33,253 nucleotides of DNA from Thermoproteales archaeon (GCA_027002815.1 JALWZH010000158.1:1-33253); one strand, 5' to 3'; positions 1 to 33,253 are shown, numbered from the stretch's first letter. The notes: generated by a model not told the origin, from the sequence alone. Translations and numbers: made by a program.

Positions 1-297
1 GCTGGGGAGGGGGTAGGCCCAGTGCACGCGGTGGACGTGGCCCTGAGGAAGGCCCTTACATCTGCGTTCCCCCAGCTCGCCGAGACTTACCTCAGGGACT
101 ACAAGGTGGTGCTCCCGACAGCCGTCAAGAGCACCGAGAGCCTAGTGAGGGTCACAGTGGAGTTCATGAACGGGCACAGGGCCTGGAGGACCGTGGGCGT
201 GTCCAGCAACGTGGTCGACGCGTCGATAAGGGCCATAATAGACGCCTACGACTTCGCCCTACAGCTAGAGGAACTCAAGCAGAGACGCGTCCTCTGA
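1..297 (+). CDS. Citramalate / 2-isopropylmalate synthase family, C-terminal part
   Basis: The frame is open to the left edge, so only the last 98 codons or so are present. The visible part resembles the C-terminal LeuA-type regulatory domain of alpha-isopropylmalate/citramalate synthases: a GPV-x-AVD-x-ALRKAL start, then FPQLAE, DYKV, a VRVTVEF strand and WRTVGVSSNVVDAS near the end. These enzymes condense acetyl-CoA with a 2-oxo acid on the way to leucine or isoleucine. The TVGVS-N-x-x-A pattern is the one I associate with the citramalate synthase (CimA-like) branch, but the catalytic TIM barrel that would settle substrate choice lies outside the window. The GTG at position 22 is probably internal. 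Confidence 0.75.
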   Translation, partial: AGEGVGPVHAVDVALRKALTSAFPQLAETYLRDYKVVLPTAVKSTESLVRVTVEFMNGHRAWRTVGVSSNVVDASIRAIIDAYDFALQLEELKQRRVL

Positions 298-395
298 CGG
301 CCAAGCCCATAACCCATGAATCAACCTGTTTTCACGGCTATGCTTGAGTTTGTTGGACCGCGAAACCTTCATGTTGTAGGCCCCCACAGAGACAC

Positions 396-539
396 ATGGA
401 AGAACTCATCGAGCGGCCCTTTCCCAGACCCTCGTCAGAGGCATACACCTCTGCCTGGCTTCTCGAGGCCCTCATGGAGGTGGAGCCGGCCCTGGACTTC
501 CTTGGGCGTGGCGAGGGGCACGACCCGCCCACCAAATAG
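396..539 (+). pseudogene. Short fragment resembling an archaeal PaREP1-type protein
   Basis: A 47-codon frame starts with MEELIERP and contains AYTSAWLLEALMEVE and ALDFLGRG, then ends at a TAG. The pattern of a charged start followed by a LLEALxExxxALxFLxxG helix recalls the N-terminus of PaREP1/PaREP8 family proteins, multi-copy small proteins of Pyrobaculum and relatives. Those continue with an RNAAGKAFQAW-type helix that is missing here. If the match is right, this is a 3'-truncated copy. I did not find a convincing promoter. It could be chance similarity over a short length. Confidence 0.3.
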
Positions 540-963
540 GTTTGCAATTTCACCGGTATAAGGGACCGCTTCCGTTGGGCAACGGCGCAAGGGTGGAAAC
601 TGCTGCCCTGCGAGTAGAGCACGTCTCTGGCCCTCTCCTGTGGCCTATCTGTCGCAGAGGTCCCCCATACTTCATGTGCGGCGCCTCGCCGAATGTGACC
701 CTATCCACACACACCTTGCAGCCCTGCTCTCTGAAACGCCATATTAGGTCCAGCGGCGTGTCAACCATCATAGCTCACATATAGGTGCCAGGCCCCTTCC
801 GTTAATCCGGAACGTGATTCCGTAACCCAACGGGTATCTCACGATAACAGCTGAGGGCTCGGCCTAAGAGGAATGGTAGAGAAGAGTACAAGCCACATCT
901 GCATTATTGTCGGCGGCGGATTCCCTCCCCATTCCGGGGGGACATGTCCGCCTGCCTCACATT

Positions 964-971
964 CTAAATAA
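964..971 (+). promoter_or_regulatory. TATA box for the DUF3800 gene
   Basis: The sequence ctaaataa is centred 26 bases before the ATG at 994, the spacing expected for a leaderless archaeal transcript. It favours that ATG over the upstream in-frame start at 907. Confidence 0.55.
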
Positions 972-993
972 GGTTAGGGTTCTTATAAGTCTT

Positions 994-1445
994 ATGATAA
1001 TTTTTGTCGACGAAAGTGGGGTTAAGTCTTCCTGCAATTGCGTGTCGCTTGGCGCTGTAGCGTTTCTGGAAAGGCGGGGCGCGTCCTATATGGAGCTTGG
1101 CCGACACTTGGTTGAGGGGATAAAGAAGATGTTAAGGGTAGGCGGCGAGTTAAAGTGGCGCGACGTGGCCAGGAGGGGCGACCCAACCGCGGTAATGGAG
1201 CTGATAAGGGCTGTTGCAGAGGTCAGGTATACAGCTTTCCACTATATGGGCGAAGGCGACTTGGCGGCCAGGATCCGGGGACTTGTGGAAGGCGCGAGTC
1301 TTGTGGTCTTAGACAACCAGCTATTGCCTAGGGGATGTCCTTAGGCGTGAGGCTCCTTGAACGTGACTCACGGAAGGTCCCGGGAATACAGCTTGCCGAC
1401 GTGGTAGCTGGATACGCTAGGCATAGTCTATGTGGGCAGGGCTGA
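994..1445 (+). pseudogene. DUF3800-like protein, broken by one frameshift
   Basis: The product starts MIIFVDESG, the Asp-Glu-Ser signature that opens DUF3800 proteins, a family with an RNase H-like fold and no established role, often near mobile or defence genes. The first frame stops at 1344, just after LVVLDNQLLPRG. The next frame continues from about 1332 with VRLLERDSRKVPGIQLADVV and AGYARH, which is the usual family C-terminus with its IQLADVVAG motif. Both halves together give about 150 residues. The shift falls at the run of four G at 1331-1334, so one lost base would explain it. Either a true pseudogene or a homopolymer sequencing error is possible. No neighbouring gene is co-oriented in an operon. 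Confidence 0.7.
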
Positions 1446-1502
1446 GAATGGTTAACGCGGTGTCGCTGAGAGGCCTCGGTCGGCTCGGACGCGTTGCGTC
1501 TG

Positions 1503-3947
1503 CTAGGTCCTGACGTCGTGCACGTAGTCGTATATTTCGAGTACCTGCCTGTCCAGCTGGCCGGACTCGACGAGCCTCACCACTTCTTCTCTGGGCCTGA
1601 AGACGGCTTGTAGGGCCGTGTCCCTCGCCTCGTCGGGGAGGGGCGCTAGGGCCATTATGAGGCGGCCGCCGTGCTGCAGGTACATGGGGGACTTGAGCTT
1701 GGCCCTCAATATGTCCATTATGGCTGGGGCGAAGGAGCGGTCGAAGCGGGGCGCGTTCTCGAGCACGGCCCTCTCCACGTCCTCCCGCCTCAACGAGGAG
1801 AGTATCCTCTGGGCGGCCTCTGCGGGCCCCACGTGTCTGAAGGGGCCGGCCCTGTATGCCTCGCGTACTGCGTCCCTTACGGGGCCCACGAACCTGCTGA
1901 GGATCCTCTCGGCGGCTATCCGGTCGAGGTCGTCGTAGAAGGCGTTGGTCCACTCCATGTGGAGGTCCCACAACGCGTCGAAGAGGTCCTCGGTGAAGGG
2001 TGTCCCCGCGGCCACCCTCACCCTGTCCTCGGCCGGCACCACGCCCAGCCCCGTCCTGGCGGGGCCCTTGAAGGCCCCGTCCCTGGTGACGCGGGCCCCG
2101 TGGCGCAGGAGGGTCCAGAGCCACGTGGAGAATATGCGGTACGTTGCCAGGTCGTTCATGAAGCGTTGGCCCAGCTCGTAGTCGTCTATGGCGGCGGCCA
2201 GGTTCCCGTTGAGGAGCTGGAACCCGTAGTTTGCCGCCATGTAGAACGCGTGCTGTATGTGCTCGGCCGTTATGTCCCCCTTCGGCGGCTCGAAGAGGGC
2301 GGTCCACAGGTCCCTGCCGCCCCAGAGCTCCGGGTTGCCGAGCAGCTTCTCCGGCGTGTCCACCATGTCCGGCCTAATTACCCATGGGGTTATGTTGCCG
2401 TCCCCGTCTATTAGGCCGAGCCCGATGAATAGGCGCCTCTCCTGCTCGGTCAGCCCACTGTCCACGGCCGGTATCTGGGCCCCGTCCACCACCACGTGTC
2501 TGACAGGTCGGTTTATCAGTCTCTCGAGGTCCTCCAGGCTGGCCCTCAGGGGCTCGTTGCCGGCCCTCACGTAGGACTCCTCGGGCGTGGCCACCCAGCT
2601 CTGCCTGAACAGGTCGTAGAGCCTGCCCTTGACCCTCCCCTCGAGGATATCCCTCAACGTGACCCTGTTGACGGGCTCCTCGGCCACGAATACCAGGCCT
2701 ATGAGCCTCTCCCTGAGCTTGTCCAGCCACATGGCCCTGAGGGCCCTCGCGTTGTACCTGTGGCGCTGGTACGGGTCGTCCTGCCTGTAGAGCATGACGG
2801 CTGCCATTCCCCCAACGGGGCCCCCCCTCAGCTCGCCGTTCCTGTCGAGGCCGGCCATGAGGCACATGAGGGCGTTGTACTTCTGGTACGCCATCATTAT
2901 GGGGTGCGTCATCGTTATGTTCTGGGGGTCGGGGTACACGGCCTCGTCCTTCCACATCTCGATGATGGAGCCCAGGTAGTCCCACCTGCCGTTGTTGGAC
3001 TTGACGAGCCTCTCGCGCCAGATCCAGAATATGACCGGCAGATAGAGGCCTGCCCTCGCCTCCTCGTACAGCATGGCGATCTTCAGCTCGCCCCTGCCGA
3101 GACCCAGCCTGTCCTCAACCCTCCTCAGGATCCTCTCTATGACCAGGGCCTCGTCAGGGGTCTGGACCTTGGGCACGTAGAAGTACACGTTGGTGCCGGC
3201 CCTCCTCAGAGACTCGTAGTTGTTCAACGTGTATATCACGATGGACGTTATTATGGCGGGGACGGGCCTCCCGTCCAGCCTCACGTCGAAGTCCAGTATG
3301 TGGAGGCCTGGCACCCTGTGTATGAGGGTGGGCCACCTGTCCCGGGGCTTCCTCACCCGGTACTCCTTCCCCCCCTCCCTGTAGGGGTCCGGAACGTCGC
3401 CGGACAGGACGCGTCGCACCACCCGCCTGGCCTCCCACACGGCTGCCACGTCCCTCCCGGAGCCCCTAGGCACGTACCAGGCGGGCGATGCGTCCTCCTC
3501 GTCCTCCATCATGGAGGCCACGTCCGCGTTTATCTGGTGTATGGCCCTGGACATGGGGTGCCAGGGCCCTGTTATCTCCAGGCCGGGGTTCTTCAGGGGA
3601 TGAAGGTCGTCCGGCACCGGCGTGGTCCAGTTGAGGCCCCACCTAAGGGGAGAGTCCCGTCCAAGCAGGTTGTCGATCAGCCCCTGGACTATCTCCCTGA
3701 ACGTGCGGACGTTGCCGTCGGCGTCCACAAACCTGTCGTCCCACCGGGGGAAGGCCGCCTTGACCCTCACAGGCTCCCCCCTGTCAAGCCACTCCCTCCT
3801 GGCCCTGACGACGCGGTCCACCTCGGGCCCGAACTCCCGGGCCAGCTCCTCTATGAGGCCCTCCACGGAGACCCTCCTCCCATTCACCGCCTTCTCGCCG
3901 AAAAGGTCCGGGAAGGCCTGTAGGACCCGCTGGTTAATCTCCAGCAT
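1503..3947 (-). CDS. aceB: Malate synthase (long archaeal type)
   Basis: This 814-residue protein should condense glyoxylate with acetyl-CoA to give malate and CoA in the cytoplasm. The recognisable core is GLNWTTPVPDDLHPLKNPG, then LEITGPWHPMSRAIHQINAD and the acidic ASMMEDEEDASP, a pattern seen in malate synthases, including the long forms known from Sulfolobus relatives. A further conserved stretch reads NGRWDYLGSIIEMWKDEAVY with NITMTHPIMMAYQKYN. The ATG at 3947 is preferred because a TATA box lies 26 bases upstream. The open frame extends to 4097 but would overlap the divergent dehydrogenase promoter. No isocitrate lyase is in the window, so glyoxylate could come from a lyase elsewhere or from another pathway. 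The gene is transcribed away from an aldehyde dehydrogenase, with shared control likely. Confidence 0.88.
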   Translation of the reverse strand: MLEINQRVLQAFPDLFGEKAVNGRRVSVEGLIEELAREFGPEVDRVVRARREWLDRGEPVRVKAAFPRWDDRFVDADGNVRTFREIVQGLIDNLLGRDSPLRWGLNWTTPVPDDLHPLKNPGLEITGPWHPMSRAIHQINADVASMMEDEEDASPAWYVPRGSGRDVAAVWEARRVVRRVLSGDVPDPYREGGKEYRVRKPRDRWPTLIHRVPGLHILDFDVRLDGRPVPAIITSIVIYTLNNYESLRRAGTNVYFYVPKVQTPDEALVIERILRRVEDRLGLGRGELKIAMLYEEARAGLYLPVIFWIWRERLVKSNNGRWDYLGSIIEMWKDEAVYPDPQNITMTHPIMMAYQKYNALMCLMAGLDRNGELRGGPVGGMAAVMLYRQDDPYQRHRYNARALRAMWLDKLRERLIGLVFVAEEPVNRVTLRDILEGRVKGRLYDLFRQSWVATPEESYVRAGNEPLRASLEDLERLINRPVRHVVVDGAQIPAVDSGLTEQERRLFIGLGLIDGDGNITPWVIRPDMVDTPEKLLGNPELWGGRDLWTALFEPPKGDITAEHIQHAFYMAANYGFQLLNGNLAAAIDDYELGQRFMNDLATYRIFSTWLWTLLRHGARVTRDGAFKGPARTGLGVVPAEDRVRVAAGTPFTEDLFDALWDLHMEWTNAFYDDLDRIAAERILSRFVGPVRDAVREAYRAGPFRHVGPAEAAQRILSSLRREDVERAVLENAPRFDRSFAPAIMDILRAKLKSPMYLQHGGRLIMALAPLPDEARDTALQAVFRPREEVVRLVESGQLDRQVLEIYDYVHDVRT

Positions 3948-3968
3948 TGGTGCCAGTGGAGACTCACG

Positions 3969-3977
3969 CTTTAAATG
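3969..3977 (-). promoter_or_regulatory. TATA box of malate synthase
   Basis: On the minus strand the box reads catttaaag, centred 26 bases before the ATG at 3947. It indicates a leaderless transcript. Confidence 0.6.
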
Positions 3978-4015
3978 TTGCCCAACGCCGCCCATAGCGC
4001 TTGTAGGACAATAAT

Positions 4016-4030
4016 TTTGCCTCTGGCAAA
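4016..4030. promoter_or_regulatory. Dyad TTTGCC-tct-GGCAAA between divergent promoters
   Basis: A perfect 6-bp inverted repeat with a 3-base spacer sits between the malate synthase and dehydrogenase TATA boxes. Its size and symmetry suit a site for a dimeric winged-helix regulator. Binding is inferred only from position and symmetry. Confidence 0.4.
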
Positions 4031-4033
4031 TTA

Positions 4034-4055
4034 ATGGCCGGCCATCATTTAAAAG
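4034..4055 (+). promoter_or_regulatory. 12-bp palindrome abutting the TATA box of the aldehyde dehydrogenase gene
   Basis: The perfect palindrome atggccggccat (4034-4045) directly precedes the TATA box catttaaaag (4046-4055), which is centred 25 bases before the ATG at 4075. A protein bound to the palindrome would cover the BRE and could block TFB loading. This is inferred from geometry. Confidence 0.45.
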
Positions 4056-4074
4056 CTCGAGTTGGGTGGTCGAT

Positions 4075-5556
4075 ATGGTTAGGGGCTTTTCGGACAATTA
4101 CGGCAGGCTCCCCAACTACATAGATGGGAGGTACGTCGAGGTCGACGCTGATAGGTATCTGCCCACGTACGATCCGGGGACTGGCAGGGTCATAGGCGAG
4201 GTGCCGGTCCTCAGGGACGTGGACGCGGCTGTGGGGGCCGCTGCACGTGCCTTCGAGAAGTGGTCCCGCGTGCCCGTGTATGACAGGCTCCAGTACCTGG
4301 CCAGGCTCAAGGCGCTCATGGAGGAGCACCGCGACGAGATCGTGAGGATGCTCTCCCAGAACGTCGGCAAGACGTTGACCGACGCGAGGGGCGAGTTCAG
4401 GAGGGCCATGGACAGCGTGGACATGGCGCTGGGCACGCCGAGCCTCATGGCCCAGGTCCTCAAGGTCATGAACGTGGCTGGGGGCGACGCCGAGATAGAC
4501 ATGGAAACCGTGAGGGAGCCCCTCGGAGTGTTCGCCATAATAACGCCCTTCAACTTCCCCGTCATGATACCATTCTGGTTCATTCCGCTTGCCGTGACGC
4601 TGGGCAACACCGTTGTGCTCAAGCCCTCTGAGCTCGACCCGGTTGCGCCCATCTTCATGGCGAGCCTCTTCGAGAGGGCCGGCTACCCGCCAGGCGTGGT
4701 CAACGTGGTCACTGGCGATGGGGCCACTGCTGAGGCACTCATAAAGCACCCGGAGGTAGTGGGGGTGGCCTTCGTAGGGTCCACCAGGGTAGGCCAACAG
4801 GTATACGCGCTTGCCGCGGCACACGGCAAGAGGGTGCTCGTCGGCGCAGGAGCCAAGAACCCGGTCGTCGTCATGCCCGACGCGGCGCCCGCCGACAAGG
4901 TGGTCGAGAACATCATAAGCGGCTTCTTCAACCTGTCGGGCCAGCGCTGCCTTGCCCCAGGCAACCTGGTGCTGGTGGGCGACGCGTACGCCAAGTACCG
5001 CGACCTGGTCGCCGAGAGGGCCAGGAAGGTCAGGGTGGGGTACCAGCTCCTCGAGGAGACGGAGATGGGGCCGCTCGTAAGCGACGCTGCGAGGAAAAGG
5101 GTTGCGGGCATGGTGGAGAAGGCGATAGGCGAGGGAGCCAAGCCCCTCCTGGACGGAAGGGACTACAGGGTTGACCCCGCGTACGCCGGGGGCTTCTACC
5201 TAGGCCCCACCGTTCTGGACGGCGTGGCCCCAGACATGGAGATAGCCCGGGAAGAGGTGTTCGGGCCCGTGATACCCATACTGCGTTTCGACACCTTCGA
5301 GGAGGCGCTCGAGTTCGCCAATTCGGGCAGGTACGGCAACGCCGCCTCCATCTTCACCACGTCTGGGAAGTACGCCAGGGAGTTCGCCAGGAGGGTCAAC
5401 GCTGGCAACGTCGGGATAAACATGTCGGTGGCGCAGCCCCTGCCCTTCTTCCCGTTCGGCGGGCGCAAGCAGTCCTTCTTCGGCGTACTGCACGCCCAGA
5501 TAGATGCCGTGGACTTCTTCACGGACAGGAAGGTGGTGATGGGGCGCTGGTGGTGA
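4075..5556 (+). CDS. mmsA: CoA-acylating aldehyde dehydrogenase, methylmalonate-semialdehyde dehydrogenase type
   Basis: The 493-residue protein has the aldehyde dehydrogenase fold: the ITPFNFPVMIPFWFIPLAV stretch, the nucleotide-binding FVGSTRVGQQVY, and the catalytic cysteine at about residue 292 in GQRCLA. Where ordinary aldehyde dehydrogenases have a general-base Glu, this one reads VGAGAKNPVVVMPDA. That matches the methylmalonate-semialdehyde dehydrogenase branch, which releases acyl-CoA rather than a free acid. The likely reaction is NAD-dependent conversion of malonate or methylmalonate semialdehyde to acetyl- or propionyl-CoA. The substrate is inferred. An in-frame GTG at 4066 is possible, but TATA spacing favours 4075. 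The 3' end overlaps the convergent Nudix gene by 38 bases. Confidence 0.85.
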   Translation: MVRGFSDNYGRLPNYIDGRYVEVDADRYLPTYDPGTGRVIGEVPVLRDVDAAVGAAARAFEKWSRVPVYDRLQYLARLKALMEEHRDEIVRMLSQNVGKTLTDARGEFRRAMDSVDMALGTPSLMAQVLKVMNVAGGDAEIDMETVREPLGVFAIITPFNFPVMIPFWFIPLAVTLGNTVVLKPSELDPVAPIFMASLFERAGYPPGVVNVVTGDGATAEALIKHPEVVGVAFVGSTRVGQQVYALAAAHGKRVLVGAGAKNPVVVMPDAAPADKVVENIISGFFNLSGQRCLAPGNLVLVGDAYAKYRDLVAERARKVRVGYQLLEETEMGPLVSDAARKRVAGMVEKAIGEGAKPLLDGRDYRVDPAYAGGFYLGPTVLDGVAPDMEIAREEVFGPVIPILRFDTFEEALEFANSGRYGNAASIFTTSGKYAREFARRVNAGNVGINMSVAQPLPFFPFGGRKQSFFGVLHAQIDAVDFFTDRKVVMGRWW

Positions 5557-6064
5557 CGTGGAGGCGCCCGGTCCTGGCCGCGTATATTAGCAGGGCCAGG
5601 GACGCCCGCATGTCCTCCAGCCCGCCGCCGGCGGCCCTCCTAACGGCCTCGTCCAGCGGAACGCGGAGACGCTCAATCACCTCATGGGTCTCCGGCCGGG
5701 CCTCGGCCTCCTCGGGGTCCACGGCCACGTATATCGAGGCCACCTCGGTGCTGTAGCCGGGGCTCACCACCCCCTCGAACACCTTTTCGAGGCGCCTAGC
5801 CCTGAGACCCGCCTCCTCCTCGAGCTCCCTGGCCGCAGCCTCCTCCTCAACCTCGCCGTTCTCCACTATGCCTGACGGCAGCTCCACCACGTACCTGCCC
5901 AGGGCAGGGCGGTACTGCCTTATGAGCACCACAGTGTCGCCCACAATGGGGAGCACGGTGACGACGCGGGGAAAGACCACCCTCTCCACGTCCATCACGG
6001 CCCCGTTGGGAAGCGTCTGGCGCTCCACCTCAACTATGACCCTCCTCCCCACGTACGCCCTCAT
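5519..6064 (-). CDS. Nudix hydrolase, ADP-ribose pyrophosphatase-like
   Basis: This 181-residue protein carries a complete Nudix box, GIVENGEVEEEAAARELEEE followed by AGL, at about residues 65-87. It is preceded by the LIRQYRPALGRYVVELPSG stretch typical of ADP-ribose/ADP-sugar pyrophosphatases. It should cleave a nucleoside diphosphate linked to another moiety, with Mg2+ held by the box glutamates. A run of six A at 6088-6093 (a poly-T block on the minus strand, 25 bases upstream of the ATG) can serve as its own TATA element. The last 38 bases overlap the 3' end of the aldehyde dehydrogenase gene. The C-terminal tail RLHVTTSAPSPPSCP lies in that overlap and looks unconserved. Confidence 0.85.
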   Translation of the reverse strand: MRAYVGRRVIVEVERQTLPNGAVMDVERVVFPRVVTVLPIVGDTVVLIRQYRPALGRYVVELPSGIVENGEVEEEAAARELEEEAGLRARRLEKVFEGVVSPGYSTEVASIYVAVDPEEAEARPETHEVIERLRVPLDEAVRRAAGGGLEDMRASLALLIYAARTGRLHVTTSAPSPPSCP

Positions 6065-6096
6065 GGCGGGCCGTTGGTGTCCAGGGCAAAAAAGGA

Positions 6097-6528
6097 TTAG
6101 CCCTCCCTGTACTTGACTGCCAGCTTCGCGTCGAAGACGAGGACCGCCTCTCCCTCCTGGTTGATCACCTCGTGGGCTAGGGTGACCAGGCCGAACCTTT
6201 CCCTCCTTTCCCTTCCCACGACCCTTATCCTGGCCCTTATTGTGTCGCCGGGCCTAACGGGCCTCGTGAAGCGCAGCTTGTCAATGCCGTAGAACGCCAC
6301 CACGTGGTCCGTAATGCCCAGCCTCCACCAGAACCCAGTCACAATGGAGAGCGTCAAGACGCCGTGGGCTATGCGGGCCCCGAACGGCGAGGACCTGGCG
6401 ACCGTTTCGTCAAGGTGGATTGAGGTGAAGTCGCCGGAAACCCCGGCAAAGTTCACTATGTCGGCCTCAGTGACGGTGCGGCCAGGCGTTACGAACTCGG
6501 ACCCCTCCTGGAAGTCCTCGAAGTACAT
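6097..6528 (-). CDS. MaoC-family (R)-specific enoyl-CoA hydratase
   Basis: The 143-residue product has the single hotdog MaoC fold. The start YFEDFQEGSEF and the hydratase 2 motif, VSGDFTSIHLDE followed by FGARIAHGVLT, place the catalytic Asp and His at about residues 33 and 38. The family hydrates trans-2-enoyl-CoA thioesters. Substrate range cannot be read from sequence, although neighbouring CoA-thioester enzymes suggest a role in fatty or branched-chain acyl-CoA metabolism. A 33-base gap separates it from the Nudix gene, so co-transcription is possible, but each has its own TATA-like element. It diverges from the small operon starting at 6602. Confidence 0.85.
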   Translation of the reverse strand: MYFEDFQEGSEFVTPGRTVTEADIVNFAGVSGDFTSIHLDETVARSSPFGARIAHGVLTLSIVTGFWWRLGITDHVVAFYGIDKLRFTRPVRPGDTIRARIRVVGRERRERFGLVTLAHEVINQEGEAVLVFDAKLAVKYREG

Positions 6529-6545
6529 GGCGTGTCGTCATAAGG

Positions 6546-6555
6546 GATAAAAAAC
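6546..6555 (-). promoter_or_regulatory. TATA box of the MaoC gene
   Basis: On the minus strand the element reads gttttttatc, centred 22 bases before the ATG at 6528. It lies in a 73-base divergent promoter region shared with the operon beginning at 6602. Confidence 0.5.
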
Positions 6556-6573
6556 GTTTGCTGGGCCCGATCC

Positions 6574-6583
6574 GATTATAAAG
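6574..6583 (+). promoter_or_regulatory. TATA box of the small-protein/URO-D-like operon
   Basis: The element gattataaag is centred 23 bases before the ATG at 6602. It is the reason for calling a real gene in the short frame that begins there. Confidence 0.6.
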
Positions 6584-6601
6584 GGGGGCAGGGGATTTGG
6601 C

Positions 6602-6760
6602 ATGGCCAAGATAAGGGTCATAGTGGAGGCCGAGGTGGACGACGAGCTTGTCAAGAGGCTCCTCGAGTCGTTGCCCGGCCCCCCAAACGAGCTCGAGGGG
6701 GAGCTAACCAACGTGAGCGGCAGGTTCAAGGTGAGGATCGTGCACCATGATAAGGGCTGA
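6602..6760 (+). CDS. Small protein of 52 residues, unknown function
   Basis: A 52-codon frame begins MAKIRVIVEAEVDDELVKR and ends RIVHHDKG. It starts at the correct distance from a good TATA box and overlaps the next gene by 14 bases, so it is very likely translated as the first gene of an operon. The predicted pattern is strand-helix-strand: a beta strand IRVIVEAEV, an amphipathic helix DDELVKRLLESL, a Pro-rich turn, then strand RFKVRIV. No cysteines, no membrane segment and no signal peptide are seen. I do not recognise a family. The next gene product also begins with an alternating strand and ends on a FKV strand, so the two may be structurally related partners. Confidence 0.6.
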   Translation: MAKIRVIVEAEVDDELVKRLLESLPGPPNELEGELTNVSGRFKVRIVHHDKG

Positions 6761-7019
6761 GGTAGAGGCGGACGGTCGGAAATATATAGTTGCTGTCGGG
6801 GAACTCTCCGTGGACGTGACCATGGTCCTCAACGGGATTCACATAAGGGGGAGGGTTGACGGGTCAAGGAGCACCGTAATCGTGGACTGGCCTCCACACG
6901 CCGTGTTCGACGCCGTGACCCTGGCGCTTAGAGCCACGCCCCTGCTTATGAGGCTGAGGGAGCTCTACGGGGCCTCGGTCGAGCTGAGGTACCGCGGGTT
7001 CAAGGTCCTCGAACTATGA
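6747..7019 (+). CDS. Small protein of 90 residues, unknown function
   Basis: This is the middle gene of a tightly overlapping trio: it overlaps the previous gene by 14 bases and the next by 4 bases (ATGA). The protein starts MIRAEVEADGRKYIVAV and ends ELRYRGFKVLEL. It reads as alternating beta strands with one central helix, AVFDAVTLALRATPLLMRL. It has no cysteines, signal peptide or transmembrane segment, so it is likely cytosolic. No family is recognised. Translational coupling suggests stoichiometric production with the URO-D-like protein downstream. Confidence 0.7.
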   Translation: MIRAEVEADGRKYIVAVGELSVDVTMVLNGIHIRGRVDGSRSTVIVDWPPHAVFDAVTLALRATPLLMRLRELYGASVELRYRGFKVLEL

Positions 7020-8041
7020 CCAGGAGACGCGTCGTTGAGTCCGTCTTCGAGGGGATCGCGCCGCCGCGCCCCGCGATACAGGTGGAGGCCAACAACAAGG
7101 AGGAGGAGTACGCCCTCAGCGACACCGTGGGCATCAGCGTGAGGGTGCCGCAGTGGGCCGAGTACTTCTCTAGGGGCGGCCCCTACGGGCAGAGGCAAGG
7201 CGAGTCCAGGGCCCAGTGGGCCGAGAGGGTCGCTGAGGAGTTGAAGTACTACCCGTGGCCCGACCTGCACGGCGTCGTGGCGGACGCCGTCGATGCCTTT
7301 CGCAAGGCCGCAGGAAGGTACGCCGGCGAGAGGTACATCGTGTTCAAGGTGCTGGGCCCCACCGAGACCGCCGAGACGTTCTTCGCCCCGCCTGTCCCCG
7401 AGGAGGTGGCCGACTACGACCAGACGTGGCACAGGTACGACTTCGCCGTGTTGCTGCGCTACAGGCCGGACGCCGCGCTGGCGCTCTACGACAAGATAGC
7501 GGGCTACGTGTACGAGCTCGTGAGGGTCGGCTCCGAGCTGGACGTCGTGGACGCCGTCAGGGTTGCAGACGATGCGGCGGACTACAGGGGGCCGCTATAC
7601 CCGCCCCGCCTCATGGAGAGGTACTACGAGTGGCACGGCAGGTTCGTTGACGCCGTGGTGAGGGCGGGCAAGGTCCCCATGCTGCACTGCGACGGCAACG
7701 TGCAGCCCATGGAGCCGAGGCTCGGGTACCGCGGCATACACCCGGTGGACATAGCCCCCAAGACAACCCTCAGGGACGCGTACGAGTGGGGCAAGGCCGT
7801 GGCCGAGTTCAGGGCCAGGACCGACAAGGTGTTCGTGACCGGCATGCCCATAGACCTCATATTCAACGAGGACGTGTCCGTGGACGAGTTCCTCCATTTC
7901 GTAAAGTGGTTCGTTGACGTGCACGGCGTCGAGCGGCTCCTCCTGTCAACCACCCACAGGCCCTACCCCCTCCGGGGCTACCACGAGGAAGGGGCGCGGA
8001 CCAAGGTGCTTGCCGTGCGCAGAGCCTACGGAGCCGACTAG
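7016..8041 (+). CDS. URO-D superfamily protein (methyltransferase- or decarboxylase-like)
   Basis: The 341-residue protein has the C-terminal features of the uroporphyrinogen decarboxylase/MtaA/CmuA barrel: a DDAADYRGPLYPP stretch at about 185-197, LHCDGN at 223-228, then GIHPVD at 240-245. The N-terminal arginine-rich substrate loop of true UroD (RQAGRY type) is absent; the protein opens instead with a basic stretch and EANNKEEEYALSD. It therefore probably does not decarboxylate uroporphyrinogen III. Members of this superfamily also move methyl groups to or from corrinoids and thiols, and the Cys in LHCDGN could act as part of a metal site. It is translationally coupled to the gene before it. 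Its stop codon overlaps that of the convergent HEPN gene. Confidence 0.7.
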   Translation: MTRRRVVESVFEGIAPPRPAIQVEANNKEEEYALSDTVGISVRVPQWAEYFSRGGPYGQRQGESRAQWAERVAEELKYYPWPDLHGVVADAVDAFRKAAGRYAGERYIVFKVLGPTETAETFFAPPVPEEVADYDQTWHRYDFAVLLRYRPDAALALYDKIAGYVYELVRVGSELDVVDAVRVADDAADYRGPLYPPRLMERYYEWHGRFVDAVVRAGKVPMLHCDGNVQPMEPRLGYRGIHPVDIAPKTTLRDAYEWGKAVAEFRARTDKVFVTGMPIDLIFNEDVSVDEFLHFVKWFVDVHGVERLLLSTTHRPYPLRGYHEEGARTKVLAVRRAYGAD

Positions 8042-8376
8042 GCCGACATGTGCCTGAGCTCCCCCAAGAGGCGCCTGGCCATGTCCACTGCCCTGGACGC
8101 AACGCCTACGTCCAACGAGGTCGACCCATAGTCGGCCATGACCCTGTACTGGTACAGCTCTAGGAGGGCCGCCGCCAGGTCCTTCCGCCCCCAGTGAAGC
8201 AGCACGTTGGCCAGCTTGTCGTCCCTCCGCGGCACGTTTCCCTGTCTGGCAGCAACCAGCAGCTCGGTCGCCATCCTTGCCGCGAAGTAGGCCGCCGAAG
8301 CCGCCTTGTTGTAACACCCGGCGGCGAGGTCCCTCTCGGCCTCGTCGAGGAGGGTCAACGCCTTAGCCCAGCTCAT
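8038..8376 (-). CDS. HEPN domain protein
   Basis: The 112-residue all-helical protein starts MSWAKALTLLDEAERDLAAG, followed by CYNKAASAAYFAARMATELL. This is the pattern of HEPN proteins, in which the AYFAAxxAxELLL helix is typical. HEPN proteins usually pair with a nucleotidyltransferase encoded next to them and can act as RNases or as partners in toxin-antitoxin modules. The usual Rx4-6H RNase motif is not obvious here. The start overlaps the end of the upstream gene by 14 bases, as expected for such pairs. The stop codon shares ctag with the convergent URO-D-like gene. Confidence 0.75.
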   Translation of the reverse strand: MSWAKALTLLDEAERDLAAGCYNKAASAAYFAARMATELLVAARQGNVPRRDDKLANVLLHWGRKDLAAALLELYQYRVMADYGSTSLDVGVASRAVDMARRLLGELRHMSA

Positions 8377-8851
8377 CGCAGGGCAGCACCACCGGCATTA
8401 TGCCCGTGTCCCCATACCTCGCGTCCAACTCCAGCTTAACCTCGACAACCCTGGGAATCGCAGAGAGGGGATCCTCCGCGCAGATGGCCACCACGTGGCC
8501 CACTACGTTCACCTTGCGCGGGCGAACCGAGGAACGTACAGAGGCGACGAACTCCGCGAGGGCTTCTTCGGGCGGTTGGGGCGATGCGACGCCCGCTTTA
8601 AATCTTTCAATTAAGGGTATTTCGTCCCGGCCCACAACCACCGGCATTATGCCCGTGTCCCCATACCTCGCGTCCAACTCCAGCTTAACCTCGACAACCC
8701 TGGGAATCGCAGAGAGGGGATCCTCCACTACCACGAGCACGTTGCCCAGGTCCGTGTCGCGTGCTATAACCTCGACCGCGTGGACCTCCCTCAACACGCG
8801 GTATGCGAATTCCAGGAGCGGTTCCCCCACGTCCCTGCTCAGGTAAAGCAC
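8363..8851 (-). CDS. HEPN partner protein with a duplicated segment, possibly a degenerate nucleotidyltransferase
   Basis: The 162-residue protein begins at GTG 8851, 24 bases after a TATA box, and overlaps the HEPN gene. A 30-residue block, from EDPLSAIPRVVEVKLELD to YGDTGIMPVV, occurs twice with 100% identity at the DNA level. The context around the first copy (ARDTDLGNVLVVVEDPL and GRDEIPLIERFKAG) resembles the D-x-D strand and tail of minimal nucleotidyltransferases (MNT). The GS-x-A-R-G nucleotide-binding loop is missing in both copies. It may therefore be a non-catalytic antitoxin, or a gene scrambled by recombination. The link to MNT is inferred mainly from its position next to HEPN. 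Confidence 0.55.
   Translation of the reverse strand: MLYLSRDVGEPLLEFAYRVLREVHAVEVIARDTDLGNVLVVVEDPLSAIPRVVEVKLELDARYGDTGIMPVVVGRDEIPLIERFKAGVASPQPPEEALAEFVASVRSSVRPRKVNVVGHVVAICAEDPLSAIPRVVEVKLELDARYGDTGIMPVVLPCDELG
8388..8477. repeat. 90-bp perfect direct repeat, copy 1
   Basis: Identical base for base to 8637-8726. The offset of 249 bases is a multiple of three, so both copies encode the same 30 residues in the same frame of the HEPN partner gene. The sequences flanking the two copies differ. Confidence 0.95.
8637..8726. repeat. 90-bp perfect direct repeat, copy 2
   Basis: Partner of 8388-8477. The absence of any synonymous difference implies a very recent duplication or ongoing gene conversion. 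Confidence 0.95.
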
Positions 8852-8870
8852 GTTGTGTCACAACGACGGA

Positions 8871-8880
8871 CTTTTATTTT
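8871..8880 (-). promoter_or_regulatory. TATA box of the HEPN gene pair
   Basis: On the minus strand it reads aaaataaaag, centred 24 bases before the GTG at 8851. It supports that unusual start codon and a leaderless bicistronic message. Confidence 0.6.
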
Positions 8881-8891
8881 GGTCGTCCCAG

Positions 8892-8954
8892 CAACACGTG
8901 ATGAAGACTTGCCCCCACTGGAGCTGTGACGCATATTCCGCGGGCTGATTGTTG
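8892..8954 (+). ncRNA. Candidate C/D box guide sRNA
   Basis: The order of elements fits an archaeal C/D RNA: a short outer stem CAAC (8892-8895) with GTTG (8951-8954), a perfect C box GTGATGA (8898-8904), a 13-base guide, an imperfect D' box CTGG (8918-8921), a three-base spacer, a weak C' box TGTGACG (8925-8931), a second 13-base guide, and a perfect D box CTGA (8945-8948). The length is typical. The first guide is complementary to GGGCAAGTCT, which resembles the archaeal 16S rRNA sequence just before the 530 loop, as I recall it. Such RNAs direct 2'-O-methylation with L7Ae, Nop5 and fibrillarin. The D' and C' boxes are degenerate. Confidence 0.6.
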
Positions 8955-8977
8955 TGGGCAACCATGCCCATCGTTTT

Positions 8978-8996
8978 CGTCCCGGGCCTCGGGACG
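8978..8996 (+). other. GC-rich hairpin between the sRNA and sdhA
   Basis: CGTCCCG and CGGGACG form a perfect 7-bp stem with a 5-base loop GGCCT. Flanking TGCCC and GGGCA could extend pairing. No T-run follows, so a simple archaeal terminator is not indicated. The rest of 8852-9122 shows no gene apart from the sRNA candidate and the sdhA promoter. Confidence 0.4.
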
Positions 8997-9122
8997 GGCA
9001 CCAACGGCATTTGAATGTCCGGCGAGGGCTCAGCAAGGCGCGCCAGCCCGCATCAACATTAGGCTTCCCAGGTTTTCACGATTGGCTAAGATAAACAAAA
9101 TTACATGTGGACTGGCATTCCC

Positions 9123-10871
9123 ATGGACCTGTACAAGTACGACGTCGTTATAGTTGGTTCGGGCATTGCTGGGCTTAGGGCCGCGCTTCAGGCCGCGTGG
9201 ACTGGGAGGGGCAGGCTGAGCATAGCCATCCTAACCAAGGTCCACGCCATGAGGAGCCACAGCGTGTCCGCCGAGGGCGGCATGTCTGCCGTGCTCTACC
9301 CTGACAAGACCGGCGACAGCTTGGACCTCCACGCATATGACACCGTGAAGGGCAGCGACTTCCTGGCAGACCAGGACGCAGTGGAGCTCCTGGTCAGGTT
9401 GGCCCCAGAGGAGGTGAGGCTCCTCGACAGGCTCGGCGTTCCCTGGACCAGGGAGCCGGACGGGAGGATCGCGCAGAGGCCCTTCGGGGGCATGACCATA
9501 CCCCGCACCACGTTCGCCGCTGACAAGACGGGCTTCTTCATCATGTCTACGCTTTACAACAACGTGCTCAGGTTCGACAAAGTCCACATATACCACGAGC
9601 ACTTCGTGACCAAGGTCGTGATCGAGAACGGCGAGTTCCGTGGGGTCGTGGCCCTGGACTTGAAGACCGGCGAGCTCAGGGCCTTCCGGGCCAAGGCGGG
9701 CATACTCGCCGCTGGGGGATCCGGGAGAATGTACAGGTTGACCACCATGGCGCATTCCAGCACCGGCGAGATATATGGGTTCGCCCTGAGGGAGGGGCTC
9801 CCACTCAAGGACATGGAGTTCGTCCAGTTCCATCCCACCGCGCTGGTCCCAAGCGGCATACTGATAAGCGAGGCGGCCCGTGGGGAAGGCGGCTACCTGG
9901 TCAACAGGGAGGGGGAGAGGTTCATGCAGAGGTACGCGCCGCAGCGCATGGAGCTGGCCCCAAGGGACATAATATCGAGGGCCATAGTCACCGAGATAAT
10001 GGAGGGGAGGGGGCTGACAGACCCCGAGAGCGGGATGGGCCACGTCCTGCTCGACCTCAGGCACCTGGGCGAGAGGAAGCTCAACGAGAGGATCCCATTC
10101 ATAAGGGAACTGGCCATCAAGTACGTCGGCGTAGACCCACTCAAGGAGCCCATACCAGTGAGGCCCGCTGTGCACTACATCATGGGGGGCATACACACGG
10201 ACACGTATGGGAGGGTCCTCGACGTAGGCGGCAACTGGGTGAGGGGGCTGTGGGCCGCCGGCGAGGTAGCCTCCGTGTCGGTTCACGGCGCAAACAGGCT
10301 CGGCTCCAACTCGCTGAGCGAGTGCGCAGTGTGGGGCAGGCTGACGGGGGAGGAGGCGGCCAAGTACTCCATGGGGCTGGCCGAGCCGACCATCGACGAG
10401 TCGTTCAGGGAGTCTGTCAAGGCCGAGGAAAAGAGGATATACGACGGGTTGCTCCACAGTGAGGGGGGCACGGTCTCCGTGTACGAGGTTAGGAGGAGGA
10501 TGCAGGACATAATGGAGGACCACGTGGGCATATTCCGCCACGGCTCGCAGCTCGGGGAGGCCGCCGCCATGCTTAAGAGGCTGAGGGAGGAGGCTCGGAG
10601 CATGAGGCTGGACGACAGGGGGAAGGCGTACAACCAGAACCTCAGGGACCTCCTCGAGGTGGACGGCATGTTGGACGCGGTCATGGCAGTGGTGGCAGGA
10701 GCCTACGCCAGGACAGAGTCCAGGGGGGCACACTACAGGACTGACTACTCCAAGAGGGACGACGCCAACTGGCTCAAGCACACATTGGCGTACATGCGTG
10801 GGGGGAGCCTCGAGCTGGCCTACGTGCCGGTCCGCATAACCAAATGGCAGCCCGAGGAGAGGAAGTACTGA
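9123..10871 (+). CDS. sdhA: Succinate dehydrogenase / fumarate reductase flavoprotein subunit
   Basis: The 582-residue subunit binds FAD covalently and interconverts succinate and fumarate at the membrane. It shows the N-terminal dinucleotide fold [14 protein letters not shown], the flavin-linking His at about residue 46 in [11 protein letters not shown], the [20 protein letters not shown] substrate-domain stretch, [14 protein letters not shown], and [19 protein letters not shown] near the FAD. The ATG at 9123 (MDLYKYDVV) is preferred to the one at 9105, since family members begin just before the first strand. It is the first gene of a four-gene operon with overlapping stop/start codons. Direction of catalysis cannot be told from sequence; in autotrophic Thermoproteales the complex serves as fumarate reductase in the dicarboxylate/4-hydroxybutyrate cycle. 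Confidence 0.95.
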
Positions 10872-11572
10872 TGGTGTCCGTTACGCTCAGGGTCAGACGG
10901 CAGGTGGCGGGGGAGGGCAGGTGGCAGGTCTACAAGGTTGAGGCCGCCTCTGAGAAGGCCACGGTGCTCGACCTGCTCCTCAAGGTCAAGGAGGAGCAGG
11001 ACCCGACCCTCGCGTTGAGGTACAGCTGCAGGATGGCCATATGCGGCTCGTGCGGCATGGTCATCAACGGGAGGCCCATGCTGGCATGCCAGACCAAGCT
11101 AAGCGACCTGGGGAGCACGGACATATCCGTGGAGCCCATGTGGAACTACCCCGTGGTCAAGGACCTCGTGACCGACATGGGCGAGTTCTTCGACAAGCAT
11201 AGGAGGGTCAAGCCGTACATGCTGAGACGCGAGGAGGAGATCTTTGAAGGGGGCGACGAGTTCAGGCAGAGGCCCGAGGACGTGGAGAGGTACCTGGACT
11301 TCGCATACTGCATATTCTGCGGCCTCTGCTACTCGGCCTGCCCACGGGTAGCCGAGAACCCCGAGTTCCTCGGCCCCCAGGCCCTCGGCCAGGCAGCGCG
11401 CTGGATATTCGACAGCAGGGACAGGGGCGCCCAGGAAAGGATGAGGATAGTGGACGGCGAGGACGGGCTCTGGTCCTGCCACTATATTGGCTCATGCTCC
11501 GAGGTGTGCCCCCGCGGAGTAGAGCCAGCCTTCGCAATACAATTGCTCAAGATGAGGGCGATGAGGCCATGA
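10871..11572 (+). CDS. sdhB: Succinate dehydrogenase / fumarate reductase iron-sulfur subunit
   Basis: This 233-residue subunit passes electrons from FAD to the membrane anchor. The [2Fe-2S] ligands are C53, C58, C61 and C73 in CRMAICGSCG and MLAC. The C-terminal ferredoxin-like domain carries CIFCGLCYSACP and CHYIGSCSEVCPRGV. The start codon overlaps the sdhA stop as TGATG, so the frame and start are fixed by translational coupling; an in-frame start further upstream at 10844 would lie inside sdhA. The last bases overlap sdhC as ATGA. Confidence 0.95.
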   Translation: MVSVTLRVRRQVAGEGRWQVYKVEAASEKATVLDLLLKVKEEQDPTLALRYSCRMAICGSCGMVINGRPMLACQTKLSDLGSTDISVEPMWNYPVVKDLVTDMGEFFDKHRRVKPYMLRREEEIFEGGDEFRQRPEDVERYLDFAYCIFCGLCYSACPRVAENPEFLGPQALGQAARWIFDSRDRGAQERMRIVDGEDGLWSCHYIGSCSEVCPRGVEPAFAIQLLKMRAMRP

Positions 11573-11928
11573 CGCTGGGTAGGCTGGGCAAGTACCACCT
11601 GGAGGGCCTCCTCCACCACCTGGCCTACAAGGCCATGGCCGTGTACGGGCCAATATATGCCGCGGCTGTAGCAGCATGGTACGCCGGGCTGGTCCCCCTT
11701 AAGCCCTTCATGGCGCTGCTCTGGGCGATCTCGACGCCCATAGTGGTGGAGTTCCTGAAGGGCATAGCCTCGGTAGTGAGCATGGGCTCCCTCTTCACGA
11801 AGTTCGTTGAGAGGAAGGTGAGGAAGCTGAGGGAGACCTACAGGGGTCGCTACCTGGCTGCGCTGGCCCTCTTCCTAGTGGGCATCATAGTGTGGATAAT
11901 GGCCCTGGCCGTAATAGTGGTGCTATGA
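11569..11928 (+). CDS. sdhC: Succinate dehydrogenase membrane anchor subunit C
   Basis: The 119-residue protein has hydrophobic segments at about residues 25-42, 47-65 and 96-119 and a basic stretch, VERKVRKLRETYRGR, between the second and third. The N-terminal LEGLLHHLAYKAM supplies histidines that could ligate heme or line a quinone site. I identify it mainly by position, coupled to sdhB by an ATGA overlap and followed by another tiny membrane protein; sequence similarity to canonical SdhC is weak by eye. It should anchor SdhAB to the cytoplasmic side of the membrane. Confidence 0.75.
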   Translation: MTLGRLGKYHLEGLLHHLAYKAMAVYGPIYAAAVAAWYAGLVPLKPFMALLWAISTPIVVEFLKGIASVVSMGSLFTKFVERKVRKLRETYRGRYLAALALFLVGIIVWIMALAVIVVL

Positions 11929-12128
11929 GGCCCCTCATGGCAATCCACTATATGGCCATGATTGGGACCCCAGGCCTGCTGGTCCTCATAGCCATATTCG
12001 CGTTGCTCGGCCTAGAGTGGAGGCCTCTAGTGGCGCTACAGGCGTTCCTCGCCATACTCTTCACAGCAATAGCCTCGCTCGAGTTTGCCCGGGACAGGCG
12101 CAAGAGGGGGCACAGGGCCCCACAGTAA
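11925..12128 (+). CDS. sdhD: Succinate dehydrogenase small membrane subunit D
   Basis: A 67-residue protein with two hydrophobic helices at about residues 9-29 and 33-52 and a basic tail, EFARDRRKRGHR. It is coupled to sdhC by an ATGA overlap. It is only about half the size of a normal SdhD, and has two rather than three helices. Its His8 lies just before the first helix. The assignment rests on operon position and topology. The stop codon falls within the promoter of the acyl-CoA synthetase gene. Confidence 0.65.
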   Translation: MRPLMAIHYMAMIGTPGLLVLIAIFALLGLEWRPLVALQAFLAILFTAIASLEFARDRRKRGHRAPQ

Positions 12129-12133
12129 AAAGG
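12124..12133 (+). promoter_or_regulatory. TATA-like element for the acyl-CoA synthetase
   Basis: The element agtaaaaagg overlaps the sdhD stop codon and lies about 31 bases before the ATG at 12160. Independent transcription of the synthetase is therefore possible, in addition to read-through from the sdh operon. Confidence 0.4.
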
Positions 12134-12159
12134 TTCTTATTCTGGGTCTCCATACCCCT

Positions 12160-14052
12160 ATGGTTGTTTGGATCCCCGAGAGGGACCACTTGGAGGAGAG
12201 CAATGTGGCGCGCTTCATGATAGAGCATGGGCTTAAAGGCGTGGAAGATTTCGTAGCCTTCACGTACGAGAGGCCCGAGGAGTTCTGGGGCATCTTCGAG
12301 AGGGAGGTACTCCAACTGAGGTGGGCAACCCCCTACAGCAAGGTGCTCGACCTCTCTAGGGGCAGGCCCTGGGCCCAGTGGTTCATAGGCGGCGAGATAA
12401 ACGTCGCGGATCAGCTGCCCGAGGACTCGAGGCCCCTCGTTATATGGGAGGGCGAGGACGGCGAGCGGAGGACACTCACGTACTCGGAGGTGCTCTACAT
12501 GTCGAGGAGCGTGGCCAGCTGGCTCACGAGGAACGGGCTCAGGAAGGGGGACAGGGTCGCCATATACATGCCCATGGTCCCCGAGATCGTGCCCGTGTTT
12601 CTTGGGGCCATAAGGGCTGGCGGCGTCGTGGTGCCCCTGTTCTCCGGGTTCGGCAGGGAGGCCATCAGGGTCAGGCTCGAGGACAGCGGCGCCCGCTTCG
12701 TGTTCGCCTCGGACGTTGCGTACAGGAGGGGGAGGGAAGTGGACGTGCTGGGCGAGCTCCTGGCCGGCCTCACCGATTCCGTGGAACGGGTAGTGGTGCA
12801 CTATAGGAGTGGGAAGAGGGGGGATTGGGCCGGGCTCGACGAGGTCCTTAGGACCGGCGGCGACCACGTGGAAAGGACGGGGTCGGAGGACCCCATGATG
12901 ATAATATATACGTCGGGCACAACGGGCCGGCCCAAGGGCACGGTCCACGTGCATGGGGGCTTCCCCGTAAAGGCCGCCGCAGACATATACTTCCACTTCG
13001 ACCTGCGCCCCGGGGAAGTGCTGAGCTGGGCCACGGACATGGGGTGGATGATGGGGCCGTGGCTGGTCTTCGGCTCCTATCTGCTCGGCGCGTCCATGGC
13101 CTTCTTCGAGGGGGCTCCCGACCATCCCAGGGACAGGATCTGGCGCTTCGCCGAGGGGGCCCGCGTAGCGGTGCTGGGCCTCTCGGCCACGTTGATAAGG
13201 CTGCTCAGGTCCCTGGGAGCCGGGCCGGAGGCGCTTCCCGACTCCCTACGGGCGTTCGGGAACACGGGCGAGCCGATAGACCAGGAGAGCTGGACGTGGC
13301 TGTACGGGGCGGGCAGGGGGAGGATCCCCATAATAAACTATTCTGGGGGCACCGAGATATCGGGCGGCATACTGGGCTGCTACGTGGTCAAGCCCATCAA
13401 GCCCACCTCCTTCAACGGGCCTAGCCCAGGCATAAGGGCCGCCGTGCTGGACGAGGGGGGGAGGCCCGTGCCCCCCGGCGTCGAGGGGGAGCTGGCAGTG
13501 CTCTCCGTGTGGCCGGGCATGACGAGGGGGTTCTGGAGGGACCCCGAGAGGTACCTGGAGACGTACTGGTCCAAGTGGCCGGACGTCTGGGCTCACGGCG
13601 ATGCAGCCGTGGTCGACGGGGAGGGGTACTTCTACATTGTGGGTAGGGCTGACGACGTGATAAAGGTTGCCGGCAAGAGGCTGGGCCCAGCCGAAATAGA
13701 GGCCGTGCTCAACTCTCATCCCGCCGTGGCCGAGTCCGCGTGTGTGGGGGTTCCCCACGAGGTCAAGGGGGAGGTGCCCCTCTGCTTCGTGGTGCTCAGG
13801 GCCGGCCGCACGCCGACAGAGGAACTCAGGAGGGAGCTCCTCAGGGCGGCGGAGGCGGCGCTGGGCAAGGCCCTGGCGCCCCAGGACGTGGTGTTTGTCG
13901 TCATGCTGCCCAAGACGAGGAACGCGAAGATCATGAGGAGGGTCATAAGGGCGGTGTACATGGGGAGGAGCCCGGGCGACCTCTCGGCACTCGAGAACCC
14001 TGAGGCCGTGGAGGAGCTTCAACGAGTCCTCAGGCGAAACTCGCCCTCCTAA
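12160..14052 (+). CDS. AMP-forming short-chain acyl-CoA synthetase
   Basis: This 630-residue enzyme activates a short-chain acid with ATP to an acyl-adenylate and then to a CoA thioester. It has the adenylate-forming signature YTSGTTGRPKG at residues 250-260, NYSGGTE at 393-399, WAHGD at 477-481, the hinge GRADDVIKVAGKRL, and the C-terminal catalytic lysine at about 590 in NAKIMRR. The IKPTSFNGPSPGI stretch with PLFSGFGREAIRVRL is like archaeal enzymes acting on acetate, propionate, 3-hydroxypropionate or 4-hydroxybutyrate. Position after sdhABCD makes 4-hydroxybutyrate activation in the dicarboxylate/4-hydroxybutyrate cycle an attractive guess, but the substrate is not decidable here. Confidence 0.85.
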   Translation: MVVWIPERDHLEESNVARFMIEHGLKGVEDFVAFTYERPEEFWGIFEREVLQLRWATPYSKVLDLSRGRPWAQWFIGGEINVADQLPEDSRPLVIWEGEDGERRTLTYSEVLYMSRSVASWLTRNGLRKGDRVAIYMPMVPEIVPVFLGAIRAGGVVVPLFSGFGREAIRVRLEDSGARFVFASDVAYRRGREVDVLGELLAGLTDSVERVVVHYRSGKRGDWAGLDEVLRTGGDHVERTGSEDPMMIIYTSGTTGRPKGTVHVHGGFPVKAAADIYFHFDLRPGEVLSWATDMGWMMGPWLVFGSYLLGASMAFFEGAPDHPRDRIWRFAEGARVAVLGLSATLIRLLRSLGAGPEALPDSLRAFGNTGEPIDQESWTWLYGAGRGRIPIINYSGGTEISGGILGCYVVKPIKPTSFNGPSPGIRAAVLDEGGRPVPPGVEGELAVLSVWPGMTRGFWRDPERYLETYWSKWPDVWAHGDAAVVDGEGYFYIVGRADDVIKVAGKRLGPAEIEAVLNSHPAVAESACVGVPHEVKGEVPLCFVVLRAGRTPTEELRRELLRAAEAALGKALAPQDVVFVVMLPKTRNAKIMRRVIRAVYMGRSPGDLSALENPEAVEELQRVLRRNSPS

Positions 14053-14119
14053 CCCGGATTCTGGTCCCAAGTCTTTGGACGCTTTTCCAGATCCTGCCAA
14101 TGTACAACGTGGTGAGGTG

Positions 14120-14149
14120 TGCGTCGCAGTGCCCCTTTCAAACGACGCA
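14120..14149. other. Inverted repeat after the acyl-CoA synthetase gene
   Basis: TGCGTCG (14120-14126) and CGACGCA (14143-14149) form a perfect 7-bp stem with a 16-base loop in the convergent gap between the synthetase and the antitoxin gene. It could help end transcription or be a remnant. No T-run follows. Confidence 0.3.
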
Positions 14150-14206
14150 GTTCGTGTCTCTGAATAACATGTCCTAGACAGGCTCAATGGACAGGCTGTC
14201 TGCTGT

Positions 14207-14416
14207 TCACGCTATGAGGGGCACCTTGGCCTTCCTCATGAGTTCTCTGAACTCCTCTATACCGACCTCGGCGATCCTGCACGCCCGCCTGATATCACCG
14301 GTCTCTATGTAGTATGTCAGGGCTATCCTCAGCCTCGGCGGCAACGACTCTATGAACCTCCAGTCAGCCCTCTCCCTCCTCACACGCCTAGCCTCCTCCT
14401 CCACTTCAGGCTCCAC
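14207..14416 (-). CDS. Antitoxin-like small protein, second copy
   Basis: The 69-residue helical protein contains RRERADWRFIESLPPRLRIA, LTYYIETGD and a C-terminal helix-turn-helix-like RACRIAEVGIEEFRELMRKA. It has the look of the small antitoxins encoded beside PIN toxins in Thermoproteales. It starts at a GTG that overlaps the toxin gene by 11 bases, so it follows the toxin in the operon, the reverse of the usual antitoxin-first order. Its first 40 codons or so are nearly identical in DNA to the antitoxin gene upstream of the toxin, while the last third has diverged. Confidence 0.65.
   Translation of the reverse strand: MEPEVEEEARRVRRERADWRFIESLPPRLRIALTYYIETGDIRRACRIAEVGIEEFRELMRKAKVPLIA
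14298..14399. repeat. 102-bp perfect direct repeat, copy A
   Basis: Identical to 15027-15128. It encodes the shared EEARRVRRERADWRFIE to YYIETGD part of the two antitoxins. Confidence 0.95.
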
Positions 14417-14942
14417 GCGTTGTACAGCCCAGCCTACTTAAAACCTTTTCCAGGTCTCTTCTGGGAAATTCGTGCGCTGCATCTTCCCTGTACTCGTCGA
14501 AAGCCATGCAGTCGGCTCTGCCCATTCCCACAGCCTCGGCTAACACTTCTAGGGATCTCCAGACCCTGACATCGGCATATTCCCCCACTAGGCGGGGTAC
14601 CGCGAGTGCTCCCCTGTTCTCGGTCAGTACTGTAAGGCCCAACTCCTTCCCTGCGACTAGACACAGTGCCTCTGGGTAGTCGACCAGAGGCGTGGAGAGG
14701 CGGGACGAGACGGTCGTCATCAGGCCGAGGGCCCTCGCCCTCAGCTCAGGCGTTTCGGGGAGCATGGCCAGCTTCCTCTCGGCGAGCTTAGCCGCGATCC
14801 AGCCAAGGGTATCCTCGCTCTTCACCTCGCCGAGCACAGGTTCCGGAAGCCACACGGCGCCGAACACCTCGAAAAGGATGTCGCGCCGTCTGAACCTCGC
14901 CCAGTCCACTAGGAAACACGTGTCGACCACAGCCTGTCTCAT
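14406..14942 (-). CDS. PIN-domain toxin (VapC-like)
   Basis: The 178-residue protein opens with VVDTCFLVDW, giving the first PIN aspartate at residue 7. Further acidic positions lie in PEPVLGEVKSED, VDYPEALCLVAGKELG and LTVLTENRGAL, consistent with a Mg2+-binding PIN nuclease centre, although the third site reads LTENRG instead of the more usual DD pair. PIN toxins cleave RNA and are held inactive by their antitoxin. The start overlaps the upstream antitoxin as ATGA and the end overlaps a second antitoxin by 11 bases, so three genes are co-transcribed. Confidence 0.8.
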   Translation of the reverse strand: MRQAVVDTCFLVDWARFRRRDILFEVFGAVWLPEPVLGEVKSEDTLGWIAAKLAERKLAMLPETPELRARALGLMTTVSSRLSTPLVDYPEALCLVAGKELGLTVLTENRGALAVPRLVGEYADVRVWRSLEVLAEAVGMGRADCMAFDEYREDAAHEFPRRDLEKVLSRLGCTTRGA

Positions 14943-15160
14943 GTACTGGGTATACCAGCCCTCCTCCTAAGCTCGTTGAACTCCTCAACCTTCATCCCTG
15001 CAATCCTAGATGCCACGTAGAGGTCTCCGGTCTCTATGTAGTATGTCAGGGCTATCCTCAGCCTCGGCGGCAACGACTCTATGAACCTCCAGTCAGCCCT
15101 CTCCCTCCTCACACGCCTAGCCTCCTCCATATCCTCGAAATACCGCCTAAACTCCTCCAC
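14939..15160 (-). CDS. Antitoxin-like small protein, first copy
   Basis: A 73-residue protein starting at GTG 15160, 23 bases from a TATA box. After a short acidic N-terminus it shares the ADWRFIESLPPRLRIALTYY segment with its paralog, then ends in LYVASRIAGMKVEEFNEL, a plausible DNA-binding helix-turn-helix. It is coupled to the PIN toxin by an ATGA overlap, the classic antitoxin-toxin order. It probably neutralises the toxin and represses the operon; both roles are inferred from family knowledge. Confidence 0.7.
   Translation of the reverse strand: MEEFRRYFEDMEEARRVRRERADWRFIESLPPRLRIALTYYIETGDLYVASRIAGMKVEEFNELRRRAGIPST
15027..15128. repeat. 102-bp perfect direct repeat, copy B
   Basis: Identical to 14298-14399, 729 bases away, which is a multiple of three. 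Recombination between the copies would delete the toxin gene and fuse the antitoxins in frame. Confidence 0.95.
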
Positions 15161-15177
15161 ACGTACCGTGGTGCCTC

Positions 15178-15187
15178 AATTTATAAA
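15178..15187 (-). promoter_or_regulatory. TATA box of the PIN toxin-antitoxin operon
   Basis: On the minus strand it reads tttataaatt, centred 23 bases before the GTG start at 15160. Confidence 0.6.
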
Positions 15188-15451
15188 CGCATAGCCGATG
15201 TTACTTGACCATCCGTAGTTCTATGTCCCAATTAGCCGCGGCACCTCGAGGACTTCTGCATACCAGTACAACTGGCAGAGCCCCCAGAGATGGCCCTATC
15301 AGTTTCACCACCTCCACTCAGCGACTGGCTAACTGGACCAGGTCGATGAAGTACGGCTTGGTGGGGAAAGTAAAGGTTCAAAGAGATCGGGATAAAATTA
15401 CGAAAATAATAAATATCAAGCGTATCTATCCCTAAGGGGACGGTCGTCATA

Positions 15452-15732
15452 ATGCCTAGCCCGTTCAGAGAACAATTACTATATGACTTGACCAGGAGTG
15501 GTTTTCCTTACAATCCCATTCAGTCGGCACTGCATGAATATAGTATATGCATTGACAGCAGGTGTATATATTTGGGCAAGTGAGTAGGTCATGGGGTGGA
15601 AAACATACTGAGGATAAGACAGTCAAAAGAGAGTACAAGCTCGGCTACGATAAGGATACCGGTAAGCCTTCTATCGAAAGACTAATGATTACCAAGTCCA
15701 CCGGTTGCAAAGAGCATGAGGTGGCAAACTAG
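15452..15732 (+). pseudogene. Two-frame gene remnant of unknown family
   Basis: An ATG frame (15452-15583) encodes MPSPFREQLLYDLTRSGFP and more, ending at TGA. A second frame open from 15556 to TAG at 15730 encodes SWGGKHTEDKTVKREYKLGY, then DKDTGKPSIERLMITKSTG. Both halves read like real protein, and one frameshift near 15560-15580 would join them into a product of about 90 residues. Base composition is more AT-rich than the neighbouring genes, suggesting foreign or mobile origin. I do not recognise the family. The rest of 15188-15451 shows no supported gene. Confidence 0.35.
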
Positions 15733-15780
15733 AAGGTAAAGTTAGCCGCTTTTAAACTCTTCGAGATCTTCTCCCTCAGC

Positions 15781-15990
15781 CTAGGGCAGCCTCACCACGT
15801 CGTCCCTCTCGAGGTACCCCTCGTATAAGTTTGCATGTAGCCGTTCCACGGCGTCGAAGGGTAGCGTGACCTCGGAATTTTCCATCGCCAGTCCCCTCAG
15901 GGCGGCCCAGCCAACCTGTGGGCCGGTCCCTGCGCCTCTGTGTAGGCCCACCAATATCAGTGTTAGACCTCGCCTCGTGGGGAGACATGT
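15781..15990 (-). pseudogene. C-terminal fragment of an unidentified protein
   Basis: On the minus strand a frame reads LPTRRGLTLILVGLHRGAG, then VGWAALRGLAMENSEVTLPF, then AVERLHANLYEGYLERDDVV before a TAG at 15781. It is coding-like, with good amphipathic helices, and resembles the end of a helical HEPN-type protein. It has no start or promoter; an ATG at 15885 would give only 34 residues. It ends close to the promoter of the ATPase gene. Probably a 5'-deleted relic. Confidence 0.35.
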
Positions 15991-16050
15991 TGGCGCTGGG
16001 GGTTTACGGGTTTGGCGGCAGGGTTTTATTGTTCTGGTTGGTGTGGGTGT

Positions 16051-17076
16051 GTGGGTAGGGTGAGACTCCAGTTCGTTAGGGGGGTCGAGGTCGAATTTGC
16101 GGATAGGGAGGTTGCTATTGGTCAGGTGGAGGGGCTCGCCGAGAGGGGCACCAGGTTTCCGCTTGTTATCTTCGGGCCTGAAGGCTGCGGGAAAACCGCA
16201 TGGCTAAAGCAGACGGCCGAAATACTGAGGGGGGCGGGGTACAGGGTTCTCTACGTTAACCCAAACGAGGAGTTGTTCGAGGGGGCCGTCAGGTACACGG
16301 AAGATCTAGCGGGGCTCGTCGAGGAAGTCTTCAGGGAGCTCGTCCAGTATTTGGGGGTTGCACGGGCCATCACACACCTAGCCCTGGCCGTAGCAGATAG
16401 GGCGTTGCGCAAGTTCGCCAGGCCAAGGCTGGCTATACTCATAGACGACGTGTTCCAGGCGATGGGCCTGGACCGGGCCGCGTCCTATGTGAAATCGGCG
16501 TTGAACCTAATCGAGTATCCCCCATCCCCCTACGAGAGCATGGTCATCATTATAGCTACCAGCGAGGGGGTGTCCAGGAGGAAGATCGGTAGGCATAGGT
16601 GGGCCGAGTTGAGGCCGATGTGGAACATGTCGAGGGAGGGCCTTAGGGCATTGTACGACGCGTTGCCCGGTGGGAAGCCCGACTTTGACCGGGTCTGGAG
16701 GTGGACTGGGGGAAATCCCTGGCTTCTGGCAAGACTGTACGAGGCCGGGTGGGATGTGGATATAATTATTAGGGAGGTGGTGGAGGTTAAGGAAATAACG
16801 CCGTCTTTTGTAGTGAGGTGGCGTAGTTACCTGGAGAGGGCGGTGGAGGATCCTGAGCAACTCTGGAGTCCAGATGTTCCGGGGAAGCTCGTGAAGGAGC
16901 TGGTAGAGAGAAACCTAGTCGCGTACAACCTGTACGACCGCGACCAGCGCCTCTGGGTAGATCAGCCGCCGCCAGAGGACGACCCAGAACTTGGAATAGG
17001 GAAGCACGTGGCGTGGCAGACACCAATGTACAGAGACGCAGTGAGAAGAGCCTTGGAAGAGGTGGGCGCGGCGTAG
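16051..17076 (+). CDS. Archaeal AAA-type ATPase
   Basis: The 341-residue protein begins with VRLQFVRGVEVEFADRE and has a Walker A loop GPEGCGKT at about residues 42-49 and a Walker B strand LAILIDD ending near residue 133. It fits the archaeal ATPase family found in many paralogs in crenarchaea, often linked to mobile DNA and with no firm function. The middle contains WRWTGGNPWLLARLYEAGWD, the GGNP-x-x-L sensor-like motif of this family. The C-terminal third looks like a winged-helix domain. A TATA-like ttttatt at 16024-16030 fits a leaderless GTG at 16051; GTG 16060 is an alternative. The gene stands alone. Confidence 0.75.
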   Translation: MGRVRLQFVRGVEVEFADREVAIGQVEGLAERGTRFPLVIFGPEGCGKTAWLKQTAEILRGAGYRVLYVNPNEELFEGAVRYTEDLAGLVEEVFRELVQYLGVARAITHLALAVADRALRKFARPRLAILIDDVFQAMGLDRAASYVKSALNLIEYPPSPYESMVIIIATSEGVSRRKIGRHRWAELRPMWNMSREGLRALYDALPGGKPDFDRVWRWTGGNPWLLARLYEAGWDVDIIIREVVEVKEITPSFVVRWRSYLERAVEDPEQLWSPDVPGKLVKELVERNLVAYNLYDRDQRLWVDQPPPEDDPELGIGKHVAWQTPMYRDAVRRALEEVGAA

Positions 17077-17740
17077 TATCGGCCCTGGAGGGTCCTGGGC
17101 CGGGGAATGGCCAAGAATGGAACGCACGAGGCCACTCCGGTGATCCCCAACGCGGCGATTCCCGACGGGCCCCTAACCGTCACCTGTAGTCGCCTCATGG
17201 CACGGGCGCCCTAAGCGACGATATTTCAACTTAGCGGTAGGCCCATAAGGCGATTCTGCCCTGCAGCACCAGCCGCATGTTCTTGGGCCGCCTTTCCCCT
17301 TTCCTATGCCCCTGAGCACCCTTTCTAGCCGAGTGGATCCCATTACGCGTGTATGGCTCCTGAAACCTTCCAGTCCTAGTCAGGAGGGCGGCCGTAGAGA
17401 CTTGTCCAAGGGCGTGCAACGCGGTGCGCTCTTCGTAGCGCCACCAGCAGCGTAGTTGGCGGTGCGCCGTTTAATCGTAGGGGTGCGGGGTCGCCGGGCC
17501 CAGTGCTCTGTTCCGACGTGGTCGGCAACGCCGTAAGGTCCCTTGACCTGGTAGGCATAAGCTGGTTTGGCACACTCACCTAACTGAGAGCACTACAAGT
17601 AGTGTGGCCAGCCCTATAGCGAGGTACATGTAGGTCTGGCGTTCTCCCCCGCTCTCCTGGCCATAGTGATTACGTGTATACTACGCCTCTGGGTTAGAAA
17701 GGTTGTTGCTTGGTGGTGTTATGGTCTTTGATGGCCCTCG
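17077..17740. other. 660-base gap holding gene scraps only
   Basis: No intact gene is supported. On the minus strand 17610-17680 reads ERQTYMYLAIGLATLLVVLS before a stop, like the C-terminal membrane anchor of a lost surface protein. Minus-strand frames at 17231-17579 contain coding-like pieces (GDPAPLRLNGAPPTTLL; GERRPKNMRLVLQGRIALWA) that may be transposon or gene relics. A 35-codon plus frame at 17107-17214 also reads like protein. I could not assign any of them to a family. Confidence 0.4.
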
Positions 17741-18199
17741 CTAGACCCTCACAATCTTCCTAACCCAGAGCCTGGTCCCGAGCCGCCGGGACACCTCCTC
17801 CAGGTACTCGTCCATGCCGCGCGCCATGAGGGCGTGCGCCACCGCCACCAGGTCAAACATGAGCCACTCTGGCGGCACTGTGAACTTGACGGTGGGGTTG
17901 GCCCGGAGGACGCCGTTCTCGCAGTTCGCTGGGGCCAGCGCCATGGCGTACTCGAGGGCCAGTCCCTGCCACGGCACATCCTCCATAACCCCCACAAGGG
18001 TCGTCGCTTCCTCTGGGTCTCCCGGACAGACGTCCGTCCTGACCTCGACGCCCACGTCCACGAACGCCAACTTGTAACGGTCGCCCTCGTACCTGGACAC
18101 GAGGAGGAGGCCCCTGTCCCTCACGAGGAAAACGGCCCTTTCCCCCTCCCCGAGCCTGGCCAACCTGAACAGGGCCTCCCGAGAGTCCACCTCCTCCAT
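17741..18199 (-). CDS. Third gene of the dsr operon, unknown function
   Basis: The 152-residue protein starts MEEVDSREALFRLARLGEGE at an ATG that shares one base with the dsrB stop (TGATG), so the longer open frame is rejected. The fold looks alpha/beta: strands AVFLVRDRGLLLVSRYE and YKLAFVDVGVEV, then the helical EWLMFDLVAVAHALMARG, then WVRKIVRV. There are two isolated Cys and no iron-sulfur pattern, signal or membrane helix. In Pyrobaculum islandicum the dsrAB genes are followed by a gene called dsrG and then dsrC. This gene holds the dsrG place, but I cannot confirm homology, and it lacks the conserved C-terminal Cys arm of DsrC. A role in sulfite reductase assembly or function is inferred from coupling. 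Confidence 0.65.
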   Translation of the reverse strand: MEEVDSREALFRLARLGEGERAVFLVRDRGLLLVSRYEGDRYKLAFVDVGVEVRTDVCPGDPEEATTLVGVMEDVPWQGLALEYAMALAPANCENGVLRANPTVKFTVPPEWLMFDLVAVAHALMARGMDEYLEEVSRRLGTRLWVRKIVRV

Positions 18200-19344
18200 C
18201 ACCTGAGCGCGTCCCTCAGCGATGGGTAGGCCTCGTCCTTCCAGCGGGTGCCCGCGAAGGGCCTGTCGTAGTGCATGCTTGAGACGGGCACTCCCACCAG
18301 GTCGACGAAGGTGCCCCACCCGATCCTGTCTATCATGTCAGCGAGGCGCTCCCCCTCCCTGGCATGCTCGCGCCACACGTCTATTATCCGCCTCACTATT
18401 GCCGTTATTTCCCTGTAGTGGGGCGGCACTGCGGGCACCCAGGGCACGAGGACGCGCGCAAGGCGCCTACCCACCCCCGTGTTCGAGTACTTGCCGCCGA
18501 CCAGTATGGCGACGCCCACGTTCTCGGGGTCGTAGTCGAACGCGTCGCAGTTCTCCTTGCACCTAGCACAGTTAATGCACTTCTCCGGGACCAGGAGCAG
18601 CCTTATCTTGTCGCCCTCGCGCCTCAGTGTAAGGGCGCCCGTCGGGCAGACCTGGACGAGGAATACCTGGGACTCGGGTATCCTGGCCAGCGCCTTGGGG
18701 GGCGGAAGGCACATGGGCAGTATCTCCTCCCTTATCTTGGGGGGCGCCCCCCACTGGCCCACAATGGCTATGTCTATGCCCGTGCCCCCAGCGCACATGG
18801 CCGGGCACCCGGACACATATATCCTGAGCTTGGCTGGGAGGGTCTTCTCCCCCGTGAAGTACTCGTAGAGCTGGTCTCCAAGGGCCTTGGTTATGCTTGG
18901 GGAGTCTACTACTGCTGTGGTGCAGGTGAGGAAGGCTGTACAGGAATTGATGCCCCATAGGGTGGGTCCCCATCCGCCTACTGGGAAGCCCATCCCCTCC
19001 ACCTCCTCCCTAATCCTCTGCGCAGCCTCGAGACTACCCGCCAGAAACTCTATGTTGCCGGCCATGGTGATCCTTATGGCCCCAATCCCGTGCTTGTCGG
19101 CTATGTCTGCGAACTTCTCAGCGGTGTCTGCACTGAGCCTCGCGTTGGGCGGCAGGGCCACCTTCACTGTGAACACCCTTTCACCGGTCTCCGAGACATG
19201 CTCAATAATGCCATACCCATGGAAACGCCTGTCGACCCACCTCCCATAATTGCGCTTCACGGGCTCCGGCAGGTACTTGTCTAGGTCCACGGGGAACACC
19301 TTGTTGAGCCTCTCGGCCTTGGCCGGCTTCGTGGGCGCCGTCAT
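18199..19344 (-). CDS. dsrB: Dissimilatory sulfite reductase beta subunit
   Basis: The 381-residue subunit pairs with DsrA in an alpha2-beta2 siroheme enzyme that reduces sulfite in anaerobic respiration. The siroheme/[4Fe-4S] ligands are C135 and C141 in CTAFLTC and C180 and C184 in SGCPAMC. The inserted ferredoxin domain is complete, with C233 in CPTGAL and C256, C259, C262 in CINCARC. Conserved stretches MAGNIEFLAG and GWGPTLWGINSC also fit. The start overlaps the dsrA stop as ATGA and the end overlaps the third gene. Size agrees with the roughly 41 kDa known for the Pyrobaculum enzyme. Confidence 0.95.
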   Translation of the reverse strand: MTAPTKPAKAERLNKVFPVDLDKYLPEPVKRNYGRWVDRRFHGYGIIEHVSETGERVFTVKVALPPNARLSADTAEKFADIADKHGIGAIRITMAGNIEFLAGSLEAAQRIREEVEGMGFPVGGWGPTLWGINSCTAFLTCTTAVVDSPSITKALGDQLYEYFTGEKTLPAKLRIYVSGCPAMCAGGTGIDIAIVGQWGAPPKIREEILPMCLPPPKALARIPESQVFLVQVCPTGALTLRREGDKIRLLLVPEKCINCARCKENCDAFDYDPENVGVAILVGGKYSNTGVGRRLARVLVPWVPAVPPHYREITAIVRRIIDVWREHAREGERLADMIDRIGWGTFVDLVGVPVSSMHYDRPFAGTRWKDEAYPSLRDALR

Positions 19345-20558
19345 CTCCCCAGCTCCTCGGAGAGCTTTAGGAACTTGTCCCTTTCCTCCCTTTGGAGCAC
19401 CTTGTACGGTATGTATGTGGGGTTTGCCACGTGCCTGCCGCTGGCCTCCATGCCCAGCCTCCGGAGGAACTCGGTGAAGCCCACCTTCAGTATGTAGTCG
19501 CCCAGCCTATCCTTGGGGACGCCCTCCCTGTCCCACGGCTCTATCACCTTGAAGGCCAGGTCTATCGCGTCCCTCGGCTTGTCGGGGTCCAGCATCGTCA
19601 GGAACCAGCCGAGCTTCGGGCCGAACCTCCCCTTGACGCCGCCCCCCACAAGCACCGCTACCTTCCTGTTGCGGCCCGGCCTAATGGCCGGGAAGGCCGA
19701 CCTAATGCAGTTCATGCTCTTCCTGCACCTCTCCCCGTTGATGATGAGGGCCCTGGACCTCTCGTCCCACGTGATGGCCCTGCTGGGGCACCTCTCCTCG
19801 AGCCTCCTCGGGTCCACCTCCCCTGCCTCGACCTTCCTCCGCAACGCCTCCTGGTCCACCTCGGGGGCCCCCTCCCATATGCCAACCAGGCCGAAGTCCG
19901 CCCTGTTAGCCCTGGCACAGTCCATGGGACAGCCAGACAGCTTTATCTTGAACTTGTATGGGAAGCCGGGCGTTGCAATCGCGTCGTTGACCCTCTTGTC
20001 CCTGTGGAACTCGGCGTACCACGCCAAGGTATCGAAGAGGGCGAACTCGCATAGGGCCGGGCCCACACACGCGTTGAGGGCCCTAATAGCGTCGCCGCTG
20101 CCCCCCACGTCCGTGCCTATGGCCCTGAGCTCGTCCACAAGCTGCTCCGCGTGTTCCTTCCTGAGGTTTATGACTAGGGCCCCCGTCTGGCCCACCACCT
20201 CAAGGAGCCCCACGCCCAGCCTCCTCGAGAGCTCGGCCAACTTCCTGAGGAAACTGGCTGGGAGGAACTTGCCGGGCGTGTGGAACACCCTGAAATGAAC
20301 CTCCTCCCCCCTCCCCGGCACCCACTCCCTTGCAACCCTGGCCAGCACGCCAGTACTGACGAACTGCACGGGCGCCGTGCTGGGCCCCCAAGGCGACTTA
20401 CGTGCCACCAGTCCAACACCATAGACGTGTAGGGGATACCCAGTCCTCCTCAACTCGGACACGTGGCTGGGCCATCTGCCCCCCTCGAAATGCTTAAGCA
20501 TATCGTCGGCCCGTTTCAGAAGTTCTTCGGGCGGGGGAAGATCAGGGGGAGCCGCCAT
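19341..20558 (-). CDS. dsrA: Dissimilatory sulfite reductase alpha subunit, with an altered ferredoxin motif
   Basis: The 405-residue subunit shows siroheme/[4Fe-4S] ligands C164 and C170 in CVGPALC and C210 and C214 in SGCPMDC, the conserved FHTPGKFLPA stretch, and VGQTGALVINLR. The inserted ferredoxin domain is unusual: after C257 in CPSRAI it reads CRKSMNC, where family members have C-x2-C-x2-C, so the middle ligand is Ser281. A single base change would restore Cys. The ATG at 20558 lies 21 bases from a strong TATA box. It is the first gene of the operon dsrA-dsrB-third gene. The product acts in the cytoplasm as terminal sulfite reductase. No dsrC, dsrMK or aprAB is in the window. Confidence 0.94.
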   Translation of the reverse strand: MAAPPDLPPPEELLKRADDMLKHFEGGRWPSHVSELRRTGYPLHVYGVGLVARKSPWGPSTAPVQFVSTGVLARVAREWVPGRGEEVHFRVFHTPGKFLPASFLRKLAELSRRLGVGLLEVVGQTGALVINLRKEHAEQLVDELRAIGTDVGGSGDAIRALNACVGPALCEFALFDTLAWYAEFHRDKRVNDAIATPGFPYKFKIKLSGCPMDCARANRADFGLVGIWEGAPEVDQEALRRKVEAGEVDPRRLEERCPSRAITWDERSRALIINGERCRKSMNCIRSAFPAIRPGRNRKVAVLVGGGVKGRFGPKLGWFLTMLDPDKPRDAIDLAFKVIEPWDREGVPKDRLGDYILKVGFTEFLRRLGMEASGRHVANPTYIPYKVLQREERDKFLKLSEELGR

Positions 20559-20573
20559 GACAATATAGTCCTA

Positions 20574-20584
20574 CATATATATAA
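20574..20584 (-). promoter_or_regulatory. TATA box of the dsr operon
   Basis: On the minus strand the box reads ttatatatatg, centred 21 bases before the dsrA ATG. A second AT-rich stretch with tttaaat lies further upstream around 20596. The remaining gap to 20812 shows no gene. Confidence 0.65.
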
Positions 20585-20812
20585 CCGTTATTACTATTTA
20601 AACATTAATACGCGGAGGCCCGCCCACATGTGCCACGTACAAGTGCCGTGACCTGCACGTTGACGGATATACCTCCATAACGCCATAACTGTGCTGCTCA
20701 ATCCAACGCCTCGCATGTCCAGGCAACGGCCCGCGGCCTTCTACAGCTGGGCCAACGCAGCGGCCCATATGGGATGGCCAATACAGCTGGGTTTAGTCCC
20801 ACCAACGCGGGG

Positions 20813-21469
20813 CTAGGCGTGGGCCCAAGCCGCGTCCCTGCCTGGGAACACAAGTATTGACATGTCGCTGAAGTCGAGCTTCGCCAGTTCGCCTAGCTCC
20901 CCGCTCCACATCCTTAGACCCCTGTAGATCTTCTCTAGGACGTTCACTGGGGTGCCCTTGTCGACTCCCATGGCTATAAGGCGCCTGGCCACTTCCCTGG
21001 GCATGTACTGGCCCGGCCCAGGAAGCACGACCACCGTGAGTCCCCTCCAGATGCCCCATGCCACGTGCTCCATGTCCCCGGCCGACGCGTCGGTCCTGTC
21101 GAGGCTCACCACGAGCACCTTGTCGAAGGGCATCCGGAGTATGTTGAACGCCGCCAGCACGGACGATACGCCAGGCACGAACTCCACCTCGCCGAGCCCC
21201 ATGAGGAACGACACGATGTCCCGCTCGGACACTGTGGGGTCCCCCGTGAGCAGGACGCATAGCTCGGGGCATGTCCCCGCGGCATGGCGCAGCTGCTCCC
21301 TGTACGCGTCGGCCCTGAGGAGCTCGCACTTGACGCCGTGATGTTCCATGGTCCTCGCAGCCCACTCAAAGCCATAGACACAGTCGCAGTTCCTCACCGC
21401 GTCCAGAGCCTTCAAAGTGACCAAAGTGGGATCGCCCGGCCCCGTACCCACCAACACAATCCTGCCCAT
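20813..21469 (-). CDS. cbiE: Cobalt-precorrin C5/C15 methyltransferase-like tetrapyrrole methylase
   Basis: The 218-residue protein belongs to the S-adenosylmethionine-dependent tetrapyrrole methylases: GRIVLVGTGPGDPTLVTLKA at the start, LLTGDPTVS in the middle, FVPGVSSVLAAFNIL, then VLVVSLDRTD. Length and the last two motifs match CbiE best, the enzyme methylating C5 of cobalt-precorrin in anaerobic cobalamin synthesis. A siroheme-type methylase (CobA/SUMT) is less likely because those are longer and read differently after the GDP loop. The ATG at 21469 is chosen by its TATA box 24 bases upstream. It is in the same direction as dsrA but 255 bases before it, with no cbi neighbours. Confidence 0.7.
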   Translation of the reverse strand: MGRIVLVGTGPGDPTLVTLKALDAVRNCDCVYGFEWAARTMEHHGVKCELLRADAYREQLRHAAGTCPELCVLLTGDPTVSERDIVSFLMGLGEVEFVPGVSSVLAAFNILRMPFDKVLVVSLDRTDASAGDMEHVAWGIWRGLTVVVLPGPGQYMPREVARRLIAMGVDKGTPVNVLEKIYRGLRMWSGELGELAKLDFSDMSILVFPGRDAAWAHA

Positions 21470-21486
21470 CGGGCCCAATCCGACAC

Positions 21487-21527
21487 GTAAATATATCATT
21501 GTGCCCTGAGGCGGAACCAATATATTG
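21487..21527. promoter_or_regulatory. Divergent promoters of the tetrapyrrole methylase and thioesterase genes
   Basis: Two TATA boxes lie about 30 bases apart: gatatatttac on the minus strand (21487-21497, centre 24 bases from the ATG at 21469) and ccaatatattg on the plus strand (21517-21527, centre 26 bases from the GTG at 21549). They fix both start codons. Confidence 0.6.
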
Positions 21528-21548
21528 TCCGTTAAACCACGCACGGCC

Positions 21549-22511
21549 GTGAGGATAGGGGACACGTTCACCGAGATGGCCAGACTGGTCACCCAGCGCC
21601 ACGTGAACCCCCTCTCCACCCTATACGGGGGCTACATGCTCATGTGGCTGGTCGATGCTGGGACCATAACGGCGCTTAAACTTGCGGGGCGCGGCACAGT
21701 GCTCGGCTACATGGACAGGGTACACTTCGTGGAGCCGGTTAGGCTGGGGGACCTGTTGCTGTACAGGGCGTGGTGCGTCAACGTGAGGCGGACCAGCCTC
21801 ACAGTGCTCGTCGAGGCGTACGTGAGGCGGGACAAATGGCTGGCCCTGGCCACGGTGGGCAGGCTCATATTCGTCGCCGTGGACAGCTCAGGCAAGCCCG
21901 TCCCCATTGGGATGGAGCTGGAGGCCCAGGAAGGCTGGGAAAGGGACATCCACGACCACTTCCGAAGGTGGCGCAGCTACGTGGGCCCAGCCCTAGAATC
22001 CGAGCCGGCGGAAAGGGGGTGGCCCCTTATAAGCAGTAGGCTTGTCATGCCAGAGGACGCGTTGCATGGGGACCTCATGTACGGGGGACGCCTCCTCTAC
22101 TACCTCGACGAGCTGGCCTTCGTCAAGGCCTGGGAAAAGCGGAGGGGCGCCTACGTGACGGTCAGCGTGAACTCCATAGCCTTCAAAAGGCCCATATTCG
22201 TCGGCGACGTCATATACATACACGGCGAGGTGACCGGCATAGGAAACACGAGCATCGAGGTGGGGGTTGAGGTCGCCGCTGAGGGGATCCATGGGCGGAG
22301 GCGAGTCGCCGAGGGATACTTCACATTCGTCCACATGGCCGATGGGAAGCCCGCGCCCATAGGCGTCGAGGGGCCGAAGCCCCGCTCCGCCGAACACGTC
22401 AGCGAGGCGAGGAAACTGCGGGGCATAACCATCCCAGACCATGAAAGGATCCCAGCCACGTGGATACTTATACAGCGCTATAGCGGTGCCAGCTCTGGCG
22501 CCGGGGAGTAA
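21549..22511 (+). CDS. Acyl-CoA thioesterase with two hotdog domains
   Basis: The protein (about 320 residues) contains two hotdog folds. The first has the motif HVNPLSTLYGGYMLMWLVD, the second HGDLMYGGRLLYYLDELAF. Both are the N/H-x-G-x-x-Y/F-GG pattern of acyl-CoA thioesterases that hydrolyse acyl-CoA to free acid and CoA. The repeat of RVHFVEPVRLGDLL in the first and IAFKRPIFVGDVIY in the second supports internal duplication. TATA spacing favours GTG 21549; the upstream TTG at 21525 lies inside the TATA box. It stands alone between the divergent methylase and a tRNA gene. Confidence 0.82.
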   Translation: MRIGDTFTEMARLVTQRHVNPLSTLYGGYMLMWLVDAGTITALKLAGRGTVLGYMDRVHFVEPVRLGDLLLYRAWCVNVRRTSLTVLVEAYVRRDKWLALATVGRLIFVAVDSSGKPVPIGMELEAQEGWERDIHDHFRRWRSYVGPALESEPAERGWPLISSRLVMPEDALHGDLMYGGRLLYYLDELAFVKAWEKRRGAYVTVSVNSIAFKRPIFVGDVIYIHGEVTGIGNTSIEVGVEVAAEGIHGRRRVAEGYFTFVHMADGKPAPIGVEGPKPRSAEHVSEARKLRGITIPDHERIPATWILIQRYSGASSGAGE

Positions 22512-22521
22512 ATATATAAAG
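22510..22521 (+). promoter_or_regulatory. TATA box of the tRNA-Thr gene
   Basis: The box aaatatataaag is centred about 26 bases before the first base of the tRNA and overlaps the thioesterase stop codon. Confidence 0.6.
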
Positions 22522-22540
22522 CTCCGCCGAATGGGGGACT

Positions 22541-22642
22541 GCCCCGGTAGCTCAGCCTGGTCAGAGCGCCTCACTGGTAATGAGGAGGTCCCGGACGGCG
22601 TACACAGCGCCGGGGAAAGTTCAAATCCCGGCCGGGGCTCCA
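22541..22642 (+). tRNA. tRNA-Thr(GGT) with a 24-base intron in the T arm
   Basis: GCCCCGG (22541-22547) pairs with CCGGGGC (22632-22638), followed by discriminator T and an encoded CCA. The D arm is GCTC/GAGC. The anticodon stem CCTCA/TGAGG encloses the loop CTGGTAA with anticodon GGT at 22576-22578. The T arm is only whole if bases 22595-22618 are removed: CCGG then joins G and pairs with CCCGG around the loop TTCAAAT. The mature tRNA is 75 bases plus CCA. Introns at such non-canonical sites are a known feature of Thermoproteales tRNAs. Confidence 0.93.
22595..22618 (+). other. Intron of tRNA-Thr at position 52/53 with a bulge-helix-bulge motif
   Basis: The splice motif is textbook: a central 4-bp helix TCCC (22589-22592) with GGGA (22613-22616), a 3-base bulge GGA cut after its second base, a 3-base bulge AAG cut after its second base, and an intron stem CGGCG/CGCCG with a 7-base loop. 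The predicted cuts give exactly the exon ends required by the T arm. The archaeal splicing endonuclease would remove it; relaxed motif sites need the heteromeric crenarchaeal enzyme. Confidence 0.9.
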
Positions 22643-22755
22643 CCCTACCTTCCTTCACTTCGCTACATATGGAAAATTATGAGAAAAACGTAAAAGGGAC
22701 TTGAGATAAATTTAAACGAAACTTTCCACAGAGGATTAATACACAGCAAACAACA

Positions 22756-22765
22756 CTTTAATAAT
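22756..22765 (+). promoter_or_regulatory. TATA box of the epimerase-like gene
   Basis: The element ctttaataat is centred 24 bases before the ATG at 22785, which favours that start over the TTG at 22770. Confidence 0.55.
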
Positions 22766-22784
22766 CTCATTGCTGTTCCCAGCG

Positions 22785-23834
22785 ATGGCGAATCATACAT
22801 CCAAAACTAAACGCTACGTGGGTACTTGTCTTAGATATAAACTGATGTATGTCGTTGCTATAGTGTTTATAATTATAGTGGCACTCGACTTTTACACGTC
22901 GCACATAAATTCTACAAAGGTCATTTCACCGGATAAAAATGGGTGTCCTATGATAAATTACGGCTACCAGGGAGGATATTATATAGGTACCGTCTATAGT
23001 CCGTTAAAACTGTCACAGTTCATACTGGACCAGTATGACAGTTACGTTACGACCGGCGACAGAAGATATAGGGATACCATGCTTAGATGTGTAGACGTGC
23101 TTTTAAGCATAGCCGAAGATAGAGGCGATTTCATAGTATTTACATACGATTTCCCGTGGCCCTACTATAATATTTCTGGTAAATGGGCCTCCTCTATGTC
23201 GCAGATAGATGGCGTACTGGCATTATACAAGTCTTATGAGGTGACTGGCAATTCCACTTACCTCCACTTGGCGGGCAAGGCCCTCAACGCATTTTTCGTG
23301 GACACAGATAGGGGTGGGCTGACCCACTTCACGGAGTATGGTCCCTGGTACGAGGAATATGCCTACCCAAATATTACGGGCCCCTATGTCCTAAACGGCT
23401 TCATGTATACCCTGATAAAACTGTATGAATATTATAATGCGTCGAAAGATGAGAGGGCAAAGTCCCTCTTTCTTGATGGACTTAGGACTCTGAAAGCCAC
23501 GGCGCACATGTTCGATACGGGTGATTGGACCACCTACGATCTTATAGGCACATTATCGCCATGGGCAAAGCACCAGCTTCACATCAAGTTTTCGCGTGAA
23601 CTGTACCACATAACAAATGACGAGTTTTTCTTGGATCTAAGTAATAGATGGGCCGATTATAACCTGAGGTTGACCGGGCTATATCTGGGAGCAAAATATT
23701 ATATAGGGCTAACTTTAAGGCAGTACATGTTGCTACCCTTACCCGCAAAATATTCCCTATTAGCACCTCTGTTATACATATTATTTAAACGGTGCATCAG
23801 CAAAAACCGTCCGCTAAGTAGAACACCGATGTAA
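22785..23834 (+). CDS. Membrane-anchored D-glucuronyl C5-epimerase-like protein
   Basis: The 349-residue protein has an N-terminal signal anchor, LMYVVAIVFIIIVALDF, an outer domain with several aromatic-rich helical repeats, and a C-terminal hydrophobic stretch, YSLLAPLLYILF, followed by basic residues. The domain includes YDFPWPYYNISGKWASSMSQ, THFTEYGPWYEEYAY and VLNGFMYTLIKLYEYY, the hallmark patterns of the C-terminal domain of glucuronyl C5-epimerases, which flip glucuronate to iduronate within a polymer. It would act outside the cell on a surface polysaccharide. Base composition is much more AT-rich than the genes to its left, and the gene lies directly after a tRNA, both suggesting acquired DNA. 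Confidence 0.75.
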   Translation: MANHTSKTKRYVGTCLRYKLMYVVAIVFIIIVALDFYTSHINSTKVISPDKNGCPMINYGYQGGYYIGTVYSPLKLSQFILDQYDSYVTTGDRRYRDTMLRCVDVLLSIAEDRGDFIVFTYDFPWPYYNISGKWASSMSQIDGVLALYKSYEVTGNSTYLHLAGKALNAFFVDTDRGGLTHFTEYGPWYEEYAYPNITGPYVLNGFMYTLIKLYEYYNASKDERAKSLFLDGLRTLKATAHMFDTGDWTTYDLIGTLSPWAKHQLHIKFSRELYHITNDEFFLDLSNRWADYNLRLTGLYLGAKYYIGLTLRQYMLLPLPAKYSLLAPLLYILFKRCISKNRPLSRTPM

Positions 23835-24252
23835 CTAAGGGCTGTAATCTAAACCTTTAATAACCTACATCGAGATATATCTGAAAAGTCTAGGCATGAA
23901 ACGTGTTAAGTGTTGGGATGTTCCCTCGCAGATAGCGGACAAGAAGTACAGCTAAGCTGCACGTATATGGTCCGACACGTTCCAGAATCTGCAGAGATAC
24001 ATGATAAGGCATATAATAGATCTTGTCAGGAAACAGAGGGACGATATGATTCAAGGTCCTTGAAAAGGAGTAACCGCTTTTTATACGCCCAAGATAGAGT
24101 GCGGCAACGTACAAATTGTCTTGTCCCAATTAGGCATTTCAGACCCCATTTAGGCATGTCTCCCAATGTGTGCAATAAGGAAGATAATCTAAATAAAGCT
24201 AAAGGGATCCAAGGCAAGCCTCTTATAGAGAGCCATATTTCTATACTACAGT
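23835..24252. other. AT-rich gap with a possible gene relic on the minus strand
   Basis: No intact gene is supported. The minus strand from 24129 to 23890 reads protein-like, including KIYYMPYHVSLQILERVGPY and LAVLLVRYLRGNIPTLN, but has no recognisable family and no clear promoter. A plus-strand frame over the same bases (23910-24266) is Cys- and Arg-rich without motifs and is probably not coding. The stretch fits the surrounding pattern of decayed polysaccharide genes. Confidence 0.35.
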
Positions 24253-25047
24253 TTACATTATTTTGATCATAATCCTTAAAAGTGTATGTAAAACTTCTAT
24301 TGGTGTATGTTCCCTTGGAAGCTCCTCCACTATTCTTTCCCTTTTTACGACCTTCACATTACATGCTAAAGCCTCAAGTGCTGTTAAGCTGAGACTATAT
24401 ATAGATAATTTATCTATTAGATACCAGAACTTATTAAATACATATGGCATATACCTATACGGAATTGGTCTCTTGTTCCTGTCATGTATGTAGAGCTTTA
24501 ACTTCATATTATTGGCTATCTCTCTAGCATAGTCTACATCTCTCAATGCCCAACTACTTGGGTCATATATGTAAATTGCACTTTGGTGTCTAGATCTCAA
24601 GTGTTCCATAGGTCTAAACAAGTCCAAGTTGACGGGATTTGGAAGGTAATATACACCGTACTGTTTGCCCTCATCAAAGAGGTCAGGCGTAGACACCACA
24701 ACAACATCGGCCCTACTAATTATATCAGCTTTGTGTTCCCACAACCCTCTTATATCGCTTCCATGATAATGCAATATGACTATTTTATCTTTGTACAAAA
24801 TCTTTAAGGTTTTTATTAAACGATCCAAACTATGTACATGTATTACGTCATATTGTCTTGCCATTTTAATAGCTTTAACTATGAATTCGGCAGGACTGCA
24901 CCGACACGTCTCGCCGAATATGGTATGCCCAAATTTATCGGCATCACTACGGGTGATCACCCAAGTATCCCATTTCAAAAGCTTGTTCTGGTATAGAGCC
25001 AATGTACTAGCAACACCAGCCGTATTCCATATATGCAATACTTTCAT
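24253..25047 (-). CDS. Glycosyltransferase, GT-B fold (GT4-like)
   Basis: The 264-residue protein starts MKVLHIWNTAGVASTLALYQ and contains YDVIHVHSLDRL, VILHYHGSDIRG, ADVVVVSTPDL and YLPNPVNLDLFRP. These are the ordered landmarks of family 4 glycosyltransferases, where sugar is moved from a nucleotide donor to a lipid-linked or surface acceptor. It is shorter than most, and the C-terminal donor-site E-x7-E helix appears only as SLTALEALACNVKVVKRE. Enzyme activity is likely but not certain. The ATG at 25047 is chosen by the family start. TATA-like sequences lie at 25091-25099 and 25121-25132, so this gene may have a short leader. Composition is AT-rich. Confidence 0.75.
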   Translation of the reverse strand: MKVLHIWNTAGVASTLALYQNKLLKWDTWVITRSDADKFGHTIFGETCRCSPAEFIVKAIKMARQYDVIHVHSLDRLIKTLKILYKDKIVILHYHGSDIRGLWEHKADIISRADVVVVSTPDLFDEGKQYGVYYLPNPVNLDLFRPMEHLRSRHQSAIYIYDPSSWALRDVDYAREIANNMKLKLYIHDRNKRPIPYRYMPYVFNKFWYLIDKLSIYSLSLTALEALACNVKVVKRERIVEELPREHTPIEVLHTLLRIMIKIM

Positions 25048-25392
25048 CGTTCCCATCCCTTTCTTCTCTGATCTTTCCTGATAAGAGCCTGTTAAAAACG
25101 TGCTCCCCACACCATAAAAGATTTTTAAATATCTTAATTTGCGTCAGCGTAAATGGGTATGGACCCTCACGATTATCATCCTGGAACCATCGCATTATTT
25201 GAATGTAGCGCTTTAAGTAAGAGCGCCTTTAACATGCTCGCTGTCCATAATAAGGGATCATGATATACATTTTACCATGCGTTCACTACTACGCCATTAC
25301 ATTAATGGAGGGGATTCACGTAGTTGAAAGGGGAAGGCAGCTAAGGGTTCCGCTCGGCGAGGGACTTGGAGTAGTACATCCTCCTGAAGGAA

Positions 25393-25696
25393 GGATCTGT
25401 TTGATCCCGCCGCAGCGTACGCATTTTTGAATGATGTACTTGACTTGGCGATATATTCAAGATTGGGCGATATAATGTGCTGGTATCCGTATAGTTGCAG
25501 ATTCATACTCCTCATACTCTTTGGAAGACACCCTCTTACCCATGGAATAGTGAGACATGGCTTTGACATAACAAGTGGTCATATAGCTACCTTTGAGAAG
25601 ATAGGTACACGTCTCTTGTCCGAACTTCTAAGTTCCGTGGGATACATTACCGCAACGATAGACTGGCTTGACAGATGGCGTAAAAGAGACTATTGA
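25393..25696. pseudogene. Sulfatase relic split by an inversion
   Basis: The minus strand from about 25518 to 25393 encodes SMRSMNLQLYGYQHIISPNL, then EYIAKSSTSFKNAYAAAGSN, then RS: the N-terminal sulfatase pattern DSLRxxxLxLYGY-x-x-x-x-SPNL. The plus strand from about 25508 to 25695 encodes LLILFGRHPLTHGIVRHGFD and then LLSELLSSVGYITATIDWLD, the part that should follow it directly. The two pieces are thus head-to-head, meeting at 25507-25519, so an inversion has broken the gene. About 100 residues are recognisable of a normal 400-500. The family hydrolyses sulfate esters or transfers phospho-groups. Confidence 0.65.
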
Positions 25697-25825
25697 ATAT
25701 GTGCGTCTGCCTCAGAGTTGAAGAATATGCATCTGTCCCATATGTTCGAATCGCCTATTTTAATGCTATTAGTTAAATCACCTATACAATAATCTGTATA
25801 AAATATTTTTCATGATTCGGTATTG

Positions 25826-25988
25826 TTATTATAATAATAGTCAATACATAATGACGCAGCTAAAAAGGATCGTGAAACGTCTCATAAGGCGTGGGAAGAC
25901 TTATTTTCTTCTCCCATACATATATGGGATATACCTACCTCGTTCAATGATATACCTACTTCCTTGTAAAGAGATTTTACAATGGTAA
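25826..25988 (+). CDS. Short frame of 45 residues with its own TATA box, possibly a truncated gene
   Basis: The ATG at 25851 follows the TATA-like ttattataataa (25826-25837). The product, MTQLKRIVKRLIRRGKTYFL and on to LPCKEILQW, is basic and then hydrophobic, like the N-terminus of a membrane-associated sugar or methyl transferase of the sort encoded nearby. It ends at TAA at 25986-25988. It may be a small membrane protein, or the start of a gene whose rest was lost. The family is not recognised. The coordinates given include the promoter. Confidence 0.3.
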
Positions 25989-26231
25989 ATGTAACGAATA
26001 TGTAACTCAGATGGTGAAAAGAATTCCCAAATGAAGCTTGGAGAAGACAGGTGGTGCAATATCATCATTAACTAAGGTATAAAATGTGTGGATGAGGTAG
26101 AGCCCAGATACAACGCGTCTATATTCCATGCAGCATGTTCATAGGTGAACTCATGTCATTGCTTGAAAATAGTATTGGGTCTTAAGGTTATTGAAAAGCC
26201 ATAATGTGAATGTTGATTCTGTAATGCTCCA

Positions 26232-26654
26232 TTATCCTGAAATAAGATGTTCAATAAGCTTCCTTGTGGTGGGTGTCAGATCCATGTCTAGCGCATGTTC
26301 AAGTTTGAAGAATCCAGCTTCGGCTGCATCGTCGCCAGCGGCGACATTCCCATGGGCATCAACGAGGAAATCAATGAGCACGAAGTGATATTTAACTCTG
26401 CCCTCCTCGTCCCTTTCTATGTACTGGTCAACGTATAGGAGTCTAGGGTTCGTCCCGTCGAGCCCCGTCTCCTCCTTTAGTTCCCTAATCACGGCATCTT
26501 CAAGGCTCTCCCCCACTTCAAGGAGACCCCCAGGTATGGCCCACTTGCCCGCATTTGGACTGGCCCTTCTCCTGATGAGCAGTATCTTGTCGTCCCTCAG
26601 CACAACTGCCCCCACGCCCACAATAGGTCTCTCGGGATACTCCTTACGCGTCAC
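26232..26654 (-). CDS. Nudix hydrolase, MutT/ADP-ribose type
   Basis: The 140-residue protein has the Nudix box GGLLEVGESLEDAVIRELKE followed by ETGL at about residues 42-65 and the upstream ILLIRRRASPNAGKWAIPGG stretch typical of single-domain MutT-like hydrolases. It could hydrolyse oxidised nucleotides, ADP-ribose or a nucleotide sugar; within a polysaccharide region the last is attractive but unproven. It begins at a GTG 24 bases from a TATA box that also lies upstream of the divergent phosphodiesterase gene. GC content is back to the genome norm. Confidence 0.85.
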   Translation of the reverse strand: MTRKEYPERPIVGVGAVVLRDDKILLIRRRASPNAGKWAIPGGLLEVGESLEDAVIRELKEETGLDGTNPRLLYVDQYIERDEEGRVKYHFVLIDFLVDAHGNVAAGDDAAEAGFFKLEHALDMDLTPTTRKLIEHLISG

Positions 26655-26672
26655 GGTTACGGGCAGCGAGGA

Positions 26673-26682
26673 GGTTAAAATG
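26673..26682. promoter_or_regulatory. Shared bidirectional TATA region
   Basis: The sequence ggttaaaatg is centred about 24 bases from the GTG at 26654 on one side and about 26 bases from the ATG at 26704 on the other. With only 49 bases between the two starts, the genes may use one AT-rich element in both directions. Confidence 0.5.
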
Positions 26683-26703
26683 CCTTGGCTTTAAGCCCAG
26701 CCC

Positions 26704-28122
26704 ATGGGCAAACTCGCCGTCCTCGGCCTTGACGGGCTTTCCTGGCCCTTCCTCAACGGCATGGTTGAGACGGGCAAGATGCCGTATCTCAGGGCCGTTT
26801 CCGCAAATGTGCTTAGGGCCACGTTGAGGGCCCTTCCGCCGGTAACATTCCCCTCGTGGACCAGCATAATGACTGGCGTGAATCCAGGCAAGCACGGCAT
26901 CTTTGGGTTTTTCAAATACAGCAAGGGCACTTACGGCCAGTCGCTCTACACGTCCCTCGATTTGAGGCATCCGCGCGTTCATGAAATGGCCGCCCTCATG
27001 GGCGTAAAAGGCGTAGTGTTCAACCCGATACCGGACTATCCGATTCGTCCAGTCAAAAACGTTGAGATTGTATCCAACTTGTTCTTCGCTCCGAAACCAA
27101 TGTCGTATCCGCCTGAGGCACATGTAAAGTATTTTGGTGCATCTAACTTGCCGCAGGCCAAGGCTGCTGGATGCGACGTCGTGGAATATTTCAGGGAGGT
27201 CATGGAGCTTTACTTGGCTGCGGTTGAGAAGGCCTCGTCAAACGCCGATCTGCTATGGACAAACCTTAACTTTCCCGATGCTGCGTTGCACAGGTGCCCT
27301 AAGATGCTCCGTCAGCCCGATGCGCCTTTCCTTTCCATCATAGACAAAATAATAGAGGTCATGGACAGCAGGTTCGAGTCGTTCATGCTGTTGTCCGACC
27401 ACGGCTTCTCGGAGTATAGATATGCCATAAGCGTGAACGATATTTTAGTGAAGAGGGGCATTGCCAGGCCCGGCAAGCGCAAGCATTTCAGGGAGTTGGG
27501 AGAAGGGCGCTCGGCTGGTATTGGTATCTCGCCACGACTTTATAAGTTCCTCAGAGCGACCGGCGCCGCGCGCGTGTTTAGACTGGCCGTGAAGGTCTAC
27601 AGCAACTTGACCGGTAGGCCCATAAGGGTCTTCACCAAGGCCTGGATAGACGTAGAGACCTCCGAGGCCTTCTTACCCGACAAGTCCTCCTTTGGGCTGT
27701 ACGTCAACGGAGGCCCAGACTCTGTACGACGGGTATATAGGATTCTTTCAGACTACGATGACGCGATATTCGTGCGACCAGCAGAGGAGGTATATTGGGG
27801 AAAATATGTACATTTGGGTCCTGATATAGTAGTGTTTCCGCGTTTCAACAGGGGTTTCACATTACTCAGCGCCGAGGTTAGGGGCATCTCAGTGTTGCCG
27901 GGCAGGCACTATGACCATCACCCAGACGGGGTACTCCTGACGCGTACAGACAGGCTTAAGGGTATTATTGACGTATTGCCGAACTTTGCAGCTACTTCCA
28001 TAGCAATGTACTTGCTCGGCATTCCCCTGCCCAAGTCCCGGGATACGCCTAGAGACGTAGAGAGGTCCATGTTCTGGGACTTCAAGGAGGTTATGTATCC
28101 CACCTTTCCGCTATTGCAATGA
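26704..28122 (+). CDS. Alkaline-phosphatase-superfamily phosphodiesterase / nucleotide pyrophosphatase
   Basis: The 472-residue protein begins LAVLGLDGLSWPFL, where Asp10 is a metal ligand, followed by the nucleophile region PPVTFPSWTSIMTGVNPGKH with Thr48 as likely nucleophile, then FMLLSDHGFSEY with the second metal-binding Asp-His and GRHYDHHPDGVLL near the end. This is the type I phosphodiesterase pattern. Such proteins in archaeal surface-sugar clusters may act on nucleotide sugars or phosphodiester-linked groups. There is no signal peptide, so it is likely cytosolic. It overlaps the downstream glycosyltransferase gene by ATGA, so the two are co-translated. Confidence 0.8.
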   Translation: MGKLAVLGLDGLSWPFLNGMVETGKMPYLRAVSANVLRATLRALPPVTFPSWTSIMTGVNPGKHGIFGFFKYSKGTYGQSLYTSLDLRHPRVHEMAALMGVKGVVFNPIPDYPIRPVKNVEIVSNLFFAPKPMSYPPEAHVKYFGASNLPQAKAAGCDVVEYFREVMELYLAAVEKASSNADLLWTNLNFPDAALHRCPKMLRQPDAPFLSIIDKIIEVMDSRFESFMLLSDHGFSEYRYAISVNDILVKRGIARPGKRKHFRELGEGRSAGIGISPRLYKFLRATGAARVFRLAVKVYSNLTGRPIRVFTKAWIDVETSEAFLPDKSSFGLYVNGGPDSVRRVYRILSDYDDAIFVRPAEEVYWGKYVHLGPDIVVFPRFNRGFTLLSAEVRGISVLPGRHYDHHPDGVLLTRTDRLKGIIDVLPNFAATSIAMYLLGIPLPKSRDTPRDVERSMFWDFKEVMYPTFPLLQ

Positions 28123-29228
28123 TTAGACGCGGCGACGTACACGGGTCCAAACACACAGCGGCGATAGCAGTGCTGTCCTACGAAGCGTCCAAACATCCCA
28201 GGGCCCAGAAGGTATACCTTTCCCTGAGGAGACGTATGTACAATGCCTTTCTCTGGGAGGCACGTAAGCCTGTTAGGCGGGGCCCACGCATGTTGAGGGC
28301 CCTCCTCAACTACCTGTTCGCCTTGTTCGAGGTAGGCCTGATAAGGGCGGACATCTACTGGGTGGAGAACGTGCCCGATGTGATCTATTTACCGCTGGCC
28401 ATGCTGGGAAGAAGGTACGTATATGACAGGCGTAGCCCATGGGCGCTCCACATGTCGGTCGAGGCTGGGCCTGTGAGAAATGCCGTAACATGGCTGGCCC
28501 ATTTGGTTGAGAGGTACGTTGCGTCGCGGTCGGCGGCCGTGACGGTGCCTTCGACCCCCCTTGGACGCGATAATTACGGTTCTAAAAGTGTGTTTGTGAT
28601 CCCAAATTACCCTGAGGGGTCCTTTATGTGTCCCCACAGCGCTGATCTGAAACATGAGCTCGGGGCGGACAGTGAAACTACGGTGTTCCTGTACATGGCT
28701 AGGCTCAGCAGGATAGAGGGGGCCCACCTCGTTCCGAAAATCGCCGAGGCCATAAAGGGGCTCAACGCCGAGATCTGGGTGGCTGGGGACGGGCCGCTGC
28801 GCGGCCTAATAGAGGGGGCAGCCCGCGCGAATCCACACCTGCGCTGGTTGGGCTGGGTCAGGCGTAGCGAGGTGCCAAGGTACATAGCTGCGTCGGATTA
28901 CGGCCTCGTGCCTAGAGAGGAGTCCAGGGCCCGGGTATTCTACACGCATGAAGGTATACAGAAGATAGCCGAGTTCTTGAGGTGTGGTAAGCCCGTCATA
29001 GCCAGCGGCGTTATGCCAACACCGTACTACATAACCGTCCCATCTGCGGAGCTCCCCAGCTTCGTGGCCAGGGTGGCCAGGGGCGAGGTACATGTACGTA
29101 GACCGCCCCGGATACCCACATGGGAGGAATTTTCAGAGCCCGCCATAGCCAATATTGTGTATGGCCTCATTGGTGGCGACCTTGGGGCTTCTGGCCTCCT
29201 CCGAACTCCACCTCCTCGACCTCTATGA
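28119..29228 (+). CDS. Glycosyltransferase, GT4-like
   Basis: The 369-residue protein shows a GT-B layout: the N-terminal part with ADIYWVENVPDVIYLPLA and GRRYVYDRRSPWALHM, a linker VFVIPNYPEGSF, and a C-terminal donor-binding half with FLYMARLSRIEGAHLVPKIA, IWVAGDGPLRGLIEGA and GIQKIAEFLRCGKPVIAS. The PxE-type E-x7-E motif is replaced by REESRARVFYTHEGIQKIAE, still with suitable glutamates. It probably adds a sugar in surface glycan or glycolipid assembly. It is translationally coupled to the phosphodiesterase gene. The last 62 bases overlap the convergent small gene. Confidence 0.82.
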   Translation: MIRRGDVHGSKHTAAIAVLSYEASKHPRAQKVYLSLRRRMYNAFLWEARKPVRRGPRMLRALLNYLFALFEVGLIRADIYWVENVPDVIYLPLAMLGRRYVYDRRSPWALHMSVEAGPVRNAVTWLAHLVERYVASRSAAVTVPSTPLGRDNYGSKSVFVIPNYPEGSFMCPHSADLKHELGADSETTVFLYMARLSRIEGAHLVPKIAEAIKGLNAEIWVAGDGPLRGLIEGAARANPHLRWLGWVRRSEVPRYIAASDYGLVPREESRARVFYTHEGIQKIAEFLRCGKPVIASGVMPTPYYITVPSAELPSFVARVARGEVHVRRPPRIPTWEEFSEPAIANIVYGLIGGDLGASGLLRTPPPRPL

Positions 29229-29571
29229 AGGCCGTGTATTCTATTTTGTCCGGGTCCTTGTCCAGGTAATTGGCGAGGAAGGCCTCCCACGACTTCCACT
29301 CGTCCGGGTAATCCTCGGGCAGCCGAGGCTTGTCGGGTTCCCCCCACAGCTCGCGCCACGCCTCGTACGAATCGTAAACCCATAAAATGGCGAAGTGGTC
29401 CCTGTACCTTCCCCTGAGCCCCCTAAGCACCTTGAGACCGCGCAGGCCCTTCAATCCACCGAACCTTTCCTTTAGGTATCCTGTTATGTCCCTGAGGAAT
29501 GTTTCCCCGTCGATTCCCTGGCGAAGAGTATATATGTGGATGCTGATCACCCCACGTCTACCCTGATCCAT
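29167..29571 (-). CDS. Small protein, possibly a dimeric alpha/beta-barrel fold
   Basis: The 134-residue protein begins MDQGRRGVISIHIYTLRQG at an ATG lying 22 bases from a TATA box. Strands ISIHIYTL, HFAILWVYDSYEAW and IEYTAFIEVEEVEF with intervening helices resemble ferredoxin-like dimeric barrel proteins, but no catalytic motif is seen. The internal KGLRGLKVLRGLRGRYRD is a basic repeat-like stretch. It is convergent with the glycosyltransferase, overlapping its end by 62 bases, so the C-terminal GGGQKPQGRHQ tail lies in the overlap. The function is unknown. Confidence 0.6.
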   Translation of the reverse strand: MDQGRRGVISIHIYTLRQGIDGETFLRDITGYLKERFGGLKGLRGLKVLRGLRGRYRDHFAILWVYDSYEAWRELWGEPDKPRLPEDYPDEWKSWEAFLANYLDKDPDKIEYTAFIEVEEVEFGGGQKPQGRHQ

Positions 29572-29587
29572 GTATTATTCTGTACTC

Positions 29588-29633
29588 GTTATAAATTGCG
29601 TCCCGCTCAACCTAGGACGGGCAAAGCTTTAAC
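29588..29633. promoter_or_regulatory. Divergent promoters of the small protein and wecB
   Basis: On the minus strand aatttataac at 29588-29597 serves the ATG at 29571. On the plus strand gctttaac at 29626-29633 is centred 23 bases before the wecB ATG at 29653. Confidence 0.55.
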
Positions 29634-29652
29634 TTGGGGGGCGTTACCGGCC

Positions 29653-30741
29653 ATGGCCAAGGTGGTCTCTGTGGTTGGTGCGAGGCCCAATTTCGTGAAG
29701 CTCGCGGCTCTGCACCCCGCGATCGCGCGCCGCTTCGACCACGTGATAATACATACGGGACAACACTACGACTATGAGATGTCCAAAATATTCTTTGAGC
29801 ACCTCGAGGTCCCTGAGCCTGACTACTACCTCGGCGTCGGCTCCGGCACCCACGGCTACCAGGTGGGCGAGGCGGTGAGACGGACAGAGGAAGTGTTGTT
29901 CAGGGAGAGGCCCAACATTGTGGTCGTGTATGGGGACACGAACTCGGCCTTGGCGGGGGCACTGGCCGCGGTCAAGGCCGGCTTCCCCGTGGCACACGTG
30001 GAGGCCGGTCTCAGGAGCTTCGACATGTCCATGCCTGAGGAGGTCAACAGGAGGGTCATAGACCACGTCTCTTCGCTCTTGTTCGCGCCCACTGAAACGG
30101 CGGTGTGGAACCTTCGTAGGGAGAGCGTCATGGGGGAAATCCACCTCACCGGCGACGTACACGTGGACGTTCTCATGAGGTGGGTGGACGTTGCTGAGGA
30201 GAGGTCTACCATCATGGACAAGCTTGGAGTCGAAGACAAGAACTACGTACTGGTCACAGTGCATAGGGCCGAAAACGTGGACAATCCCCATAACCTTGGC
30301 AGAATAGTGGAGGTGATTCGCGAGGTCCCTGAGAGGTACGGGCGCAATGTAGTGTTCCCAGTCCACCCCAGGACCCTCACAGCGCTGAGGTCCTTCAGCC
30401 TCCTTGAAAGGCTCGGGGACCCCCGCATAGCCCTCATTGGACCCCTAGGCTACGTGGACTTCATAAAGCTCCTAAGGCACGCGTGGAGGGTCATCACAGA
30501 CTCGGGAGGGGTACAGAGGGAGGCCTACCTGCTCGGCGTGCCCTGCATCGTCATTAGAGACAGAACCGAGTGGGTGGACCTCGTCGAGTCGGGATACGTC
30601 ACTTTGACCGGGTTGGACCCACGGAAAGTGCTGGCGGCCTTAGAAACGGACGCGCCGAGAGAAGGCCCAAGGGACCTGCTTGGAAGGGGAAACGCCTCAG
30701 AAAAGATAGCTGAAATACTTGTGAATAGGCTTGATGTATAG
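29653..30741 (+). CDS. wecB: UDP-N-acetylglucosamine 2-epimerase (non-hydrolysing)
   Basis: The 362-residue enzyme interconverts UDP-GlcNAc and UDP-ManNAc, the first step to ManNAc or ManNAcA units of surface polymers or N-glycans. The family signatures are all present: GARPNFVKLAAL, HTGQHYDYEMS, VVYGDTNSALAGALAA, AHVEAGLRSFDMSMPEEVNR, TVHRAENVDN, and DSGGVQREAYLLGVP followed by RDRTEWVD. Start at 29653 fits the family N-terminus MAKVVSVVGARP and TATA spacing; the open frame upstream overlaps a divergent gene and is rejected. Confidence 0.94.
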   Translation: MAKVVSVVGARPNFVKLAALHPAIARRFDHVIIHTGQHYDYEMSKIFFEHLEVPEPDYYLGVGSGTHGYQVGEAVRRTEEVLFRERPNIVVVYGDTNSALAGALAAVKAGFPVAHVEAGLRSFDMSMPEEVNRRVIDHVSSLLFAPTETAVWNLRRESVMGEIHLTGDVHVDVLMRWVDVAEERSTIMDKLGVEDKNYVLVTVHRAENVDNPHNLGRIVEVIREVPERYGRNVVFPVHPRTLTALRSFSLLERLGDPRIALIGPLGYVDFIKLLRHAWRVITDSGGVQREAYLLGVPCIVIRDRTEWVDLVESGYVTLTGLDPRKVLAALETDAPREGPRDLLGRGNASEKIAEILVNRLDV

Positions 30742-30800
30742 GAGCTTGCAACGCCGTTACGGCAACACACCCGATATCCACCAGAGAATATCGCCACCCT

Positions 30801-30810
30801 CATAAATATC
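30801..30810 (+). promoter_or_regulatory. TATA box of the FkbM gene
   Basis: The element cataaatatc is centred 21 bases before the ATG at 30826, so the gene is likely transcribed on its own and not only from wecB. Confidence 0.5.
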
Positions 30811-30825
30811 TGGAAACGGGAAAAC

Positions 30826-31608
30826 ATGAAAAGGCTGTTGAGGAGAGTTTGGATGTGGGCCAGGATCTGCATGTCCTTCACATGGTTCTCCCCTACCACG
30901 GCGTTTAACATCTCGCTATCGGCGGCCGTGGACATGGCCATGTTCCTCCTGGGCAGGTGGCACAATCTGACCACTGTATTTGGTGGTCCATATATGCACA
31001 GGCAGTTGGGAGCCGCAGTGTACGTGAGGCCAATGACAGAGGACATGTACTACCTCATGTGGAGAAGGGAGGGGAAGATCCACGATCTCTTCGTGTCGCT
31101 CGTGGGTGAGGGGGACCACGTGGTTGATGTGGGGGCCAACGTGGGGTACTACACCCTCCTGGCCGCGTCAAGGGGGGCCACCGTGACAGCACTGGAACCC
31201 GTGCCGGAGACAGCGGCGGTCCTCATGGCTGTTGTGAGGGCCAACAAGCTTGAGGGGAGGGTCAGGGTGGTGCCGGCATGCGCGTGGGACCGGGAAACCT
31301 CACTGGGGCTGGTGGTCCCCGCGGGGAGGGACGATGGGATAGCCACGGGGTTTGACAGATATGAGGGGAAGAGAGTGACCGTCAAGTGTACCCGCCTGGA
31401 CAGGTTGGTCCGGGAAGCAAGGCTAGTCAAGATCGATGTGGAGGGGGCCGAATATGAGGCCCTCCGGGGAATGGAGGGTATAGTGGACAGAGTCCAACAT
31501 ATAATACTGGAGGTCAGCAGACGGCCCCGAGAGATATGGGAAACCTTGAGGGGGTGGGGATTCCACGTGGAGAGGATAGGGAGAAACCACCTCCACGCGT
31601 ACAGATGA
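30826..31608 (+). CDS. FkbM-family methyltransferase
   Basis: The 260-residue protein has a basic, partly hydrophobic N-terminus followed by a Rossmann-type S-adenosylmethionine domain: GDHVVDVGANVGYYTLLAA (motif I), VTALEPVPE with the acidic loop, and LVKIDVEGAEYEALRGME, the FkbM signature D-V-E-G-A-E. These enzymes often O-methylate sugars of surface polysaccharides or glycolipids. Its position after wecB and before a glycosyltransferase relic supports that. The acceptor is not predictable. Confidence 0.87.
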   Translation: MKRLLRRVWMWARICMSFTWFSPTTAFNISLSAAVDMAMFLLGRWHNLTTVFGGPYMHRQLGAAVYVRPMTEDMYYLMWRREGKIHDLFVSLVGEGDHVVDVGANVGYYTLLAASRGATVTALEPVPETAAVLMAVVRANKLEGRVRVVPACAWDRETSLGLVVPAGRDDGIATGFDRYEGKRVTVKCTRLDRLVREARLVKIDVEGAEYEALRGMEGIVDRVQHIILEVSRRPREIWETLRGWGFHVERIGRNHLHAYR

Positions 31609-31614
31609 AAATGC

Positions 31615-31951
31615 CCGTGGAAGAGGGTAACTCTTCACTACCACGGCTTGGACATAAGGGGTAGGTGATAGGAGGGGTATTGGTCAACGGCGCATATCGT
31701 GGTCGTGTCCACTCCGGTCCTTCTGGAGGGGGATCGTGCCCCATGCAACGTACATCCCCAATCCCATGGACACTGACATCTTCAGGTGCCCGTCGCAAAG
31801 AGAGGTGGGCACAGCGATCTTTATCCGTGCCTTCCGTAACACCTTGGATATGGACTTGCTACTGCTTGTCGTGTCCAATAGGCTTGTGTCCAGGTGTGAC
31901 CTCCATGTTTTAAACCACGCCTTGGCCTATGGCCATGTACGTTTCCCGTGA
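31615..31951 (+). pseudogene. Degraded GT4-type glycosyltransferase
   Basis: One frame reads VTLHYHGLDIRGR, then two stops (31666-31671), then STAHIVVVSTPVLLEGD in the same frame. A frameshift near 31735 leads to HATYIPNPMDTDIFRCPSQR and VGTAIFIRAFRNTLDMDLLL, ending at TGA 31951. The order HYHG-DIRG, VVVSTP, IPNP-D-DLF is exactly that of the intact glycosyltransferase at 24253-25047. About 110 codons are left; the N-terminal half is missing. The tail overlaps the promoter and first codons of the gamma-glutamyltransferase gene. Confidence 0.75.
31907..31915 (+). promoter_or_regulatory. TATA box of the gamma-glutamyltransferase gene
   Basis: The element gttttaaac is centred 24 bases before the ATG at 31935 and lies inside the glycosyltransferase pseudogene. 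Confidence 0.55.
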
Positions 31952-33253
31952 AGCCGTTGTGACCAGCGAGAGCTTCTTCGCGAGTAGAGTAGGCGTTGAC
32001 GTGCTCTCGAGGGGCGGCAACGCTGTTGATGCCGCTGTAGCAGTTAGCCTCGCCCTATCGGGTGTCCTGCCCCATCTGGGCGGGCTTGGCGGCGACTTAA
32101 TAGCGGTTGTACGTGGGGATAGGGTAAGGGTAGTGATGGGGATTGGGTGGTCCTCCTCGCTCCTCAGGGGTGTACCCCCTCTCAGGGGTCCGGAATCCGC
32201 AACGGTGCCGGGCCTTGTTAGGGGTCTCCAACTGCTCCACGCGAGGTACGGGTCAATGGAGTGGGGCAGGCTGGTGGGGCTAGCCGTCTCCTGGTTGGAG
32301 AGAGGGCCGCCAGCCCATTCAAGCCTAGTGCGGGCCCTGGGGAGGTACCGGGGGTTGCTGGCCGCTGATCGGGGTAGCAGGGAGTCGTACCTGTTCGCCG
32401 ATGTGGACGTGGGCGATCCATTCGTGCCTAGGGGCCTACTCAACGCGCTTAGGGTAATCGCAGACCACGGTGCCGACGGCTTTTACGATATTATCGCACG
32501 CGACATAGTGGAGTATACTGGGACTTTCACCTTGGACGACTTTACGCAGTACAGGGCTGTGGAGGCCGGCACGGTAGTGTATGAGTATCGGGGCTTCAGG
32601 GTACATGAGGTCCCGCCGCCCAGCATGGGTCTCACGACGCTCCTCATGCTACGTTTCTTGGAGGGCCACGAGTACGGGGCAAACAGCGGTGACAGGGTGT
32701 GTCGATATGTAGCTGCGGCGAGACGGGCCTACGGCATACGCAACGCGTATCTGGGCGATGTGGAGGTGGACGTTGGGAGGCTGTTGGCCGATCCCCCAAG
32801 AGTGCCCGATGCAGAGAGGCCGGGCATCAGGGAGGGGGACACCACGTACTTCGCTGTGGCTACCCGGGACATGTCCGTTTCAGCGATACAGAGCCTCTAC
32901 TATCCCTTTGGCAGTGGGATCACAGTGCCCGGCTGGGGAATAACGCTTAACAATAGGGCGTCTGATTTCGCCGAGGTGGGGCCGAACGCCGTTGCGCCGC
33001 GCAAGAGGCCGCTGCACACCCTCTCGGCGCTTTTGGTGGAGGGCGATGGGGAGGAGTACCTGTTGGGGGCCTCGGCGGGGCACTACAGGCCCTTCCTCTA
33101 CGCCTGGCTCGTGGACAACGTGGCCAGGTTCGGCCATGACGTGAGGCGCGCTGTGGCGTACCCAAGGGCGCTCTGGGAGGGGGGCAACGAGGTAAGCGTT
33201 GAGGTGGGGATAGGCGTTTGCCCGGGCCTCGTAGCCGAGCTTGTGGACTATCC
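31935..33253 (+). CDS. ggt: Gamma-glutamyltransferase, 3' end beyond the window
   Basis: The frame is open from the ATG at 31935 to the right edge, about 440 codons. It shows GGNAVDAAVAVSLALSGVLP and HLGGLGGDLIAV of the large-subunit region, EVPPPSMGLTTLLML, and the autoprocessing site GDTTYFAVATRD, where the first Thr of TTYF is the expected nucleophile, followed by YYPFGSGITVPGWGITLNNR. The enzyme is an Ntn hydrolase that cleaves gamma-glutamyl compounds after self-cleavage into two subunits. No signal peptide is visible, so it is probably cytosolic, as in several archaea. An in-frame ATG at 31929 is possible but TATA spacing favours 31935. Its relation to the glycan genes is unclear. Confidence 0.85.
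   Translation, partial: MYVSREAVVTSESFFASRVGVDVLSRGGNAVDAAVAVSLALSGVLPHLGGLGGDLIAVVRGDRVRVVMGIGWSSSLLRGVPPLRGPESATVPGLVRGLQLLHARYGSMEWGRLVGLAVSWLERGPPAHSSLVRALGRYRGLLAADRGSRESYLFADVDVGDPFVPRGLLNALRVIADHGADGFYDIIARDIVEYTGTFTLDDFTQYRAVEAGTVVYEYRGFRVHEVPPPSMGLTTLLMLRFLEGHEYGANSGDRVCRYVAAARRAYGIRNAYLGDVEVDVGRLLADPPRVPDAERPGIREGDTTYFAVATRDMSVSAIQSLYYPFGSGITVPGWGITLNNRASDFAEVGPNAVAPRKRPLHTLSALLVEGDGEEYLLGASAGHYRPFLYAWLVDNVARFGHDVRRAVAYPRALWEGGNEVSVEVGIGVCPGLVAELVDY

Follow-up and report, generated by a model that had tools for sequence, protein, structure and literature searches.

A membrane-anchored GLCE-type C5-epimerase homologue with lysine at the general-base position, in a putative surface-glycan island of a Thermoproteales archaeon

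Introduction

Does a Thermoproteales archaeon epimerise the uronates of a surface polymer? C5 epimerisation of hexuronates at the polymer level is known from a few systems, namely heparan and dermatan sulfate, alginate and the N-glycan of Halobacterium. The first-pass annotation of a stretch of 33,253 nucleotides (GCA_027002815.1 JALWZH010000158.1:1-33253, hereafter the window) proposed a uronate-containing, glycosaminoglycan-like surface polymer locus at positions 22785-31951. We analysed this locus by profile, structure and synteny comparisons. The surface-glycan setting and the GLCE fold were supported, and the glycosaminoglycan-like part of the proposal was largely refuted.

A helical GLCE-type domain behind an N-terminal anchor

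The gene and the codon at its general-base position are listed below.

22785..23831, + strand: membrane-anchored PF06662 (C5-epim_C) C5-epimerase-like protein, 349 aa (Pfam 6.7e-45; phmmer to GLCE; AlphaFold; Foldseek)
23568..23570, + strand: codon AAG for Lys262, aligned with Tyr578, the general base of GLCE (alignments; role of Tyr578 from PMC12834895)

The open reading frame scores 153.3 bits against the PF06662 profile, for which the curated cut-off is 23.3, and it occurs once in the 1.63 Mb assembly. GLCE was its sole match among solved structures (phmmer, E 6e-18 to 1.3e-17). The AlphaFold model, built from nine sequences, has a mean pLDDT of 80.8 and exceeds 90 across most of residues 70-290. 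The top eight Foldseek matches of this model in the PDB are all GLCE, human or zebrafish (best E 1.2e-10). AGE-type epimerases and GH76 enzymes rank after them, and the frame also has a weak PF07944 match. By profile and predicted structure, the protein is a member of the PF06662 family with a GLCE-type helical fold. The beta-hairpin and beta-sandwich domains of GLCE are absent from it; only the helical domain is present.

A hydrophobic segment near the N-terminus (peak hydropathy 2.46 over 19 residues, at residue 20) confirms, with the profile match and the fold, the earlier description as a membrane-anchored C5-epimerase-like protein. The N-terminus is rich in Lys and Arg, which by the positive-inside rule suggests that the epimerase-like domain faces outward. 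Such a segment is common to five archaeal members of the family (the window protein, G289, G296 and both G335 copies). Most members in bacterial clusters, and G157, are without a strong one.

The key residues of GLCE are E499, Y500, N510, Y560 and Y578 (PMC13308652), of which Y578 is the base and E499 the acid (PMC12834895). Residues E191, Y192, N204 and Y251 of the window protein align to the first four. The human residues stand at their numbered distances in the GLCE row of the alignment, where the intervals of 10 and 50 residues are exact. The first-pass annotation had named loss of the catalytic Tyr and Glu residues as evidence against its proposal. The equivalents of E499, Y500 and Y560 are kept, while that of Y578 is Lys262, with no tyrosine near it in the alignments, and this loss counts against the proposal. 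Tyr occupies this position in 13 of the 15 members in the family alignment, which consists of 15 divergent rows only, and one euryarchaeal member has Leu. AAG is two or more substitutions away from a Tyr codon, and the HI(Q)QL motif next to this position has diverged as well. Because of the lysine at the Y578 position, C5-epimerase activity is uncertain.

An AT-rich island beside a tRNA gene

The surroundings of the gene are listed below, with the block that is missing in the congener (G001).

22541..22639, + strand: tRNA gene, left edge of the island (Rfam RF00005, 46.4 bits; synteny with the congener)
22643..23756, + strand: block missing in the congener, comprising the upstream region of the epimerase-like gene and its residues 1-324 (blastn synteny, breakpoint sequence)
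23839..24273, + strand: AsnB-type amidotransferase pseudogene, two pieces of a 625-aa gene that the congener has whole (tblastn, own-genome search; internal stops)
24253..25110, - strand: short GT4-like glycosyltransferase, 285 aa (PF13439 3.7e-6, just below cut-off; dN/dS 0.13)
25199..25382, + strand: GH130-like gene remnant, first 60 of 381 residues (tblastn)
25408..25518, - strand: sulfatase pseudogene, inverted 5' fragment (tblastn with the congener sulfatase, 6.7e-14)
25514..26173, + strand: sulfatase pseudogene, main fragment with stops and frameshifts (tblastn 4.3e-56; 11-18 stops in every frame)
26232..26654, - strand: NUDIX hydrolase, conserved right-hand island flank (PF00293 9.5e-24; dN/dS 0.16)
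26704..28122, + strand: alkaline-phosphatase-superfamily phosphodiesterase (PF01663 3.1e-20; dN/dS 0.12)
28119..29228, + strand: GT4-type glycosyltransferase (PF13692 2.5e-9; dN/dS 0.24)
29536..30741, + strand: wecB-type non-hydrolysing UDP-GlcNAc 2-epimerase (TIGR00236, 326 bits, above cut-off)
30826..31608, + strand: FkbM-family methyltransferase, absent from the congener (TIGR01444 7e-26; synteny gap 30767-31872)

The GT4 enzymes, wecB, the phosphodiesterase and a sugar methyltransferase had been named in the first-pass annotation; profile matches bear them out and place the methyltransferase in the FkbM family. A gamma-glutamyltranspeptidase is also found among the genes downstream of the epimerase-like frame. 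The wecB ortholog in the congener is 91% identical.

The tRNA gene was missed by ARAGORN and found with the Rfam model. The island starts directly past it, where GC content falls from about 62% to 40% (22.7 to 26.2 kb). Third-position GC is 0.50 in the epimerase-like gene and 0.39 in the neighbouring glycosyltransferase, as against 0.65-0.81 in the genes around. The congener is 91-92% identical to the window on both flanks, which rules out contamination of the contig, and only 82-85% identical over most of the island (blastn). Synonymous divergence is 0.70 for the short glycosyltransferase and 0.17-0.31 for the flanking genes. Its dN/dS indicates that the short glycosyltransferase is under purifying selection.

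The island of the congener runs tRNA, asnB, short glycosyltransferase, GH130-like gene, intact sulfatase, NUDIX. Its asnB matches TIGR01536 and also resembles the XrtA/PEP-CTERM amidotransferases, its GH130-like gene matches PF04041 at 7e-11, and its sulfatase is an intact protein of 469 aa (PF00884, E=2.6e-42). This sulfatase matches 25514-26173 and, inverted, 25408-25518 in the window. The sulfatase remnants recorded in the first-pass annotation are real; they are no proof of a living sulfated-polymer pathway.

There is no ortholog of the epimerase gene in the congener. In that genome the tRNA is conserved as far as window position 22642, at its 3' end, and it directly precedes the homologue of window 23757-23860, which holds the last 25 epimerase codons. 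The DNA that encodes residues 325-349 is thus tRNA-asnB intergenic sequence in the congener. The congener relic keeps a short stretch like the epimerase tail (LYVLFKLCIGKNR versus LYILFKRCISKNR), which mildly favours deletion of the block in the congener over its insertion in the window.

Presence varies between the two species of the genus for asnB, the epimerase-like gene, the sulfatase, the GH130-like gene and the FkbM gene; the island is thus no conserved operon. Integration by a site-specific event at the tRNA was considered and found unsupported: a second copy of the 3' end of the tRNA was not found in the window, only 9-base promoter-like repeats. A viral origin was rejected, with a single distant match to a viral contig. 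The island is probably a fast-turnover, AT-rich surface-glycan locus beside a tRNA gene. Surface-glycan genes in such a place would then change fast between species of one archaeal genus.

Which uronate is available

Searches for the supply of uronates were made in an assembly that is 91% complete, which bounds every absence given here; the congener assembly is 80% complete. Each of the two contains one PF03721 nucleotide-sugar dehydrogenase. That of the window genome, on contig C137, scores 231 bits with the UDP-ManNAc dehydrogenase 4R16 and 98-109 bits with UDP-glucose dehydrogenases, and it lies below every NCBIfam equivalog cut-off. It is orthologous to the dehydrogenase of the compared genomes of the family, with 50-57% identity outside the genus. 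A UDP-glucose dehydrogenase-like gene for UDP-glucuronate supply was not found in the 91%-complete assembly. The first-pass annotation had taken absence of UDP-glucuronate synthesis genes as evidence against its proposal, and a single UDP-sugar dehydrogenase, closer to the UDP-ManNAc type, counts in that direction. The same 91% of the genome yielded neither an intact sulfatase nor a protein of the Sulfotransfer_3 family, which was the family searched, nor a PF01943 flippase. An STT3/AglB oligosaccharyltransferase (PF02516) is present on another contig (C81).

The N-acetylhexosamine type of the only dehydrogenase makes an N-acetylated hexuronate a likelier target than GlcA. The host appears to belong to the same family as Pyrobaculum calidifontis, whose N-glycan core contains di-N-acetylated glucuronate (PMC8993221). 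An N-glycan of this kind would explain why a dehydrogenase of the N-acetylhexosamine type is widespread.

Homologues and their gene contexts

Strong PF06662 matches are rare in the phylum (5 of 398 sampled genomes), and none was found in the other sampled genomes of the host's family. Weak matches in order-level relatives were judged to be other helical-toroid proteins, for example a thioredoxin-domain protein (L006). A single-protein search of the genome collection returned no close relatives; a search with a three-row alignment returned nine loci. The nearest relatives are 27-35% identical, and the tree gave no firm placement of the window protein.

Most of the homologues with a visible context lie in surface-polysaccharide clusters. 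One adjoins wecB, with glycosyltransferase, DegT, FemAB and DUF3473 deacetylase genes nearby (G157), and one genome carries two copies around wecB, glycosyltransferases and a PF01943 flippase (G335). A homologue from Chloroflexi (L026) occurs with asnB and a UDP-sugar dehydrogenase, one from Prochlorococcus (L031) near a UDP-sugar dehydrogenase, and those from Flavobacteriales (L028, L032) with many glycosyltransferases and asnB. The Bathyarchaeota member (G289, L025) and G296 have no obvious sugar cluster around them.

Discussion

We infer an outward topology, a substrate and an activity as follows, with a confidence that falls just short of even. The protein would be a C5-epimerase homologue that faces outward and works, or worked until recently, on an N-acetylated hexuronate of a surface glycan. 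It would be a minimal version of GLCE, reduced to the helical domain and tethered to the membrane by its N-terminus. Its targets would be uronate residues of an already assembled glycan, most likely protein-linked, and the most likely conversion is that of a GlcNAc(3NAc)A or ManNAcA residue to its L-ido or L-gulo C5 epimer. H5 would be taken off by a base, and an acid would then reprotonate the carbon on the opposite face. Glu191 and Tyr192 on the acid side are retained, as is Tyr251, and Lys262, in place of the GLCE base tyrosine, would have to assume the role of the base. This reading draws on the first rank of GLCE by sequence and fold, the four kept residues, the intact, anchored frame, the cluster contexts of the homologues, the ManNAc-type dehydrogenase, the P. 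calidifontis glycan and STT3/AglB. Against an active enzyme stand the lysine in place of Tyr578 and the broken genes adjacent in the island.

These same observations make it nearly as likely that the gene is a decaying or dead remnant of a lost surface-glycan pathway, its general base gone and its frame open by chance or for binding, and we regard this as a serious contender. The replacement of Tyr578 by Lys requires two or more substitutions, and the HI(Q)QL motif nearby has diverged too; three neighbouring island genes are pseudogenes; the epimerase gene was lost from the congener or never present there; and residues 325-349 lie in DNA that is intergenic between tRNA and asnB in that genome. 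Yet the frame runs for 349 codons without stops amid otherwise stop-rich sequence, the fold persists together with four of the five catalytic residues, and the neighbouring glycosyltransferase, at a dN/dS of 0.13, shows purifying selection. That the protein has drifted to a different reaction while keeping its helical fold, for instance a hydrolase- or isomerase-like one on surface sugars, seems improbable. AGE-type epimerases and GH76 mannanases are among the remoter fold neighbours and the weak PF07944 match points the same way, but GLCE is clearly best by sequence and fold, and GLCE-specific residues are kept.

A GlcA/IdoA glycosaminoglycan-like sulfated surface polymer is the reading to which we give least credence, and we consider it very improbable. 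Sulfatases break down, rather than build, sulfated sugars. The Tyr578 equivalent is lost, the operon is not conserved, and a UDP-glucose dehydrogenase-like gene, an intact sulfatase, Sulfotransfer_3 and a PF01943 flippase were all unfound in the 91%-complete assembly. What speaks for it is the homology to GLCE, the sulfatase remnants and wecB nearby, and the GLCE-like enzyme of Bermanella, which works on desulfated heparan sulfate (PMC4432689).

Returning to the C5-epimerase homologue, its most novel form would be an anchored, outward-facing GLCE-type epimerase of a hyperthermophilic archaeon, with a lysine as catalytic base, that converts an N-acetylated hexuronate of the surface glycan to L-GulNAcA or L-IdoNAc(3NAc)A. 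That would be a C5 epimerisation new at the polymer level, and it is unlikely. Another uronate substrate and another catalytic base would be suggested by a GLCE-type protein in an archaeon whose 91%-complete assembly shows no source of UDP-GlcA.

Comparison with known systems

Human and zebrafish GLCE (PDB 6HZZ, 6I01, 4PW2, 4PXQ) share the helical catalytic domain with the window protein (Foldseek E 1e-10, about 27% identity). E499, Y500, N510 and Y560 are conserved; the window protein differs in the replacement of Y578 by Lys and in being without the beta domains. A UDP-GlcA or heparosan pathway was not found in the 91%-complete window genome.

Other PF06662 proteins occur in bacterial and archaeal surface-polysaccharide clusters (L026, L028, L030-L032, G157, G335), near genes for GT4, AsnB, wecB or a UDP-sugar dehydrogenase. 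These clusters look largely intact and their proteins have Tyr at the Y578 position, whereas the window protein has Lys. RED65_08024 of Bermanella marisrubri is likewise a prokaryotic GLCE-type C5-epimerase (PMC4432689, PMC13308652). It differs in having demonstrated activity on desulfated heparan sulfate.

Agl32 of Halobacterium salinarum, which converts GlcA to IdoA in an N-glycan, is also archaeal and a single helical domain, and it epimerises C5 of a surface glycan at the oligosaccharide level, which the proposed system would do by analogy. It has none of the GLCE catalytic residues and acts on a dolichol-linked tetrasaccharide before this crosses the membrane (PMC13308652). An Agl32-type protein would lack the GLCE residues and be encoded in an aglB cluster; here four are present, and STT3/AglB lies on a separate contig. 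Because Agl32 is devoid of the GLCE catalytic residues, the window protein is not of the Agl32 type: it keeps four of the five and carries an N-terminal anchor.

Genes in and beside the window's surface-glycan island

29167-29571 (-), 134-aa ORF
18199-20558 (-), dsrA and dsrB, side by side

The 134-aa ORF overlaps both the GT4 frame and the wecB frame at their ends. It had no match in a Pfam search. In the comparison of the window with the congener genome G001, it is 91% conserved, with a dN/dS of 0.15. It is probably a real gene. The tRNA gene at the island edge (22541-22639) was detected by Rfam. Its length of 99 bases, together with the failure of ARAGORN to detect it despite the Rfam match, makes an intron probable.

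The neighboring dsrA and dsrB genes encode the alpha and beta subunits of dissimilatory sulfite reductase; both exceed the NCBIfam cut-offs.

Archaeal homologues of the epimerase-like protein

L027, 7839-8783, euryarchaeal PF06662 protein
L059 (genome G335), a pair of divergent PF06662 genes at 4555-5472 and 15679-16617
L021 (genome G157), 1124-17785, large archaeal cluster with a C5-epimerase homologue

The L027 protein clusters with human GLCE in a 14-row tree (support 100/98). It differs from GLCE in lacking equivalents of E499 and Y578.

The two L059 genes border a single surface-polysaccharide cluster, which contains wecB and GTs; a flippase lies immediately beyond it. In L021, the C5-epimerase homologue directly adjoins wecB. 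This cluster encodes DegT, a FemAB-like protein, a DUF3473 deacetylase, two wecB-like proteins and GTs, and resembles bacterial XrtA-type exopolysaccharide loci.
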